From the NCBI RefSeq assembly GCF_016481275.1, contig NZ_JAEMNW010000006.1, positions 62,001 through 126,000 of the forward strand: a DNA stretch of 64,000 bases, given 5' to 3'. Shown piece by piece: positions 1 through 64,000 of this stretch. The notes under the pieces are model-generated. The model worked only from the letters and a program-made list of their open reading frames with translations. It was not told where the DNA came from and did not search any database. Both the position numbers and the translations under genes were made by a program. The stretch comes from Antrihabitans auranticaus (lineage in GTDB: Bacteria; Actinomycetota; Actinomycetes; Mycobacteriales; Mycobacteriaceae). Positions within the stretch are counted from its first letter, which is position 1. Each line of letters starts with the position of its first letter.

Positions 1-959
1 TGCCGTTCGCTGCGGTGATCGCGCAGAACGCCGACTGGCACGTGCTCTTCTGGATCTCGGCCGCGCTCGGTGCGGTCCTCGCCGCGGTCGTATTCGTGCT
101 GGTCCCCGAATCGCCGGTACGCACTCCCGGTCGCTTCGACTTTCTCGGCGCAATCGGCCTGTCGATCGCGTTGACCTCGCTACTGCTCGCGATCAGCAAG
201 GGCAGCACCTGGGGTTGGTCCAGCGCGTCGATCCTGGGCTTGTTCGCTACGGCCATCGTCGTACTGCTCGTGTGGGGTGCCTGGGAGCTACGCACTCGGT
301 CGCCGTTGGTCGACCTAGCCGTGTCGGCCCGGCCGCGCGTGCTGCTCACCAACCTCGCGTCCATTGCCGTCGGTTTCGCGATGTACGGCATGTCGCTCGT
401 GATGCCGCAGCTGCTGCAGGCACCGACAGCAACTGGCTACGGGCTCGGCCAGTCGATGGTGGCCGCGGGACTCGTCCTCGCACCCGGCGGGCTGATGATG
501 ATGCTGCTCTCGCCCGTGTCCGCACGACTGACGGCGGCTCGGGGACCGAAGGTGACCTTGATGGTCGGTTGCGGCGTAATCGCCACCGGATACGTCAGCG
601 CATTCTTGATGATGAACAACCGCTGGGAAGTCATGGCCGCATCGATGATCATCGCCGGCGGTATCGGTATTGCCTATGCTGCGATGCCTGCGTTGATCAT
701 GGGTGGTGTGCCGCTCAGCGAAACCGCTGCCGCGAACGGCCTCAACGCACTTATGCGCTCGATCGGCACATCGACATCCGCCGCAGTCATGAGCGTGGTG
801 CTCGCGCACATGACGATGTCGCTCGGTGGACACCAACTGCCAACGCGGGACGCCTTCCACACCGCCTTCGGCATTTCGATCGTCGCCGCGTTGGCAGCGA
901 TCGCATTGACCGCGTGCATTCCGATGGGTGCCAAAACCGTCACAGCTCCTCGAGCCTGA
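1..959 (+). CDS. MFS drug exporter, DHA2/EmrB-QacA type (3'-terminal part)
   Basis: The reading frame is already open at base 3 and runs to a TGA at 957-959, so only the C-terminal ~318 residues are in the window and the true start lies upstream. The protein is almost entirely hydrophobic helices with short charged loops. A VLVPES segment followed by a Pro/Arg-rich loop (residues ~35-45 of the visible part) is the usual link between the two halves of 14-helix DHA2 proton-driven drug antiporters. The terminal helices run into a short polar tail. Substrate cannot be inferred. Its last 20 bases overlap the 3' end of the convergent LuxR-type gene. The family assignment is firm; specificity is unknown. 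Confidence 0.85.
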   Translation, partial: PFAAVIAQNADWHVLFWISAALGAVLAAVVFVLVPESPVRTPGRFDFLGAIGLSIALTSLLLAISKGSTWGWSSASILGLFATAIVVLLVWGAWELRTRSPLVDLAVSARPRVLLTNLASIAVGFAMYGMSLVMPQLLQAPTATGYGLGQSMVAAGLVLAPGGLMMMLLSPVSARLTAARGPKVTLMVGCGVIATGYVSAFLMMNNRWEVMAASMIIAGGIGIAYAAMPALIMGGVPLSETAAANGLNALMRSIGTSTSAAVMSVVLAHMTMSLGGHQLPTRDAFHTAFGISIVAALAAIALTACIPMGAKTVTAPRA

Positions 960-1203
960 TCAGCCCGTCCTGCAGCGCCCGGGCGACGAGCGCGGCCTTG
1001 GTCGGAGCAGGGCGTCCGACGGCTTGGTACTTCTCGCGGATACGGGTCAGGTGCGTATTCACCGTCCCCATCGTGATGAACAGATCGGAGCATGCGGCCG
1101 ACTTCGAGTCGCACGTGATCCAGCGCAGCATGACCTGAACTTCACGGGCGCTCAGTTTGGGGTCAGGTCGGGTCGGTGAAAGTGGTGCGGATGCGTTGTG
1201 CAT
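940..1203 (-). CDS. Stand-alone LuxR/NarL-type HTH protein (87 aa)
   Basis: An ATG at 1201-1203 is preceded by GAGGA at a good distance. The 87-residue product is essentially one GerE/LuxR DNA-binding domain: the LSAREVQV start of the HTH (about residues 17-24), the recognition-helix stretch GTVNTHLTRIREKY (about 46-59) and a VGRPAPTKAAL tail. There is no receiver or sensor domain, so it either acts alone or is a truncated response regulator. The HTH and C-terminal tail closely resemble those of the full response regulator at 1691-2383 and the remnant at 58951-59112, so all three look like one family. Its 3' end overlaps the MFS gene by 20 bases. DNA binding is inferred from the domain only. 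Confidence 0.7.
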   Translation of the reverse strand: MHNASAPLSPTRPDPKLSAREVQVMLRWITCDSKSAACSDLFITMGTVNTHLTRIREKYQAVGRPAPTKAALVARALQDGLIRLEEL

Positions 1204-1449
1204 TGTTGTCCTCGCTTTGGGTTGTGCCAGAACCGATGTCGAACCCCGACTGATCTCCGACGTCGAGAACGCTATTCCGCTGTGGCGGGCGCCGCGAGAT
1301 CCGAATTGCGCGATCCGAATTGTGTGATCCCAGAACTGGGGTCACAGGTTCTCGATCTAGCGGCGCGGCCTGCGATCCGGTCTCATGAGGAGTACGGAAA
1401 TACGGTGACCGCCGACTCAGGGGATGGCTCTCGTGGTTAAGGATTTGCG

Positions 1450-1689
1450 ATGCAACGGCTCAGCCCGATCGTCAAAGACGCGCACGACGATGTGTCGGCC
1501 GCATTGCGCAGCGCCAGGCAGGCCGGCGGAGAGGTTCGCATCGCCGCGGCAAGGTATGCGCTGCAACGACTCGATCGAGCCCTGGAACTCTGCCGGATCG
1601 ATCGCGAACGTCATTCCACCGATCGACAGCAGCAGGCGGGCAGTTGGGGGAGACTTGATCGGCGGGCAGGGTGCAGTCGTGGGGAATGA
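1450..1689 (+). CDS. Small hypothetical protein upstream of response regulator
   Basis: The ATG at 1450 has AAGGA six bases upstream. The 79-residue product is charged and helical in its first ~60 residues (Ala/Arg/Asp/Glu-rich, no cysteine pair, no membrane segment), then becomes Arg/Gly/Gln-rich. The stop codon is followed after one base by the GTG proposed for the response-regulator gene, an arrangement typical of translational coupling. I recognise no family. It could be a small accessory of the regulator, or the decayed end of a sensor kinase. The RBS and spacing are the only real support. Confidence 0.4.
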   Translation: MQRLSPIVKDAHDDVSAALRSARQAGGEVRIAAARYALQRLDRALELCRIDRERHSTDRQQQAGSWGRLDRRAGCSRGE

Positions 1690-1690
1690 G

Positions 1691-2383
1691 GTGACACAGT
1701 TGGTGATGGAACGATCCCACCGACCCTCGGGCGTACTTCGGATCGGGATCGTCGAAGACCACGAGAGCCAGGTGTACGGAGTCAAAGCGATTCTCGCCGA
1801 GACCGACGATCTGGTGCTCGTCGCCAACGGTGCGACTGTCGCCGAGTTGCTCGCCATCACAAGCGATCTCGATCTTGTTGTGCTCGACCTCCGGCTTGCT
1901 GACGGGTCGACGCCGAAGTCCAACGTCGAACAACTGCGCGCCGCGGGCCTCGAAGCGCTCGTCGTGACATCCGCTGAGGAGCCTTATCTGGTGCAGTCGG
2001 CGGCGCAGGCCGCCGTACTCGGCGTCGTCCGAAAATCTGCCCGTGCGGAGGAACTTGTCACCGCGATACGCGCCGCGGCGCAAGGCCAGCAGGTGACAAC
2101 CATGGACTGGGCCGCCGCTATCGATCTCGACGACACTTTCGTCGTCAAGCTCAGCCCCCGCCAGCAACAGGTGCTGAGCCTCTACGCGATGGGTGAATCC
2201 GCTGCCCGCGTCGCCTCGCAAACCGGTCTGGCGGCGGACACGGTGAACCTGTATCTATCCAGGATTCGCCAGAAGTATGCCGAGGCCGGTCACCCGGCGC
2301 CGACCAAAGCCGACCTGGTCCGGCATGCCATAGCGACCGGTGTCGCCCCGACTCCCCGGGGCCTCTGGCGCAAGAAGAAATGA
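1691..2383 (+). CDS. NarL/FixJ-family response regulator
   Basis: A receiver domain occupies residues ~17-130: acidic pair E22-D23, predicted phospho-acceptor D66 in VVLDLRL, T93 and K115. A LuxR-type HTH follows at ~155-215 (LSPRQQQVLSL, then ADTVNLYLSRIRQKYAE). All catalytic-pocket residues are present, so it should be phosphorylatable. The frame is open further upstream, but GTG 1691 is preferred because GGGG lies six bases ahead and it sits one base after the preceding stop; ATG 1706 is the alternative. The stop overlaps the next start by four bases (ATGA). No typical histidine kinase is adjacent; the membrane protein that follows may be the partner. Confidence 0.85.
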   Translation: MTQLVMERSHRPSGVLRIGIVEDHESQVYGVKAILAETDDLVLVANGATVAELLAITSDLDLVVLDLRLADGSTPKSNVEQLRAAGLEALVVTSAEEPYLVQSAAQAAVLGVVRKSARAEELVTAIRAAAQGQQVTTMDWAAAIDLDDTFVVKLSPRQQQVLSLYAMGESAARVASQTGLAADTVNLYLSRIRQKYAEAGHPAPTKADLVRHAIATGVAPTPRGLWRKKK

Positions 2384-2937
2384 CCGTGGCACTCGTGCCG
2401 ACCGGTCTCTGGCTCCTGATCCCCGCCGCCGCAATCGGCTCTCTTGTCGCGTTCGGACTGCGGCGCAGAGCTGCACGCCAGGTTGCCGACGAGGTCGTGG
2501 CCGCCGCAACGTTGGAAGAACGGGACCAGCAGCTGAACGTCCTCGCCCAGCTGGCGCGCCCGCTGCTGGAACGGGTCGCCGAGGAAACGCCGTTGACGGC
2601 CGATGAGGAACTCTCGTGCGAACTCCTGGAAGCGCATTTGCGAGACCGGCTGCGTGCCCCGGCGCTGATCGATCCGGCTATCACCGACCTCGTACGGGCC
2701 GCGCGAATTCGGGGCGTCGACGTCGACTTGATCGACGACCACGGCATGGACGGCGTCGAAGAGCAAGTTCGCGAGGTCATTCGGGCCGCCGTCGGCGATG
2801 CGTTGCGAACGACAACCAGTGGCGCGGTGCGGATTCGAATACTGCCGCCTGGCCGCCCGACAGTGGCCTCGATACTCGTGCGCTGCGACGACGACGTGCG
2901 ACGCGTGGACTACGACCACGCGGGAAATTCGTCGTAA
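2380..2937 (+). CDS. Membrane-anchored protein coupled to the response regulator
   Basis: The start overlaps the response-regulator stop (ATGA at 2380-2383). The 185-residue product has one N-terminal membrane segment (residues ~4-25), then a basic stretch RRRAAR. A long acidic helical region (~35-75) follows, and a C-terminal ~80 residues ending in an IRILPPGRP motif and beta-rich strands. The C-terminal part is reminiscent of a degenerate histidine-kinase ATPase region, but I see no N-box Asn or DxGxG, so I do not call it a kinase. Its stop codon (2935-2937) directly abuts the stop of the convergent gene at 2938. A role in signalling with the regulator is inferred from coupling. Confidence 0.6.
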   Translation: MTVALVPTGLWLLIPAAAIGSLVAFGLRRRAARQVADEVVAAATLEERDQQLNVLAQLARPLLERVAEETPLTADEELSCELLEAHLRDRLRAPALIDPAITDLVRAARIRGVDVDLIDDHGMDGVEEQVREVIRAAVGDALRTTTSGAVRIRILPPGRPTVASILVRCDDDVRRVDYDHAGNSS

Positions 2938-3597
2938 TTACGGGTTCGGATAGTTCCATTTCGTCGTGCCCGGCGGCGCCAGATAGGTCTGGATGACATC
3001 CATCCCCGCGACGACGATCGTCGGACCACCGGCGATCACCATGCCGAGCATGCCACCCAGCCATGCACCCGTCGCGCAGGCGCCGAGCCAGCCGATGAGC
3101 GTCACCACGAGCGGGATGCCGATGATGCAGCCCGCGACGAGTCCGAGCGCGGTACCGATAACTGTGCCTATCGCTGTGGCTTCGTCGAATTCCGTCACGA
3201 ACGCGTCCTGCGAGCGCTGATTTTCGAGCAGCGAGGCAACGGGCTGCGCTAGCATCCGTGCGTCGATCGGTCCGATATCGGGCGTCAGCGAAAGGGTCTG
3301 ACCGCCATTGCTCACATCGTGCAGGTACGGGAACGGTAGGCCCGCAACGGAAAACGACAGCGGCAAGTTGACCACGCTGTTGCCGGCCGGATCGAGAAGG
3401 TCGATGGTTTTGCCGTCCGGCCTAACCTGGAACGCACCAGCATCGATCGTTGTGACGATCGTGCGATCGACGATGGACGTTTCGAAATTGATCACGTCGG
3501 GAGCGCTGGCTCCCGGATTCGCATACGCCGTTCCGGATGCGATCCCCATAGCCCCAACCACCATCGCAGTCATTGCGACGGTCTTGCCCAACCTCAT
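2938..3597 (-). CDS. Secreted/exported hypothetical protein (DUF8020-like)
   Basis: The 219-residue product starts with a Sec signal peptide: MRLGK, a hydrophobic core, and a TAYANP cleavage region at about residues 22-27. A beta-rich domain follows to ~130 with the phrase VRPDGKTIDLLDPAG. The C-terminal half holds a glycine/alanine-rich, strongly hydrophobic stretch (~145-200) with AGCIIGIPLVV and GAWLGGMLGM, resembling a glycine-zipper membrane or pore segment. Exported proteins with this layout recur in Rhodococcus and Nocardia and are of unknown function; the DUF8020 name is from memory. The gene is convergent with the preceding one with no gap. Confidence 0.7.
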   Translation of the reverse strand: MRLGKTVAMTAMVVGAMGIASGTAYANPGASAPDVINFETSIVDRTIVTTIDAGAFQVRPDGKTIDLLDPAGNSVVNLPLSFSVAGLPFPYLHDVSNGGQTLSLTPDIGPIDARMLAQPVASLLENQRSQDAFVTEFDEATAIGTVIGTALGLVAGCIIGIPLVVTLIGWLGACATGAWLGGMLGMVIAGGPTIVVAGMDVIQTYLAPPGTTKWNYPNP

Positions 3598-3791
3598 GAC
3601 ACAGCCCGCTTCCTCCTAGGTCCACGTACTCAGACCTCGAAGTCGTCGCCCCCCACTACAACTCCCAGCTGCAGATCACTACCGCCTTTCAGCGTGGGGC
3701 CGAGACGCGAACAGACAGGAACGAGGCTAGTCCCCACATGGGCGAGTCGCGTGATCTTCGTCGAGAAGATGACAAAAGACCCTTTCGGGAT

Positions 3792-5600
3792 TCAGCGGAC
3801 AGCGGCAGGTAGCGGTAGCGGCTGGCCGGCTATACACGGCTGCGGCTGCGGTTCGTTGTACAGAAAGTTCAGCGCACCCCTGATCGGTCCGAAGATGGCT
3901 GTTCCGAGGCTTTGCCGAGTCGGGATGTTCATGCAGTAGCTCGGCCCGGCGGGTCCGTCGGGCGAGTATTCGGCAGCGACCGATTCGGACAAACCCGATG
4001 TGGGCGTTGTGACACGGACGCACGCCGAAACATCGTGCTGGATATTGCAATCGAACCAGTCGACGGCGTAATCCGACGACGTCTTCCGACCCTCGAGGGT
4101 TTCCGGGTAGATGAAATCGAGGTTCTGCATGTCGAAGTGGCTCGCGCCTCGCAGCGTCAGGAACTGCATCGGAGCATTGCCGGTTCCGTGGTCGCGCACC
4201 CAGTCGTACCAGGACTTACTGCCCAGCGGACCGTCGGTCGGGTCATAGATGTCGTTGATGGGGAAGACGCCGCCGCTCGTCATGCCGGGGATGTCGAGAT
4301 CGGCGGTGATCACCTGCGTCGGCACAGCGCCGTTGGTGGGCTCGAGCCCCGACATGAGCACTGCCGCTGCAGGTTTCGGTAGCGGGCGTCCGTCCAAGCC
4401 CTGACCTCGGCCGACGTCCCACAGATAGTGGCTGGTCGCGACCGATCCCATGGAATGGCCCCACACGCCGATGCGGTCGACGTCGACCAGGTCGAGAACG
4501 GGATTCCGGAGGTTCGTACCTGCCGGCGCGTACGCGGGGTTGTACCGCTCGCCGATCCGCGGAAAGCGCAACGTATTCCAGAGACTGTTGATGCTCGATC
4601 CGTCGGGAAGTTCGCTGTACAGATCTACCGACGGGAGGACGTCGTCGCCAACCACCCAATGCATCACGTCGTCGATGTCACGGCACGGACCGGACGCGAA
4701 GCAGTGCGGCACGTTGTAGGGGACGACGAGGTCCAGCGCTGTTCCATCGCTGCCGCCCTGACCCGCTTCGTCGTACGTGAGGCCGATGTAGCCGCGGCGC
4801 ACTGCCGACATTGTGTACAGGTAGTACGACGACTGGATCGAGCCGACACCGTTAGTGAAGACGGTCATCGGGAATTTCTGCGTGGTGCCGGGTTCCAGAG
4901 CAGCCTCGGGCAACCAGAGGGTCGCTGCGAGACGCATCCCGCGAGAGTTGACGATCTGGATCTTCCGGGCCTCGCCCAGTTTGAAGTCGGCACCGGGTGC
5001 ATCGCCGGGAACGCAAGCGCCGCTCCGGGTTTCGAACGTCACCCGCCCATCGGCCGCTGTGCACGGGTAGCGGAACTTGGCGGTGAGGCCCACGTTGCCG
5101 GCCGCTGAGACGTCCAGCGAGTCGCTGTCGAGTGCGCTGTCGGCCGCCGTGCCGAAACGGCCGTTGTTGCTCCAGTTCGGCATGTAGTCAGGGTTGCCCG
5201 GCACAAACGATGCGCCGAGCAGGGTGGGATTGAGGTGGGTGAGGTCGTCGATCAGCTTCTGCACGCTGTCGCGAAGCCGCAGTTGGCCCTCTGGTCCTTG
5301 ATACTGCGCGGGGTCGATCATGTTCTGAATGCTTTCGCCCGCGCGGCCGGGCAGGCTCAGCACGTGTTCGGCCCAGAACTGCAGGGCCGCGGGCGTGAAG
5401 TCCCGCTGGTATCCCTCCAGCAGCATCAACGCGTTGAACAGCATGTACAGCGGGTCTATCTGCGCCGCTGTCGTCGGTGTATCCGCAACCGGCGGAGGCG
5501 GTGGCTCACCGACAGCTGTCGAGCCTCCCGCCAGAACAAGGAGGACGGTGCCACAGCACGCTGCGATCCCTCGGGCACACACACTAAGCGGACGAAGCAT
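3792..5600 (-). CDS. Secreted alpha/beta hydrolase
   Basis: The 602-residue product begins with a signal peptide (hydrophobic residues ~10-30, then a proline-rich mature start). A predicted catalytic nucleophile is Ser383 in GVWGHSMGS. A plausible catalytic His488 lies in the RGASHFD segment, and acidic candidates lie between. Several cysteines suggest disulfides of an exported enzyme. ATG 5598-5600 has AGGAG seven bases upstream. The ~200 residues before the hydrolase core are helical and family-specific. It is probably an extracellular or cell-envelope lipase/esterase/peptidase; the substrate cannot be told. There are 143 bases to the next gene on the same strand. Confidence 0.8.
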   Translation of the reverse strand: MLRPLSVCARGIAACCGTVLLVLAGGSTAVGEPPPPPVADTPTTAAQIDPLYMLFNALMLLEGYQRDFTPAALQFWAEHVLSLPGRAGESIQNMIDPAQYQGPEGQLRLRDSVQKLIDDLTHLNPTLLGASFVPGNPDYMPNWSNNGRFGTAADSALDSDSLDVSAAGNVGLTAKFRYPCTAADGRVTFETRSGACVPGDAPGADFKLGEARKIQIVNSRGMRLAATLWLPEAALEPGTTQKFPMTVFTNGVGSIQSSYYLYTMSAVRRGYIGLTYDEAGQGGSDGTALDLVVPYNVPHCFASGPCRDIDDVMHWVVGDDVLPSVDLYSELPDGSSINSLWNTLRFPRIGERYNPAYAPAGTNLRNPVLDLVDVDRIGVWGHSMGSVATSHYLWDVGRGQGLDGRPLPKPAAAVLMSGLEPTNGAVPTQVITADLDIPGMTSGGVFPINDIYDPTDGPLGSKSWYDWVRDHGTGNAPMQFLTLRGASHFDMQNLDFIYPETLEGRKTSSDYAVDWFDCNIQHDVSACVRVTTPTSGLSESVAAEYSPDGPAGPSYCMNIPTRQSLGTAIFGPIRGALNFLYNEPQPQPCIAGQPLPLPAAVR

Positions 5601-5742
5601 CAGTGCTCCTCATGCCGCATCGACGCGTAGCGGCACGTCAACTATGCCCGCCGTCGCGATGTTGTCAATACGTTATGAGGAACCAGCTCGCGTCAGGTTG
5701 GGCGTCGGCAACGGTTGCGCCGCAGGTCACACAGGTGGCCTG

Positions 5743-6537
5743 TCAGCCGTCCAGGAACCAGCCCTCCCGAAGTCCCGGCGCCAGGCCGGGCTCGATATAG
5801 AACTCGGTACCGAACGCCACAGCGAACATTTCGGGCGGCATCGCCATGAACATGCCGATATCGGTGACCTGGCTGGCGTGCGCCTGCATCGCTGCGCGCC
5901 GCTGCGCGATGAAATCGGAAACATCTACCTGCCAATGAATCTCGGCCTCCGGTGTACCGATCGGGTTACCGTCGTCCATCGGCCCGTTGGGGTCGAAATC
6001 GACCTCTTCGCCCGCTGCCAGAGCGAGTTCGTGCCAAACCTGCAGGCGGTCGCGATTCATGGTTGTCTCGAGAACGCGTGGCCGTCGGGCGGCGAGGTCG
6101 GCTGCTCGATGCACGACGTGGTGCACCTTGATGTGGTCGGGGTGGCCGTAGCCGCCGTGCCAGTCGTACCCGACCGCGATGTCGGCGTTCTCGTCGTCGA
6201 GAATCCGCACGAGTCGCAATGCGGCTTCGTCGAGGTCCGCCTGGTGGAAGGAGGCGGGGTCGCTGTTCTGTTCCCAGCCGGTCATTCCGGAATCGGCGTA
6301 GCCAAGCCACGCGACCCGCTGGGTGCCAGTTGCCGCAGCTGACGCCTCGGCCTCCTTGCGGCGGCGATCGAGGAGCGTCTCACCCGGCGCAAGATCTTCG
6401 GGCACCTCGCCGTGATCACCGTTTGTGGCGTACACGACGACGACCCGATGGCCTTCCTTGACGGCTCGGGCCATCGACCCCGAGGTCAGAGAACTCTCGT
6501 CGTCCGGGTGGGCATGGAGGAAGACCAGTGTGGACAC
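5743..6537 (-). CDS. PIG-L family (Mca/MshB-like) zinc deacetylase
   Basis: The predicted 264-residue protein opens with STLVFLHAHPDDE, holding the zinc-binding HxxDD motif of LmbE/PIG-L deacetylases; a second histidine motif HGGYGHPDH lies in the middle. Members hydrolyse N-acetylglucosamine-type amides or mycothiol conjugates. Length and actinobacterial origin fit the mycothiol S-conjugate amidase/MshB superfamily, but I cannot assign mca or mshB. The frame is open to 6693, but GTG 6535-6537 is chosen because an AGGATGG RBS precedes it and the longer form would invade the divergent acetyltransferase gene. It is divergent from that gene with 82 bases between. Confidence 0.85.
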   Translation of the reverse strand: MSTLVFLHAHPDDESSLTSGSMARAVKEGHRVVVVYATNGDHGEVPEDLAPGETLLDRRRKEAEASAAATGTQRVAWLGYADSGMTGWEQNSDPASFHQADLDEAALRLVRILDDENADIAVGYDWHGGYGHPDHIKVHHVVHRAADLAARRPRVLETTMNRDRLQVWHELALAAGEEVDFDPNGPMDDGNPIGTPEAEIHWQVDVSDFIAQRRAAMQAHASQVTDIGMFMAMPPEMFAVAFGTEFYIEPGLAPGLREGWFLDG

Positions 6538-6619
6538 ACGTCCATCCTGCCCCACTGTGCAGACCTCGGCGGTAGCGTCTGCGTCGAATACAACGGACCC
6601 GCGACCATGAGGAGAACCC

Positions 6620-7147
6620 GTGACCGGCGCGCATCGGGGCCCGGGGTTCCGCGAAAGAGTCGACCGGGCGATCCGCCTGACCGAGCGGCTCAACGTGCTG
6701 CCCTACGACGATCAGGATGCGATTCGGGCAGCGTGGGCCGAGCTGACGGGTCGGGCCGCCGACGAGTCCTTCAGGCTCATACCGCCTGTGTATTCCGACC
6801 ACGGGATCAACATCCGGATCGGCCGCAATGTCTTCATCAACCAGGGGTGCCACCTCAGCGACATCGGCGGAATCGACATCGGTGACGACGTGATGATCGG
6901 GCCCCGGGTAAATCTGATCACGTCCGGCCATCCAGTGGACCCGCAGTCGCGCCGCTCAGGAATCACCGCCGCCCCCATAAGAATCGAGCGAAACGTGTGG
7001 ATCGGTGCGGCGGCAACGGTCCTGCAGGGCGTAACCATAGGGGAAGGTGCGGTGATAGGAGCAGGCGCCGTTGTCAGCCGCGATGTACCCCCGTCGACCC
7101 TCGCCCTCGGTGTGCCCGCGGAGGTTGTGCGAGAAATCGGACAGTGA
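6620..7147 (+). CDS. Hexapeptide-repeat O-acetyltransferase (maltose acetyltransferase-like)
   Basis: The 175-residue product has an N-terminal helical cap (~1-55) followed by left-handed beta-helix hexapeptide turns, for example INIRIGRNVFIN and VWIGAAATVLQGVTIGEGAVIGAGAVV. A conserved-type SGHPVD segment should contain the catalytic His. These are features of the NodL/LacA/Maa acetyl-CoA-dependent sugar O-acetyltransferases. GTG 6620 is preceded by GGAG. It is divergent from the PIG-L deacetylase, so the pair could act on the same amino-sugar or glycoconjugate, but that is context inference only. Confidence 0.88.
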   Translation: MTGAHRGPGFRERVDRAIRLTERLNVLPYDDQDAIRAAWAELTGRAADESFRLIPPVYSDHGINIRIGRNVFINQGCHLSDIGGIDIGDDVMIGPRVNLITSGHPVDPQSRRSGITAAPIRIERNVWIGAAATVLQGVTIGEGAVIGAGAVVSRDVPPSTLALGVPAEVVREIGQ

Positions 7148-7188
7148 TAGTCAATCCGCGTCACCGATCGCACTTTGCCTTCGCTCCC

Positions 7189-7233
7189 TTTGGGTGTGAC
7201 CAGTCGCGATGTAAAGTAAGCGGCGTAAACACT
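7189..7233 (+). promoter_or_regulatory. tetR promoter with operator O1
   Basis: A -35-like TTTGGG (7189-7194) and a -10-like TAAAGT (7212-7217) are 17 bases apart. The 18-mer GTAAGCGGCGTAAACACT at 7216-7233 starts inside the -10 element and occurs, in reverse orientation and with one or two mismatches, in the promoters at 7844 and 8618. This is consistent with autoregulation by the TetR protein encoded 20 bases downstream. Promoter boxes are by eye; the repeat is directly visible. Confidence 0.6.
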
Positions 7234-7252
7234 GCATGTTAGGTTGAACCCC

Positions 7253-7822
7253 ATGTCCTCGAAGGCCTCGTACCATCACGGCGATCTCGCCACAGCCCTG
7301 GTGAACGCTGCGGTCGAACTTCTCGAAGAGGGCGGCGCTTCCGCACTGTCTCTTCGTGCTGCAGCGCGGCGTGCCGGCGTATCGACGGCCGCGCCCTACC
7401 GCCATTTTCCCGATCGCGGCGCACTGCTGTCGGCGGTTGCCGCGGTGGGCTACCGCGAACTGGGTGCCAGCCTGATGGCCGCGAACCCGACGCCCAGCAC
7501 GGTTGACGACGTGGCCGACATTGCAATTGCCTACGTGCGCTTTGCGCTGGACCGGCCGGGGCTGTTTCGTGCCATGTTCACCGAGCAGTGCGACAAGGAC
7601 AGTCCGGACCGGGTGGCCGCGGTCGCCATGATTCACGATTACCTCCACACCATCGTCAAGTCAGCCGTACCGTCGTCGGATCCTGACGCGATGGCGACGG
7701 CAATGTGGGGGCTGGTGCACGGTTTGGCGTTCTTGCATCTGGACGGCAAGTTGGACGCGTCTTCCGACGGCGAGGTGGCGGACCGGGTCCGTACTGTCGT
7801 CGCTGCGGTCCTCGCCAGGTGA
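7253..7822 (+). CDS. TetR/AcrR-family regulator with WHG (TetR_C_33) domain
   Basis: The 189-residue product has an N-terminal TetR HTH (residues ~5-50; SLRAAARRAGVSTAAPYRHF is the helix-turn-helix). The C-terminal ligand domain contains the MWGLVHGLAFLHLDG signature of the WHG family (~140-160). ATG 7253 is preferred over an upstream in-frame TTG at 7244. It lies ahead of a co-directional set of carbonyl- and aldehyde-related enzymes. Near-identical 18-mers occur in its own promoter and in front of the next two transcription units. I infer that it represses itself, the DJ-1-like gene and the decarboxylase-gabD2 operon, and is relieved by a pathway metabolite. Confidence 0.85.
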   Translation: MSSKASYHHGDLATALVNAAVELLEEGGASALSLRAAARRAGVSTAAPYRHFPDRGALLSAVAAVGYRELGASLMAANPTPSTVDDVADIAIAYVRFALDRPGLFRAMFTEQCDKDSPDRVAAVAMIHDYLHTIVKSAVPSSDPDAMATAMWGLVHGLAFLHLDGKLDASSDGEVADRVRTVVAAVLAR

Positions 7823-7843
7823 AGCCTGCCGCCTCGCCGGGCT

Positions 7844-7876
7844 AGTGTTGACGCCGCTTACATTGCGTCCTAGTCT
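7844..7876 (+). promoter_or_regulatory. Promoter of DJ-1-like gene with operator O2
   Basis: TTGACG (7848-7853) and TAGTCT (7871-7876) are 17 bases apart, a good sigma-70-type promoter. The operator copy AGTGTTGACGCCGCTTACAT (7844-7863) covers the -35 box and most of the spacer, so a bound repressor would block RNA polymerase. It is the reverse complement of O1 with a single mismatch in the 18-base core. Confidence 0.7.
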
Positions 7877-7914
7877 GGCGTGGCCGCCTACTTCAGAAGC
7901 GAGGACGCTTTCCC

Positions 7915-8598
7915 ATGACCAAGCGAATTCTGCACGTCGTCACCAACGTCGCCCATTACGACGATCCGACCGAGCCGACCGGGCTGTGGCTGTCGGAGCT
8001 GACCCACGCGTTCCACGTCTTCGAGAAGGAGGGCTACGAGCAGCGGATCGTCAGTCCGAAGGGAGGATTGTCCCCGCTCGAGCCTCGCTCGCTGAAGTTC
8101 CCCAATTACGACAAGACCGCGAAAGCGTGGCGTGCCGACGATGCGCGCATGGAGTTGCTGGCGAATACGGCCGCGCCATCGGACATCGATTCGGGCGAGT
8201 TCGATGCGATCTACTTCACCGGCGGCCACGCCGTGATGTGGGACTTCCCCGATAGTGAAGGCCTGCAGCGGATTACGCGGGAGATCTGGGAACGCGGCGG
8301 CATCGTGTCGTCGGTGTGCCACGGCTACTGTGGCCTGCTCAATACGACGCTCTCCGACGGCTCGCTTCTGGTTGCCGGGCGCAAGGTGACGGGCTTCGCT
8401 TGGCAGGAGGAGGTCGTGGCGCGGGTCGACAAGCTGGTGCCCTACAACGCCGAGGAGGAAATGAAGAAGCGCGGTGCTCTGTACGAAAAGGGCCTGATTC
8501 CCTTCACTCCGCACGTTGTCGTCGACGGGCGCCTCGTGACCGGCCAGAACCCGCAATCGGCCAAAGCGACAGCGAAAAAGGTCGTCGCCGAGCTGTAG
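7915..8598 (+). CDS. DJ-1/PfpI superfamily protein (class I glutamine amidotransferase-like, Hsp31-type)
   Basis: The 227-residue product has the nucleophile-elbow cysteine C135 in SSVCHGYCGLL and a preceding FTGGHAVMWD turn, both typical of the Hsp31/YajL/PfpI group. These act as glyoxalase III, deglycase-like or chaperone proteins. Glu28 in the LWLSEL segment is a candidate for the conserved acidic partner of the cysteine. The ATG lies ~38 bases after a well-formed promoter overlapped by the TetR operator. Next to an aldehyde dehydrogenase operon under the same operator, a role in handling reactive carbonyls is a reasonable inference, not proven. Confidence 0.85.
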   Translation: MTKRILHVVTNVAHYDDPTEPTGLWLSELTHAFHVFEKEGYEQRIVSPKGGLSPLEPRSLKFPNYDKTAKAWRADDARMELLANTAAPSDIDSGEFDAIYFTGGHAVMWDFPDSEGLQRITREIWERGGIVSSVCHGYCGLLNTTLSDGSLLVAGRKVTGFAWQEEVVARVDKLVPYNAEEEMKKRGALYEKGLIPFTPHVVVDGRLVTGQNPQSAKATAKKVVAEL

Positions 8599-8617
8599 GC
8601 GCGAGCCGGCGATGGCG

Positions 8618-8672
8618 AGTGTTGACACCGCTTACATAAGCATCTAGCCTCAGTTGTGTAAGCACTGCAAAC
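8618..8672 (+). promoter_or_regulatory. Promoter of decarboxylase-gabD2 operon with operator O3
   Basis: A perfect -35 TTGACA (8622-8627) is followed after 17 bases by TAGCCT (8645-8650). The operator AGTGTTGACACCGCTTACAT (8618-8637) overlaps the -35 and matches O2 at 19 of 20 positions. A further half-site TGTAAGC recurs at 8657-8663 just after the -10, so the repressor may contact two places here. Confidence 0.7.
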
Positions 8673-8695
8673 ATTCAACCGAGGGAACCAGTCAG

Positions 8696-9625
8696 ATGCC
8701 ACCTTCATCCACCGCCGCCACCGCAGGACAGGAAACCGTCGAGGTCGAACTGGGCAGCCGTACTGTCGCCGTGCCGAAAGGCGGTCTGTACGACCGGTTT
8801 CGGATGAACACCGATCTGGACGTCGTCGAGCGCGACCCGCGTGTCAGCGGGGTGGACTTCTTTCGGGGGCTGTCCAAGACGAGGGTCGAATCGCCGATCG
8901 GACCGACGTTGACGCCGAACTTCTACTACGCCATCTCGACGGCTCGGCTTGTGATGCTGGCCCCGACCCGCGCGATTCGTGATCGCCTACCGAGGGAGTT
9001 GGCACCGCTCGAGGTCGCGCCAGGATTGGGTCTGGTGTCGGCGATGTTCTTCCGGTACGACGTGTGCGACATCGACTTCTACACCGAGGCGGCCATCGGT
9101 ATCGCGGTACGACCAGCTCGGCACGGCGGCTTCGGACTCATCGATCTCGTATCGGCGCTGAAGAACGCTCACTTGCATTCCTATGTGCTGTCTTTGCCGG
9201 TCAATACCGAAATCGCTCAGGTCCGCGGACATGACGGGTACGGCTTTCCTAAGTGGGTTACCGAACTCGATGTCGACATCGACGCCGACCGGACCACAGC
9301 CAGGGTGGCAAACGACGCCGGTGATACCGACGTGGCGCTGTCGGTCGCGACTCCGGCACAGTCGTCATATTCGAGTGGGCAACGGGTCTCGTCACTCACG
9401 TCCTACACCACGGTCGACGGGAAGTGGCAGGAGACGCTGAGCCAAACCAATGCGCTCGCCAGCGGCACCAGCCTGTTCCCGCGCAAGGTCGACCTGCAAC
9501 TCGGCAGCGGCCGAATGTCCGAAGACCTGCGGTCGCTGAAGCCGCTCCGGACCCTGCAACTCGACGTCGTCACCGAAGGACAGTTGGCGTTGCATATGCC
9601 CTTCCCCACCTCTGTCCCGAGCTAG
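8696..9625 (+). CDS. Acetoacetate decarboxylase (ADC) family protein
   Basis: The 309-residue product matches the ADC fold family: beta-rich, with the LPVNTEIAQVRGHDGYGFPKW stretch, in which GYGFPK and the preceding acidic residue are conserved in ADC-like proteins. ADC decarboxylates acetoacetate to acetone and CO2 using a Schiff-base lysine. I cannot confirm that lysine, so it could be one of the ADC-like enzymes with another substrate. Start ATG 8696 is preceded by GAGGGAA; a longer in-frame form starting at 8654 lies over the promoter and is rejected. It is the first gene of an operon with gabD2, a quinone oxidoreductase and a Ddn-like gene, under the TetR operator. Confidence 0.8.
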   Translation: MPPSSTAATAGQETVEVELGSRTVAVPKGGLYDRFRMNTDLDVVERDPRVSGVDFFRGLSKTRVESPIGPTLTPNFYYAISTARLVMLAPTRAIRDRLPRELAPLEVAPGLGLVSAMFFRYDVCDIDFYTEAAIGIAVRPARHGGFGLIDLVSALKNAHLHSYVLSLPVNTEIAQVRGHDGYGFPKWVTELDVDIDADRTTARVANDAGDTDVALSVATPAQSSYSSGQRVSSLTSYTTVDGKWQETLSQTNALASGTSLFPRKVDLQLGSGRMSEDLRSLKPLRTLQLDVVTEGQLALHMPFPTSVPS

Positions 9626-9696
9626 ACCCGCAAGCGATCGGCAGCCCAGGTCACCCCGCGCTGCCGGACCCCGGCCGATTTTCGGAGTACTTTGCC

Positions 9697-11283
9697 ATGT
9701 CCACCGTTCAGACCATGCTGCCTGCGGCAGCTCATCCCGCATCGCTGACTCCCGCGTTCATCTCGCGGCTGACGGCCCTGGTCGCTGCGGCGCCGGATGC
9801 CGCCACGAGAACCACCGACGCGCCCTACACCGGCGCACCGCTCGCGGATCTGCCGATCTCGACCCCCGACGATGTCGAGGCGGCGTTCACCCGAGCGCGC
9901 CGAGCCCAGACCGCCTGGGCTGCAACGCCACTGCGGGAGCGCAAGCGGATCATGCTGCGGTTCCACGACCTCGTGCTCGATCGCCGGGACGAGGCGCTGG
10001 ATCTGATGCAAGCCGAGAGCGGCAAGACCCGACGCGACGCGTTTCTCGAGATCACCGACATCGCGATCAACTCGCGCTACTACGCCCGGAGCGCGGCAAA
10101 AATCCTGGCGCCCAAGCGGCGTCGCGGCGCGATACCGCTGCTGACCCATACCACCGAACTGCACCACCCCAAGGGCGTGGTCGCGATAATTTCGCCCTGG
10201 AACTACCCACTGAGCATGGCCGCCGGTGACGCGATTCCCGCGCTGATGGCGGGTAACGCCGTCGTCCAGAAGCCCGACACGCAGACAGCACTCACAGCAT
10301 TGTGGGCGCTCGATCTCATGCGGCAGGCCGGGCTACCGCCCGACATCTGGCAAATGGTGGTCGGTCGCGGCAGTTCCATCGGTGGCGCGCTGATGGACAA
10401 CGCGAACTACATGATGTTCACGGGATCCACCGCCAGCGGACGGCAGATCGCCCGCGATGCCGGGGAACGTCTCATCGGTGCGTCGCTCGAACTCGGCGGC
10501 AAGAACGCCATGCTCGTTCTCGACGACGCCGACATCGACCGCGCGGCCACCGGCGCGATCACCGCATGCTTCCCCTCGACCGGACAACTCTGCGTCTCGA
10601 TCGAGCGGATGTACGTCGCCGACCGGATCTACGACGAGTTCGTTGCCGAGTTCGCCGCTCGCACAAAGAAACTCCAGATCGGTGCCGCATACGACTACAG
10701 CATCGACGTCGGGTGTCTGACCAACCAGTCCCAACTCGAGACCGTGACCGCACACGTGGACGACGCGGTTGCCAAGGGTGCGACAGTCCTCGCCGGGGGC
10801 ACGGCACGACCCGATCTGGGCCCGCTGTTCTACGAACCGACCATCCTTGCCGACGTCACGCCGGACATGACCTTGTTCGAGCACGAGACCTTCGGTCCGG
10901 TCGTCGCGATCTACCCGTTCGGCGACGTCGACGACGCCGTCGCGCGAGCCAACGCAACACCGTACGGTCTCAACGCCAGCGTCTGGACCCGCGACGGTGC
11001 CAAAGGTCGCGCGGTCGCGGCGCGTCTGCAGTCGGGAACCGTCAACGTCAACGAGGCGTTCGCCGCAGCTTGGGGGAGCGTCGACGCACCGATGGGTGGC
11101 ATGGGTGACTCCGGACTCGGCCGCAGGCACGGGGCCGACGGAATCTTGAAGTACACCGAAGCACAAACCGTTGCCCAGCAACGCATCCAAGGATTCACTC
11201 CGCCGGCCGGCGTGTCTTACAAGACGTGGGCATCCGTGCTGGCGGGCTCCCAGCGACTGCTGAAAGGAATCGGCGCACGCTGA
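9697..11283 (+). CDS. gabD2: Succinate-semialdehyde dehydrogenase (NADP+), GabD2 type
   Basis: The 528-residue product is a complete aldehyde dehydrogenase. It has IISPWNYPLS for cofactor binding, general base Glu265 in LELGGKN, catalytic Cys299 in STGQLCVSIERM, and the ETFGPVV segment near the C-terminus. Length and sequence pattern agree with the mycobacterial GabD2 (Rv1731) type, which oxidises succinic semialdehyde to succinate. The ORF opens further upstream inside the decarboxylase gene; ATG 9697 with CGGAG ten bases before is the sensible start. It lies 71 bases after the ADC gene and 13 before the oxidoreductase, so is co-transcribed. Confidence 0.9.
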   Translation: MSTVQTMLPAAAHPASLTPAFISRLTALVAAAPDAATRTTDAPYTGAPLADLPISTPDDVEAAFTRARRAQTAWAATPLRERKRIMLRFHDLVLDRRDEALDLMQAESGKTRRDAFLEITDIAINSRYYARSAAKILAPKRRRGAIPLLTHTTELHHPKGVVAIISPWNYPLSMAAGDAIPALMAGNAVVQKPDTQTALTALWALDLMRQAGLPPDIWQMVVGRGSSIGGALMDNANYMMFTGSTASGRQIARDAGERLIGASLELGGKNAMLVLDDADIDRAATGAITACFPSTGQLCVSIERMYVADRIYDEFVAEFAARTKKLQIGAAYDYSIDVGCLTNQSQLETVTAHVDDAVAKGATVLAGGTARPDLGPLFYEPTILADVTPDMTLFEHETFGPVVAIYPFGDVDDAVARANATPYGLNASVWTRDGAKGRAVAARLQSGTVNVNEAFAAAWGSVDAPMGGMGDSGLGRRHGADGILKYTEAQTVAQQRIQGFTPPAGVSYKTWASVLAGSQRLLKGIGAR

Positions 11284-11296
11284 CGCCATACACAAC

Positions 11297-12304
11297 ATGA
11301 ACATTGAAATAGCTACGCAAATGCGCGCCATAGTGGTCGAAGACGGCACGCAGAACCTTGTAATCGCAGAGGTTCCCACTCCCACACCTGGTCCCGACGA
11401 CGTCCTTGTTCGGGTGGCCGCCGCCGGAGTCAACCGCGCCGACCTGATGCAACGTCGTGGTCTTTACCCGCCACCAGCCGGGATCACCGACGTCCTCGGC
11501 ATGGAAGTTTCCGGCACGATCGAGGCGGTCGGCTCCCAGGTGACGGGCTGGTCGCCAGGCGACTCTGTCTGCGCGCTCATCGCCGGCGGCGGGTATGCCG
11601 AGTACGCGGTTGTCCCCGCGACCCAGCTACTGCCGGTGCCGGACGGAGTTTCGATCGTGGACGCCGCAGCGCTGCCCGAGGTGGCGGCGACGGTGTGGTC
11701 CAACCTCGTCGTCGAAGCGGGCCTTCGCCCTGGCGAAACAGTGCTCATTCATGGCGGTGGCAGCGGAATCGGCACCCACGCAATCCAGGTCGCCAAGACG
11801 CTCGGTGCGCGAGTCGCGGTCACGGTCGGCTCGGAGTTCAAAGCGCAACGTAGCCGCGAGCTCGGAGCCGACATCGTGATCAACTACCGCGAGCAGGACT
11901 TCGCGGCCGAGCTCGCCGACAGCGTCGACGTCGTCCTCGACATCATGGCTGCAAAGTACTTGCCCGCCAACGTATCCGTACTCGCGCCCGGCGGCCGACT
12001 GGTCATCATCGGTATGCAGGGTGGCCTCGTCGGCGAGCTGAACATCGCAATGCTGATCGCCAAGCGTGCCCGCGTAATCGGTACGAACGTGCGCAACCGT
12101 CCGCTGACCGGGCCCGGATCGAAGGCCGAAATAGTCGCCGCAGTCCGAGAGCACGAGTGGCCCCTCGTGGCGAGAGGACAAGTACGACCAGTTATTTCGG
12201 CGCGGCTTCCGATCGAACACGCCGCCCACGGGCACGAACTGCTGGACTCGGCCGACTCGGTCGGAAAGGTCCTCCTCCTGTGGCACAACAGCAATCCCGA
12301 CTAG
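11297..12304 (+). CDS. NAD(P)H:quinone oxidoreductase, MDR superfamily (PIG3-like)
   Basis: The 335-residue product is a zinc-free medium-chain reductase. It has an N-terminal GroES-like domain (AAGVNRADLMQRRG; YPPPAG; LGMEVSG) and a Rossmann domain with HGGGSGIGTHAIQVAK (residues ~150-165). The order matches the PIG3/TP53I3 quinone oxidoreductase group, which reduces quinones with NADPH. ATG 11297 lacks a clear RBS; ATG 11321 is an alternative that removes eight residues. It sits 13 bases after gabD2 and 10 before the next gene, within the operon. Confidence 0.87.
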   Translation: MNIEIATQMRAIVVEDGTQNLVIAEVPTPTPGPDDVLVRVAAAGVNRADLMQRRGLYPPPAGITDVLGMEVSGTIEAVGSQVTGWSPGDSVCALIAGGGYAEYAVVPATQLLPVPDGVSIVDAAALPEVAATVWSNLVVEAGLRPGETVLIHGGGSGIGTHAIQVAKTLGARVAVTVGSEFKAQRSRELGADIVINYREQDFAAELADSVDVVLDIMAAKYLPANVSVLAPGGRLVIIGMQGGLVGELNIAMLIAKRARVIGTNVRNRPLTGPGSKAEIVAAVREHEWPLVARGQVRPVISARLPIEHAAHGHELLDSADSVGKVLLLWHNSNPD

Positions 12305-12314
12305 GAGACACACT

Positions 12315-12770
12315 ATGAACAGCGACACCGTGAAAGACCACGGCGCCAAATTGATGAATCTCGCTCATCGCGTGGTACTGACCGTGAGCGGAAACAGATT
12401 GCTGGCGAAGCCGTTCGGCATGCCGGTCGTCGAACTGCACACGGTCGGACACAAATCCGGGCAACCCAGATCCTGCTACTTGACCACGCCCGTGCACGAC
12501 TCGGATCGCGTCGTGCTCGTCGCATCGAAGGGTGGCGACGATCGCAATCCCGACTGGTACCGCAATCTTCAGGCGCGCCCCGACGCCGAACTGGTGATCA
12601 ACGGTGTGCGACGAAAGATTCACGCCCGAACCGCGAATGCGGAAGAGAAGGCCCAGCTGTGGCCGCAGATCGTCGCGGCATACAGCGGCTATGGCGACTA
12701 CCAGCAACGAACGACTCGCGACATCCCGGTCGTGGTCTGCACTCTGTTACACGATTCGCCACTCGATTGA
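12315..12770 (+). CDS. F420/deazaflavin-dependent nitroreductase family (Ddn-like)
   Basis: The 151-residue product has the split-beta-barrel pattern of the Ddn/DUF385 family: VVELHTVGHKSGQPRS, LVASKGGDDRNPDWYRNL, then a charged segment and a short tail. Such proteins use the deazaflavin F420 in quinone, nitro-compound or fatty-acid chemistry in actinobacteria. An AGGAG RBS precedes the ATG. It is the last gene of the TetR-controlled operon and presumably works with the preceding quinone oxidoreductase. The substrate is unknown. Confidence 0.88.
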   Translation: MNSDTVKDHGAKLMNLAHRVVLTVSGNRLLAKPFGMPVVELHTVGHKSGQPRSCYLTTPVHDSDRVVLVASKGGDDRNPDWYRNLQARPDAELVINGVRRKIHARTANAEEKAQLWPQIVAAYSGYGDYQQRTTRDIPVVVCTLLHDSPLD

Positions 12771-12905
12771 GTGCGCAGACACCGCAATAGGTGGAACCAT
12801 TTATATGTGAGACTCGCTGCCGCTCGCGTCGAAAGTTGAGACGATCGCCTGCGGAGATGTGCAGTTTGGGACGGCTCCGCGATCAGCGAATGAGACGACC
12901 CAGTA

Positions 12906-12924
12906 TTAGGCTAGCCTGTCCTAG
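12906..12924. promoter_or_regulatory. IdeR/DtxR iron-box-like sequence
   Basis: TTAGGCTAGCCTGTCCTAG matches the actinobacterial IdeR/DtxR iron box (TTAGGTTAGGCTAACCTAA) at 14 of 19 positions, counted by eye. It lies in the 291-base gap after the Ddn-like gene and upstream of the small ORF and DUF6414-like gene. Such matches can occur by chance and none of the neighbouring genes is an obvious iron gene. Confidence 0.35.
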
Positions 12925-12964
12925 ACCCTAGTACTCAAGCGCCGTGGGGCACTTGGCTGTCGGG

Positions 12965-12988
12965 GATCCCAACCGTTCGGTTGGGATC
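12965..12988. repeat. Perfect inverted repeat (11-bp arms)
   Basis: GATCCCAACCG, two bases, then its exact reverse complement. It could be the terminator of the preceding operon, although no T-run follows, or an operator for the genes starting at 13062. It lies close to the proposed left border of the accessory island. Confidence 0.5.
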
Positions 12989-13061
12989 AACCAACTCCGC
13001 GGCTGCGCGTACGACTCGGCATCGTAGAGTCGTCAGGGGCGGGTTAGTCGTACGCGGTGCC

Positions 13062-13283
13062 GTGGAGGTCCCGCAGTGTTTGGCGGCGCGCGATTCACCA
13101 CCTTCCATTCCTGCTGAATTGAACGCCTTCGTTCCAGAGTTAGGGGAAGAGGACCCTACCAAAGTTAAATCGTTGTCAGAGTTGGCCCGTACAGTTCGCA
13201 ATCGGCGGCTCAATCCGCCGCTTGTTGAACCTGCGATATTGCACATTTTGCATCTGCCGCTTATGGGAGGAAAGTATGAGTAG
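13062..13283 (+). CDS. Small hypothetical protein coupled to DUF6414-like gene
   Basis: The frame ends in TAG at 13281-13283 and overlaps the next start by eight bases, the usual sign of a coupled gene pair. The C-terminal ~60 residues look like genuine protein: PAELNAFVPELGEEDPTKVK, then a basic patch and the phrase LVEPAILHILHLPL. The start is uncertain. I take the GTG near 13062 (73 aa), while the frame stays open to a TTG at 12981. There is no membrane segment or cysteine pair and no recognised family. Its role is probably tied to the downstream gene. Confidence 0.5.
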   Translation: MEVPQCLAARDSPPSIPAELNAFVPELGEEDPTKVKSLSELARTVRNRRLNPPLVEPAILHILHLPLMGGKYE

Positions 13284-14307
13284 GGAAATTAAGCGTAGCG
13301 GGGCATCGCTTCCAACCGTGATTGTTTACCAGAACGCCGATTTCGTTTCGGGAATGTTGCAAGAGATCTATCAGATCGGACTGCTCGAGTCTGCCGAGAT
13401 CGATGTTCAGACGAAGCATTCCGAGACGAAGGGATCGAAGAAGTCGGGTGGCGCCAAAGGTGGCGCGTCGGTCACTGCACCGTTCGTAGGAAAAACAGAC
13501 TTGTCGGCATCCGCTGACTACATCGGCGACCAAGCCCGTTCAGACGAAAACGCGACTGCGGACCGGAAGAAGTTCGTGTATTCGCAGGCATTCTATCTAG
13601 ATCGGGTGCGAGCCGCGCTCCGCAACGGCAGGGTTCACCAGCTCGCATCCGCCGCTGATGCGGACAGCGCGCGAATCGGTTACATCGTCGAGTTTTCCGC
13701 TTCTTTTCGTGCGAACGAGGTGAACGCAATTTTGGACGTCGCGACGCCCGAGCTAACCTCTGCCCTAACTCGTTACATCACCCGACGTTCTGGCACGGAG
13801 GAACTCAGAAGCCTGTCGGCCAACATCGACCACGCCGAAATAGTAAAACTCCGAGCAGTCACTGAGTTGGAAGCATCGGATCGCGCCGAGCTGGCGTCTG
13901 CGGTTACCGCAGCGGTGCGGGCCGATTTTCGTGGCGATCGGACGAAAGAGTTCTACGCCGAAGTCTATGGTGGCGCAGACGGTTTCACTGCCATCACTGT
14001 CTGCGAGGTGGAGTATTTCACCACGCAGGACTCCGACCGACTGCTCGATGGGAAGTTCACTGTACTTGCGAAGGTCATCTCAGAAGTCGAGGTGGATCGG
14101 CCTGTGCTTGGGCGCAACAAGTTACTACACAGATTTGACGTCGACTTCCTCGATCAGACACTCCGCGGCGTGGTCGACAAAACCCGACAGCGCGCCGGTG
14201 GCGCTGACATCGGCAATGGATATACCGGGGAATACTTCGACGCTAGTCTCTCCGCAAAGATTGCTGGACGTTCTCTGATTGTAATGCCGATCGCCATTTA
14301 CGTTTGA
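13276..14307 (+). CDS. DUF6414-like hypothetical protein
   Basis: ATG 13276 is preceded by a strong GGGAGGA RBS. The 343-residue product starts with a short strand-helix (VIVYQNADFVSGMLQEIYQI), then a Gly/Lys/Ser-rich flexible linker (KGSKKSGGAKGGAS, residues ~55-70). A mostly alpha/beta body follows with charged helices, and a hydrophobic C-terminus (SLIVMPIAIYV). The N-terminal sequence followed by a glycine-rich linker is what I recall of DUF6414, a family of unknown function; the assignment is tentative. No signal peptide, no nuclease motif. It is the outermost gene of the accessory island, near defence genes, so a role in phage response is possible but unproven. Confidence 0.65.
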   Translation: MSREIKRSGASLPTVIVYQNADFVSGMLQEIYQIGLLESAEIDVQTKHSETKGSKKSGGAKGGASVTAPFVGKTDLSASADYIGDQARSDENATADRKKFVYSQAFYLDRVRAALRNGRVHQLASAADADSARIGYIVEFSASFRANEVNAILDVATPELTSALTRYITRRSGTEELRSLSANIDHAEIVKLRAVTELEASDRAELASAVTAAVRADFRGDRTKEFYAEVYGGADGFTAITVCEVEYFTTQDSDRLLDGKFTVLAKVISEVEVDRPVLGRNKLLHRFDVDFLDQTLRGVVDKTRQRAGGADIGNGYTGEYFDASLSAKIAGRSLIVMPIAIYV

Positions 14308-14712
14308 ATAGGTACCCCCGACGCCGACTGTCGCCGACCCGACACACAACCGCAGTGTCGAACCTCAACCGGCAAATGCGCCACGCCACCGGCGTCGCCC
14401 AAGGAATACGCTTGTCGAGCTTGGATGTGACGCACCTGTCAACTTGCACTTGTCGTTCACGGTCCGGCGGTACTGACAGCAGTATCGGAAACTGGCCGTA
14501 GGGAATTCGCGGGCGGACTCAGTTGCTCGGGTTGATCTCTAGTCGAAACGCCGCCATTGCGTTGCCCCGTATTGGAAATTGTGCACTTGATCACTTGCGC
14601 GTCGACACGTCGGCAGCGCCGGGCACGTGCTGCAGCCGGACGCGGGTTTTGGGCTGAAAGCCCAGGAAATTCGGCCCAACTCCGGTCGTCGGTGACGGTT
14701 CACCCGCTAGGC
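14308..14712. other. Intergenic, 405 bases
   Basis: The gap lies between the 3' ends of two convergent genes. I see no credible ORF, no RNA gene and no clear terminator hairpin with a T-run. Confidence 0.5.
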
Positions 14713-17028
14713 TCATTCTGGCTGTGCGTGCCGCGTGCACAACCAGGCCGCGATGCGCTGCTCGTAGGTATTCTGGAACTGGAATTCGGCCAATTTGGGT
14801 ATATTCGGGATCACCCCGAGCCCGACTTGCGTAAGCAACTCGCCTAGCATCTCCGAACTTGAAGTCAGCCAACCAATTTGGGATTGAAGACCTTCATCGA
14901 GGGCAGGGTCTCCTTCCGGAGGCGAGATGTCGTGCGGGTTTGCCGCACGCATGATCGCGGCAAGGATCACCGGTTCGTAGAACCGCCCTAGTAGGTATAG
15001 GTGTGGGTCCAGGATCTTCGAGACAGGGGATCTGAACCGCTCGTCCAGATCGCATTCAGCGTCGTCCTCCTCGGGAGACGACGTGCGCAGGCGCTGTATA
15101 CAGGAAGCGATGCACACGAGCAGGTCTACGCCTTGGATGTCGCCGAAGATGCTTTCACGGTTCAGTTCCCACCGATTAGCATGGCGCCCGCCGAATTGCG
15201 CCGCGACGTCTTCCCAAGCCGGCCGCGTGGACGGAAGATCCCACTGTGCTGCAAGGTCCGCTGTAGGCCAGCAGAACATTAAGTGGTCTTGGTCCTCGTC
15301 TTGCAAAGTGTTGCGCCGAGCGGCGATGATGTCGTAATCCTGTAGTTCACTGGGTAATTGGTCGATCATCTCGATCTCACGGCACCAGCTGCAATTGCTT
15401 TGCAGCCAATTCGGCAGGAGCAGCTGTTCGACTTGGAAGAACCGTTTGTGGGTTCCCGTGTGGTGGACGATATCCCTGATGCCGCGCAGGGCGCTGTCGC
15501 TGCGGGGGCGCGCCACCGCGACCAATGCCCACAGATCGACTCGTCCGTCGACACCATGGTCGCGCCGCAGCCGCGTCAGTGCTTTACGGAATGCTTGAAT
15601 GCGGGTCCCCGTGATAACGGCGTCGTCGATGAAGATCACTCGTGGCGCTGCGACTAGCAGCTTCGCAGATGGGTTTCCCCATAAGCACCTTTCGTCGCCT
15701 TGCACCACAGCGCTAACCTCGATGCCCCGGGCGGTCAGTCGCGCCTTAACCATGTCGGCGAAAGCAGCAGCGGCAGTCAGTCCGGGATGTAGCAACAGAA
15801 CTGGCGATTCATCGAGCGCCGCGCACAGTTCGTCGAGTGTGGCTTCAAGCGGGGCTTCGAAGCCGGAGTTGGCAATCATGTTGGCCACGTCGATGAAGAA
15901 CGCGTGATGGCGGCCGTCATCATGGGTTCGATGGGCCCCGAACACGCCATGACCACCGTAGCGGCTAACTACGGCTTTAGCGTCTTTGCTGACATTGACG
16001 GTGATCGCGGTCTTCTTGGTGAGCGCACTAAGGCGGAGAAGGTAGGACCCCTGCTCGATCGGCACTGCGAAGTTCACCGGGTGTTTGGCACATTCCGGGC
16101 AAGGAGTAGGCAGCCTTCGGTGTGTGTCGTCTAGTGGAGCTAGAAATGCGATGTCGGTTGGCATGGGATCAGTTGGCGCCTGTGCGATCGCGACGACCTT
16201 GGCTCGCCATTGCCCGATGTCGTTCAGCACTGCGGCAATTCGTTGCGCCGAACTGCCAGTGCTGCTGACCGAGAGCAGCACGACGACGCCGCTGTCGCTT
16301 GGGGACGGAAATGCCCGCCACAGGCGCGCGGTCAGTGATTCCGATCCCTCAGCGTATTCGGTCAGCGATTCGATGGTGACAGGATGTTGGGGTTCGCCGA
16401 AGCGCGCGGCGTATGCCGCCGCCCGATGCGCCAGACCGAGCATGGACCAGTGATCGACGACAACGCGCGATTTGCCGTGTAGGTGGGGCACCAGCCAGAA
16501 AGCGACCCTGTCAAAGTCGTCTGTGGTGCGCATCGCGAAGCCGGGCCGAGCGAAGGATCGGTAGTGGTGGCCACCCGGGCCCTTATAGTGGAGGGTCCTG
16601 AACGGCGGCAAGTTAGCGCCGGGCCGGCGCAGGAGGGCGTTGATGTCGGCCTCGCGAAGGGCCGCCAGAAACTTGTCGATGTCCAAGCCGTTCACGACCT
16701 CGCCCGAGATGTACTGCAGTCGGGGTCCAAGAGAATCGGTGGACAACACGTACAGCGGGCTGCGTTCGGTTCGTTCGGCGACGTCAGTGAGAACGTCTTC
16801 AGGAATGTGCCCGCTCACGTCATGTGTTCGAAGTACGGTGATGTCGTTGATCAGCGACCACTTCGGGGATGCGACCTGCAGCACGTTGTCGATTGCAAAG
16901 GGCGCCATATTCTGTGGCTGGGTGGCGAACAGCACCTGGCCGAGTTCGCGAATGCCCGGCGGCGTGGGGGTGCGGATGCTCTCGGGTGCTTCGTCGCTTC
17001 TGGCGAGGTTAACGACGTGAACCCGCAA
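14713..17028 (-). CDS. Two-domain phosphoribosyltransferase-like protein, partner of GHKL ATPase
   Basis: The 771-residue product contains a canonical type I PRTase PRPP-loop VIFIDDAVITGTRI, with acidic pair D468-D469. A second, degenerate loop VVLLSVSSTGSSAQ lies at ~250-262, so two PRTase folds appear to be joined. CxxC pairs occur at C310/C313 (CPEC) and C546/C549 (CSWC), possibly zinc-binding. The N-terminal ~200 residues and the helical C-terminal ~200 match nothing I know. The TTG start at 17026-17028 has AGGAG seven bases upstream and lies inside the end of the GHKL gene (20-base overlap), so the two are translationally coupled. The likely reaction is transfer or release of a PRPP-linked base; its substrate is unknown. 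Confidence 0.75.
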   Translation of the reverse strand: MRVHVVNLARSDEAPESIRTPTPPGIRELGQVLFATQPQNMAPFAIDNVLQVASPKWSLINDITVLRTHDVSGHIPEDVLTDVAERTERSPLYVLSTDSLGPRLQYISGEVVNGLDIDKFLAALREADINALLRRPGANLPPFRTLHYKGPGGHHYRSFARPGFAMRTTDDFDRVAFWLVPHLHGKSRVVVDHWSMLGLAHRAAAYAARFGEPQHPVTIESLTEYAEGSESLTARLWRAFPSPSDSGVVVLLSVSSTGSSAQRIAAVLNDIGQWRAKVVAIAQAPTDPMPTDIAFLAPLDDTHRRLPTPCPECAKHPVNFAVPIEQGSYLLRLSALTKKTAITVNVSKDAKAVVSRYGGHGVFGAHRTHDDGRHHAFFIDVANMIANSGFEAPLEATLDELCAALDESPVLLLHPGLTAAAAFADMVKARLTARGIEVSAVVQGDERCLWGNPSAKLLVAAPRVIFIDDAVITGTRIQAFRKALTRLRRDHGVDGRVDLWALVAVARPRSDSALRGIRDIVHHTGTHKRFFQVEQLLLPNWLQSNCSWCREIEMIDQLPSELQDYDIIAARRNTLQDEDQDHLMFCWPTADLAAQWDLPSTRPAWEDVAAQFGGRHANRWELNRESIFGDIQGVDLLVCIASCIQRLRTSSPEEDDAECDLDERFRSPVSKILDPHLYLLGRFYEPVILAAIMRAANPHDISPPEGDPALDEGLQSQIGWLTSSSEMLGELLTQVGLGVIPNIPKLAEFQFQNTYEQRIAAWLCTRHAQPE

Positions 17029-18286
17029 GCGCCAACTCCTGTCCTGTGCCTTCTCCCTCTGCGCGGCCTATCAGCGCATCATCCATTGGAAAGATGATCG
17101 TCCACGTGGTGCCGGCGACCATCTGACGTTGAGAAACATGCTGGTCTACGTCGAACGCAGCGTCCCTGCCGTCCAAGAAATCGAACTGACCCGGCCGACC
17201 TCGCTCATCGAGGAACGTGCGCGACAACTCAAAGCGTCCGGTTCTCAAAACGAACATGCCGCGTAGGCCATGGCATGCCCGCAGCATCTTGCGTACACCA
17301 TGCCCGACGCCTATCTCACCAGCAGACTTACTAGTACCGCGGGGTAACAACGCGGTGGCGAGAAACTCCAACTCGGCTGTTGTTTCGATTTCTTCGTACG
17401 GCGCCAAGCCCCGCGCCATAGTTCCGACCATGCCAAGCCCGCCGTCGGCGACGGTGATCTCCACGAGTTTGGAGACGTTCAACTTGCGCCGCTGGATCGC
17501 GTAGTGGCGTTGTAATCTGTCCAGGTAGTCGTCGAGGACCGTCTGCTGACCAGAACTGGAGTCGGCGACGACGCGGGGCTGCACTTCGGTGAGGTTGTGT
17601 CTGGCGAGGTCAAGGATCCTGAGCGAGGGTATTGGGTTCCGATTTAGATCGTATCGACCGTGATCGAAGGTATTCTCCATCGCCTCGAAGACAAAGCTAA
17701 AGACGAGGTCGAACCACCACTTCGCCCACGGTGCGGGATCCGAATTCACCCCACGTACGAGTCGGGCGATGCTCGCCTCGACGTTGCGGACCCGACTGCT
17801 GATCGCTGTGTTGTGTTCACGTCGATCACCGATGGTAGGAATCGCGATGGCTCGATTGCGGCCGTGGCCGTAATGGTAGGAGTTGCCCTTTAATGAGTTC
17901 CGCTGCCACTTGCGTAGCGTCTCTGAGTCGAGGTGCGCGGTGGGTTGCAGCTGGCACAACTGGCCGAGAATTAAACCTTCCAGGGTGGTCGCCAAAACGC
18001 TTTCGGCCGGTGTGATCTGCTTGGGTGTGTCGGCGACGGAGAACGCCGCACCGGCGCGCTCACCCGCAAGGGTGTTTTCGGGTACTGATAAAGAGCACTC
18101 GATGCCCTTCCTAGCGAGCAAACATAACGCCGCTTGTAGGTGCGCGGCGCCCATTGGATCGGCGGCTGTGCCGTGCTGGCCCAGGTGCAGATCGCCCCGG
18201 CCGGCCTCCAGCACGGTGGTCAGCCACGCATCGATGTCAGAAACGCGCAAGTGGCGCGGGAGCACCCATTTTGGTGTCGTAGACAC
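17009..18286 (-). CDS. GHKL (HATPase) protein with STAS-like N-terminus
   Basis: The 425-residue product has the Bergerat ATP-binding fold: N-box E201-N205 in FEAMENTFDHG, D281 in VADGGLGM, and a glycine box GVGHGVRKM at ~326-334. There is no DHp His-containing domain, so it is not an ordinary sensor kinase. The first ~100 residues alternate strand and helix like the STAS-like segment in front of some stand-alone GHKL ATPases. GTG 18284-18286 with GGGGA upstream is preferred to the much longer open frame. It is the first gene of a two-gene unit with the PRTase protein and divergent from the Mokosh-like genes. An ATP-driven switch controlling the PRTase is inferred. Confidence 0.75.
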   Translation of the reverse strand: MSTTPKWVLPRHLRVSDIDAWLTTVLEAGRGDLHLGQHGTAADPMGAAHLQAALCLLARKGIECSLSVPENTLAGERAGAAFSVADTPKQITPAESVLATTLEGLILGQLCQLQPTAHLDSETLRKWQRNSLKGNSYHYGHGRNRAIAIPTIGDRREHNTAISSRVRNVEASIARLVRGVNSDPAPWAKWWFDLVFSFVFEAMENTFDHGRYDLNRNPIPSLRILDLARHNLTEVQPRVVADSSSGQQTVLDDYLDRLQRHYAIQRRKLNVSKLVEITVADGGLGMVGTMARGLAPYEEIETTAELEFLATALLPRGTSKSAGEIGVGHGVRKMLRACHGLRGMFVLRTGRFELSRTFLDERGRPGQFDFLDGRDAAFDVDQHVSQRQMVAGTTWTIIFPMDDALIGRAEGEGTGQELALAGSRR

Positions 18287-19391
18287 GTTGTCCCCGCTAT
18301 CGTCCTTGCGCGCTCGCCAGGGCGCGGATGCTATCGGTATATGTCGGCGCCATCGATGGTAACTTGTCTGCCACCCGCTAGGCATACGTAACGCAGGACG
18401 CCGCTGACCGCGATGCATGTTCCGACCGAAATTGAGGTGCGGCGCAGACGACCGTCAACTGCCCTTTGTGAGCCGTCGTTACAGCCCCCAGTACTGAAGA
18501 CGCCCTGCCTTCTGGGCTCACAATAGGGGCACTCCTTCTGCTGGCCACGAGCGGCGGTCCGGCAAGTCTTAAAGCTTGGACCCGATGCCCCCGATGCTCT
18601 CGACGCGAGGCCCAAGGTGCCAGTCGGCATCTGTGTGGTCTCTCGCTGCACCCGAACAGCTACAGGTCTGTCAAAACTTGACGTCCGGCGGCTCGGTCCT
18701 TGCGATCCTTCCTCACGGGCTGTTGTCGGGCAGGCAGACGACGGTGGTGAAAAGTCGAATTGTCAGCAGGGCGGACGGATGCAATCCGCTCCCATGCCCT
18801 CTACAGCCGCATCAACTGAAGTCCGTAGTTCGCGGACGGGTAACCCGTCAAGTGCAGCAGCAGCTTTGATCGACAAGCCGCGAAGGTAGGTTCGGAAATA
18901 ATTACCGTTTTGGGAATCGCAAATCAGTGTCACGTCCTGCGGCAGGTGCGATGCGACGCATGAATGCTGCGCCGATCATGGCAGGGTGAAAAGTGAGTAG
19001 CTGAATCGCACACGCGAAGTCCACGAGAGGATCACCTCCGGCACCATGTCGTTGGCGTCGACCCGGCAACGCAGTCGATACGCATGCGCGACCTAAGCTC
19101 ACTCAATCTCTGCGAGACTAGGTCCAAGTCGGAGACCACGACAGGAGTGTTCGTGCAGGTGCATTCGCTGGGGCAGATCAATGGAGGGCCTGGGCGTACA
19201 ACACATTGTGTAGGCAGCTTCGTCAAACAGGCGCCGATTCTGGGCCGCAAGCTCCGCTCGGCACCGCCGAGCAGACAAGATTCCTTGAGTGAGAAGCACG
19301 CGCGGCGCAGCAAACACGTCGGATTCAGAATCTGGGCGGTTCTTGATTGGGTAGCGTTTCTTCGCGACGGCGTTCCGCAGTGGGAGAGTTT
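18287..19391. other. Divergent intergenic region, 1105 bases
   Basis: The region separates the GHKL and kinase-helicase genes and must hold both promoters. Short ORFs here (for example 18576-18869 and 19084-19395) have poor composition and no RBS, so I do not call them. It may carry decayed sequence or an unrecognised RNA; I see no clear structure. Confidence 0.5.
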
Positions 19392-22300
19392 GTGAGTGAA
19401 ATAGTAGACAACCGTTTCGCCCTGCTGAAGTCCGCCGAGCGCGAGGGTGCGGGTGGTCAAGTCGTGCGCGCTGTCGATATCGAAAATAACGGGGCCAAGG
19501 TAGCTATTAAGTTCATCAAAGGTCACCGTGATGACCCAACAACGAGAATGTTATTTGAACGCGAGACCCAGTCTCTCACACGACTCGACCACCCGAACAT
19601 CGTCAGGTTTATTGACGCGGGTTGGCACGAGGAGCGCGGACAGTTCTACTTGGTGCTGGATTGGGTCGAGCGCGACATGCACACGCTTCTGAAATCACCA
19701 GATTGGGCCGACTGGGATGATTTCTCGGAACGATACGCGATTCCTCTGCTGGCAGGATTGGCACACGCGCATCTAAAGGAAGTCATTCACCGCGACATAA
19801 AACCGCTTAACGTGCTCGTCGACGATGCCGGAAATCCAATGCTGGCAGATTTTGGCGTCGCGAAGCTTCGGGATAAGGTCGAGACCCTCGGGCAGACGAT
19901 GTTCGGGTGGCACACGAGACCGTACTCGCCCCCCGACGCTTGTGTGGGATACGAGTACACGCGCGATGTTTGGGCTATGGCGGTAGTTTTTATTGAAGCT
20001 ATGTCGTCCGAGCCGCTACTGGACTATCCGGAAATCGATCCACGGATTTCCGAGATTAAGGTGCCACCTGCCGTACGGTCGCTCCTGGAAGCATGCGTTA
20101 ACAGCGAAGCCTCGTTGCGTCCTAGCAACGGCGCTGTCTTTTTGCAGCAGCTCGAAGAGATTCAGGCAAAACGCCGGGCGAGGCGACTCCAGGCTGATGC
20201 AACGCTTTGGCTGGATCTCAGCAGGCGCGCAGCCAGTGAGATCAGTTCTGGCGACGAAGACGCAAAAGTAGCAGCATCGAGGGACCTCGTAACGCAATGT
20301 AGAGCCGAGTACCGGTTCGACGCCGCAAGCGCGAAGCTGGATCGCGAAACGGTTTATCTATGGGGTGCTACACGCCGCTACATTGCTAAGCATGACCGGC
20401 GGATCAATGCCTTTAGAGTGACCAGTGCAGCCACCTATGAGCTATTTGACAGTCGACGAAATAGCACATGCGCGGTCGAGCATTTGCTGACAATATCCTT
20501 CAGTAATCCAGGAAAGACAAAGGCTGAGGCTGGAGCTAAAATGTTAGTCGCGGCGCTCGAGGGGCACTACGATAATTCCACTCATCTGAGCGACCAAGAG
20601 GAAGATTCCAAGTCCTCGACAGTCCTGCTGGACCGATATCTAGATCTACTCTACGCGCGCGAGGAACTGGAGCGCGGCGACCGCAAGCCAATTCAGTTTG
20701 GCTCTATCTCGATTTTACGAAGCGACGTCACTTTTTCGTTATCCGAGCCCCTGAACCTTGATTGCCTGGGGCAGGAGTGGGAAATCAGAATCGGGCGGGG
20801 ACGGTCGTTCGGTCGCGGCGAGGTCGTGGCGCAGAAGGGCGAATCGCTAACACTGAGGTTCGGGCGAATACCAAAGACGATTCCGAAAAACGGTGAGCTA
20901 ACACCGTTCCTCGGACCCACACAACGAGCACACGAACGACAGGTAGATGCTGTAGCCAGTATCAGAGACGGATCTATTCCCCGACCGGATTTGCGCACAT
21001 TCGTATCGGATCCGTCGAGTGTGCGAATCCCGGTGTTGAAATACCCCAAAGAGTGGGTGCGTTCCGATCTGGACGAGAGTAAGCGAAATGCGGTGGCGGC
21101 AGCATTAGGCACAAGCGACTTCTTGGTAATTGAAGGCCCGCCCGGAACGGGCAAGACTAGCTTCATCACCGAGTTGGTTGCGCAGACAATTATTGAAAAC
21201 CCTGAAGCTAAGATATTGATCGTAAGCCAGACCCATGTCGCGGTGGATAATGCGTTAGAGAGGCTCGTATCTGCCGGTCTCAAGAACATTATTCGTCTAA
21301 GCAAGCCAGAAGATCCTAAAGTTGCGGCCTCCGTACAACATCTGATTCTCGATCGTCAGATGGCTGAATGGGCCAAGGGTGTGGAGCAAAAGGCAGAGGC
21401 TAGGATTGCGAGCCTCGCCGTGGAACAAGGCATGCCGCTCCGCCATCTACGGGCGGCGCTCGCATTGCAGAAACTGGCGGTTGTTCTCGGCGACCTTCAG
21501 CACATCGAAGCGAGGCAGCGCCGGGGCCTAGATCCTGACACCTTGCGGTCCGAAACTGTGAATGGCCTTGAGCAGCTTCGCGATCGAGAGGAAATGCAGG
21601 ATCGACTAGAGTTGCTCAGATCTCAATCGCGTGAGTTACTGGTCGAGGCAATACAGTACGCCGGCGATGATCTACCAATCAACGAGGACATTGATCGTGA
21701 AGGTGCACAGATCGCGGTTGAACTTCTCCTAGGAACCGGAGATTACTCAAAGCGGTTACTTGCCTTGGTCGCTCTGCAGGGGGAGTGGTTGCAAAGAGTC
21801 GCGACCGACCAAAATCTCGTGAACGCATTCTTAGACACGGGTAGCGTCCTCGCCGGAACGTGCGTGGGATTCTTGGGCCACCGCGCGGTCAAGGATCTCG
21901 AATTTGATCTCTGCATACTCGACGAGGCATCCAAGGCAACCGCCACCGAAGCGCTCGTACCCTTGGCACGCGCCAAGAAATGGGTGTTAGTAGGCGATGT
22001 TTGCCAACTCCCACCGCTCGACGAAGAACTATTGCGCAACAGAACAATCATGGGTCGATATAGTCTCGATGAAGAATTTGTCAAGGAAACTCTGTTCGAG
22101 CGCTTCGTTGAGAAGACAAGCACTTCTGTTCGACATTTGCTACGTGAACAGTATCGGATGATTAGACCAATTGGTGATCTTATCTCGACGACCTTCTATG
22201 ATGGTGCGCTCGTGTCTCCGAAGAAGGACTCAGTGCCTGGAATTGATCGGCTCGGAAAGCCGGTTCTCTGGATCAGCACGTCCGGATTGGGGCGCGATCG

Positions 22301-22781
22301 CTTCGAAGGGGCTAGTTCCCCTGGTGTTACAAGCCATTTGAACAGGACCGAATCGAAACTGTGCATGCAGCGTTTGACAACAATTGATCGAGCTATCGAA
22401 AAAGGGCTTGTAAATCCGCGAGATCGCCGTCTCTCCGTTCTGCTTATTGCACCTTATCTCTTACAAATGGAAGAACTGGAACGGCATCTATCCTATGTCG
22501 ACCTGACGCATTTGGATGTCACGGTACAGAGTGTTGACGCAGTTCAAGGACGAGAAGCGGATCTCACTGTCTTCTCCATTACTAGAAGTAACGTCAAGGG
22601 TGAGCTGGGTTTCTTGAGGCAACAGTATTGGCGCCGCATTAATGTCGCGCTATCTCGCGCGCGCTACGGACTGACGCTAATTGGTGATTTAGAGTTTTGC
22701 GTTGGGCAACCAGGCGCGTTGCGAGATGTTGCGCTCTATATGAGACAGAAGGCAGAGGATTGCGAGGTACGTGATGCATAG
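19392..22781 (+). CDS. mkoA: Ser/Thr kinase-SF1 helicase fusion, MkoA-like (Mokosh type I)
   Basis: The 1129-residue product has an N-terminal protein kinase: glycine loop, K40 in VAIKFIK, catalytic D135 in IHRDIKPLNVL, and D153 in ADFGVAK. A ~250-residue linker follows. Then comes a COG1112/Upf1-like SF1 helicase: GPPGTGKT 582-589, DEAS from D844, REQYRM, QGREADL, and motif VI RINVALSRARYG at ~1082-1093. This kinase-helicase fusion followed by a PLD-like gene is the defining arrangement of the type I Mokosh anti-phage family. GTG 19392 is chosen for the GGGAG five bases before. The codons (many AGA, ATA, TTA) and lower GC differ from the core genes, suggesting transfer. It overlaps the next gene by eight bases. 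Confidence 0.85.
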   Translation: MSEIVDNRFALLKSAEREGAGGQVVRAVDIENNGAKVAIKFIKGHRDDPTTRMLFERETQSLTRLDHPNIVRFIDAGWHEERGQFYLVLDWVERDMHTLLKSPDWADWDDFSERYAIPLLAGLAHAHLKEVIHRDIKPLNVLVDDAGNPMLADFGVAKLRDKVETLGQTMFGWHTRPYSPPDACVGYEYTRDVWAMAVVFIEAMSSEPLLDYPEIDPRISEIKVPPAVRSLLEACVNSEASLRPSNGAVFLQQLEEIQAKRRARRLQADATLWLDLSRRAASEISSGDEDAKVAASRDLVTQCRAEYRFDAASAKLDRETVYLWGATRRYIAKHDRRINAFRVTSAATYELFDSRRNSTCAVEHLLTISFSNPGKTKAEAGAKMLVAALEGHYDNSTHLSDQEEDSKSSTVLLDRYLDLLYAREELERGDRKPIQFGSISILRSDVTFSLSEPLNLDCLGQEWEIRIGRGRSFGRGEVVAQKGESLTLRFGRIPKTIPKNGELTPFLGPTQRAHERQVDAVASIRDGSIPRPDLRTFVSDPSSVRIPVLKYPKEWVRSDLDESKRNAVAAALGTSDFLVIEGPPGTGKTSFITELVAQTIIENPEAKILIVSQTHVAVDNALERLVSAGLKNIIRLSKPEDPKVAASVQHLILDRQMAEWAKGVEQKAEARIASLAVEQGMPLRHLRAALALQKLAVVLGDLQHIEARQRRGLDPDTLRSETVNGLEQLRDREEMQDRLELLRSQSRELLVEAIQYAGDDLPINEDIDREGAQIAVELLLGTGDYSKRLLALVALQGEWLQRVATDQNLVNAFLDTGSVLAGTCVGFLGHRAVKDLEFDLCILDEASKATATEALVPLARAKKWVLVGDVCQLPPLDEELLRNRTIMGRYSLDEEFVKETLFERFVEKTSTSVRHLLREQYRMIRPIGDLISTTFYDGALVSPKKDSVPGIDRLGKPVLWISTSGLGRDRFEGASSPGVTSHLNRTESKLCMQRLTTIDRAIEKGLVNPRDRRLSVLLIAPYLLQMEELERHLSYVDLTHLDVTVQSVDAVQGREADLTVFSITRSNVKGELGFLRQQYWRRINVALSRARYGLTLIGDLEFCVGQPGALRDVALYMRQKAEDCEVRDA

Positions 22782-24186
22782 CGCATTTGACCCGGCGATC
22801 CTGCTTGCCGAGAAATATAGGTCTGAGCGACCAGGGCTAACGCTCATTTCAGTCGAGGACGCAGCGGTCCCTGTTAGTTGGATTGCGGTCGATGTGCTCG
22901 CTCAGGAACGTAAACGGTTACCGCTGTTGGACGAGTTCGTCCTCCGCTCGATAAATGAAGGCCTCGATTCCGACGTGGAGATTGCCCAGCTTTTGGGTCT
23001 CAAGGTCGCGATAATTCAAAGGACCATCGCGGAGCAGATGGGACGCGACTTAGTAAGCCGACGACTGACAGTCGGCGGTAATTGGAAGCTTGCGCTCACG
23101 CCGCAAGGGCAAAGCACTGCGTCAGATTTGGCGTCAGTTTCGCCGCGGAGTCTGTCGCTCGGTTATGCCTTCGACCGGTTAGGCTGGTGCGCGACTGCTT
23201 TTCGGCGAAGCGCCTTGATTGGTAAGGACGAGGTCCGGAGTCGAGGGGTCCGCAAACTCTTAGGAAGGCCGGGAGACGTGTCGGTCGACGACGTTACGTC
23301 GGTGGCGTTGAACAACTTGCTCGACGACCGCGACGAAGAAAAACCTCGAATCGAAATTATTAGCGTGAAGAAGGTTGTCGTCAAGGCGAGACTCTTTTTG
23401 CCAGTTGCATTAATTGCCTTCGCGGACGAGAACGGCAAAGAGGTTCAAACAGCGATCTGCATTGATGGTGAACTGAGTGGTCAGCACGAACTTGAATTGA
23501 ATAAGTTGGGCGGTGCGGAGGCGGTAGGGATAACGATGAATCAAGAATTTGCGGCTGACCGGGTTAGGCGGCCCTCTAGTTCGTTCGCAACAACTTCACT
23601 CAGTAAAGTTGAGGTCCTGCGATCGGCTGTAGTTCGCACGCGTGTCGCGCAGTTCGAAGGGAGACAAGTAGATTCCGGATGGATTGAGTCTGCTGAGCAA
23701 GCCGAGTTGGCTTTGTCGAATTTTCAATCGCGACCTGTTGATCGATTTGAGTATCGCGAATTACTGGTTGGTTCCCTTGAAAAGACGCGGCGCCGCCTTG
23801 TTATTTTCTCTCCCGTAATTCGAAGCGCGACTGTCGACGGCATGTTCGTGGATCGGCTAGGGAGACTAATGCAATCTGGCGTCTCGGTCCACATCGGTTA
23901 TGGGAAGGATAGGGACACCAGAAAATCGGATGCGTCGGCGATACATTCCCTACACGAGATCGGCAGGAAGCATCGTGATCTATTCAGGCTGTCGCAGTTC
24001 GAAGAGATTGACGAACCAGTGCTTGTCAGTGACGAGGTACTGATTATGAGTGATTTTCATTGGCTTTCGTTCAAAGGGGACCACGATCGCCCGTATCAAC
24101 TGCCGACGGGATTCATCGTTCGGTCACAAGAGGCGTCGGACAACGAGTGCTCGCGCCTGTCTGCACTCGATGTGAGCGGTCGGTAG
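22774..24186 (+). CDS. mkoB: PLD-like protein with N-terminal winged helix, MkoB-like
   Basis: The 470-residue product starts eight bases inside the preceding gene. The N-terminal ~110 residues include a helix-turn-helix-like region (DSDVEIAQLLGLKVAIIQRT). The C-terminal ~170 form a single phospholipase-D-like domain: RLVIFSPVI, MFVDRLGRLM, VHIGYG, then EPVLVSDEVLIMSDFHWLSF. In active PLD nucleases this last stretch begins HxKxxxxD; here the H and K positions are D413 and P415, and only D420 is kept. The fold and operon position identify it as the Mokosh partner, but the catalytic pair seems lost, unless my alignment is off. It may bind nucleic acid rather than cut it. Confidence 0.75.
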   Translation: MHSAFDPAILLAEKYRSERPGLTLISVEDAAVPVSWIAVDVLAQERKRLPLLDEFVLRSINEGLDSDVEIAQLLGLKVAIIQRTIAEQMGRDLVSRRLTVGGNWKLALTPQGQSTASDLASVSPRSLSLGYAFDRLGWCATAFRRSALIGKDEVRSRGVRKLLGRPGDVSVDDVTSVALNNLLDDRDEEKPRIEIISVKKVVVKARLFLPVALIAFADENGKEVQTAICIDGELSGQHELELNKLGGAEAVGITMNQEFAADRVRRPSSSFATTSLSKVEVLRSAVVRTRVAQFEGRQVDSGWIESAEQAELALSNFQSRPVDRFEYRELLVGSLEKTRRRLVIFSPVIRSATVDGMFVDRLGRLMQSGVSVHIGYGKDRDTRKSDASAIHSLHEIGRKHRDLFRLSQFEEIDEPVLVSDEVLIMSDFHWLSFKGDHDRPYQLPTGFIVRSQEASDNECSRLSALDVSGR

Positions 24187-24850
24187 ACGCGGCGCTTGTT
24201 GGTGTCGACAAAAGAAGCAGACTGCTCGTCGCCCGCCGCCGCAGCGAGTATGAGCGGATGATGCCGCGGCGTCTGTTCCACGCCTCAGAAGGGATTGTGC
24301 AGCCGACTGCGGCATAATTCGTATCGCGGAAGGGCAGGTAGGCATTCGGACCACTATCCGAGCAGAAGCCTGACCTGACAGTTGTGAGCCCTCAAACTCG
24401 CGTGACCTTGTTGGGCTACCTAAGAGCTCAGGTGTGTTCCTGTGATCGGCTGTTGTCAGCTGAACGCGACAGGCTATGTGCCACGTGCCGTTCAGTGTCC
24501 CGGTTCGAAGATGGTCGCGCAATGACAGCGTCGTTGTAGCTCGGCCCGCAGTCGCCCCGTCTCTTGCGGAACGGTTGGGAACACATTGTGCTAACAGCAC
24601 AGTTCGGCATTCTGGACGAGTTGCAATGGGCGGAGCTGAAAATGGATGTGTCCGCAAAGCAAGGCAAGCTATGAAGAACTTGCGAAAGATCTGGCGTCAC
24701 TAGGAGTCGACGGCGGAAGGCTGACTGTCAGTGTCGAGGACGCAACGGCAAATCGGGTGCGTCGTTGGGGCTCCCCAAACAGATTCCGTTCGAAACCGCG
24801 TGGAACAGGTCAGTCAGGCTCGCATATCGTCGTACTCCTCAAACCAGGAA
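24187..24850. other. Intergenic, 664 bases, possible coding remnants
   Basis: The gap lies between convergent genes. Around 24540-24674 one frame reads LDELQWAELKMDVSAKQGK before a stop. From about 24670 another frame continues with YEELAKDLASLGVDGGRLTVSV, both protein-like and possibly one frameshifted gene. There is no RBS and no recognised family, so I do not call a gene. Confidence 0.3.
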
Positions 24851-27800
24851 TCATCGAACGCCTCCCCAGCTCCAGCCAGGCAACGCCTCCAAACTTGTTC
24901 TCCGGGCCGCCGATAGGTTATTCATCTCGGCCCGCTGCTCTCGGACCCAACCTCCGAGTTTGATTCCGTCCTCGACGTACCCAGCAGGCACTCGGGCATG
25001 CCCCTCACGTTCGACGAACCGTTTGAGAATCTCGAATTTCTGATTCCAGACGTAATCAGCTTTACGCCCCCAGAACCAGCCGGGAATCGCCTCAAGGAGT
25101 GCCTGCCTCTCCGCACTGAGCTTCTTATGCTCACGTCGTCGGAGCCTGGACCACTGCCCGACTTTGAGATCGTCCTCGATGTAATCCACTGGGACATTTG
25201 TGTGACCTTCCCTTGCGGCGTACGAGCGCAGCAAGTCAAGGTGCCGCATCCATGAGTCTTCTACCGCGTTCCAGCTCCATCCGGGCAGGGCCTCTAGACG
25301 CTGCCGCCGTTCCGCCGTCATCGTTGAGCGGCTGGCGCGTTGCTCTCCCACCCAACCGCCGAGGTTGATCCCACCGACCAGGAAGTCTCCGGCGACTCTT
25401 GCATGCCCCCGATGCTCGGCGAATGCCGCAAGCGCCGCATATCCGCGTTCCCACGACTCAGTGTGCGGGTCCCATGACCATCCGGGAACAGACTCCATTA
25501 ATGCCCGGCGCTCGGAGCTCATGTCTGCGCGGTTGCCGCGTTGCTCTCGAACCCAGCTCCCTAAATTGACTCCGTCTTCCTTGTATCCCTGCGGCACTAG
25601 GGCATGCCCTTCTCGCGCCTGGAACTGCCGGAGGAGAGCAAATTTTTGATGCCACATGTCAGAACGGGCATCCCAAACCCAGCCTGGAAGCGACTGGAGC
25701 CGTTCACGTTGACTGTCGGGCAGTTTGCCTAGCTTGACCCGTTGATCGTTCACCCACTGACCTAGCCGAAATCCGCCTTCCAAATGTTTGGTTGGGACGC
25801 GGGCGTGACCTTCCCGTTTGACGAAAGCCCTCAAAAATCCGTAACCGCGTTCCCAGCCGTCGGTCGTTGGATCCCACGACCATCCCGGCAGAGCTTCCAG
25901 TAGAGCCTTCCGCTCCGGCGACATCTCGTCGCGGTGGGTGCGCTGTACTGTCACCCACTGCCCGAGTTTCAAACCGTCCTCGACGTACCGTTGCGGGGCG
26001 CGGGCGTGCCCCTCTCGTTCCGCGAACTTCTTTAGCCCGTTGTAGTGCCGGGACCAGTTGTCCTCCGGGACGTCCCACACCCAGCCCGGCAGTGCCTCGA
26101 GCTCTCGGACCCGCTCCTCAGGCAACTCTCCGCGCTTGTACAAACCACGCTGCGTGGCGAGCCAGCTCCGGAGGTTGTACTCGCCGACCACGTACGGGAA
26201 AGGCACATTGGCATGACCATGCTCGGCGACGAACTCGTGCATGAGACCCGTCCACGTACTCCACTGGTCAGCCAGGACATCCCAGGTCCAGCCGGGCAGA
26301 CTCTCCAGCTTGCCACGCCGGTCGCTGCTCAGCGTGTTGTTCGCGTACAGGCTGCGGTGCACACTTGCCCACTGTCCGAGCGAGTATCCGTCCATGACGC
26401 AATCGACGGCCACCCGTGCCGTGCCGTTGTTGTCGGCGTACCGCTCAAGGAGCCCATACCAGAAATCCCAACGGGCACTGGTCTTTTCGACCAGGCGCAC
26501 GTCGAAGGCGTCGGTGAACGCCTTGCCGACAGAGCGCGCTACGTCTAGGTGAATCTTGTCCGGAATCCGTGTGCGCCCGCCCTTGCGTCCGAGTTCCTGG
26601 CGGAAGGTGTCTATCTGCTCCGCGAGCTCCTCGTCGTGGGCGCGGAGGGCTTTGATCACGCGCCATACCGCCTTGAAGGACGAGTCGTTGAGAGCGGTGT
26701 CGGGGTCCGTCTCGGTGTCGATGAACACCGGAATGACGATGGTTCCGAAGGTCTTGTTCTCAGTCAACCGGATTGCCCGCCCGACAGCCTGAACGATGTC
26801 CACCTCAGAACCGCGAGGGTCAATGAATGCCACGCCGTCGAGAGTCGGAACATCGACGCCCTCACTGAGACACCGGGCATTGGTCAGCAGACCGCGCTCG
26901 CCATCGTCGAGCTGGCGCAGCCGCTGGAGCAGGACATGGCGCTCGCCAGCAGACATCTCTCCGGAAGCGAACCCGGTCCAAAGCGGTCCCGATGGGCGCT
27001 GCTGAGCTGGCATCCATTTGAGGACATCGGGCATATCGGAGGCGAATTTTCTAGCGCGCTGAACACGGGAATGGAAGCTGATGACCCGGTGAAGGTCGTA
27101 CTTCCGCATCGCCTTCGCCAACCCGATCTGGCTGGCCAGAGTTCGAGCGTCGGTGGGCTTATCGTCTCGCCGCACCAGGACACCCCTCGTCGCCCAATCG
27201 CGGTAGGTCGCATCGTCAACACCGACGATGGCTACCTGGTAGTCGGTAAGCAGTCCCCGGCGGATGGCTTCACCGAAACTCAGACGGTGGAACACCTCCC
27301 CGAACTTAGCGGGGTCGTCCATGGACGCGACTTCCATATCAGATCCCCGCGCTGCGTCGACCACCCGTCCGGTGTAGTAGCGCGGCGTCGCCGTCATGAA
27401 CAATCGCCGCCGCGCCTTGATGGCGCCAGCATCGAGAATGGTTGCAAAGATGGTCGATTCGTCTCCGGCGACCCGGTGACTCTCGTCGGCGATTGCCAAG
27501 TCGAACTGCGGAACCCGTCCCAGAGCGTAGGCTCGCGCAATCTGTGGGGAGGACTGGTAGGTGGAGAACACCACGCGGGGTCCGCGCCGTCGCAGAAAGG
27601 CGGCAATTTCGGCAGGGTCGGTGGTGACCGGGACACACAACTCGCTGACGTGGGCGATCGCCGTGTCGTCCTGGGAGACCGTCTCGTCGGAGCAGACCGG
27701 AAGAGAGTCGAACGGTTCCTTGATGTTCGCCCTCCAGACCGCCATCGTCTGCTTCAGCAGCGACAGTGAAGGCAGCAGGACCAAGGTTCGCTGTGCATCC

Positions 27801-28408
27801 AGCTGCTCGTTGATGAACAGCGAAGTGAGGGTCTTTCCTGTACCGCAGGCCATGATGAGTTGGCCACGGTCGGCGCATTGGAACCCCTCCACGACTTTGC
27901 CGATCGCTTCGTCCTGGTAGTCGTGGGGCGTGGCAGGGTTCGGTCGCTCAATGGGGTGCAGTCGGTCCGGGGACTCCGGCCAATCGAGGTCAGCGGTGAG
28001 CAGATCCGCTAGGCCGAGGAACCCGACTTTTTTCTCCTGGGCGTCGATTGTGTGCTGGGCAACCGAGTGCAGCCGGTCCGTCGTGGCGATGAGTAGCCGG
28101 TAGCTGAACCACTTCCTCGACGATTCCGAGAGGAATTTGTCCACGTCCTTCTTCGTGACGGCGCGGTCCGGGTCGTAGGCCTTCGCCTGCACAGCCCATA
28201 GCTGTCCGTCGCGGTCTTCGACGACGAGGTCGATACCGGCGTCTGCGCCCCACCTGTGCTCCCAATCATCCCAGAGCCAGACCTTACGAACGGTGTCTCG
28301 GTAGTACGGGTCGTTCTCCAAGTACCACTTGCAGATGCGCTCGAACTGCTTGCCCCGCAGGTAATTATCCGCGGAGAGGTTGCTGTACAGGGTGGTGAAT
28401 TTGCCCAT
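24851..28408 (-). CDS. Mrr-like nuclease-SF2 helicase with eight helicase-associated (HA) repeats
   Basis: The 1185-residue product has an N-terminal restriction-endonuclease-like domain: D60 in GIDLVVED and Q74-x-K76 in WAVQAKAY, a PD-(D/E)xK pattern. A DEAD/DEAH-type SF2 helicase follows: ACGTGKT with K192, DESH 308-311, MTATPRYY, and QAVGRAIR. Then come eight HA repeats of ~67 residues, each ending like LEALPGWSWD. This resembles a type I/III restriction translocase subunit, with the repeats as a DNA-binding arm. Start ATG 28408 follows AGGAA; an in-frame ATG at 28441 is an alternative. The gene follows the methyltransferase after ~90 bases on the same strand, so a restriction role is inferred. 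Confidence 0.8.
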   Translation of the reverse strand: MGKFTTLYSNLSADNYLRGKQFERICKWYLENDPYYRDTVRKVWLWDDWEHRWGADAGIDLVVEDRDGQLWAVQAKAYDPDRAVTKKDVDKFLSESSRKWFSYRLLIATTDRLHSVAQHTIDAQEKKVGFLGLADLLTADLDWPESPDRLHPIERPNPATPHDYQDEAIGKVVEGFQCADRGQLIMACGTGKTLTSLFINEQLDAQRTLVLLPSLSLLKQTMAVWRANIKEPFDSLPVCSDETVSQDDTAIAHVSELCVPVTTDPAEIAAFLRRRGPRVVFSTYQSSPQIARAYALGRVPQFDLAIADESHRVAGDESTIFATILDAGAIKARRRLFMTATPRYYTGRVVDAARGSDMEVASMDDPAKFGEVFHRLSFGEAIRRGLLTDYQVAIVGVDDATYRDWATRGVLVRRDDKPTDARTLASQIGLAKAMRKYDLHRVISFHSRVQRARKFASDMPDVLKWMPAQQRPSGPLWTGFASGEMSAGERHVLLQRLRQLDDGERGLLTNARCLSEGVDVPTLDGVAFIDPRGSEVDIVQAVGRAIRLTENKTFGTIVIPVFIDTETDPDTALNDSSFKAVWRVIKALRAHDEELAEQIDTFRQELGRKGGRTRIPDKIHLDVARSVGKAFTDAFDVRLVEKTSARWDFWYGLLERYADNNGTARVAVDCVMDGYSLGQWASVHRSLYANNTLSSDRRGKLESLPGWTWDVLADQWSTWTGLMHEFVAEHGHANVPFPYVVGEYNLRSWLATQRGLYKRGELPEERVRELEALPGWVWDVPEDNWSRHYNGLKKFAEREGHARAPQRYVEDGLKLGQWVTVQRTHRDEMSPERKALLEALPGWSWDPTTDGWERGYGFLRAFVKREGHARVPTKHLEGGFRLGQWVNDQRVKLGKLPDSQRERLQSLPGWVWDARSDMWHQKFALLRQFQAREGHALVPQGYKEDGVNLGSWVREQRGNRADMSSERRALMESVPGWSWDPHTESWERGYAALAAFAEHRGHARVAGDFLVGGINLGGWVGEQRASRSTMTAERRQRLEALPGWSWNAVEDSWMRHLDLLRSYAAREGHTNVPVDYIEDDLKVGQWSRLRRREHKKLSAERQALLEAIPGWFWGRKADYVWNQKFEILKRFVEREGHARVPAGYVEDGIKLGGWVREQRAEMNNLSAARRTSLEALPGWSWGGVR
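24863..26476 (-). repeat. Array coding for eight HA repeats
   Basis: The 3' half of the helicase gene consists of eight diverged in-frame repeats of about 200 bases. Each codes for a tryptophan at the start, a GHARVP-like centre, LGQWV or a close variant, and an LPGW-W end. The units are related at the protein level but not identical at the DNA level, so the duplications are old. Confidence 0.8.
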
Positions 28409-28497
28409 TGTGAAGGTATTCCTTTGCAAGTTTGTGGTCATGTCGTGTGCCGAGTTGTGCGCTAAGGGTTCTGCAGATGTTGACGACGGCGTGAGTG

Positions 28498-30591
28498 CTA
28501 TGGCGAGGTGCCCAGCGAGCCGGCGCCGCTGGCGATCGCGATGAGGTCGATGAGCCCGCGTAGTCGCTCGAGGCGATGCTGGGTCGCGGAGGCGACGGCT
28601 TCGAGATCGCGGATTGTTCGCCCTATCAGGTGTTGATCGGCGAGGGGAATTACGGGGATTTGGAGTCTGGAGGGAACGACTCGCAGCTCGCCTCTGAGTT
28701 GGGATGATTGTTGCCGCGCGTTGGCGTTAATGCATGCAACGAGGTAGTCGATGTCGAATGGCGAGTCGGGTTCGACACGAACGAGATAGGCGCTTGGAGG
28801 TACTGCCCATCCTTCGAGGTCAATTTTGTGTGCTGGAACTCGCGACACGGAGAAGATGACGATGTCCCCAGGGCGCGTTATCGGGGCATCGGCGGTGTTC
28901 GGGTCGATGAACTCGGATGCCTGGATTTCACCGCTCGTCCCGTAGTGGTGAAGGAGTTGACCGGTCAGTAGCGGGATGCCGGCACTCGCCCTGACATTGG
29001 TGGAACGGCGGAAGGTACCTCGATGAATGGTGACTCCCGGCAGTGCCGTGAGCTTCTCCCTTCGCACTGCCGAGGTTGCTGTGAACTCGGGTAGCGGCTC
29101 GACCGACGGAGCTGTCATCGACTCGACCGCTAAGTGCGCCTTTGCGATCCGATCGACCAACTCTTGAGCGCTAGGCGCATCTCTTCGCGAGAGCCACGTA
29201 TTCGGTGTTAGGTCAGTTCCGAGTTCCAAGAGCTCACGTACCGGAACGAGCACCGCATGCGTTGTGTCTTTTATTAGATGTTGGGTCCGCCATGAGCGAT
29301 ACTGCTGGGCCGCATATTCCAGACCGTCGTTGATCGTCCTGTCGGATGTTGCGGCGATATCAATGAGGAGGAGTCGGTCAGGGTCGACGCCGTGCCCGGG
29401 GCGGGCGAGAACCCATAGTGCTGTTTGGATTTGGGCGAACGGTTCGAATAGTCCCGGGGGAAGCCCGATGATCGCTTCGACGGCTCCACGTCGGATGAGT
29501 TCTTGACGAGTTGCTTCTGCTTGACCAGATCGGAACAATTCGCTGCGAGTAGTGACCACGAATGCGCGCCCGTCATCGGCCAGGTGCTCGACCGCTTGTT
29601 GAAGCCAGACGCTTTCGGAGCGCAAGGCGGGTCGCCCGAAAATCCATCGGGGGTTGTGGAAGTCGACGTCTGGCCCGAAGTCTCGCAGCCCCCACGGCGG
29701 ATTCACAACGACAGCGTCGGCAAGAACCCCCGCTGCGGGGTCGGTGCCTAGGGAGTTTCCCAACCTAAGGTCAACCGATTGGTTCGTCAGAATTGCTCGT
29801 CGTCGCGCAATAGCGAGGACACTGGTGTCGACGTCGACGCCGACAAGGGTCAGTCTCGTGTTTCGTCCGAGGGCCAACAGAGTTGAACCAGCACCGATCG
29901 CCGGGTCGAGCACTGTGCCCTCGTGTAGGCCCACGAGTGCGGTTATCAGCGTGGTCAAAGGCGCCGGGTCGATGATGGAGCCGCTGCGTGTGTTGATGAT
30001 AAGTGTGTCGTTGACCGAGATGAAATCGGTCAATGGTAGCGAGTTCGTCTCAGCGGCAAGGGTCTTCAGCAAGCTCGACACCTCAGGCCGGCTGACATCA
30101 AGTGGACTCAAGGCCTCCGAGAACACGTCGGACGTTGTCAATAGGCGCTGGAGCCATTCGGCCATTTCCCCGCCGCGAAGTCCGGCGAGTGTGTCAGGCC
30201 GGTTTGCGTGAAGCTGGTCGTATCGGTCGGAGTCCTGTGAGGTAACTCGGTCGAGTCCATGTCCGTCAGCTAGTGCCCGGGTGATGTACTCGAAAACCAG
30301 TCCCGCACCGACGATTTCGATGTACAGCTGGGGTTCAACAAAGCCTCGGAGATAATCAGTGAGCTTGTGCGCAATCCCCTCCGCGGTGTTCGACGCACGA
30401 CTATTCGGTGTCCGGCCACGGGCGGCGAGCCATTCTTCGACCTCGACTCGGTCGAATAGTGGACTGTCGGAGTCGACGTCTTCCTTGGGCCTAGGGAAGT
30501 CTTTGTGGCGCTTACGCCACTGTGTGACGGCCGCACGGCTTACGTTCGCCATTGCGGCGATGTCGGCAGCCCGAACTAGAGGCGTGGTCAT
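28498..30591 (-). CDS. HTH-N6-adenine DNA methyltransferase with target-recognition region (M-S fusion)
   Basis: The 697-residue product begins with an AlpA/MerR-like helix-turn-helix (ADIAAMANVSRAAVTQWRKR, residues ~7-26). The gamma-type N6-adenine methylase core follows: SAM motif VLDPAIGAGSTLL, then catalytic N297-P-P-W300. The C-terminal ~250 residues look like a HsdS-type target-recognition half with a coiled end (ATQHRLERLRGLIDLI). So modification and specificity appear fused in one chain, and the downstream gene supplies nuclease and helicase. ATG 30589-30591 has GGGAG just upstream. It starts eight bases after the NYN stop. It should methylate adenine in an unknown site and protect host DNA; that it partners the helicase is inferred from context. 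Confidence 0.82.
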   Translation of the reverse strand: MTTPLVRAADIAAMANVSRAAVTQWRKRHKDFPRPKEDVDSDSPLFDRVEVEEWLAARGRTPNSRASNTAEGIAHKLTDYLRGFVEPQLYIEIVGAGLVFEYITRALADGHGLDRVTSQDSDRYDQLHANRPDTLAGLRGGEMAEWLQRLLTTSDVFSEALSPLDVSRPEVSSLLKTLAAETNSLPLTDFISVNDTLIINTRSGSIIDPAPLTTLITALVGLHEGTVLDPAIGAGSTLLALGRNTRLTLVGVDVDTSVLAIARRRAILTNQSVDLRLGNSLGTDPAAGVLADAVVVNPPWGLRDFGPDVDFHNPRWIFGRPALRSESVWLQQAVEHLADDGRAFVVTTRSELFRSGQAEATRQELIRRGAVEAIIGLPPGLFEPFAQIQTALWVLARPGHGVDPDRLLLIDIAATSDRTINDGLEYAAQQYRSWRTQHLIKDTTHAVLVPVRELLELGTDLTPNTWLSRRDAPSAQELVDRIAKAHLAVESMTAPSVEPLPEFTATSAVRREKLTALPGVTIHRGTFRRSTNVRASAGIPLLTGQLLHHYGTSGEIQASEFIDPNTADAPITRPGDIVIFSVSRVPAHKIDLEGWAVPPSAYLVRVEPDSPFDIDYLVACINANARQQSSQLRGELRVVPSRLQIPVIPLADQHLIGRTIRDLEAVASATQHRLERLRGLIDLIAIASGAGSLGTSP

Positions 30592-30599
30592 GGCGCTCC

Positions 30600-31136
30600 C
30601 TACGCAGTCGACGCGGCTGGGAGCGTGGTGACGCGGTGTGCAGCAAGTCGTAGGCACGCCGCAATGCTGTTTTGACGCGCAACCAGATGCGTTGTGGTGC
30701 CCGAGGCGGCCAGGTACGCCAGATCCGTGTCGAACCCGCCATCGCCAGAGCCGATGTAGACCAGGTCGAATCGTTCCGGGATGCGCTCGGAGTGGATTGC
30801 GTCGTGAATGGCGATGTCGGCGCCGTTGACTCCGGAACGCGGGGTGAGCAGGCGAGCGCCTGGCCAGGCGTTGCCGGCGGCGATCGCGTTGTGGTGCGAG
30901 GTTCCGATGATGACGTGATCGCCGGCCGCGATGCAGACGGCGGCGTGGTAGTCACGCATCGCAAGTTTGGCTTCGCAGATCCGGATTGAGGATGTGCCGC
31001 AAAGGTTCTCGATATCTATGAAGTGAACTGCTCGGCACCGGAGTTGCGCGGGGGCGAGAGTCGGAACTTTTGCGAGCGCACGCGCGGGGGCCGCGTGGGC
31101 GAGCAGTGCGAGTGCTTCGGCTGACCTAGCGACCAT
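30600..31136 (-). CDS. NYN-domain (PIN-like) putative ribonuclease
   Basis: The 178-residue product has the acidic signature of NYN nucleases: D in HFIDIENLCG, D in GVNGADIAIHDAI, and DGGFD in LVYIGSGDGGFDTDL. NYN proteins use these residues to bind a metal and usually cut RNA. The first ~40 residues are an Ala-rich helix. ATG 31134-31136 is preceded by AGGAG; the longer open frame crosses the promoter and is rejected. Its stop is eight bases before the methyltransferase start, so it is the first gene of a three-gene operon with a restriction-like pair, which is unusual. It may be an effector or regulator in that system. Confidence 0.8.
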   Translation of the reverse strand: MVARSAEALALLAHAAPARALAKVPTLAPAQLRCRAVHFIDIENLCGTSSIRICEAKLAMRDYHAAVCIAAGDHVIIGTSHHNAIAAGNAWPGARLLTPRSGVNGADIAIHDAIHSERIPERFDLVYIGSGDGGFDTDLAYLAASGTTTHLVARQNSIAACLRLAAHRVTTLPAASTA

Positions 31137-31909
31137 GGCGTGCTCCTCTGTTCTTGGGTTGCGGTAAATGTAACCGACGGGAGTCTTGATGGCAAGGGTA
31201 ACCGTGTTAACCACACTTTCGCGACGGTTGTTAACAGCTACGCCGATTGGCCATAGGCGAAAGGTGGGGGCAATTGCTGATTTCAGCGGCTCAGAGATTT
31301 TCTGGCGCCTGCCGTCTGGTGAAACGTCTGTCGCTGGTCGGCAGGAACCGTGCGTCGGTGCCAGCCCGCGGCAGCGACCGCGGCTCGTCGACTTGGTGTA
31401 TCCGAGTGCACAGAGCCTGGTCGTAGCGTGCGTACTTTCGGTCGAGTAAGGGGCTGACAATCCCAATCATCGAAGCGCTGCGACCGGGCCGCGTTTGATC
31501 CCCCGCGTTGTTGAATACCGAGGATGGCGCATCGTGCCACCTCGCCGCGCGTGATGCCGCGCGATATTCGCATCAGACTCGTCGAAGAGCTACAGCGGGC
31601 GTCACAACTTCAGGATGAGATCGCCCATACTCCACCACGTTGAGGTGTCGGCGGAGTAGGAATGCGTCGATATCATGGGGTGCGGTGCGGCCGATCGCGG
31701 TATGTCCGGCCTTCCCGCAAACCAAATCTCAATTTAGCCAGTCATCAGTTGGCAGGCGCCAACGTCCAATGTGTGTCACGTGACGTTCCGTCGACCAAAT
31801 CGCTAGCAATGTGGGCGCCGTCCCAAGATTTTGCAAAAGCCCAGGTTGTTGTCCCAACATCCCAACAATGTGCGCCCCTGTCCCAACATTTGCCGCGAGC
31901 GGCACTCGC
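31137..31909. other. Intergenic, 773 bases
   Basis: The region lies between the NYN operon and the end of dnaB. It contains the NYN promoter and paired GTTAAC sites near 31200. A short ORF at 31524-31643 (39 aa, basic and helical) has no RBS, so it is not called. Beyond that I see only GC-neutral sequence with no clear RNA gene or attachment site. Confidence 0.5.
31167..31235 (-). promoter_or_regulatory. Promoter and operator-like repeats of the NYN operon
   Basis: On the minus strand TTGCCA (31195-31190) and TACATT (31172-31167) are 17 bases apart, about 31 bases before the start codon. Upstream, two palindromic GTTAAC hexamers (31206-31211 and 31230-31235) are set 24 bases apart, each touching an ACCGT or ACGGT run. 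The paired spacing suggests a dimeric repressor or activator site. Confidence 0.5.
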
Positions 31910-34189
31910 CTAACCCCGCGCCATATCGACGAACCGGCTCAGATGTAGTTGGTGCGCAACGGTAATGGTGGCGGTTGGACCGTTGCGGTGCTTGCCGACG
32001 ATGAGGTCCGCCTCACCACCGCGGGGATCGTCGCGTTCGAAGGCGTCGGGACGGTGCAACAGGATGACCATGTCGGCGTCCTGCTCGAGCGAGCCCGATT
32101 CGCGAAGGTCGGACACCATCGGCTTCTTGTCGGTGCGTTGCTCGGGACCACGGTTCAGCTGACTGATCGCGACGACGGGGACTTCCAGTTCCTTCGCCAT
32201 CAGCTTCAGGCTTCGCGAGAACTCGGAAACTTCTTGCTGACGCGACTCCGTCTTCTTGCCCGACGTCATCAGCTGAAGGTAATCCACCACAATGAGTTTC
32301 AGGTCGTGACGCTGTTTGAGGCGTCGCGCCTTCGCGCGAATTTCCATCATTGTCAGGTTCGGCGAATCGTCGACGAACAGCGGTGCTTCGCTGATCTCGC
32401 TCATCCGCCGGGCGAGACGGGTCCAGTCGTCGTCGCTCATGCGACCTGCACGCATGTCGCCGAGCTTGATCTTCGCTTCCGCGGAGAGCAGGCGCATCAC
32501 GATCTCGGTCCGGCTCATTTCCAGGGAGAAGATGACACTGGCGAGACCGTGCTTGACCGAGCAGGAACGCATGAAGTCCATGCCGAGCGTCGAGTTGTGC
32601 GTCGGCACCATCGCGCGCCCGGCGAGATACAGGTGGTCCTGGTTGTCGACCTCGACGCAACGCACGGGAACGCTCGAAATCCTGCGGACGTCGACGATGT
32701 AGCGCGACGCAACCTCGGCCCACGGGTTACTCGCGCAGAGTTCTTTGTGCAGCATGGCCTTTCGGTGCAGCCGGAACAGGTCTGCATCGGTCGTGAGGGT
32801 GAGTCGCACTCCGGACGGGGTGGCGTCCGTGGTGCAGCTGTAGCCGAGGCTCACGATGAGCTCCGAAACGCCACTGGCGAGACCCTCGTGCGCGGACGTG
32901 AACTCGACGGACCCATCAGGGCAAATGACGCCGTCTGCATCGAGCAGGCCTGCGAGCAGTTCGCGGCGCTGGCCCTCGGAGCCGCGCAGATACTCGGTCG
33001 GGATGTGCTTGTCGCCGAAGACGCCGATTGCACGAAGGAGTCCGGTGCTGAGCATGCCGTCGGCTTCTACACGGGCGATGATGCCGGATTCTTCGGTCTC
33101 TATCTTGGCGCAGTCGTCTCTGGTGCCGGCGAGCCAAGCACCGAGGGTGTACGGACCGACGAGGTAGTTTCGCGAGCGCAGATGCAGCGGTTCGGTATTG
33201 GCGACCGAGTGATCTTCGGCGAGCGTGGCACCGATTTCGCCTGTTGTGCGAACCGCGTCGTTGGCGAAAGTTGCTGTGAGCCATTGATGCTCTTCGTCGG
33301 CGATCAGCACCGTGCCGTCGGAGAACTGGACCTCGTAACAGGGGCGATCGACCATGATCTCGGTTGCGGCGACGACCTTCGTCGGCCGTCCGCGACCATC
33401 GAGCAGCTCGTCACCAACAGCGACCGCTCCCATGGTCGTCCAACCACACGGCGTCGCGAGTGGTGTGTCGAGGGCGAGCGCCTTACCGACACCGGGGCGC
33501 GCGGCGACGATGATCATCTGGCCGGGGTGCAGGCCGTTGGTCAGCTCGTCGAGTTCGGCGAAGCCCGTCGGTACGCCGAGCGAGATGCCACCGCGACTCG
33601 CGATCGAGTCGATCTCGTCCATCGTCGGCTGCAGCAATTCTTCGAGAACCACGAAGTCTTCGCTCGTGCGCCGCTCGGTGACCTCGTAGAGCTCGGCCTG
33701 TGAGCGGTCGACCACCTCGGCGACGTCCTGGCCGTCAGCGCCCGCGTAGCCGTACTGAACGATGCGTGTGCCGGCTTCGACCAGCCGGCGCAGAATCGCC
33801 TTCTCAGAGACGATCTGAGCGTAGAAACCGGCGTTCGCGGCCGTGGGGACGGTCTGTGTCAAGGTGATCAGATACGGCGGCCCGCCGATGCGGCGAAGTT
33901 CGCCTTTACGGTCGAGTTCGGCGGAGACGGTCACAGGGTCGGCAGGCTCGCCCCGGGCGTAGAGATCCAGAATCGCGTCGTAGACGTTCTGGTGTGCCGG
34001 GCGGTAGAAGTCGCCGGGACGAAGCTGCTCGATGACGTCGGCAATCGCGTCTTTGCTCAGCAGCATGCCGCCGAGCACGGATTGCTCGGCCGCCATGTCC
34101 TGCGGTGGCTGTCGACCGAAATCTTCTCCCGTCGGTGGCTCGAGCGGTCCTGAGTAGTCTGCGTGACCCCGATCGTCGACTACCGCCAT
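31910..34189 (-). CDS. dnaB: Replicative DNA helicase DnaB containing an intein
   Basis: The extein parts join into a standard DnaB: a helical N-terminal domain with PPQDMAAEQSVLGGMLLS, then RecA-like motifs. The P-loop ARPGVGK is broken after the lysine (residue 236) by a 296-residue intein, and resumes with STLGMDF. Walker B VVDYLQL, SQLNRGPE and GKHRNGP follow. It unwinds DNA ahead of the fork and recruits primase; splicing is needed because the intein splits the ATP site. ATG 34187-34189 is preferred to the GTG four codons upstream because it fits the conserved MAVVDD start. dnaB is separated from rplI by 614 bases, so it probably has its own promoter. Confidence 0.97.
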   Translation of the reverse strand: MAVVDDRGHADYSGPLEPPTGEDFGRQPPQDMAAEQSVLGGMLLSKDAIADVIEQLRPGDFYRPAHQNVYDAILDLYARGEPADPVTVSAELDRKGELRRIGGPPYLITLTQTVPTAANAGFYAQIVSEKAILRRLVEAGTRIVQYGYAGADGQDVAEVVDRSQAELYEVTERRTSEDFVVLEELLQPTMDEIDSIASRGGISLGVPTGFAELDELTNGLHPGQMIIVAARPGVGKALALDTPLATPCGWTTMGAVAVGDELLDGRGRPTKVVAATEIMVDRPCYEVQFSDGTVLIADEEHQWLTATFANDAVRTTGEIGATLAEDHSVANTEPLHLRSRNYLVGPYTLGAWLAGTRDDCAKIETEESGIIARVEADGMLSTGLLRAIGVFGDKHIPTEYLRGSEGQRRELLAGLLDADGVICPDGSVEFTSAHEGLASGVSELIVSLGYSCTTDATPSGVRLTLTTDADLFRLHRKAMLHKELCASNPWAEVASRYIVDVRRISSVPVRCVEVDNQDHLYLAGRAMVPTHNSTLGMDFMRSCSVKHGLASVIFSLEMSRTEIVMRLLSAEAKIKLGDMRAGRMSDDDWTRLARRMSEISEAPLFVDDSPNLTMMEIRAKARRLKQRHDLKLIVVDYLQLMTSGKKTESRQQEVSEFSRSLKLMAKELEVPVVAISQLNRGPEQRTDKKPMVSDLRESGSLEQDADMVILLHRPDAFERDDPRGGEADLIVGKHRNGPTATITVAHQLHLSRFVDMARG
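32594..33481 (-). mobile_element. Class 3 intein with LAGLIDADG-like homing endonuclease motifs, in the DnaB P-loop
   Basis: The 296-residue insert starts with Ala (ALALDTPL) instead of Cys or Ser and ends VPTHN before Ser. It carries W67 (HQWLT), C275 (VRCVEV) and T294 (VPTHN), the W-C-T triplet that defines class 3 inteins. These start splicing from the internal cysteine, as in the mycobacteriophage Bethlehem DnaB intein at the same GVGK/S site. The segments LGAWLAGTRDD and LLAGLLDADG are the two dodecapeptide motifs of a LAGLIDADG endonuclease, with acidic residues kept in the second. It may still be mobile. Confidence 0.9.
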
Positions 34190-34408
34190 GCGACCGTCCA
34201 CCTCTCTGTCGGAGAAACACCGGCACCGGTAAGCGCTGTTACCGAGACGCTGTCAACACACACATCTGCGCCGAGTTACTCGGCGATCCTGCTCGAACGC
34301 TAGTTCTACCCCGACGCACCGACATCTCAGCTCTGGCAACCTTGGCAGAGGGAATTTCGCGATGCTGAGAAGACCCTAAGGACGTTTTCAGATCGGTACA
34401 AATGAACC

Positions 34409-34549
34409 TGTGGACACAGTTGTGGAGGGAATGTGGAATCTCTTGGACAACTTTGTGCACCGCTTGGGGACAACCTGAGGATAAACGCGGATCACACTTA
34501 CATAACGCCTGCTAACGCTACGTTTTTGCGTCCTAAACCCTGTGCACAA
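34409..34549. promoter_or_regulatory. Cluster of DnaA-box-like 9-mers upstream of dnaB
   Basis: Against TGTGGACAA (complement of the actinobacterial DnaA box TTGTCCACA), TGTGGACAC (34409-34417), TGGGGACAA (34465-34473) and TGTGCACAA (34541-34549) each match 8 of 9. CTTGGACAA (34442-34450) matches 7 of 9. They lie 220-360 bases before the dnaB start. Possible DnaA control of dnaB; chance is not excluded. Confidence 0.3.
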
Positions 34550-34758
34550 AATTAGTTACGGCGTGTCTTCGAAGTGCATGTTTCGGGCGTGTTGGGTAAA
34601 CAACTCATTAACTTCAATATGACCTTCGCCACACAACCGAAACTTTGTTGCCGGTGCCCCAAGTTGCTGGGGCTTGCGCGGCGGGCGGGAAGAATCGCGC
34701 CAACCAATTTTTGCGAACGCTGAGCGAACGTTTCGCAAATCGGCTATACGGCGCAGAA

Positions 34759-34788
34759 AGGCCCCGGGAACCGAGGTTCCCGGGGCCT
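34759..34788 (-). terminator. Terminator of the rpsF-ssb-rpsR-rplI operon
   Basis: A perfect 14-base GC-rich inverted repeat (AGGCCCCGGGAACC and its complement) around a two-base centre lies 15 bases after the rplI stop. On the minus strand it is followed by TTTCT, a short U-run. Confidence 0.8.
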
Positions 34789-34803
34789 ACCTGGAGACGT
34801 GGG

Positions 34804-35259
34804 CTATGCGCCGACGACGTCCAGTTGGAACTTGGCAACGACGTCCGGGTGCAGGTTCACGACGAGGGCATGGCTGCCCGTGGCCTTGATGTGAGCCTTC
34901 GGGAGTTCGATGCTGCGCTTGTCGACGATCGGGCCGCCTGCGGCCTTGATCGCACCTGCAACGTCGGCAGCGGTGACCGAGCCGAAGAGCTTTCCGGAAC
35001 CGCCGGCGGTCTTTGCCGTCAGGGTGACCGACTCGAGGCCTTCGATGGCCTGCTTCAGCTCGTTGGCGTGCTCGACTCCGCGAACTCGACGAGCCTCCTG
35101 GGCCCGGCGAATGCCTTCGACCTGCTTCTCCGCACCGCGGGTGGCCTGGATTGCCAGACCACGCGGGAGCAGGAAGTTGCGTCCGTATCCGTCCTTGACC
35201 TCGACGGTATCGCCGGGCGCACCGAGTTTGTCGATGTCAGCAGTAAGAATCAGCTTCAT
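34804..35259 (-). CDS. rplI: 50S ribosomal protein bL9
   Basis: The 151-residue product starts [13 protein letters not shown] and continues with [21 protein letters not shown], the bL9 signature in the N-terminal RNA-binding domain. A long connecting helix and a C-terminal domain with GKLFGSVT follow. It binds 23S rRNA near the L1 stalk. ATG 35257-35259 is preceded by GGAAAG; the track of the frame upstream overlaps rpsR and is not used. It is last in the rpsF-ssb-rpsR-rplI operon, 14 bases after rpsR, and followed by a strong terminator. Confidence 0.98.
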
Positions 35260-35273
35260 GATCGCTTTCCTTC

Positions 35274-35531
35274 CTACCGTGCTGTCGAGACGTACGGCAG
35301 CAGGGCAACCTCGCGTGAGTTCTTCACGGCGATTGCGATGTCCCGCTGGTGCTGGACGCAGTTTCCGGTGACACGACGAGCGCGGATCTTGCCGCGATCG
35401 GAAACGTACTTGCGCAGCAGCGGCACGTCCTTGTAGTCGATGCCGGTCTTGCCGTCGTGCAGCTTCTTTTCCTTGCAGAAGGTGCACGCCTTCTTCTTCA
35501 GTACCTTGTCGCGCGCGGGCGGCTTAGGCAT
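35274..35531 (-). CDS. rpsR: 30S ribosomal protein bS18
   Basis: The 85-residue protein is highly basic and contains CTFCKEKK (residues ~16-23), then [19 protein letters not shown] and the [15 protein letters not shown] segment, all typical of bS18. It binds 16S rRNA with bS6 on the platform. The retained cysteines (a CxxC plus a later Cys) suggest the zinc-binding form rather than the zinc-free paralogue used under zinc starvation. It sits 45 bases after ssb and 14 before rplI in the conserved operon. Confidence 0.98.
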
Positions 35532-35576
35532 GGGTCATTCTCCGTAACTTCGTGTATCTCGTTCGATCGTGAGTAA

Positions 35577-36125
35577 TCAGAACGGTGGTTCGTCGTCTAC
35601 ACGGCCGCCGCCGAAGGAGCCCGACGCTTGCGGGGCGCTGCCCCACGGGTCGTCTCCGCCGGATGGCTGCTGATTGGGACGTCCACCACCGCTGCCGGAA
35701 GCGGCAAAGCCGCCACCGCCACCGGAAGAACCGAAGCCGCCGCCCCCGCCGCCGCCACCACGATTGGCCTTATTGACCTTCGCGGTTGCGTAGCGAAGCG
35801 ATGGGCCGATCTCGTCGACCTCCAGCTCCATGACAGTTCGCTTCTCGCCTTCCCGCGTTTCGTACGAACGCTGCTTGAGCCGGCCGCTCACGATTACTCG
35901 TGAACCGCGGGTCAAACTCTCTGCAACGTTCTCCGCAGCCTCACGCCAAATGTTGCAGCGCAAGAACAGCGCTTCGCCGTCTTTCCATTCGTTGGTCTGA
36001 CGATCGAAGGCCCGGGGCGTCGAGGCGACAGTAAAGTTCGCCACGGCCGCGCCGGCCGGTGTGAATCGAAGTTCGGGATCTGCCGTCAGGTTTCCGATGA
36101 CGGTGATGACGGTGTCGCCTGCCAT
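35577..36125 (-). CDS. ssb: Single-stranded DNA-binding protein
   Basis: The 182-residue product has an N-terminal OB fold ([53 protein letters not shown]). A glycine-rich linker of ~50 residues follows, then the acidic tip DDEPPF, which contacts partner proteins. It coats single-stranded DNA in replication and repair. It sits between rpsF and rpsR, the usual arrangement. The length is normal for the family and nothing is odd. Confidence 0.98.
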
Positions 36126-36222
36126 GTGGTTCCTCCTGCAAAGGGTGCAGTCAAAGTGCGTGAAAGTCTGTTGCGCTAGAGCCTAGGCGTTGCCACCGAC
36201 GGCTATGCGGCGCAGTCAGAAA

Positions 36223-36510
36223 TCACTTGCCCTGACGGAGGACCTTTGTGCGCAGTACCGACTCGTTCAGGCCGAGCTGGCGGTCGAGCTCGCTGACCGT
36301 GGCAGGCTCTGCACTGATATCGATGACGGCATAGATGCCTTCGGTGTGCTTCAGGATCTCGTATGCAAGACGGCGCTTGCCCCAGACATCGACCTTGTCG
36401 ACCTTGCCGCCATCCTGGCGAACAACGTTGAGAAAGGTATCGAGCGATGGGGCGACGGTGCGCTCGTCCAAGTTCGGATCGAGAATGACCATCAATTCGT
36501 AATGACGCAT
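36223..36510 (-). CDS. rpsF: 30S ribosomal protein bS6
   Basis: The 95-residue product begins [16 protein letters not shown] and contains [13 protein letters not shown] and EGIYAVIDI, the bS6 core, forming the heterodimer with bS18. A near-perfect Shine-Dalgarno AGGAGGTGATGAG lies 6-18 bases upstream of the ATG. It is first of the rpsF-ssb-rpsR-rplI operon and divergent from the GT87 gene with about 170 bases between, where the operon promoter must lie. Confidence 0.98.
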
Positions 36511-36680
36511 AAGACCTCATCACCTCCTATGGACTGTGAACGGCCACGGACGATCCGTGACAGGAGGGTCGTTGCGTCAGCAACCTTTGCAGGGTACACG
36601 AGTGCCCCCTGACCAGCGAAATTGCGCGCCATCGGCCGGTGAGGCCGACTGGCGCCGACTTCCCGCTTAGGGTGGGAAGG

Positions 36681-38075
36681 GTGCGGTCCGCCACCTTTGC
36701 CAGGACGACAACGGTCGTTCTCGTCGTTTTCCTGTGCGGCATCGTCCTATGTCTCGCGTATGCGAACAAGGCGCGTTGTGCGGGCGAACCCTTCGACGAT
36801 TACGGGCGCAGCCTGGTATTCGACCAGGTGAAAGACCATGACGTGTGCTATTCGGACATCCAGTTCCTCTGGGTCGAACGCGGACTCGGCCAGCACGACT
36901 TCCCGTACATAAACGGTGGTATCACCGACGGCGGCACGTTGACCGGCGGAACCGTCGAGTACCCGGTGCTCACGGGAGTCCTGATGTGGCTCGGGGGGCT
37001 GCCCGCGCACAACGACGCGCAGTTCTTACTGGCCTCCGCGTTGATCATGGCGCCCTTCGGGCTGGCAGTCGGTTTGATGCTGGGCCGAATGTCCGGGCGT
37101 GCGGCCTATCTGTGGGCAATCGGTCCCCCGCTCGTTCTGTACGGCTTTCACAACTGGGAGCTGCCCGTCGTGGCGTCGGCGGTAGCTGCCGTCTACGTCG
37201 TGAATGCGACTGGACTCGGACCGCTGCGATCGCGCGCCTTCTGTGCAGCAGTGTTGCTGGGGTTCGGCACGTGCCTGAAGCTTTACCCCGCGGCGTTCGT
37301 CGTCGCCTTGATGGCGTACGTCCTCACCGGTGGGGTCGGTGGACGGGAACTCCCGCCAGGTGCGAAGGGCCGTTTCGACGTTCGTGGCGCGGTCGTGACC
37401 GGCGCGGCTGCACTCGCAACCGTCGTCGCGATCAATCTGCCCTTCGCCATTGCCGGATTCGATGGTTGGCGGGCGTCGTTCACGTTCCAGCAGCACCGGG
37501 AAGCCGACATCACGACGAACTCGATCTGGTTCTGGGGACTGCGCAAGTTGTTCGTCGGCGGGTTCGACACCAATCCGACGTATAACGCTCTGGTCGACGT
37601 GTTGTCGCCTGCGCTGGTGCTGGGCTCGTTCGCCCTGGCGATCTGGCTCGGTTGGCGGCGGTTGGGCAGCACCGGCACATACCCGTGGGTGGGTGTGAGC
37701 GGTGCGATGCTGTGCGGCTTTCTGCTGTTCCACAAGGTCTTTTCGCCGCAATACACGCTGTGGCTGATCCCGTTCCTGGTCCTCGTGCGGGTGCCGTGGC
37801 GTGCGATCGCGGCCTATCTCGTCGCGGATGCCGCAATCGGAGTCGGCGTCTTTCGTTTCTACGACGCGATCAGCACCGACGGCCCGTACAACACTCTGGC
37901 AAGAGTCGTGGAGTTCGGTGTGTGGGGTCGGTCCGCACTCCTCGTGTACTTCTTCTTCGTGTTCGTGCGCGCGCCACTTCGAGCGCCGCGGGCACCGGAT
38001 CCTGTTGCGGTGAAACAAGATAACGTAGTCGAAGAAGTGAGTGCGGATTCCGGAAACTTTGTCCGAACAGGTTGA
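36681..38075 (+). CDS. GT87 (DUF2029) membrane glycosyltransferase
   Basis: The 464-residue, strongly hydrophobic protein has ~10 membrane segments. An early periplasmic loop holds CYSDIQFLWVERGLG, and EYPVLTGVLMWLGG follows; the acidic residue in the first loop is the usual catalytic position in the polyprenyl-phosphate-sugar-using GT-C families. It resembles Rv0051 of M. tuberculosis, the mannosyltransferase-like neighbour of ponA1 and rpsF. GTG 36681 is chosen because AGGG precedes it and the longer frame starts inside the rpsF promoter region. A second copy lies at 59123-60682 (32% or so alike by eye only). Confidence 0.85.
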   Translation: MRSATFARTTTVVLVVFLCGIVLCLAYANKARCAGEPFDDYGRSLVFDQVKDHDVCYSDIQFLWVERGLGQHDFPYINGGITDGGTLTGGTVEYPVLTGVLMWLGGLPAHNDAQFLLASALIMAPFGLAVGLMLGRMSGRAAYLWAIGPPLVLYGFHNWELPVVASAVAAVYVVNATGLGPLRSRAFCAAVLLGFGTCLKLYPAAFVVALMAYVLTGGVGGRELPPGAKGRFDVRGAVVTGAAALATVVAINLPFAIAGFDGWRASFTFQQHREADITTNSIWFWGLRKLFVGGFDTNPTYNALVDVLSPALVLGSFALAIWLGWRRLGSTGTYPWVGVSGAMLCGFLLFHKVFSPQYTLWLIPFLVLVRVPWRAIAAYLVADAAIGVGVFRFYDAISTDGPYNTLARVVEFGVWGRSALLVYFFFVFVRAPLRAPRAPDPVAVKQDNVVEEVSADSGNFVRTG

Positions 38076-38089
38076 ATTCGGAGTGGGGC

Positions 38090-38713
38090 ATGAAGAGACA
38101 GCTCGGTGTGTTCGTAGTGCTTGTAGGCGTGGGGTTTTCGGCCTCGTGCTCGGGGGACGTGGCGAAGGAGGTCGCCGAGCCGACCGTGAGTCCGACTGTG
38201 CACGCTGCAAGCTCCGCGCAGCCGCCTGCGACGGCCGCGGACTGCGCAGCGGATCCGGTCTCTGGCGAAAAGTTCACTGCCCCAGCCGAAGCGAGCGCGC
38301 TGCGGGTCGACTTTCCGGCATTGCCAGGATGGGAGATCAACACCGACGCGGACCTCGCAGGCGCCCGGACCGTGAGCGTGATAAACGACCAAAGCGTCGT
38401 CCACCTGGACGTTTCCAAAGCATCTCTGGCGCCGGGTGCCCAACTAGCGGCCGCAAAGACCGCTTCCGAGAGTCTGGCAGGGTGGAAACGGCTCGGCTAC
38501 CGGCAAATCACGATGTGCGGGTTCTCGGGGATCGCCAATTCCGGAACTTTCTCGGTCGTCGGCACCACGTATCAGTTCGCGCTCTTCGCGACCTGCAAAG
38601 TCGGTGACGAGGAGTGGTTCGTGTCATTTCTCGGGCAAACACGGAATCCGGACGATGAGGCGTTTGCCCGCGACTTCCCGAAGATGGTCGCGGGCTTGCG
38701 CTTTCATACTTAA
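38090..38713 (+). CDS. LpqN/LpqT-like lipoprotein
   Basis: The 207-residue product has a lipoprotein signal: MKRQ, a hydrophobic core, and the lipobox FSASC at ~17-21. A Ser/Thr/Pro-rich linker leads into a ~150-residue domain with FPALPGWEIN, VVHLDVSK and a FVSFLGQTR ending, as in the LpqN/LpqT family of mycolic-acid bacteria. These are envelope lipoproteins of mostly unknown role. ATG 38090 follows a GGAG and lies 14 bases after the GT87 stop, so the two may be co-transcribed. It is convergent, two bases from the next gene. Confidence 0.8.
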   Translation: MKRQLGVFVVLVGVGFSASCSGDVAKEVAEPTVSPTVHAASSAQPPATAADCAADPVSGEKFTAPAEASALRVDFPALPGWEINTDADLAGARTVSVINDQSVVHLDVSKASLAPGAQLAAAKTASESLAGWKRLGYRQITMCGFSGIANSGTFSVVGTTYQFALFATCKVGDEEWFVSFLGQTRNPDDEAFARDFPKMVAGLRFHT

Positions 38714-38715
38714 CG

Positions 38716-40392
38716 CTAGCGGACTTTCAGCGTGACCCGTTCGTCGTCGTATCCGGTGACCACAACCTTCACGGTCTCGGTTTCATCGGGTTGGAACTCG
38801 TAGGTCCTGTTGTCGCCCTCGTAGTCGTAATCGCGATCGAGTCGGCCCGACGCACCGACGAGATCGACCTGCGCGTAGTCATCAGTGTTCACCTCGATAC
38901 GTACCGTCTTGCCCCGTTCGACGTCCATGTCGAGGACGGCGACCCCATATGCGTGTCGCTCGCTCGTGTCCAGTGGCGACGACAGCGTGACCGACTTGCT
39001 GGCGCCGACCTCCAAGGTTCCTTCCGCCTCGGCGCGTGAGTACACCTCGATGCCACCACCTTCGACGCCGATGAGGAACAACAGTTGGTCCGTTGTCAGG
39101 CCGTCGAGGCTGTCGAACGCGCCGGTGACCAGCGTTGCGACGGGATCGATGTGCCAGCCCGACCCGTCACGGGTTGCCGAGATGCCCTCGGGCACACCAC
39201 CGCCTTCGCGGCCGAGGCTGAAAAAGAAGCCGAGGACTCCGATCCCCTCGTCATCGCCGCAGTTGTGTTCGCGTTCGCCGTCTGGACCGGTCGTATCGAC
39301 ACAGTCGCCGCTGACCTCGACTTTGTAGCTGTCGCCGTTCGTGGTGACCGTCATGTCGAGATTGTCAGCGACCACCTTCGCGCTGGAACCCGATGTCTCG
39401 GAGGTGAATTCGGCTCGATCGATGTCGATGGAAACGTCGTCGTCGAGCTCGTTGGCGTCGAGCAGCCGGTCGAACAGCGGTTGGTAAGTCGCGATTGCGC
39501 GGCCGATATGCGAGGACATGGCACCGGACAGGTCGCTGACGTCGCGACGCTCGACGGTGTCGGCGACAGCGCGCAGGAAGCCTTCTGCTGCCTCCTCGGG
39601 AGTGCCGTACTCCTGCGTGTCCACATCGGGATCGTCGATCCGGCGCTCGTCGAGTGCAACCGTGGCGTACTCGCCGGCCGTGTATAGCGGACTGAGATAC
39701 CAACGGCCGTCGATCTTTACAGTCATAACGAACGGGGCGATGGGATCGCCGTTCTCGGTTTCACCGGTCAGGTCCGAGATGTCGATCGTCTCTTCCTCGG
39801 CCGTTGCATCTTTGGAAATGAGATCACGGAAGCCGACGTTGACTTCGTCAGGATCCACAGCGACCGTCGCAGAGCCGCTTGTGAAGGTGACCTTGGCGAG
39901 GTCGTCGCGAATCTCTTCGACCTCGGTGTGAACATCATCGGTGGCGACCGAAAGTCCTTGCAGCAGCCCGCTTACGCCGCCGCCGTCCTGGAACCCGGTC
40001 TCTTCGGCTTTGTCGCTCGTCGACGTCAGGACATCGGAGAGGCCGTCGAGTTCGCCGGCAGCGATCGTCTCGGTGAACGCCAGCGGATCGCGTGACTCCA
40101 CTGCGGCCAGCGCATCCAGAGCGGCATTCTCCGGTGACGACGCCCCATCGGAACTGGACCGCAACTGCCACACAAGGACCCCGCCGATGACGAGAACCAC
40201 CACTACGACCGCTGCGATCCCGGCGAACCACCACTTCTTGCTAGTGCGGCGCTGCGGTACGAGACCGCCCTGCGGATAGAGGTAGTTGGTGTCGGGATGC
40301 TGAGCTTGCGGTCCGTAATCGATGGATCCGAAAGTGGGGCCAACCTGATACGGCTGCGGACCAGCTGGCGGGTCGACCTCGTTCATGCCCAT
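38716..40392 (-). CDS. Membrane-anchored hypothetical protein with extracytoplasmic domain
   Basis: The 558-residue product has a Pro/Gln/Gly-rich cytoplasmic tail (~1-50), one transmembrane helix (~55-78: AAVVVVVLVIGGVLV), and a large outside domain. The first part, ~90-220, resembles DUF4878/Lumazine-type fold proteins with an acidic ladder. A long acidic region follows and a C-terminal beta-rich segment. Cysteines in DCVDTTGPDGEREHNCGD may form a disulfide. The ATG has AAGG upstream. Similar single-pass proteins of unknown role are common in Rhodococcus. It is convergent with the lipoprotein gene. Confidence 0.65.
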   Translation of the reverse strand: MGMNEVDPPAGPQPYQVGPTFGSIDYGPQAQHPDTNYLYPQGGLVPQRRTSKKWWFAGIAAVVVVVLVIGGVLVWQLRSSSDGASSPENAALDALAAVESRDPLAFTETIAAGELDGLSDVLTSTSDKAEETGFQDGGGVSGLLQGLSVATDDVHTEVEEIRDDLAKVTFTSGSATVAVDPDEVNVGFRDLISKDATAEEETIDISDLTGETENGDPIAPFVMTVKIDGRWYLSPLYTAGEYATVALDERRIDDPDVDTQEYGTPEEAAEGFLRAVADTVERRDVSDLSGAMSSHIGRAIATYQPLFDRLLDANELDDDVSIDIDRAEFTSETSGSSAKVVADNLDMTVTTNGDSYKVEVSGDCVDTTGPDGEREHNCGDDEGIGVLGFFFSLGREGGGVPEGISATRDGSGWHIDPVATLVTGAFDSLDGLTTDQLLFLIGVEGGGIEVYSRAEAEGTLEVGASKSVTLSSPLDTSERHAYGVAVLDMDVERGKTVRIEVNTDDYAQVDLVGASGRLDRDYDYEGDNRTYEFQPDETETVKVVVTGYDDERVTLKVR

Positions 40393-40456
40393 TCAACCTT
40401 CGTGTTGTCTCGGAGCGGCAGTCGCGCACCTGGTAGGTGGCTCGATCGTAGGGTGG

Positions 40457-41338
40457 TCATTTTGCGATGTCCTTAGTGGTGAACCGGACGTATGCGAGAA
40501 GGAAGAAAACGCCGGTGTAGAACAGTGAGAGGAACAGGCCCCACCGCATCCCGAACCAATCGACGTCTGTACGTGTCAGCATCAACCACGCGTCGTAGTT
40601 TCGGGTCGGCAGGATCGCCCGCAAGCCCTGCAGCGTGGGCAACCCGCCGAACAGGTGAGAACACAGCGTGACCACGACCGTCCCACCCACGGCGGCGACG
40701 GGGTTGTCCCTGGCCAGCACCGATAGAAAGATCGCGAGGGCGCCGATCCACATCAGGTAGACACCTATGTAGACGAGAATCGCCGCCAAGCGCCACGCGA
40801 GCCCGGACGTCTCGACTTGCGCGCCACTTACCGGCGTCAGAGGTCCGTGTCCGTAGAACACCAGACCGATGACAACGCTGACCGTCGCGAACACGAGAAG
40901 CCCACTGATACAGACGATTCCGCACGCGATGAACTTTCGTCGCAAGAGTTGGCCGCGTGGAACGGGAACGGTGAGCAGCACGCGTAGGTAGAGCCACTGT
41001 GAATCGCGGGCGACCGCCTCGCCCATGACGTAGGCGACCATCAGCACAAGGCCGAACTGGCTGCCCGCCACTATCGCGAACACTGCGAAGTTCGCGGCGC
41101 TGCTTGTCGCCATGTCGGATAGCAATTGCGCGTTGACGGCGACGCCGCTCTTTCCCGCGCTGACTGCGCCCGCAAGCAGGCACGGCAGCACCGCCATCGC
41201 CACGAGCATCAACTGAATACCGCGGCGCGAGAACTGGCGCCGGACCTCGACGGAGATCGAGAGGGCGCGTGTGCGCCGGTAGGCGGCGGCACCGCCACCG
41301 GCGCCGACTTCGACTCGTCGTGCGGCTGGTTCAGCCAT
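40457..41338 (-). CDS. ABC transporter permease
   Basis: The 293-residue product has six membrane segments (ending LFLSLFYTGVFFLLAYV) and no ATPase motifs, as in ABC-2-type export permeases. The start ATG (41336-41338) overlaps the end of the ATPase gene by eight bases, so the two are coupled. The longer open frame upstream lies inside the ATPase gene and is rejected. It exports an unknown substrate. Confidence 0.8.
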   Translation of the reverse strand: MAEPAARRVEVGAGGGAAAYRRTRALSISVEVRRQFSRRGIQLMLVAMAVLPCLLAGAVSAGKSGVAVNAQLLSDMATSSAANFAVFAIVAGSQFGLVLMVAYVMGEAVARDSQWLYLRVLLTVPVPRGQLLRRKFIACGIVCISGLLVFATVSVVIGLVFYGHGPLTPVSGAQVETSGLAWRLAAILVYIGVYLMWIGALAIFLSVLARDNPVAAVGGTVVVTLCSHLFGGLPTLQGLRAILPTRNYDAWLMLTRTDVDWFGMRWGLFLSLFYTGVFFLLAYVRFTTKDIAK

Positions 41339-42350
41339 TCTCCACCGCCGCGAAATAGACATCTTCGAGACGGCTGCGTGACTGCACCGACCGCACCGCA
41401 ATGCCCGCCTCCACAAGCGGACGAAGTGCGTCGGCGAGGTCGGTGCTCATGACGTCGAGGTGCAGTGTCGCGCCGTCGGCTCGGCACGTGACGCCGGCAA
41501 CGCCCGCGTACAGCGCCTCGGCTTCGTCGGGCCTGTCCACGGAGATCAAGAGACTGGTTGTACGAGTGGATAATTCGTCGACCGCTCCGGCCAGGACCAC
41601 CGATCCGCTGCGGACAAGGATGACGTCCGAACACGTCAGCTCGACTTCCTCGAGATGATGACTGGAGATCAGTACCGTTCGCCCGCTCGCGGCATATTCG
41701 CGCAGCATGGTTCGCAGGAATCTGATCTGTGTGGGGTCGAGGCCGTGGGCGGGTTCGTCCAAGATCAAGAGCTCGGGCAAGCCGAGCATCGCTTGCGCAA
41801 GCGCGAGCCGATGCCGCATGCCGAGGCTATACTCGGATACTTTGCGCTGCAACGCAGTACCGAGGCCGGATAGGCGGGCGACGTCGTCGATCGCGGACTC
41901 GGCGAACGGTCGGCCGGTCACCGACCACAGGCTCCGCAAGTTGTCCCAGCCACTCAGATGTGGCATGAGTCCAGGAGATTCGATGCACACGCCGATCCGT
42001 GAGAGCACCGGAACACCTGCCTCGATGCGATAGCCGAATGCGAATGCAGAGCCCGTGTCGGGTTCGGCCAGCCCGACGAGCATCCGCAGGATCGTCGTCT
42101 TGCCGGCGCCGTTCGGTCCGAGCAGGCCGACGATGCGACCCCGTCGTACGTCGAAGGACACGTCAGCGACCACGCATGTGCCGCCGATCGATTTCGACAG
42201 CCCACGAACAACCAGCGGTATCGATTCCAGACCCGGCTCGCTCCGAAATCTGTGCGGCCGCAATCGTGCGCCAACCGCGACGCCGAGGTACAGCGCGAGC
42301 AGCACCGCGGCGCCGATGACCGGAAAGCCGTTCACAAAGTCGAACTTCAT
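41331..42350 (-). CDS. ABC transporter ATP-binding protein with N-terminal membrane anchor
   Basis: The 339-residue product has an N-terminal hydrophobic helix (FPVIGAAVLLALYLGVAVG), unusual for an ABC ATPase. The nucleotide domain follows with Walker A GPNGAGKT (~75-85), a signature YSLGMRHR in place of LSGGQ, Walker B LLILDEPAHGLDP and the H-loop ISSHH. It drives an exporter of the DrrA/CcmA type with the permease. The signature change (SLGM) is seen in other bacterial antibiotic-type exporters. It is the first gene of the two-gene unit. Confidence 0.85.
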   Translation of the reverse strand: MKFDFVNGFPVIGAAVLLALYLGVAVGARLRPHRFRSEPGLESIPLVVRGLSKSIGGTCVVADVSFDVRRGRIVGLLGPNGAGKTTILRMLVGLAEPDTGSAFAFGYRIEAGVPVLSRIGVCIESPGLMPHLSGWDNLRSLWSVTGRPFAESAIDDVARLSGLGTALQRKVSEYSLGMRHRLALAQAMLGLPELLILDEPAHGLDPTQIRFLRTMLREYAASGRTVLISSHHLEEVELTCSDVILVRSGSVVLAGAVDELSTRTTSLLISVDRPDEAEALYAGVAGVTCRADGATLHLDVMSTDLADALRPLVEAGIAVRSVQSRSRLEDVYFAAVENG

Positions 42351-42416
42351 CGACGCCTCCCCCCAGCGATGCGCGTTCGTTGGAAGACAGTAGCTGGCGC
42401 CACCGACATGTCGGGC

Positions 42417-43991
42417 TCAGAGGCTGTCGAGCAAACTCATCACGCGAGCGAGTCGATCCGCATCCACGGGGACGGAATCCGGCGTGAATTCCCATTCGTT
42501 CTGCGTCCACGGATCCAGCATTCGCATTGTGCCGCCTACCGGAAAGTGTTGACAGTGCCGAGCGAGTGCGGCCAATTGCTGGTCACCGGAACGTGATTCG
42601 TCCGAACCGACGAGAATCAACGACAGTCCCGTCGACTGTGCGACCGCCGCGAGGTCGATGATCCGGGCGACGTCTTCGCTCTGATAGCCGTGCGGGAAGT
42701 CGGACAGCACGACCACTCGATCCGGTGGCGCCAATTCGGGCATGCCGTTGCGCACCGCGAGCTCTGCGAGTTCCAGCGAGTTGGTGATCGACTCCAGGCG
42801 CGTGGAGATATCCGAGTGGTTGCGCACGACGGGGCCGCCGAGCAAGCGTGTCAGCGGTGTCGTCAGCAAATCCAGTGCGGCGGTGAGGTCGACGACTTCC
42901 AGCGTCGGAGTCGGCGCTGTGGCAGAAATGATCCGCGCAACGAGCGACGCCACTACCGGTGCTGCGGCACTGGAGGTTTCGGTGTCCAGCCACAACGGCC
43001 GCAGAAGCGGAAGCCTTACGCAGAAGGGTATGCGCAGCGCCCCGCGCTCGGCTGCGGACAGTTCACCGAGGCGAATTCCGTCACTTGGATCCGGTTGGGC
43101 CGCGCCGAACTGCCACACCGGCGAATCCCAGGACGCGAGCGACCGTGGCAGGTCCGGATCGATGGAATGGAGTTCGCGAATGAGTTGCTCGGAATCGGCG
43201 TCGTAGCTGACCTTTGCCGCTGCGACCACGTCGTCGTGGCGCTTGTGCGCGACATCCCGCGCCTGGGTGGCCGCCGGCGAGTTTCGCATCGTCGGGTCGG
43301 CGATGGCGTCCGTCAGGTCCAGGTCTAGGCGCTTCGCCGCGTAGTCGCTCGCCGAAATGTAGGCGGAAGCAGAACGCGCCGCGTCCTCGAAGATCATCCA
43401 CATCCGCTCGTACGCCCGAGCGCGATCGAGGGGCACGCCGGCGGGCGCGGGCGCGGGCATGGCGAGGTTCACCGGCGGTGCGGACGCGGTCACCACGACG
43501 GGCTGGTCGTCGACCACGACTCCGTGCGTTGTGATCAGTTGCGCCAGACCACCTGCGTACCCCTGGCCGACGGCGCGCACCTTCCAGCTGTCACCTTTGC
43601 GGTAGAGCTCGAAGCAGATGACCGCGGCTTCGCCGCCGCGCAACGGGATGTCGAATGCCGCGACGGTGGTGCCGTGCGCGTCCGCCAACGATGCCGACAA
43701 GCCCGTGAACGACTTACCCGCTGCCGTTGCCGGATCGACGCTGACGAGGCACAACACGGCACTCGCGTCGGCTCGGATCTCGCCCAGTTCGATCGTCAAT
43801 CCGCCGGATTGCAGCGCGACGCCGGATGTTCGGGGCTTGTTGTAGAACACGAACTCGTCCGACGAGACTGCCTGCAAGTTCACGTCGACCAGCAACGCCG
43901 ACACGTCGAGTGCCGTGTTGCTGGTCGCCGCGAAATGCAGTGTCCGGGCCGAAAGCGGCGCGTTCTGACCCGGCACCATCTGCAACGCCAT
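42417..43991 (-). CDS. TerD-domain protein with degenerate ATPase-like C-terminus
   Basis: The 524-residue product has a TerD domain at 1-165 (LDVSALLVDVN, SDEFVFYNKP, FELYRKGDSWKVRAVGQGYAGGL). The acidic calcium-site residues are only partly kept. The rest (~200-524) has an alpha/beta pattern, with RLPLLRPLWLDTETSSAAA where FtsK-like domains carry a P-loop, and VVVLSDFPHGY as a Walker-B-like strand. TerD fused to FtsK-like modules has been described; here the P-loop glycine-lysine is missing, so ATP hydrolysis is unlikely. It starts six bases after the next TerD gene, so is co-transcribed. Confidence 0.75.
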   Translation of the reverse strand: MALQMVPGQNAPLSARTLHFAATSNTALDVSALLVDVNLQAVSSDEFVFYNKPRTSGVALQSGGLTIELGEIRADASAVLCLVSVDPATAAGKSFTGLSASLADAHGTTVAAFDIPLRGGEAAVICFELYRKGDSWKVRAVGQGYAGGLAQLITTHGVVVDDQPVVVTASAPPVNLAMPAPAPAGVPLDRARAYERMWMIFEDAARSASAYISASDYAAKRLDLDLTDAIADPTMRNSPAATQARDVAHKRHDDVVAAAKVSYDADSEQLIRELHSIDPDLPRSLASWDSPVWQFGAAQPDPSDGIRLGELSAAERGALRIPFCVRLPLLRPLWLDTETSSAAAPVVASLVARIISATAPTPTLEVVDLTAALDLLTTPLTRLLGGPVVRNHSDISTRLESITNSLELAELAVRNGMPELAPPDRVVVLSDFPHGYQSEDVARIIDLAAVAQSTGLSLILVGSDESRSGDQQLAALARHCQHFPVGGTMRMLDPWTQNEWEFTPDSVPVDADRLARVMSLLDSL

Positions 43992-43997
43992 TGCTAC

Positions 43998-45347
43998 CTA
44001 CGCCTGCAGGAATCGGCCGAGCTGTGGTGCTGCCTCGCCTGGGTGCTTGGCCTGCATACCTTCACCGATTGCCTGCAGTTTCCACTCGCCGCCGGCGCGG
44101 TAGACCTTCGCCATGACCATCGCTGTGAACGGCATACCGCCCTGCAGGGTGTACCGGGCCAGCTCGGCATTCGTCGTCCCGTCTACCAAGCGGCAGAAGG
44201 CATTCGACACCTGCTCGAACGTGTGTCCCTTGTAGGACGTGACGAGGAAAATGATCGTCGAAACGTGCGGCGGGATCCGCGTGAGGTCGACGTTGATGAC
44301 CTCGTCGTCGCCCTCACCTTCACCGGTGAGGTTGTCACCCTGGTGCCGAATCGAGCCGTCCTTTGAGGTCAGCTGACCGTAGTAGGCGACATCGACGATT
44401 CCGGTATCCGCGCACAAGACCGCCGATGCGTCGAGATCGATGTCGGGCGTGCGGTTTCCGAACATGCCCCGCGTCTTGACCGGATCCCAGCCGAGGCCCA
44501 TGCGAAGCACTGTGAGCGCGACGCCGCCGTCTTTCTTGAGCGTGACCTTCTGCCCCTTGGTCAGGCTGACCGGGCGGTTCTTCGACAAGCTGACCTCGCC
44601 GCCCTGCCCGGGCGGCGGACCCGCCGGCGGCGGCGCATAAGCGGCCGGTTGCTGATACTGCGGCGCCGGCTGTGCCGGCGGGTAGTTCGGTGGCGGCGGG
44701 TAGTTCGGCGGGGGCGGTGGTGGTGCGTAAGCCGTGGGCGCCGGCGGCGGCGTGTAGGCGGGCGGCGCAGGCGGGTAGGACTGCTGAGGCGGCGGAGCGT
44801 AGGCCGGTGGCGCAGGTGGGGCAGCCGGGGGTGCTGCAGGGGCGTCGTCGACGGACACACCGTGATCGGTGACCAGTGCCGCGAATCCGCCCGCGTAGCC
44901 CTGGCCGACCGCGCGGACCTTCCAGGCGCCCTGGCGGCGGTAGATCTCCATGGCGATAACGATGGATTCGCTGCTCAGCCCGTCGATCCTGTACTCGAAC
45001 AACTGATTTCCCGACGCGTCGGCAATCCGCGCGATCGGTGCCGCGGACCGCCCGAAGTTGCTGTTGGCGTCATCCAGCGTGATGACTGCACGAACCTGGT
45101 CGATATCCGCGGGTATCTGGCCGAGCGAAACCGCCAGCGATGCGGGTTGACCGGCGGCACCGGGCTGCAGGCGCACGCCCGGACCGGTCGGCTGGTTGAA
45201 GAATACGAAATCAGCGTCCGAACGAACTTTGCCGTCCGGCTTCACGAGCAGCGCCGACAGGTCTGCCGGAGCGCCGAGTTGAACAGAAATAACGACATCG
45301 TTGACGGCGAGCGGGCCGTTCTGACCCTTGGCGAGCGCTGCAGACAA
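43998..45347 (-). CDS. terD: Tandem TerD protein with Pro/Tyr-rich linker
   Basis: The 449-residue product has two TerD domains: a divergent one at 1-165 and a canonical one at ~265-445. The latter carries [29 protein letters not shown] and the FEQVSNAFCRLVD stretch, which contain the calcium-binding acidic residues. A low-complexity linker of ~90 residues (repeats of APPPP and YPPP) joins them. TerD proteins bind calcium and belong to the tellurite/stress-response membrane system. It lies in the minus-strand pair with the 42417 gene, divergent from the EspC-like gene. Confidence 0.9.
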   Translation of the reverse strand: MSAALAKGQNGPLAVNDVVISVQLGAPADLSALLVKPDGKVRSDADFVFFNQPTGPGVRLQPGAAGQPASLAVSLGQIPADIDQVRAVITLDDANSNFGRSAAPIARIADASGNQLFEYRIDGLSSESIVIAMEIYRRQGAWKVRAVGQGYAGGFAALVTDHGVSVDDAPAAPPAAPPAPPAYAPPPQQSYPPAPPAYTPPPAPTAYAPPPPPPNYPPPPNYPPAQPAPQYQQPAAYAPPPAGPPPGQGGEVSLSKNRPVSLTKGQKVTLKKDGGVALTVLRMGLGWDPVKTRGMFGNRTPDIDLDASAVLCADTGIVDVAYYGQLTSKDGSIRHQGDNLTGEGEGDDEVINVDLTRIPPHVSTIIFLVTSYKGHTFEQVSNAFCRLVDGTTNAELARYTLQGGMPFTAMVMAKVYRAGGEWKLQAIGEGMQAKHPGEAAPQLGRFLQA

Positions 45348-45551
45348 GGTGCTGGTCCTTTAAGTATGTTGGCGGGCCGCATCGCGGAGGCGAGCTGGAA
45401 GCTGACGAGATCCGATTTGTACTTTCTCCGCCACTGTACGAGAGCAACGCGACGACGGCGACAGGGTTGCTGTCCGAACTGGGTGTTTTGACCGATGACC
45501 AGGCCTCCGGTACTTTCGGCCGAGTCGGTCAACGACGAAACCGGGGGAATC

Positions 45552-45929
45552 ATGGCTGGGGAGCCGTCCGCCACCGCAAGGTGGCTGAATGTTGATATTG
45601 CGAGCCTGCACGTCGCGGCCGCGGGTCTGTCGACCTCGATCGATACGGCGCACGCGGCGATGCAGATTGGGCAGGCGAAGCTGCACGAGATCGAGAACGC
45701 CTGGATGCGAACGGGGACCGCTGCGTATTCGGCGGTGCTCGCCAGAATTGCCGGTGACGCAGATGCCATGCGGACTGCGGTGCTGAGTGCGAGTCAGTCG
45801 ATCTCCAACAGCGCCGATACCTATTCGGCGGCGCAAGCCGTGTTCGTCCAGGCGCTTTCGACCGCCGGGCGCCCGATCGATCAGCCTGCGACCGCTGGTT
45901 CGAAACCTTCACCGCTGCTCGACATCTAG
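45552..45929 (+). CDS. ESX-type secreted-protein (EspC/DUF2580-like)
   Basis: The 125-residue, helical, Ala-rich protein contains ARWLNVDIASLHVAAAG and an EIENAWMRTGTAAY segment with Trp near a turn, as in the EspC-type type VII secretion substrates. The C-terminal ~25 residues are Pro/Ser-rich. ATG 45552 follows GGGGGAA; the longer frame is rejected. It lies 30 bases before the 786-residue gene, the usual pattern of an EspC/WXG-like protein ahead of its larger partner. No ESX core genes (eccC, mycP) are in the window. Confidence 0.65.
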   Translation: MAGEPSATARWLNVDIASLHVAAAGLSTSIDTAHAAMQIGQAKLHEIENAWMRTGTAAYSAVLARIAGDADAMRTAVLSASQSISNSADTYSAAQAVFVQALSTAGRPIDQPATAGSKPSPLLDI

Positions 45930-45959
45930 TCACACCGAGCCTTTCGGAGGGGGAATCGG

Positions 45960-48320
45960 ATGGTATCCATCGGTGAGATTCGGCGCTGGGATCCGGATGC
46001 GCTGAGCGACGTTGTCAGCAGATTGAATACGCAGAACAGCACGGCACTGACGCTCGAGGGCGAGCTCGCAGACCGGGGCAAGCTCGAGATGTGGGACGGC
46101 GAAACCGGTGACGCCGCACGCGGGGCGATCGAGAAAGTCCAGCGCGATGTCGGGTCGCACATGGAAATGCTCGCCGCGGTCCGGAAAGCTGTCGAGGCGA
46201 CGAAGGATGATGTAGTTGCGCTGAAAAGCGATCTCGTGGCGCTCGAAAATGCTGCGGGGGCAGACGGATTCGCAATCGGTGATGACGGTTCGATCGCGAA
46301 TCTGTGGGGATATCCGGCTTCGCCGTCCGACGACGGCGGGCATCAGACCGCGGTCAACGACGCGCGGCGGGCGCACGAGCGCGAACTTGTCGAAGCCGCG
46401 AACACGCTGATGGTGCGCGGCGACACGATCGAAGACGAGTCCGCTGCAGCGATGCTGGACGCGATCGACGCCGCCGGTATCGGTCGCGACGGCAAACCCA
46501 TTCTGGGAGTCAACGCAGATTCGGGGCGATCGGACGGCGAGGACGCGCGTGACGGTCTACTGAGCGAGGCCGCTGAGGCAAGGCTCAAATCGCTCGATCT
46601 GTCGCGCGATCAGTTGGACGCAATCGCACGCGGCGAACAGGTGATCGTCACCGATCATCAGATGAGCTACCTTCGATCGTTCTTCGACGCCGCCGGCAAG
46701 GACGGAATCCTCGCCCTCGCCGACAATCCTGCGAACAACGATGGCAACGACGCTCGCACAACGGTTGCTGCTGCCGCGGCCGGCCTTCTGACCTTGTCGA
46801 ACGAAGATGTTCGGACGCCGTCCAACCAAACCGGTGGGTTCGACAAACTTCCGAGAGACCTGCAAGTCCTTGTCGGAAACAGATATTGGGGTGCGGACAA
46901 GAACGGTTCCGATGCAGACGCCGATCGGTACGCGCGGTCGTCGATCGATGAGTCAATCGAACTCGGAAAGCTGCTGAACGACCCCGGCGCATTCTTTTAC
47001 ACGCCTGGCCGGGATCTGGCACTGAACCTGGACCGGCAGGTCGCCTCGCTGACCCAGTTGGATTACTTGCGGAATCAATACGAGTACAGGGATTTGGACG
47101 CGTCGCTGCGGAATTACCTGGAGGTCGGGTCACGAAACCACGAGGCCAGCTCGATTCTGCTCAGTGGTGCCGAACCCGTCGGAGTGAAGGCGCGCGACAA
47201 CTTTGCGAACGTCGTATTCGGTCACGATTGGGACGACGACGGGCGTTCGGCAGCCAAGATATTCGGCTGGACTGCGGAGGGCGCCGGCGAGCACGGCCGC
47301 GAAGGCGAATACGCGCGCACCGCACTGAAAGCACTGCCCGACATCTTTGTCCCGACGATAGAAGACGGCGCGCGGTACGACGACCAGAAGCTCCCCGAAG
47401 GCGCAGGTTCCTTCGAGCAATTCGCGAACTCCTTCCACTCGAATCCCGAGCTTGCGGACACGCTGAGCAAAGTTGTCTCGAACAATCTCGGATCGATTAT
47501 TCGCCCGGATCTGGCGCAGACAGTGGACGCCTTCGACGGGACTGTGGCGTTCAGCCGCGACGACGGTGATCGCTTGATCTTCTTGGCGAGTCAGTCCGAG
47601 ACTGGCTTGCACAATGTGATCGCTGCGAACGAGCTGTACAAGAACAGCGTGCTGAACGAGGCGTTCCGAGACCCCGCGAATCCGAACACAGCCTTTCTGT
47701 ACGAGAGCGAGATCATGACCCTCGATGAGCGGGTCACAACGAACACGGTCAACGCGCAAACCTTTCGGCTGGGCCACGACATCGCCGACGCAAACGAGGC
47801 GGCGCAGCACACATACGACATCAAACGGACGATTGCCGATCGAATCGCCGACGTTGCAGCCGTGCCGATCGAACAGGGTGTGGAGGCCGTTTCGACTCGA
47901 CTGGGCCCAGCTGGTCCGTTCGCGGAAGCTCTCGCAGGGGCGGGCATCGACGCCGCGCGCGAAGGAATCATCACCGGGATCATCGGCGACGAGCCGGAGG
48001 CACAGCGCGTGCCATTGCCTGATCCAAAGCTCATAGCAATCGCGGGCGAACGGCAGATCTTGGACGACATGTTGCAGGCAGCCGCTGCGAACGGGTATCG
48101 AGACGAGTCTCTGACGCCCATCGGAGTGGACGGGCAGCCGGTCCCGGTCAGCCTCACGGCCGGCACGAATCCGGGCTGGTTGGCGACCTTCACGAGGTTC
48201 ATCGGGTCGGACGCGGCTGATTTCGCCTCCGATTACGGGACGAACTACAAGATCGGCGTCGGTGACGATGTCGCCAAAGAATTGACGCAGCTCGAGATTT
48301 GGCTGACGGGAAACCAATGA
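45960..48320 (+). CDS. Large type VII-associated hypothetical protein (TPR-region type)
   Basis: The 786-residue product has a helical N-terminus with RRWDPDALSDVVSRLN and MWDGETGDAARGAIEKV (~1-110), which resembles the WXG100-like module of ESX-linked proteins. A ~600-residue helical region follows with LLTLSNEDVRTPSNQTGGFD, the phrase seen in actinobacterial 'TPR repeat region' proteins. The C-terminal end has an Asp/Gly-rich part. The RBS GGAGGGGG is strong. It overlaps the lipoprotein start by four bases. It could be a secreted effector or toxin, but no toxin motif is seen. Confidence 0.65.
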   Translation: MVSIGEIRRWDPDALSDVVSRLNTQNSTALTLEGELADRGKLEMWDGETGDAARGAIEKVQRDVGSHMEMLAAVRKAVEATKDDVVALKSDLVALENAAGADGFAIGDDGSIANLWGYPASPSDDGGHQTAVNDARRAHERELVEAANTLMVRGDTIEDESAAAMLDAIDAAGIGRDGKPILGVNADSGRSDGEDARDGLLSEAAEARLKSLDLSRDQLDAIARGEQVIVTDHQMSYLRSFFDAAGKDGILALADNPANNDGNDARTTVAAAAAGLLTLSNEDVRTPSNQTGGFDKLPRDLQVLVGNRYWGADKNGSDADADRYARSSIDESIELGKLLNDPGAFFYTPGRDLALNLDRQVASLTQLDYLRNQYEYRDLDASLRNYLEVGSRNHEASSILLSGAEPVGVKARDNFANVVFGHDWDDDGRSAAKIFGWTAEGAGEHGREGEYARTALKALPDIFVPTIEDGARYDDQKLPEGAGSFEQFANSFHSNPELADTLSKVVSNNLGSIIRPDLAQTVDAFDGTVAFSRDDGDRLIFLASQSETGLHNVIAANELYKNSVLNEAFRDPANPNTAFLYESEIMTLDERVTTNTVNAQTFRLGHDIADANEAAQHTYDIKRTIADRIADVAAVPIEQGVEAVSTRLGPAGPFAEALAGAGIDAAREGIITGIIGDEPEAQRVPLPDPKLIAIAGERQILDDMLQAAAANGYRDESLTPIGVDGQPVPVSLTAGTNPGWLATFTRFIGSDAADFASDYGTNYKIGVGDDVAKELTQLEIWLTGNQ

Positions 48321-49042
48321 CGACGCGATTTCGGCGGTGGACAGTCGGGTTCGTCGCCGTGGTGTTGATTCTCGGATTCACCGGTGCGTGTGGGCGTCAA
48401 GAGCCGAATGATCCGTCCCCTGTAACGCCGACGACCGAGCGATACACCACCCGAACCGACAACGACTCGGTGCTGCCCGGGTATCCACCGCGGCACGATA
48501 CGTGGGAGTTGGCGGTTCAGATCGACGATCCAAGGATCCGCGCAGCGGCCGAGTTCGCTGCGGAAACCGAGACGCTCATGTCCAACGCGGTCTTGAATCA
48601 ACAGGACGCAGACGAGTACCAGCGGCGGACCACACGGCGGGTATCGCGTCACGTGTACCCCGACGAACTTCGAGGACCACCGAGCACTGGCGGTTACACC
48701 TACCGAGTGGTCGATGCCGTCGCGCTGACGGACAGCCGTGTAGAGGTAAACCTGTGTCTGTACTTCACCCCTGGCGAATACGTGCTGAATGGCGACGGTC
48801 AACTCGTCAACAAGGACCCTTACCTCGAAGGCGTGAGATTTATGTCGACCTTCACGTTCATAGACTGGACCACAGAGGCGGACGCGACGGGCCGGACGAC
48901 GGAACAACCGCGCTGGCTGGCGACTGGTGGTCGCGCCGGTACTGCCGGTCGCAGTGCGGCAGCCACCTGTGAACCCCACATGCCCCAGCCCTTCGTCTTC
49001 GGGCCGCCGCCGAGGACCGACCCGAGTCCGACCCCACGCTAA
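48317..49042 (+). CDS. Lipoprotein coupled to the type VII-associated gene
   Basis: The 241-residue product starts in an ATGA overlap with the preceding stop. It has a lipobox FTGAC at ~27-31 after a hydrophobic core. The domain after it has YTYRVVDAVALTDSRVEVNLCLYFTPG, a beta-rich region, and the C-terminal ~50 residues are Gly/Pro-rich. I recognise no family. It is likely an envelope-anchored immunity or assembly factor for the two preceding genes, inferred from coupling only. Confidence 0.7.
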   Translation: MTTRFRRWTVGFVAVVLILGFTGACGRQEPNDPSPVTPTTERYTTRTDNDSVLPGYPPRHDTWELAVQIDDPRIRAAAEFAAETETLMSNAVLNQQDADEYQRRTTRRVSRHVYPDELRGPPSTGGYTYRVVDAVALTDSRVEVNLCLYFTPGEYVLNGDGQLVNKDPYLEGVRFMSTFTFIDWTTEADATGRTTEQPRWLATGGRAGTAGRSAAATCEPHMPQPFVFGPPPRTDPSPTPR

Positions 49043-49161
49043 TTGCTAACACTCTTCGCGGGCGTCGCAATACCAACATCGGTTAGTGTTTCGACGAGCA
49101 CGAACGGTGTCTCCCGAAGCGTCCGAACAGAGGCGTCGACCTCACGCGTAGAGAGCCGAGT

Positions 49162-49788
49162 ATGGGGTACCTGGTCGAGAAGTCGAAAAGAGTTGTCGAA
49201 GCACAGCTTTCGAACACGAGTATCAAGGCGATCTCGGGTTCGATGGTCGCGTACGAGGGCCAAGTTCAGTTCAAATCTGCGGGCTTCGGCGGTGGCCAGG
49301 GCATCCTTGCGGGCTTGAAGCAGAAGGCGACCGGTGAATCCCTGACGCTAATGGAGTGCACAGGCAACGGTCGCGTCTATTTGGCGGTCAACGGGCAGAA
49401 CGTCTCAGTCGTCGAGATCAACCCGAACGACATCATGCAGGTCGAGTCGCGCCAGCTGCTGGCGTTGAACGGCAACCTGCAAACGAACGTCACTTTCGCT
49501 GGATTGCGCGGCGCATCGTCGGGGCAGGGTCTGTTCACGACGAAGGTGACTGGCCATGGACAGGTTGCGTTGCTTTCGGCAGGCGGCCCACTGATTCACC
49601 TCGAGGTGTCTCCGCAGTACCCGCTCGTCGTCGATCCTGACGCTTTTGTCTGCGCCAAAGGCCAACTGCAGCAATCGTTCATCACCGATGTGTCATGGCG
49701 AAGCGCAATCGGCCAGGGCAGCGGCGAAGCGTTCTCATTGCGCTGGGAAGGCGTCGGCGTCGTCTCCATCCAGCCGGCAGAACGGTAG
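49162..49788 (+). CDS. AIM24-family protein (first of three)
   Basis: The 208-residue product is mostly beta-strands with the AIM24/DUF124 pattern: an early VAYEGQVQFK, GRVYLAVNGQNVSVVEI, YPLVVDPDAFVC and a closing GSGEAFSLRWEGVGVVSI. AIM24 proteins form a double beta-barrel related to TRAP and often sit with TerD genes in actinobacteria; the role is unknown. An in-frame stop just before the ATG fixes the start. There are 5 bases to the next AIM24 gene. Confidence 0.88.
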   Translation: MGYLVEKSKRVVEAQLSNTSIKAISGSMVAYEGQVQFKSAGFGGGQGILAGLKQKATGESLTLMECTGNGRVYLAVNGQNVSVVEINPNDIMQVESRQLLALNGNLQTNVTFAGLRGASSGQGLFTTKVTGHGQVALLSAGGPLIHLEVSPQYPLVVDPDAFVCAKGQLQQSFITDVSWRSAIGQGSGEAFSLRWEGVGVVSIQPAER

Positions 49789-49793
49789 GAACA

Positions 49794-50495
49794 ATGGCAT
49801 TCCAGAAGGTCAATTCGAAGGTCGTCAAGGTCAACGTCGGCCAGGCCGGCGGGGTAGTCGCGCGCACCGGGGCAATGCTTTTCTACAGCGGTCAGGTGAG
49901 CTTTTCGCCGCATCAGGTGCCTGGCGCCGCCCAGATGGGTGGCATGGGCGGGATCGCGCGGATGGCCGGTCGCATGATGCAGGGCGAGCACGAGGCCACG
50001 ATGATGGCGCAGGGAAACGGCGAGGTCCACTACGGATATGCCGGTCTCGAGGTCCATGTCGTCGACCTGCAGATGGGCGCGTCCCTTCGCGTGGAAGCCT
50101 CGCGGTTGCTGGCGAACACCGCGGGATTGCAGAGTTCCGTCGTTTCTGTGGTGGGTCAAAGTGGCGGCGGCGGTGGACGCGGCATGATGGGCGCGCTGCG
50201 TGGTGCGGCGTCGGGCGCACTGACCGGTCAGGGGATGTTCACGACGCAACTTTCCGGGCATGGAAGTGCGGTTCTCCTCGCCCACGGCGGGTTGATCGAA
50301 TTGCAGGTCGGTGGCCCAGCTCCGATAGTCGTCGATCCGCAGGCATTCGTCGGCTGCTATGGAAATGTTCAGACCGAATTGAAGACCGCGATGAGCTGGC
50401 GTGACGCGGTCGGCCGCGGAGCCGGCGAGGCCATGCAACTGCAGTGCGTCGGCCAGGGAATCGTCTACGTCCAGGCTTCGGAGGAAAAGCTGTGA
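49794..50495 (+). CDS. AIM24-family protein (second of three)
   Basis: The 233-residue product has the same core as its neighbour (GAMLFYSGQVSF; GEVHYGYAGLEVHVVDL; PIVVDPQAFVGCYG; GAGEAMQLQCVGQGIVYVQ). Methionine- and glycine-rich inserts at ~45-70 and ~120-145 are not in the first copy. GGTAGGAACA is the RBS; ATG 49794 is used because the longer frame overlaps the previous gene. The last codons overlap the next start (GTGA). Confidence 0.88.
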   Translation: MAFQKVNSKVVKVNVGQAGGVVARTGAMLFYSGQVSFSPHQVPGAAQMGGMGGIARMAGRMMQGEHEATMMAQGNGEVHYGYAGLEVHVVDLQMGASLRVEASRLLANTAGLQSSVVSVVGQSGGGGGRGMMGALRGAASGALTGQGMFTTQLSGHGSAVLLAHGGLIELQVGGPAPIVVDPQAFVGCYGNVQTELKTAMSWRDAVGRGAGEAMQLQCVGQGIVYVQASEEKL

Positions 50496-51244
50496 TTCTC
50501 AATCCGTCAGTGCTGAACGGCGACGACAATCTGCCCGACAACAGCTATGCGTACAACATCGATCTGAACTCGCCGTGGTTCATCCGCAAAGGCGCAATGA
50601 TTGCGTACTACGGACAAATGGAATTCCGTCCGCTGACGCACGGTTTGCAGGGCGGTGTTCTACACATGGTTTCGCAGCAATTTTCCGCGCCTCTGTACAT
50701 GGGTGACTATGCGGTCGCCGAGGGCTTCGGAAAGCTGATCATCGGCGACCGTGGTTACGACATCAATTCCTACGACCTCGAAGACGGCAACCTCACCATC
50801 CGTGCCGCCAACCTGCTGGCATTTCAGCCGGGCCTTTCGCTGAATCAGTCGATCGTCCCCGGCTTCTTGACATTGATCGGGACCGGAAAGTTTCTGGCGT
50901 CCTCCAACGGGCCGGTGATGTTCGCCGAGCCGCCGCTGCGAGTCGATCCGGAGGCACTCGTGGGCTGGGCCGATTGCCCGTCGCCGAGTCATCATTACGA
51001 CCAGGGCTGGATCACCAGCTTCCTTGCCGCCGGTGCCGCGCGCTTCGGAATCAACTCCGGTGAGGAGCGTCAGTTCGATTTCACCGGTGCGGGAACGGTT
51101 CTGATTCAGTCGAGCGAGAAGATCCTCGACGACAGCTTTGTCGTCCGGACGATCGAGGGTCAGTTACACGGGCTCAGTGCCGTTGGGCTGCAACGGCTGA
51201 ACAGTGTCATCACCTCCCAAATGGGCGGGCAGCAACGGTACTGA
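50492..51244 (+). CDS. AIM24-family protein (third of three)
   Basis: The 250-residue product is the most divergent of the three: KGAMIAYYGQMEFRPL, NLTIRAANLLAFQPGLSL, RVDPEALVGWADC and a C-terminal TGAGTVLIQSSEKILDD, plus a ~25-residue extra tail. GTG 50492 overlaps the preceding stop. Three diverged adjacent copies imply an old triplication and perhaps a hetero-oligomer. It ends about 100 bases before the convergent HAD gene. Confidence 0.85.
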   Translation: MILNPSVLNGDDNLPDNSYAYNIDLNSPWFIRKGAMIAYYGQMEFRPLTHGLQGGVLHMVSQQFSAPLYMGDYAVAEGFGKLIIGDRGYDINSYDLEDGNLTIRAANLLAFQPGLSLNQSIVPGFLTLIGTGKFLASSNGPVMFAEPPLRVDPEALVGWADCPSPSHHYDQGWITSFLAAGAARFGINSGEERQFDFTGAGTVLIQSSEKILDDSFVVRTIEGQLHGLSAVGLQRLNSVITSQMGGQQRY

Positions 51245-51342
51245 GGCAGCGATGATCGGCCGGGTGACCCGACAGCTCGGTCAACTGATCGTTCCCGGCA
51301 ATGCAGCCGAGCGATTTGTCGGCGGTGGCTCGGACGCCTGAC

Positions 51343-52158
51343 TCAGGCGGCTTGCGCAGCGAACCAGCGGACTATTTCTTCGCCTGCCTCGATGCCCATT
51401 TTGTCGGTCAATGCGACCGTGGGGTGCTGCCAGTTCAAGGCTTCCAGCTCGCCGTGCCGTGGCCGGATTGCGGCGTCTGCTGCCATGAGCATCTCGGCGT
51501 CGAGCGCACCGTCACCGGCCGCGATCACCCTTGCGGCAGAGTCGAGTTCGCCTTCCTCTATCAACCGCTTGCGCACTTCTGCGACCGCCCGACTCTTGCA
51601 GATCGTGGACGGCATGGCGTAGATCTTGCGGCCCTGCTGAGATGCACTCCAGCCGTGATCGGCACACCATTGCCCCCACTCGGCCAGGAAGGTCGGCGGC
51701 AGCGCCTCCAACTTGACGACGAGGTAGCAGAACATGTCGTCGGCGACCCGAAACTTGTCGACCCAGTCGGAACTGATTCGCTCGTGGACGTCACGGCTGA
51801 CGTCGTCGAGACTTGCACCGGACGCGTTCGTGGCATCTACGACGGCCGAGCGCCATTCGTGGTCCGGCGCACCGTCGACCAGAATATTTCCACCGTTGCT
51901 CGTTATCGCATATCGAAAGGGCTCACCGGGTAGGTGGATGCGCTTGTACTGCGCGATCGTGCGCGTCGTCGTGGGGATCAGTGGCACCCTGGACGCCAAG
52001 TCCTGCAGCAGGTTTGCCGCGTCCACGGTCATGTGGGAAGCCGCATTGCCCTTGTCCAGTTCGACGCAGCGAATCGCAGCATTCGTCGGCGCGGCCTTGA
52101 TCGCGCCCTTCGAATAGATCATCGTCCGATCGAGGTCGGTCGCGATGAGAGTGTTCAT
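51343..52158 (-). CDS. HAD-family phosphatase (Ter biosynthetic module)
   Basis: The 271-residue product is a HAD hydrolase: catalytic D8 and D10 in ATDLDRTMIYS, a long cap region, and metal-binding D216/D220 in AAGDGALDAEML. It is last in a five-gene coupled operon that matches the biosynthetic module linked to Ter systems, proposed to make a nucleoside-like metabolite. The likely role is to remove a phosphate from a sugar-phosphate intermediate. The start overlaps the upstream gene by four bases; the far longer open frame is rejected. Confidence 0.87.
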   Translation of the reverse strand: MNTLIATDLDRTMIYSKGAIKAAPTNAAIRCVELDKGNAASHMTVDAANLLQDLASRVPLIPTTTRTIAQYKRIHLPGEPFRYAITSNGGNILVDGAPDHEWRSAVVDATNASGASLDDVSRDVHERISSDWVDKFRVADDMFCYLVVKLEALPPTFLAEWGQWCADHGWSASQQGRKIYAMPSTICKSRAVAEVRKRLIEEGELDSAARVIAAGDGALDAEMLMAADAAIRPRHGELEALNWQHPTVALTDKMGIEAGEEIVRWFAAQAA

Positions 52159-53267
52159 TCGGCAACGTCCTTCACAAGGCCCATGCACGAGTATGCGAGA
52201 TCCGGGACTTCGTCGACCGGGACTCCGCGTGCCTGCGCGAGCATCCGTATATGCGCGTGTTCGGGTGAGTGCAGCTCGCGAACGAGAACTCGCCACGGCA
52301 CCCGGCGCAGGAGCACCCGAGTCGTCTCTCCCACACCGGGTTTGACGAAGTTCACCGTAGAGATTCCGTACTGGTCGCGTACGCGCTCGACTGATTTCCA
52401 GCCGGCCCAGGTCGGCGTGCGGTCGGAGTCGAGGATTGCCTGGACAGTGGCCGGAACCTGTTCTCGCACATCGGCGAATCGGGCACTGACCGTGTCGAGG
52501 AGAGTGTTGGACACATCGTCGTCGGCAAGTTCGCTGTAGAACTTCGCACCGTGGAACTCGCCCGGCCCGATCACCGTGTCGTTCAGAACGGTGCGCGAAA
52601 CCAACCCCGACACAGTGGAATTGAGACACGCCGATGCGATGAGGAAGTCGTCGCGAGTGCCGTACGTCCGGACGCAATAGCCAGGATCGGCAAGGACAGC
52701 TAGATCGTCGTTGAACTTCGCACCACCGGCGAGTCGGTATTCGTCGAGTGCGGCAGTCAACTCTTTGGCGATCGCGCCCTTGCCGGTCCAACCATCCACG
52801 AAGACGATCGACTCCGAATCATGATGTTTTGCAAGATAATCCAACGCCGCGGCATCGATGCCGCGGTCACGCACGATAGATACCGCATAGTGCGGAATCG
52901 CCAGACCGTGTACGACCTGCGCCCAGCGGCGCATCAGGATGCCGACCGGTGTGCCGGCACGCGCCAAGGACACGAGGACTATGTCGTCACCACGTTCGCG
53001 CAGTACGAGGTCGGTCACAACGCCGACGGCGTGCGCCAGGCGTTCCGCGCTGGCCTGTAGGACCTTGTCGAAAAGCTCGCGATACGCCGCGTCGGGTTGG
53101 TACTCGATCGGGAGAGATTCGGCGTAGTGGGCGGTGCCGGCTTGAATCTGCTTCTCGCGCAGTGCGATATCAGCTTCTAGGTCGAGGTGCGAAAGATCCT
53201 TCAGCAACCAGGTGACCTCGGCAGGCGAATACGATCCAAATTCCGGACCGGTCAACGGCGTCGTCAC
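52155..53267 (-). CDS. StiP-like protein (PRTase_1 family)
   Basis: The 370-residue product corresponds to the family called cysteine protease StiP, reinterpreted as a phosphoribosyltransferase-like fold. The motif SIVFVDGWTGKGAI at ~153-166 is a PRPP-loop variant with a single acidic residue. A preceding VLVSLARAGTPVGI is a second core strand. It is coupled at both ends by four-base ATGA overlaps. It belongs to the Ter-linked nucleoside-like pathway, probably acting on a phosphoribosyl intermediate. Whether it is a peptidase or PRTase cannot be told from sequence. Confidence 0.82.
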   Translation of the reverse strand: MTTPLTGPEFGSYSPAEVTWLLKDLSHLDLEADIALREKQIQAGTAHYAESLPIEYQPDAAYRELFDKVLQASAERLAHAVGVVTDLVLRERGDDIVLVSLARAGTPVGILMRRWAQVVHGLAIPHYAVSIVRDRGIDAAALDYLAKHHDSESIVFVDGWTGKGAIAKELTAALDEYRLAGGAKFNDDLAVLADPGYCVRTYGTRDDFLIASACLNSTVSGLVSRTVLNDTVIGPGEFHGAKFYSELADDDVSNTLLDTVSARFADVREQVPATVQAILDSDRTPTWAGWKSVERVRDQYGISTVNFVKPGVGETTRVLLRRVPWRVLVRELHSPEHAHIRMLAQARGVPVDEVPDLAYSCMGLVKDVAE

Positions 53268-54544
53268 TGCGAGTCCTTTCTCGCCGCGCGAAGTGCGGCG
53301 GGGTCGGCTCCGGGAACGACAGCAAGCAGAACTTCGGCTCCGGCACGGGTGAGGACGTCGAGCAAGCCGCCTGCGGCGGTCAGTCGCTCTGTGTCTGCCG
53401 GTGCATCGACGACCACGACGATCAGCGCTTCATCCACAGCCTCGAGCCATTGCGCGTTGTAGAGGAAACGTGGTTCTGCCTCGCCGGCCTCCGGTGCGAG
53501 GAAGCGGAAACCGCGGCGCAACGGATAGCCGGGTACGTCGAGAACATATGCGGGAGAACGCGTAGTCGTCTGGAACAGAACCGGATACCCGGAGTTCGAC
53601 AGCGCCTCGGCCACGCGCAGCGGCAGATACATCAACTCTTCGTGTCCCACGACGATCACGGGTCGGGGCGCACCGATGCGGTCGGTCAGGAGGTCGGCGA
53701 TGACGGTGATCGCGCTGTCGAAGGCGGGGTTGTCCTTGTGTAGAAATCCGTGCCTGCCGCCGTCGGGAACACTCGCCGGCCACGGAAGGTCGATTCGATC
53801 GACCGAGCCCTGTGCGCTCGACACCGGATTCAAAACGGGATCCGGCAGCGCCGCGACCGAGTCCACCAATCCTGCCGGAAGAACTGCCGTTCCCGTTGCG
53901 AGACTGACGAAATCGATCTGGGCAGACAACTCGGCAGCGGCCGCGTCGATTACCCGGCGATGTTCGGCGGTCCGCATGTCCACCAGCGCAGCGATGACGT
54001 AGTGGCGGCGCGGGTTGTGCTGATGTAGCGCACGAATCGCATCGATTGCCGTAGCGCCGGTAGAGATTTCGTCGTCGACGAGAACGAGAGGAAGGTCGTT
54101 GCCGAAGAGTTCGGGCGCAGTCGGCAGCAACATGTGGCTCGTCGCGTGGGAGTGCCCCTCCTCGAACCCGGCATGGAGTTCGACTCCAGGCACGTGCCGC
54201 CGCGTCGAGTGGATGTAGCACTGCGCACCGATCCGGGTCGCGACGCAATGACCGAGGCCCGTTGCGGTTTCCGCAAAGCCGAGCACGACAACTGCTGCCG
54301 CGTCGGGACCCAGCGCTGTGAGGACCAGCCCGCCCAGTTGATTCGCGGCCGCTATCACGGCGCTCGGCGGCGTCGGGATGTGTTTGCCGAGCACCGTCGA
54401 GACCAGCAGGTGGGCGCGCTTGGGGTTCCGGCGCAAGCCCGGTTCGACGAGTTCCGAAACCGTCCAGCTGCTCGACGAATCCGTGTGCACCACACCGAAT
54501 CCGAGTTCACGAGTCGCCCACGGCACGGTGCCGGTCTCCGTCAT
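53264..54544 (-). CDS. TRSP/PRTase_2 phosphoribosyltransferase
   Basis: The 426-residue product has a classical PRPP loop LVLVDDEISTGAT at ~154-166, preceded by VLGFAETATGLGHCVA. A flexible catalytic segment follows with STRR and HAGFEEGHSH. The C-terminal ~150 residues (HEELMYLPLRVAEAL onward) form the TRSP domain that accompanies this family in Ter operons. It should transfer a phosphoribosyl group to or from an unknown base. ATGA overlaps exist on both sides; ATG 54544 is chosen within the longer open frame because of this coupling. Confidence 0.88.
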   Translation of the reverse strand: MTETGTVPWATRELGFGVVHTDSSSSWTVSELVEPGLRRNPKRAHLLVSTVLGKHIPTPPSAVIAAANQLGGLVLTALGPDAAAVVVLGFAETATGLGHCVATRIGAQCYIHSTRRHVPGVELHAGFEEGHSHATSHMLLPTAPELFGNDLPLVLVDDEISTGATAIDAIRALHQHNPRRHYVIAALVDMRTAEHRRVIDAAAAELSAQIDFVSLATGTAVLPAGLVDSVAALPDPVLNPVSSAQGSVDRIDLPWPASVPDGGRHGFLHKDNPAFDSAITVIADLLTDRIGAPRPVIVVGHEELMYLPLRVAEALSNSGYPVLFQTTTRSPAYVLDVPGYPLRRGFRFLAPEAGEAEPRFLYNAQWLEAVDEALIVVVVDAPADTERLTAAGGLLDVLTRAGAEVLLAVVPGADPAALRAARKDSQ

Positions 54545-55716
54545 CGGTCGACCAGCGCGGTCAGCAGATCGACGAACGTCACACCTTTGTTGGTGACTCC
54601 GAATACCTTGGCGCGCAACAGGGTCTGCTCCGCCCAGCTGCGATGCGGCTTGTTCTCGTTCATCTTGTTTCGATAGCCGGAGGCCTGCACGCCACCGGTC
54701 GTCGAACCGAGGATGTCGACGGCGTCGTGGTACTCCTCGTGGGTAACGGCACACAGTGCGTGCACCGCGGACACGTGCGACGGGTGAATGACGGTCTTAC
54801 CCTGGATGCCGTTTGCACGGTCGAGCGCGATCTCGCGGAGTAGACCGTCGAGGTCGCGGCTGACCAGGTGCTCACGGAACCGCACCGCGTCGTGCTCGGC
54901 GAAGGGCGTCGTGCGCAGCATCGGCCGGAACATGCGCTCGTGATCGGCGAAGTACTCCCACACCGGGCCCGTGATCACGAATCCCGTGCCGTCCGCACGG
55001 CCCAGGTAGTTGACGACCGCGGCGATGACGTCGACAACAACGCGGACGTCGTAGATCGTCAGATCGCGGTCGCGGCGAATGCCGAACGTGCCACACATGT
55101 CGGTAGCGCCGATTCGGACCGCGAGAATTCGGTCGCGGTGACCGGCGAGAACGCCGACGATGTCGCGAAGCTCCTGATCACGCGTCTCGCGATGCACCAA
55201 CTCGGGCGACTCGAGGACGGGCATCGCGTATATGTGCTTGCCCAGCAGGTTCGACGCATACGCGACTTCTTCGAGGAACTTGCCGCCAGTTTCGCTGTCG
55301 AACTTCGGGATGACGAAACCGGTGAGCGACTGCACGCCGGTCGTCAGTCGCTCCGCGATCTCCCGAATGGCCTCCGGATTGCGCACCCGGACGAAGAGCA
55401 GCACGCTCGCGGCGTCAGTTCCGGCCAATTCGTCCAGCACGTTGACGGCGTTGGTCAGCGCCTCGTCGACCTCGTGGTCGGCGATGGCGTCCTCGAGGTC
55501 GAGGACCATCGAGCAGACGCCCTCGCTGGCCCGGCGCCCGATCGCGGCGGCGAGATCCGGACGCGTCGCGGGAACGTACAGTGTCGCGCCGAGCGCGACA
55601 GCCAGCAGATTGCGGTCGTCGCGATCGTCGAAAGCCTCGGGTACACGGAAGAACAGCTCGTCTTGCGTATCGGGCTCCAACTGCCGGAAGTGCCGCAGCA
55701 TGTTCGGTTTGGTCAT
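54541..55716 (-). CDS. HpcH/HpaI (CitE-like) C-C bond lyase, Ter operon
   Basis: The 391-residue TIM-barrel protein has CSMVLDLEDAIAD, with the magnesium-binding acidic residues. FVIPKFDS and ILAVRIGATDMCG follow, as in the HpcH/CitE aldolase-lyase group, and longer N- and C-terminal parts are typical of the Ter-linked family. It splits or forms a C-C bond in a small acid. It is coupled to the PRTase gene by ATGA and starts 13 bases after the coiled-coil gene. Confidence 0.87.
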   Translation of the reverse strand: MTKPNMLRHFRQLEPDTQDELFFRVPEAFDDRDDRNLLAVALGATLYVPATRPDLAAAIGRRASEGVCSMVLDLEDAIADHEVDEALTNAVNVLDELAGTDAASVLLFVRVRNPEAIREIAERLTTGVQSLTGFVIPKFDSETGGKFLEEVAYASNLLGKHIYAMPVLESPELVHRETRDQELRDIVGVLAGHRDRILAVRIGATDMCGTFGIRRDRDLTIYDVRVVVDVIAAVVNYLGRADGTGFVITGPVWEYFADHERMFRPMLRTTPFAEHDAVRFREHLVSRDLDGLLREIALDRANGIQGKTVIHPSHVSAVHALCAVTHEEYHDAVDILGSTTGGVQASGYRNKMNENKPHRSWAEQTLLRAKVFGVTNKGVTFVDLLTALVDR

Positions 55717-55729
55717 CGTCCCCCAGTCC

Positions 55730-56965
55730 TCATGTTTGCCCCCCTGTCGAACCTGTCTGCTTCTTCATCCGTTGGACGACACCCGAAATGAATGTCTTGA
55801 CGGCATCCAGCCCGGTAACGTAGGCCCAATAGTCGGGATGCCTGCCGTGAAGTGCGCCTGAGATCCGGTCGATCCGGTCCAGTTGGGCGTCGAGCACCGA
55901 CGCCCACTCTGCTGTCAAGCCCCGACTGACCGCGAGCATCTGTGCGTCCCGCAGTGTGAACCTGACTTCGTTCTCTTTCGCCTTCGGGTCGGTCCGGACC
56001 TCCCTCAGCAACGCGAGTCTATCCGTGACGGCGTCGACGCGCTCCTCCGCGGCCGCGAGGTGGGCGCGAACGGCGGCCGTGTGTTCGAGCGCGAGGTCGG
56101 GGTTGCTCGCATCCAGTGCTGTTCGCGCAGCTCGGAGGTCCCTTTCTGCAGCCTCGATGCTGCGGGCACTGTCGCGCTCGTTGCCCGCCAGATCGGCCGA
56201 GCTGGCCGCGTTGAACTCGCGGAGCAGCGCCGAAAATGCGGGCGCGAGCCGTTCTGCCCGAGTACGGACGGCGTCGAGGCGGGTGGTCACCGAAGACAGG
56301 GCCAACCGCGCATCGTTTGCTCGCGACGGCGCTGCGGCCACCGCCCCTTCGAGCGCGGTCACCGCGGCGCGAACCCGCGCTGCAGCGTCCCGAACTGCAC
56401 GAACCTGACCGCTCGCGAGCGCAGAATCGAGAGCTGTGACTGCATCGTCGAGTGTCGTCGATCGCGACCGCACCGAGGGGTAGTCCGCGTAGGGTGCTCC
56501 GTTCGCGACCACTGTTGCGCGGGCCGAGTCGGCGGCCGCCACCGCCTGCGCGGCGATCGACGGAATAGTTGCGAGCGTGCCGGCGGCGCTGTCGAGATGC
56601 GCGTTGTGTGCGCCGTAGAACTGGTCGACAGCGCGCGTCGCGTGTTCGAGTTGCGCGATTGTGCGGGGGAAGGCGCTTTCAGCGTTCTGGGTGTTTCGCG
56701 AAGGCAGGGCAGCGTCCCGCTCGAACTCTTCGCTCGTTGCCAAATACGCGGCCGATGCGTCGTAGCACAGCTGGGCGACCGGTTCCCAGGCTTGCCGCAT
56801 CCGGCGCTCCGGGAAGAGTTGTTCGGACGCCTGAACAGCGGTTTCTACTGCGCTTTGCCGATTGTCCATGTTCAGAAACGCCGCTGTCATCGCCGCCAGA
56901 CCGGTACGGTCTGGTTCGCGGTTGGGGGTCCTGCGAAAGAGGCGCCCCGGCCATCGGCTCGTCAC
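55730..56965 (-). CDS. Coiled-coil protein, first gene of Ter operon
   Basis: The 411-residue product is almost all helical, rich in Ala, Arg, Asp and Glu with heptad-like runs (~150-350, for example VRDAAARVRAAVTALEGAV). The C-terminus is YWAYVTGLDAVKTFISGVVQRMKK. There is no signal peptide and no metal motif. It is first in the operon and divergent from the 57120 TerD gene by ~155 bases. Helical coiled-coil partners accompany TerD in several Ter loci; a scaffold role is the plain guess. Confidence 0.7.
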   Translation of the reverse strand: MTSRWPGRLFRRTPNREPDRTGLAAMTAAFLNMDNRQSAVETAVQASEQLFPERRMRQAWEPVAQLCYDASAAYLATSEEFERDAALPSRNTQNAESAFPRTIAQLEHATRAVDQFYGAHNAHLDSAAGTLATIPSIAAQAVAAADSARATVVANGAPYADYPSVRSRSTTLDDAVTALDSALASGQVRAVRDAAARVRAAVTALEGAVAAAPSRANDARLALSSVTTRLDAVRTRAERLAPAFSALLREFNAASSADLAGNERDSARSIEAAERDLRAARTALDASNPDLALEHTAAVRAHLAAAEERVDAVTDRLALLREVRTDPKAKENEVRFTLRDAQMLAVSRGLTAEWASVLDAQLDRIDRISGALHGRHPDYWAYVTGLDAVKTFISGVVQRMKKQTGSTGGQT

Positions 56966-57119
56966 GGCAAAATCCTACTTGGCGAGCGCTTCCTCGATCG
57001 GTGTGCAGGGGATTCGACCACACTTCCCAACTCCGCACTAGAGTCGTGGTGGGTCCGGCAAATAGGACGTGCCGGCCAGCCAAAGCTCGTACCACTATGC
57101 GAATGAAAGGGCTCCCCAA

Positions 57120-57695
57120 ATGGGCGTCAGCTTGAGCAAGGGCGGAAACGTTTCACTGACCAAGGCAGCGCCGAACCTCACCGCCGTCGCGGTTGGTTTG
57201 GGCTGGGACATCCGCTCGACCACTGGTGCAGACTTCGACCTCGACGCCAGTGCGATCGCCACCGGCGAAGACAAGAAAGTGTTGTCGGATCAGCACTTCG
57301 TCTTCTTCAACAACCTGCGTTCGCCGGACGGTGCGATCGAGCACACCGGTGACAACACCACCGGCGAAGGTGAAGGCGACGACGAGGTAATCAACGTCGA
57401 CCTCGCCGCGGCCCCGCCGACGATCACCAACATCTTCTTCCCGGTCTCGATCTACGACGCGGACAGCCGCTCGCAGTCGTTCGGCCAGGTCCGTAACGCT
57501 TACATCCGGGTCGTCGACCGTGCCAACGGCAACGAACTCGCCCGCTACGACCTCAGCGAGGACGCCTCGACGGAGACCGCAATGGTGTTCGGCGAGCTCT
57601 ACCGCAACGGTGCCGAGTGGAAGTTCCGCGCAATCGGCCAGGGCTACGCCTCCGGCCTGGCGGGCATCGCTCGCGACTACGGCGTCAACGTCTAA
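57120..57695 (+). CDS. terD: TerD-family calcium-binding stress protein
   Basis: The 191-residue product is a complete single-domain Ter[16 protein letters not shown] start, [31 protein letters not shown] and [24 protein letters not shown]. The acidic cluster that binds calcium is intact. It is an independent plus-strand gene, divergent from the coiled-coil operon and upstream of terC. An in-frame start at 57069 lies far from a RBS, so ATG 57120 is used. A perfect hairpin 27 bases after the stop may end or attenuate its transcript. Confidence 0.95.
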
Positions 57696-57721
57696 CAGCA
57701 GAACCGCACAACTTCGCCGAT

Positions 57722-57749
57722 GGCGGGGACGCATGGATGCGTCCCCGCC
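57722..57749 (+). terminator. Hairpin between terD and terC
   Basis: A perfect 12-base stem, GGCGGGGACGCA and its complement, encloses the loop TGGA and starts 27 bases after the terD stop. No T-run follows, so it could be a weak terminator or RNA processing site between terD and terC rather than a full stop. Confidence 0.65.
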
Positions 57750-57829
57750 GTACGCGATTTCGGCGGCGGCGGACTGAACCTCCGCTGCAGTAGCCACTCT
57801 GCATCGACCTCACAGAAAGGCCACGCTCC

Positions 57830-58921
57830 GTGGTACTGCGCATATTCGGCTTGTCCGTCATCATCACGATAATTTCGCTGATCGTCGCGTTCCTCTACGG
57901 CGGTCCGGAAGCCCTGATTCTCTGCGCGATCCTGGGCGTTCTCGAGGTTTCCCTGTCGTTCGACAACGCCGTCATCAACGCCACCATCCTCCAGCGGATG
58001 AGCGAGTTCTGGCAGAAGATCTTCCTGACCATCGGTATCTTGATCGCCGTCTTCGGTATGCGGCTGGTGTTTCCGCTCGCGATCGTCTGGATCACCGCAG
58101 GACTCGACCCGGTCAGGGCGTTCGATCTTGCACTCAACCCGCCTCCGGACGATGCGGCTTTCTTCCCCAACGGCGACCCCAGTTACGAAACGATCATCAC
58201 CGATGCCCACCCGCAGATCGCGGCCTTCGGTGGCATGTTCCTGTTGATGCTGTTCCTGAACTTCATCTTCGAAGAGCGTGAGATCACGTGGCTCTCGTGG
58301 CTCGAAGTGCCGCTGGGCAAGATCGGCAAGCTCGATCAGCTGTCGGTCGTGGTTGCGTCCATCGGTCTCGTCATCGCGGCCGAGGTTGCGGCGACCGATG
58401 AACAGCGCGCAACGGTCATGGTTGCCGGCGTACTCGGCCTGATCACCTACATCGTGGTCGACGGCCTCGGCTCACTGTTCCACCCCGAGGGGCACACAGG
58501 TCCTTCCAGCGCCGTCAAGGCGACAGGTAAGGCCGGGTTCTTCCTCTTCCTGTACCTCGAGGTGCTCGATGCGTCCTTCTCGTTCGACGGTGTGATCGGC
58601 GCATTCGCGATCACAGCAGACCCGATCATCATCGCCTTGGGCCTCGGCTTCATCGGCGCGATGTTCGTTCGCTCGATCACGGTCTACCTGGTCCGCAAGG
58701 GCACGCTCGGCGAGTACGTCTACCTCGAGCACGGTGCCCACTGGGCCATCGGCGCGCTTGCGGTGATCCTGCTCGTCTCGATCGGTGTGCACATCAACGA
58801 GATCATCACCGGTCTCACCGGCGTGGTACTGATCCTTGCCGCTTGGGTGACCAGCGTTATCCGCAATCGACGCCACCCCGAAGAAACACACGAAGTGGAT
58901 CTGGCGAAGGCAGAAAACTAG
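57830..58921 (+). CDS. DUF475/TerC-family integral membrane protein
   Basis: The 363-residue product has about nine membrane helices with two acidic repeats, LEVSLSFDNAVINA and LDASFSFDGVIGAF, where conserved Asp/Asn residues sit within the membrane, as in TerC/DUF475 transporters. TerC-type proteins are tied to metal (manganese, tellurite) stress and to secreted metalloproteins. It is a larger DUF475 form than E. coli TerC. GTG 57830 has AAAGG ten bases before. It follows terD by 134 bases and is likely functionally linked to it through the calcium-binding TerD. Confidence 0.92.
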   Translation: MVLRIFGLSVIITIISLIVAFLYGGPEALILCAILGVLEVSLSFDNAVINATILQRMSEFWQKIFLTIGILIAVFGMRLVFPLAIVWITAGLDPVRAFDLALNPPPDDAAFFPNGDPSYETIITDAHPQIAAFGGMFLLMLFLNFIFEEREITWLSWLEVPLGKIGKLDQLSVVVASIGLVIAAEVAATDEQRATVMVAGVLGLITYIVVDGLGSLFHPEGHTGPSSAVKATGKAGFFLFLYLEVLDASFSFDGVIGAFAITADPIIIALGLGFIGAMFVRSITVYLVRKGTLGEYVYLEHGAHWAIGALAVILLVSIGVHINEIITGLTGVVLILAAWVTSVIRNRRHPEETHEVDLAKAEN

Positions 58922-58950
58922 CCGAACAGCCAGTCGTGCGCCGGTGGTAG

Positions 58951-59112
58951 CGGTCGCTGGACGACCTGCGCCGCTACCCCGGCGGATTCGAGAATCTCCA
59001 CATTTCGCGCATTCGCGCCAAGTATGCGGCAGTAGGTCGACCTGCGACGACAAAGGCTGCACTCTTTGCGCGGGCGCTGCAGGACGGGTTGACCCGTCTG
59101 ACGGACTGGTAA
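58951..59112 (+). pseudogene. Remnant of a LuxR-type HTH gene
   Basis: After an in-frame TAG at 58948-58950 the frame reads 53 codons. The last ~38 codons, from LHISRIRAKYAAVG to the stop, match the recognition helix and tail of the LuxR protein at 940-1203 (RPA-TKAAL-ARALQDGL-RL is shared). The first half of the HTH is missing and there is no start codon or RBS, so it is a decayed copy. It lies in the gap after terC and before the convergent GT87 gene. Confidence 0.7.
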
Positions 59113-59122
59113 GCGATCGTGG

Positions 59123-60682
59123 TCAGCCGACCGCGATCAACTCCTTCGAGCGTGGTCGTAGTCGTTGCGGCAGCCAGCGGGGCGGGTTGTCGTCGGCCTG
59201 GTCGAGTACCCCGCCGACGGGATCGTCGATCCAGCCGTATCGAACGCGATCCTGCGCCGGGCGGTAGATCTGCCGAATAATCAAGGCGCACAATCCGATC
59301 ACCGCGAGATCGCGAACGACGACCGTGCCGGTGAACCACTGCTCGGGCAGTCCCTTGTTGTCGATGCCCAGGTAATAGAACATGCGTGGCGCCCAGAGCA
59401 CGGCATCGATCAGCATCCACGCCAACAGGATTCGCCGATGCGGCAAGGCGAGGACGGCGAGCGGAACGAGCCACAGCGAGTACTGCGGGCTCCACACTTT
59501 GTTCGTCAGCAAGAAGGCCGCGACGATCAAGAAGCACAGTTGAGCGACCCGTGGGCGCCGTGGGGCCGTCAATGCGATCCAGGCGATTCCCGCGCACACG
59601 ACGGCGAAGAGCGACAGCGAAACCAGATTGAGGATCACCGGTTTCTCGCCGGCATCCAGCGGCCCGTCGAACCCGGCCCAGCCTGTGAAAGATGTGATGA
59701 CGTTGTAGATCGAATCGGGATCAGCGTGCCGGTCGGTGTTTAGCCGGAAGAACTCGGCCCAGCCGCGCGGGTATTTCACTGCGATAGGCAGATTGACAAG
59801 CAGCCAGGTGCCGCCCGCGGCGACAAAGGCAGCTGTCCACGCCCGCATCCTCCCCGACCGCAGGCACAGAATGAGCAACGGTCCCAGGATGAAAAGCGGA
59901 TAGAGCTTTGCGGCGCCGCCGATTCCGAGCAGCACTCCGGCAAGGACCGGATATCTGCGCGCCCAGGCAAGGAGCCCCGCGGCCGCGAATCCCGTTGCGA
60001 GGGGGTCGAAGTTCGTGAATGCATGGACGATCACCAATGGCGAACAGGCGACCAACGCCACATCCCAGACCCGACGGCCGGCTAAAAGTGCTGTCGCCCA
60101 CACAGTTACGAGCCAGGCCAGCGACAGTCCGAACGCGATGACGTTGAAATAGATGACGACCTGCAAAGCGCCGGGCAGGAACATCGCAGAGTCCCACGCC
60201 TTGGCGATCTTCATCGCAGCGAACTGATACAGCCCGGAGACGACCGGGTACTCCATGTACCGGTCCTCGGCGTCCGGCTTGTCCGGGTCGCGCAGGACCT
60301 TCTTGTACGGGAATGCACCCTCGTTGAGCTTCTCCGCGCCGTACAGCGGGACTGTGTCGGAGTAGCACAACGCCACGTACTGCCTGCTCCCGCGCCAATC
60401 GAGCCCGAGTTCACCGTTCGGGCCGACATTCGCCTGCTGGATGCAGGCAGCCTTACCGAACCAGCAGAACGCCAGGAAGATGACTGCGAGCAGGAGCAAC
60501 GCCCGCATCGGGGTGAAGAACCGTGTGCGGCCGACCAACGCGTGCTCGCCGATCGGCCCACCGATGACCGTCGACAACTCGCGCGTCAACGGATCGGTTC
60601 GGCTCGGAAGATCGCGCCATTCGGCGGATCTACGGTCCCCGGCGACCGGCGCTGGCCCGATCAACGTGCGTTCGTCGGTCAC
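59123..60682 (-). CDS. GT87 (DUF2029) membrane glycosyltransferase, Rv0051-like
   Basis: The 519-residue product has a ~60-residue polar N-terminus. About 11 membrane helices follow, and an early outer loop holds CYSDTVPLYGAEKL and RYMEYPVVSGLYQF, the pattern shared with the GT87 gene at 36681. It should use a polyprenyl-phosphate sugar to glycosylate an envelope glycan. It sits ~43 bases after ponA on the same strand, the same order as Rv0050-Rv0051 of M. tuberculosis. The two GT87 copies now flank the intervening Ter region. Confidence 0.88.
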   Translation of the reverse strand: MTDERTLIGPAPVAGDRRSAEWRDLPSRTDPLTRELSTVIGGPIGEHALVGRTRFFTPMRALLLLAVIFLAFCWFGKAACIQQANVGPNGELGLDWRGSRQYVALCYSDTVPLYGAEKLNEGAFPYKKVLRDPDKPDAEDRYMEYPVVSGLYQFAAMKIAKAWDSAMFLPGALQVVIYFNVIAFGLSLAWLVTVWATALLAGRRVWDVALVACSPLVIVHAFTNFDPLATGFAAAGLLAWARRYPVLAGVLLGIGGAAKLYPLFILGPLLILCLRSGRMRAWTAAFVAAGGTWLLVNLPIAVKYPRGWAEFFRLNTDRHADPDSIYNVITSFTGWAGFDGPLDAGEKPVILNLVSLSLFAVVCAGIAWIALTAPRRPRVAQLCFLIVAAFLLTNKVWSPQYSLWLVPLAVLALPHRRILLAWMLIDAVLWAPRMFYYLGIDNKGLPEQWFTGTVVVRDLAVIGLCALIIRQIYRPAQDRVRYGWIDDPVGGVLDQADDNPPRWLPQRLRPRSKELIAVG

Positions 60683-60725
60683 CCGGTCGAGGCTACCGTC
60701 GCCTCTTCACCTGTCGCACGCCGAG

Positions 60726-63332
60726 CTAGCGGACCGGAATCGGAACCGCTGCGGCGCCGCCTGTTCCGGCGCCCGGCCCTGCTCCGCCAGCGCCTGCACC
60801 TGCACCTGCTCCGCCGTTGCCGGTACCCGCGCCTGTACCACCGGCCCCGTTACCGGCCTCGGGGGTCGGCTGAGCCGGCGTGGGCTGGGCCGGCGTCGGT
60901 TGGGCGGGCGTCTGCTGCGGTGTTCGCTGTGGCCCGATCTGCGGCAGCGGGATCGTCACTCCGGGAGCAATTTCGATCGACGGCGGGATAACGATTTGCG
61001 GCACGGTCGTCGTCGACGGCGCAACCGTCGTCGACGGCGGTGTGTACGGCGCCGTGTAATCAGGGACGCCTGCCTGCCCGGCGATCTCACCGGGCACCGG
61101 GAAGCTTTCGACCTCGGTGCCGTCGAGCGCACCGTCCATCGTTTCCTTCCAGATATCCGACGGAATGCCTGAACCGTAGATCGGGCCGCCGTAGGAGTTG
61201 CGCAGCGGAAGATTCTGCCCTGTGCCGACCCACACCGCGGTGGACAGCGACGGGGTGTACCCGATCATCCATGCGTCCTTGTTTTCACCGGTGTCGAGCA
61301 GCTGCGCGGTACCGGTTTTGGACGCGGACGGACGGCCGTCTGCCAGGTTGTGCCCGTTGGACCAACCCGCGATAGGTCGCATCGCGGACGAGACGTTGTC
61401 GGCAACGGCTTCGTCGATCGTGCGTTCGCCGGCCGGATTGCCGCGGTCCAGGAGCACTCGGCCGTCGGCGGTCACGACCTTCTGAATGAAGTGCGGCGCC
61501 CGATAGATACCCGATGCGGCCAGCGTCGCGTAGCTCGACGCCATGTCGAGCGCACGAACGTAGTACTGGCCGAGCACGATTCCGTTGTTGGGCCCGGCAT
61601 CGTCCGGTTCGGTCAGTGTCTTGCCGACACCGGGAATTTCGGCAGGGATTCCGGCGCGATGTGCGACGTCGGCAATTTTGTTGGGACCGTCCTCCATCTG
61701 GATCTGCATCCGGTAGAAGCTCGTATTGAGCGACCGCTTCAACGCTTCGGCAATTGTGCATGTCCCGCAGGACTCGCCTTCCACGTTGCCGATCGAGATG
61801 CCGTTGACCGTCAGCGGCGAACTGTCGTACATCTTGGACAGCGGGATGCCCTGCTCGAGGTTCGCGGCAAGCCCGAACACCTTGAACGTAGAACCGGTCT
61901 GCAGGCCGGCGTTTGCGTAGTCGAGGCCCTGGCCGTCCATGCCGCCGTAGTAGGCACGGACCGCGCCGGTCTTCGGATCGACCGAGACGACCGCGGCGCG
62001 CAGCTCTTCGGGCTGGTCTTCGAGGTTCGTCTTGACGGACTCGACAGCCGATTCCTGCGCGGCGCGGTCGATCGTCGTCGTGACCGTGAGGCCATCGGTG
62101 TAGAGCGACTGCTCGCTGATTCCGGCTTCGGCGAGTTCGTTGAGAACCTGCGACTTGATCAGACCCTCGGGGCCCTTGTCCTGGTTCGGGTCACCGGTCG
62201 AGCCGAGCGGGGCAAGCACCGGGAACTGCGTGCTTGCGCGGTCGGCCGCCGACAGCGTGCCGCTTTCGACCATGCCGTCGAGAACATAGTTCCAGCGCGC
62301 CTGCGCCTCGGTCGGGTTCGTCTCGGGATCGAGCTGCGACGGACGCTGAATCATCGCGGCGAGGACCGCGCCCTCGGCGACGGTCAATTCCTCGACCGGC
62401 TTGTTGAAATACGCCTGCGACGCTGCGGCGATGCCGTATGTGCCACGACCGAAGTAGATCAGGTTCAGGTAGCCCTCGAGAATCTCGTCCTTGCTCCACT
62501 CGCGCGACATCTTCGTCGAAATGACGAGTTCCTTCATCTTGCGAGTGATCGTCCGCTCGGACCCGACAAGTGCGTTCTTCACATACTGCTGAGTGATCGT
62601 CGAGCCACCACCCGCGCTGTCGCGACCCAGCAGGTTGTCGCGCAGTGCGCGACCGAAACCGGAAACCGAGAAACCCGGGTTCGAGTAGAAGTCGCGGTCC
62701 TCAGCGGCAAGCACAGCGTTGCGCACGCCCTCGGGAACCTGATCGAGCTTGACCTCGACCCGGTTGCCTTCCGGTGGCACGAAGTTGCTCAGCGGCGACC
62801 CGTCCGAGTAATTGATTGCGGCGACTTTGTTCGTCGAAATGTCGCCGGGGTGCGGGACATCCACCAACGCGTAGGCGATGAGAAACACGATCATCGGGAT
62901 GACCATGAAGATGGCGACGAAGCCATAGAGGACCCGACGGAAGGTTCGCCAGCGTGACGAACCCTGTGCGGGCCTGCGCGGCGGCGGGCCGGCCGGGCCC
63001 GATCCGCCAGGACCACCCGGTCCACCTGGACCGCCCGGACCACGACCGGAGGGCGGTGGTGGCACAGGACGTCCGGGTCCCGGACCGCCCGGACCCCTGC
63101 GGATCGCGTCCGCGCTGAACTGCTGTGTCGGCGCTTCGCTCGGGTTGGGTCGCTGACCCGGACGGTTCGGGAAACTGCGATCGGAAGCGGCCGGCATGCG
63201 TGTGGTCGGAGCGTCACCGAACCGGGGCCCACCTGGCGGCGGTACAGGGCGGGAGCCCCCTTGCGGTCCGGTCGGGCGGCGCGGTGGCGCATTGTCGTCC
63301 GGCTGGTCGTCGTAGGGGAAAGTCACTTGCAA
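60726..63332 (-). CDS. ponA: Class A penicillin-binding protein (transglycosylase/transpeptidase)
   Basis: The 868-residue product has a Pro/Gly-rich cytoplasmic tail (~1-130) and one membrane anchor (~135-160). A GT51 glycosyltransferase domain (AEDRDFYSNPG with the catalytic Glu; GGSTITQQYVKN) is followed by a transpeptidase with SxxK in TGSTFKVFG, SLN and KTGTAQ. The C-terminal tail is low complexity (PAQPT and GAG repeats). It polymerises and cross-links peptidoglycan. The position next to DUF5318 and GT87 equals M. tuberculosis ponA1 (Rv0050). Confidence 0.96.
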   Translation of the reverse strand: MQVTFPYDDQPDDNAPPRRPTGPQGGSRPVPPPGGPRFGDAPTTRMPAASDRSFPNRPGQRPNPSEAPTQQFSADAIRRGPGGPGPGRPVPPPPSGRGPGGPGGPGGPGGSGPAGPPPRRPAQGSSRWRTFRRVLYGFVAIFMVIPMIVFLIAYALVDVPHPGDISTNKVAAINYSDGSPLSNFVPPEGNRVEVKLDQVPEGVRNAVLAAEDRDFYSNPGFSVSGFGRALRDNLLGRDSAGGGSTITQQYVKNALVGSERTITRKMKELVISTKMSREWSKDEILEGYLNLIYFGRGTYGIAAASQAYFNKPVEELTVAEGAVLAAMIQRPSQLDPETNPTEAQARWNYVLDGMVESGTLSAADRASTQFPVLAPLGSTGDPNQDKGPEGLIKSQVLNELAEAGISEQSLYTDGLTVTTTIDRAAQESAVESVKTNLEDQPEELRAAVVSVDPKTGAVRAYYGGMDGQGLDYANAGLQTGSTFKVFGLAANLEQGIPLSKMYDSSPLTVNGISIGNVEGESCGTCTIAEALKRSLNTSFYRMQIQMEDGPNKIADVAHRAGIPAEIPGVGKTLTEPDDAGPNNGIVLGQYYVRALDMASSYATLAASGIYRAPHFIQKVVTADGRVLLDRGNPAGERTIDEAVADNVSSAMRPIAGWSNGHNLADGRPSASKTGTAQLLDTGENKDAWMIGYTPSLSTAVWVGTGQNLPLRNSYGGPIYGSGIPSDIWKETMDGALDGTEVESFPVPGEIAGQAGVPDYTAPYTPPSTTVAPSTTTVPQIVIPPSIEIAPGVTIPLPQIGPQRTPQQTPAQPTPAQPTPAQPTPEAGNGAGGTGAGTGNGGAGAGAGAGGAGPGAGTGGAAAVPIPVR

Positions 63333-63411
63333 AACTCCCGTGGTCGAAATCGGTCTCCCAGGGCGCGGACGGAGCAGATACGCGAACAGACTGCTCCGCG
63401 CCCGGGTGGTC

Positions 63412-63840
63412 TTACTCGATTGCGGTGCGTCGGCTCGGCTCCGCAGCTGCAGGTGAGCGCCTTGTGCGCTTCGGTGCGGGCGTTACGCCGAGGACGTACG
63501 ACTGGACCAAGTGGTTCCAGCTGCAGGTCCTGCAAACCTCGACAACGTGAACTGAAAACTCTTCCCGCGTGGCGGCCAAGCGGACTATTTCTTCCGAGGT
63601 CCGAGCCGATCCGGAGACCGGCCCAAGCTTGTCGCCGAAGACCCAGGATACGAGAGTCAGCTGCTCTTTTCTGCAAATGGGACACACGACACTACTTCCG
63701 CGACCGTGAAATTTCGCCGCTCGAAGCAGGTACGGGCTTGCGTCGCAGACCTCGGAGACGCCCGTTCGGCCCGCGTAAACCTCGGCGAGCACGGACCGAC
63801 GCTGAAGCGCGTAGTCCACGACCTGCCGCTGTATTCGCAC
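63412..63840 (-). CDS. DUF5318 protein, Rv0049-like
   Basis: The 142-residue product has two CxxC-like pairs (VCPICRKEQ and EVCRTCSWNHLVQSY), so it is probably zinc-binding, and it starts MRIQRQVVDYALQRRSVL. Length and order match Rv0049, which is located just before ponA1 in mycobacteria. The function is unknown. It lies 79 bases upstream of ponA on the same strand, so is probably in the same unit. Confidence 0.9.
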   Translation of the reverse strand: MRIQRQVVDYALQRRSVLAEVYAGRTGVSEVCDASPYLLRAAKFHGRGSSVVCPICRKEQLTLVSWVFGDKLGPVSGSARTSEEIVRLAATREEFSVHVVEVCRTCSWNHLVQSYVLGVTPAPKRTRRSPAAAEPSRRTAIE

Positions 63841-63928
63841 GAGAACCAGAGTACGTGCGTTGGTTGGCGATGGGGCCGGTTGGGGAGACTCAGGGCGGGT
63901 CGCAGCCGCGGACGGCGGACCTTATTCT

Positions 63929-64000
63929 GTGCAGGTGCCGAACCGGTTCTCTGCCTCGACTCGCGCGACCGACAACGATCGAGTTCTCATCTGCAGGACA
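63929..64000 (+). CDS. Possible start of a divergent gene, cut by window end
   Basis: From GTG 63929 the frame is open for the last 24 codons (VPNRFSASTRATDNDRVLIC and on). A TATTCT -10-like box at 63923-63928 directly precedes it, as for leaderless actinobacterial genes. Too short to identify. Confidence 0.25.
   Translation, partial: MQVPNRFSASTRATDNDRVLICRT

What the first reader, a model, noticed from the sequence alone, without database searches (positions are those of the whole stretch)
14713..18286. Uncharacterised GHKL ATPase plus double-PRTase gene pair in a defence island
Two overlapping genes encode a stand-alone GHKL ATPase (N205, DGGLG, GHG boxes) and a 771-residue protein with one intact and one degenerate PRPP loop plus two CxxC pairs. 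They stand head-to-head with a Mokosh-like system. I know no named defence system with this composition. The PRTase could make or destroy a nucleotide-like signal or deplete a metabolite on infection, with the ATPase as switch. The function is inferred only.
Basis: partly seen in the sequence, partly recalled or inferred. Interest (0 to 1): 0.75.

Follow-up and report, generated by a model that had tools for sequence, protein, structure and literature searches.

The report
Divergent PDC-M65 ATPase–PRTase gene pair
Two overlapping bacterial genes, an ATPase-like protein and a larger protein with a nucleotide-binding type of fold, form a rare accessory unit that a defence catalogue already lists in related form as an untested anti-virus candidate.

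Summary
A GHKL-type ATPase (17009-18286, -) overlaps by 20 bases a 771-aa protein (14713-17028, -) with two PRPP-loop-like segments and two CxxC pairs, divergent from a Mokosh operon. The pair is not uncatalogued: PADLOC's two-gene candidate PDC-M65 matches both proteins (A 2.1e-12, B only 8.2e-5). I collected 20 loci, window included, with the GHKL gene directly upstream of the B gene. Neighbours include Avs1, Qat, HsdR, a Piwi gene and a STAND gene, but about half of the plasmid loci show none. The pair was not detected in 350 other genomes of its family, so it is accessory. Two revisions: the first loop, called degenerate, is the conserved one (S253, D192 18/18), whereas the acidic PRPP loop (D468/D469) occurs only here and on Cupriavidus pHG1 (2/18). 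PRPP-loop catalysis therefore cannot be the shared mechanism. I favour a phosphoribosyl- or nucleotide-sensing PRTase-fold protein gated by a GHKL ATPase; in the window/pHG1 type, site 2 may also be catalytic. Domain 2 models as a PRTase fold; domain 1 remains uncertain. Mechanism is inferred; no phage test was possible.

The parts
17009..18286 (-). M65A-like stand-alone GHKL ATPase (longest ORF to 18418; GTG start at 18286 preferred)
   Evidence: PADLOC PDC-M65A 2.1e-12; E245, N249, D325, G327, G329, G372, G374, G436, P444 in 18/18 rows
14713..17028 (-). M65B-like protein with PRTase-type domain(s), 771 aa, overlapping the ATPase gene by 20 bases
   Evidence: PADLOC PDC-M65B 8.2e-5; tblastn to the pHG1 protein 3e-11 over residues 76-564; alignment with 17 relatives
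16243..16284 (-). Loop 1 of M65B, VVLLSVSSTGSSAQ (residues 249-262): conserved Ser loop, not acidic
   Evidence: S253 18/18, S or T at 255 18/18, G258 16/18
15589..15642 (-). Loop 2 of M65B, RVIFIDDAVITGTRIQAF (residues 463-480): acidic PRPP-type loop
   Evidence: Two acids in 2 of 18 rows (window, pHG1); A, S, G, T or P elsewhere; lies in the better-modelled part, residues 381-540
16090..16101 (-). CxxC pair 1 (C310, C313)
   Evidence: Cys at both positions in 11 of 18 rows
15382..15393 (-). CxxC pair 2 (C546, C549)
   Evidence: 2 of 18 rows: window and pHG1 only
19347..22781 (+). Neighbour: MkoA-like kinase-helicase (Mokosh), divergent
   Evidence: PADLOC MkoA 1.6e-205
22771..24186 (+). Neighbour: MkoB-like protein
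   Evidence: PADLOC MkoB 3.2e-54

Best explanation
The pair is a divergent actinobacterial member or close sister of the PDC-M65 type of two-gene candidate anti-phage module (kinship about 0.85; anti-phage role about 0.7; mechanism about 0.35). Proposed mechanism: M65B is a tandem PRTase-fold protein whose conserved first site (strand then D192, and the Ser loop around S253) binds a phosphoribosyl-type ligand such as PRPP, a nucleoside monophosphate or (p)ppGpp without an acidic PRPP loop. A shift in that ligand during infection is relayed to the ATP-dependent dimer of the GHKL protein M65A, which switches the complex, through the conserved C-terminal helical part of M65B (R648, R682, R694), into a growth-arresting or phage-blocking state. 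In the window/pHG1 type the second domain keeps D468/D469 and may in addition catalyse a PRPP-dependent reaction. Shown: gene pair, conservation, sporadic distribution, a PRTase-like model for domain 2. Inferred: ligand, relay, dimer, output.
For: PDC-M65A/B matches; B proteins of three other loci match M65B strongly (P0011 2.2e-108 over 1-748, P0012 4.7e-62, P0014 5.3e-51). GHKL gene directly upstream of M65B in 20 loci, window included, found from either gene (from A; 23/26, 67/68/70-79 and 85/87 from B); gap -23 to +7 nt in 12 of 13 measured, 90 nt in the other. ATPase boxes 18/18 while loop 2 acids are missing in 16/18 and D192, S253, R648, R682, R694 are 18/18: selection kept the ATPase and site 1, not an acidic PRPP loop. 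The model of P0001 matches OPRT, APRT, HGPRT and PyrR at Foldseek probability 0.99-1.00, TM by target 0.40-0.65. Domains 1 and 2 align above 30 column-shuffled controls (score 26.3 against 8.4-12.8). Sporadic: 1 of 351 family genomes, 1 of 396 phylum genomes, both the window's own; 5 of 398 genomes around Vibrio sinus at phylum level. Defence neighbours: Mokosh, Avs1, Qat, HsdR, Piwi, STAND, TIR.
Against: No phage assay. The M65B match of the window protein is weak (19 bits) and partial. The model is poor overall (pLDDT 51.0, pTM 0.37); no PDB match passes 1e-3, ranks 1-3 are not PRTases, and the output gives no ranges, so that the PRTase matches lie on domain 2 is inferred. Domain 1 matches mix PRTases with SIS sugar isomerases and others. 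The column shuffles also destroy secondary-structure pattern, so one search does not exclude a merely similar alpha/beta fold. Pfam puts neither window protein in a family; HATPase_c reaches 4 of 16 relatives, best 0.0058; PRTase_2 1 of 15 at 0.29. Defence-named neighbours by the strict count are 2 of 10 plasmid loci against 0 of 10 controls, which is not significant. Ligand and output are guesses.
Confidence: 0.4

Rival explanations
1. M65B of this type is a working PRTase effector: once released by the GHKL switch it uses PRPP at the D468/D469 site to modify or deplete a base, a nucleotide or PRPP itself and so starves the phage.
For: DD loop with PRPP-type spacing in the window and pHG1; model consistent with a type I PRTase fold; weak NCBIfam match to adenine PRTase PRK07322 over 437-486 (0.0023, 17.4 bits against a cut-off of 143); thyX beside three related loci and dgt beside one.
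Against: 16 of 18 rows lack the acids, so it could hold only for this type; the site for a base was not examined.
Confidence: 0.2
2. Guard or backup of restriction or other defence systems: the pair senses inactivation of a neighbouring system and then arrests growth.
For: HsdR lies 54 nt upstream on the same strand in L025; Piwi and type IIG genes near L024; restriction-type genes in the window.
Against: No constant partner system: neighbours are Mokosh, Avs1, Qat, restriction, Piwi or nothing named.
Confidence: 0.12
3. Metabolic regulator, for example a PurR- or PyrR-like PRPP sensor controlling nucleotide supply, carried by chance in islands and on plasmids.
For: PyrR and PurR chains occur among fold matches, PurR only at probability 0.16-0.44; thyX next to the pair in one Rhizobiaceae clade of 3 loci.
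Against: Not detected in 350 of 351 family genomes; variable setting; no constant metabolic neighbour among the loci looked at.
Confidence: 0.15
4. Domain 1 is not a PRTase but another phosphosugar-binding Rossmann-like fold such as SIS, so the protein is a hybrid and not a double PRTase.
For: SIS-type isomerases are among domain 1 and whole-model matches; loop 1 is Ser-rich and by my reading one residue shorter than a PRPP loop.
Against: Domain 1 aligns with domain 2 above shuffled controls; the best domain 1 match is HP1257 (record says hypothetical protein; from memory an orotate PRTase), with PyrR and HGPRT in the list.
Confidence: 0.2

Closest known systems
PADLOC PDC-M65 (PDLC04764 M65A + PDLC04765 M65B), phage defence candidate
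   Same: Two adjacent genes, GHKL-like then about 750-aa protein; both models match the window proteins; ATPase boxes, D192/S253 site and C-terminal arginines shared.
   Different: In the M65B tree window and pHG1 group apart (100/99, but both are long branches); window M65B is 14-18% identical to the rows other than pHG1; acidic PRPP loop and second CxxC that the others lack; PADLOC match of window M65B is only 19 bits.
Cupriavidus necator H16 pHG1 pair H16_RS32265/H16_RS35355
   Same: Same gene order, both loops, two acids in loop 2, two CxxC pairs; near Avs1.
   Different: 20-29% identity of M65B depending on alignment; different neighbour system and phylum; its M65B gives no PADLOC match.
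Type I phosphoribosyltransferases (OPRT, APRT, HGPRT, PyrR; PurR)
   Same: Modelled fold of domain 2; PRPP-type loop in this type.
   Different: Long N- and C-terminal parts and a second, uncertain domain; site 1 lacks acids; 16 of 18 rows lack them in site 2 too.
Pfam PRTase-CE (PF24390)
   Same: Weak match at residues 463-516 around loop 2 (E 0.062).
   Different: 13.6 bits against a cut-off of 27: not a member by that test.
VcSduA, Shedu with N-terminal GHKL ATPase (PMC12137116, passages seen)
   Same: GHKL ATPase proposed to control a defence effector.
   Different: Fused to a PD-(D/E)xK nuclease; no PRTase part described in the passages.

Membership tests
PADLOC PDC-M65 | M65A model match | tested here: met
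   E 2.1e-12, 44.6 bits, residues 192-446
PADLOC PDC-M65 | M65B model match | tested here: inconclusive
   E 8.2e-5, 19 bits, best stretch 146-226; PADLOC's own thresholds and coverage rules not applied
PADLOC PDC-M65 | Two genes adjacent, A before B | tested here: met
   20-base overlap
PADLOC PDC-M65 | Shown anti-phage activity | not testable with these tools
   The name is in 0 papers of the held library
GHKL ATPase superfamily | N box E..N, G1 box DxGxG, G2 box GxG | tested here: met
   18/18 rows; box names recalled
GHKL ATPase superfamily | Pfam HATPase_c match of the window protein | tested here: not met
   No Pfam family for P0002 up to E 1; 4 of 16 relatives match, best 0.0058
Type I PRTase | PRTase fold, domain 2 | tested here: met
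   Residues 381-540 have block pLDDT 55-92, 11 of 16 blocks at 70 or more; PRTase matches at probability 0.99-1.00 but E above 1e-3 and no ranges shown
Type I PRTase | PRTase fold, domain 1 | tested here: inconclusive
   pLDDT 47.4 model, mixed matches
Type I PRTase | Acidic PRPP loop | tested here: met
   D468/D469 in loop 2 of the window; 2 of 18 rows; not in loop 1
Type I PRTase | PRPP-dependent catalysis | not testable with these tools
   Needs an enzyme assay
Pfam PRTase-CE PF24390 | Gathering score 27 | tested here: not met
   13.6 bits

The most novel reading that the evidence does not exclude
PDC-M65 is a new kind of immune machine in which a stand-alone GHKL ATPase gates a tandem PRTase-fold protein that reads, and in the window/pHG1 type also makes or consumes, a phosphoribosyl nucleotide signal, linking phage-driven nucleotide or PRPP change to defence.
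Probability: 0.25. Interest if true: 0.8.

Novelty: new variant of a known kind. Interest (0 to 1): 0.5.

Why it matters
In the library searched here PDC-M65 is only a name and two profile models. Evidence that its B protein has a PRTase-type part with a conserved non-acidic first site, that a divergent type kept an acidic PRPP loop, and that the ATPase boxes are intact in all 18 aligned rows turns an anonymous candidate into a testable nucleotide-sensing or nucleotide-consuming system, with named residues and a tractable host (C. necator H16) for the test.

Tried and rejected
Relatives close by: 1 of 61 with P0002 and 1 of 351 with A1, both the window itself; PDLC04764 in 0 of 5 genomes reached through loci. 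Plasmid tblastn with P0002 gave none, with P0001, P0007 and P0008 only the two records of C. necator H16 pHG1; phage records with P0001 none. Genome-contig scan with P0002: 14 stretches, none related. Viral scans with A1 and A2: 49 and 115 stretches, none related; with A5 the same three contigs as before. Pattern scan for CxWCR[ED]...: 4 viral and 10 genome stretches; none of the motif ORFs I read (8 printed besides pHG1) looks related, tblastn with four family proteins gave nothing below 0.075, and the later profiles found no match in the 10 genome stretches (the 4 viral ones were not in that set). PDB sequence search: no match for either protein at E up to 1.

Rejected readings: zinc site common to the family (CxxC 1 in 11 of 18, CxxC 2 in 2 of 18); core or housekeeping locus; constant partner system (neighbours vary); acidic-loop PRTase catalysis as the shared mechanism (2 of 18).

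Rows dropped before counts: the 18-row M65B set omits L024 (gene broken in two frames) and L042 (near copy of L029); the 18-row M65A set omits L043 (broken in two frames) and L042. L039 (Caballeronia) is a short 3' remnant without an annotated GHKL gene and is not among the 20 loci. In L035 the B protein is annotated as two overlapping CDS; only the larger was aligned. The defence control used 10 of 11 plasmid pair records (L038, a 28-kb plasmid, left out). Neighbours of L026, L027, L042 and L043 were scanned in part or not at all.
Full report
WHAT IS THERE. The two ORFs are as described. The 771-aa ORF (14713-17028, minus strand) starts at TTG behind AGGAG, 20 bases inside the end of the upstream ORF (17009-18418), whose likely start is GTG at 18286 behind GGGGA. 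Composition here is about 57-61% GC against 63-65% further left. The divergent neighbour is a Mokosh-type operon (MkoA 1.6e-205, MkoB 3.2e-54), followed by an Mrr/helicase protein with eight helicase-associated repeats and an N6-methylase and then dnaB. In three genomes of the same genus dnaB is conserved (76-79% DNA identity) but the adjoining 16 kb have no blastn match to the window at 1e-5 beyond one of 69 bases. The region is therefore variable in the genus; I did not find its borders, and the genes left of the pair match elsewhere in those genomes.

WHAT IT IS. PADLOC's two-gene candidate PDC-M65 matches the ATPase at 2.1e-12 and the larger protein at 8.2e-5. Neither protein reaches a curated Pfam or NCBIfam cut-off. 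tblastn on plasmids found one relative of the larger protein, in two records of Cupriavidus necator H16 megaplasmid pHG1 (25.3% identity, 3e-11), with a GHKL gene directly upstream and Avs1 nearby. The M65A profile matched 5 of 398 genomes sampled at phylum level around Vibrio sinus, so presumably Pseudomonadota; in all five a B gene follows directly (in L024 it is broken in two frames). Two of these B proteins as plasmid queries gave 11 records each, the same 11: ten are pairs, nine in Pseudomonadota and one in Spirosoma, and one is a 3' remnant without an annotated GHKL gene. A motif scan of viral contigs gave five stretches, three of them pairs: L043 has its ATPase gene broken, L042 carries a GHKL protein 100% identical to that of Pantoea L029, and in L044 a STAND-type NTPase gene follows. 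In all, 20 loci with A directly upstream of B, counting the window and the near copy L042. Gaps are -23 to +7 nt in 12 of 13 measured and 90 nt in one.

CONSERVATION (18 rows each). ATPase: E245, N249, D325, G327, G329, G372, G374, G436, P444 are 18/18. B protein: F159, D192, S253, R648, R682, R694 are 18/18; G258 16/18; CxxC 1 in 11; CxxC 2 in 2. Loop 2 has two acids only in the window and pHG1; the other 16 have Ala, Ser, Gly, Thr or Pro there. In the B tree window and pHG1 group at 100/99, but both are long branches (2.76 and 3.68 changes per column). In the A tree the join is 89/80 and flagged as a possible long-branch artefact, and the window ATPase is most identical to L037 (22%). That the two form one clade is thus likely, not certain.

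FOLD. AlphaFold2 with four rows gave a poor whole model (pLDDT 51.0, pTM 0.37), but residues 381-540 have block means of 55-92, 11 of 16 blocks at 70 or more. Foldseek lists OPRT, APRT, HGPRT and PyrR chains at probability 0.99-1.00 and TM by target 0.40-0.65; no match passes E 1e-3, ranks 1-3 are not PRTases (rmsd 21.8-23.3), and no ranges are printed, so that these matches lie on domain 2 is my inference from confidence and length. Domain 1, modelled from the viral relative L043, is worse (pLDDT 47.4, pTM 0.46); its best match is HP1257 (probability 0.85, E 7.9e-3), with SIS isomerases, methyltransferases, PyrR and HGPRT mixed below. Profile alignment of domain 1 with domain 2 gives score 26.3 (P 0.0017, probability 15.6%) against 8.4-12.8 in 30 column shuffles. 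This is weak evidence for a tandem repeat, since such shuffles also destroy secondary-structure pattern. Pfam on 15 relatives gave single weak matches only, among them PRTase_2 in one at 0.29.

SETTING. Neighbours seen: Mokosh and restriction-type genes (window), Avs1 (L003), Qat (L034), HsdR 54 nt upstream plus NERD-UvrD (L025), Piwi and type IIG (L024), STAND NTPase (L044), TIR proteins and dgt (L031), ThiF genes (L031, L033 with multiubiquitin, and L035 with nucleases), methylase-HNH and a DUF3584 protein (L028), a TraG/TraD-type protein (L026). As a control, ten of the eleven plasmid pair records were read in an 18-kb window on the far side of the circle: defence-named genes in 0 of 10 (judged by eye from annotation). 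The pair's own windows in those ten (about 18 kb, 25 kb for L003) show named anti-phage genes in 2 (Avs1, Qat) or, counting TIR, ThiF and nuclease genes, a class I drew up after seeing them, in 5. By hand, Fisher one-sided is about 0.016 for the lenient and 0.24 for the strict count. L029, L030, L032, L036 and L037 show none. thyX lies upstream of the pair on the same strand in three Rhizobiaceae plasmids, but these are one clade (100/100), so one event; the proteins carry RHRMANVNEYSARYS, one residue off the ThyX motif as I recalled it (0 of 3 exact).

DISTRIBUTION. Own family 1 of 351 with A1, phylum sample 1 of 396 with the M65A profile, both the window's genome; 5 of 398 in the other phylum sample. 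The first two samples may overlap, and the profile may miss divergent members (pHG1 ATPase only 9.2e-6, pHG1 B protein none). The pair looks accessory and sporadic.

MECHANISM. See best explanation. The key inference is from what was kept: all ATPase boxes, one non-acidic site and a C-terminal part with three invariant arginines, but not the PRPP acids. PurR, a PRTase-fold regulator with structures bound to ppGpp and cPRPP (titles seen, at low match probability), is a precedent for such a fold as a sensor. DefensePredictor (PMC13092281; passages seen) names a thymidylate synthase among newly validated defence domains and mentions a PRTase in a figure legend; whether that PRTase is related I could not tell. 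Searches for GHKL with PRTase in defence (listings only, capped) showed no paper on this pair, and the name PDC-M65 is in 0 papers of the held library, which lacks bioRxiv. The preprint that I believe introduced the PDC names (cited in PMC13092281 as 10.1101/2024.01.29.577857) was not read.

Noticed in passing
31910-34201 (-): dnaB ORF of 763 aa with the DnaB_C match in two stretches (residues 522-758 best), longer than usual: possible intein; the same-genus genome G003 matches it in two separate pieces.
   Followed up: no
24851-31466 (-): Mrr nuclease-ResIII helicase with eight helicase-associated repeats, an N6-methylase (28498-30657) and an unassigned 288-aa ORF: looks like a restriction-modification set beside Mokosh.
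   Followed up: partly
13222-14307 (+): DUF6414 protein (8.6e-8) next to the pair, in the lower-GC stretch.
   Followed up: no
L044 1462-8156 (-): M65 pair followed directly by a 1074-aa STAND-type NTPase in a viral contig; possible three-gene form.
   Followed up: no
L031, L033, L036 upstream of the pair: thyX upstream of the pair in one Rhizobiaceae clade; dgt beside L031.
   Followed up: partly
L024 9796-18654 (-): Piwi-domain gene next to a type IIG-like restriction gene and a MobA relaxase on a 21-kb contig that also carries an M65 pair with a broken B gene.
   Followed up: no
L028 10884-12632 (-): Predicted methyltransferase joined to an HNH endonuclease domain directly upstream of an M65 pair.
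   Followed up: no
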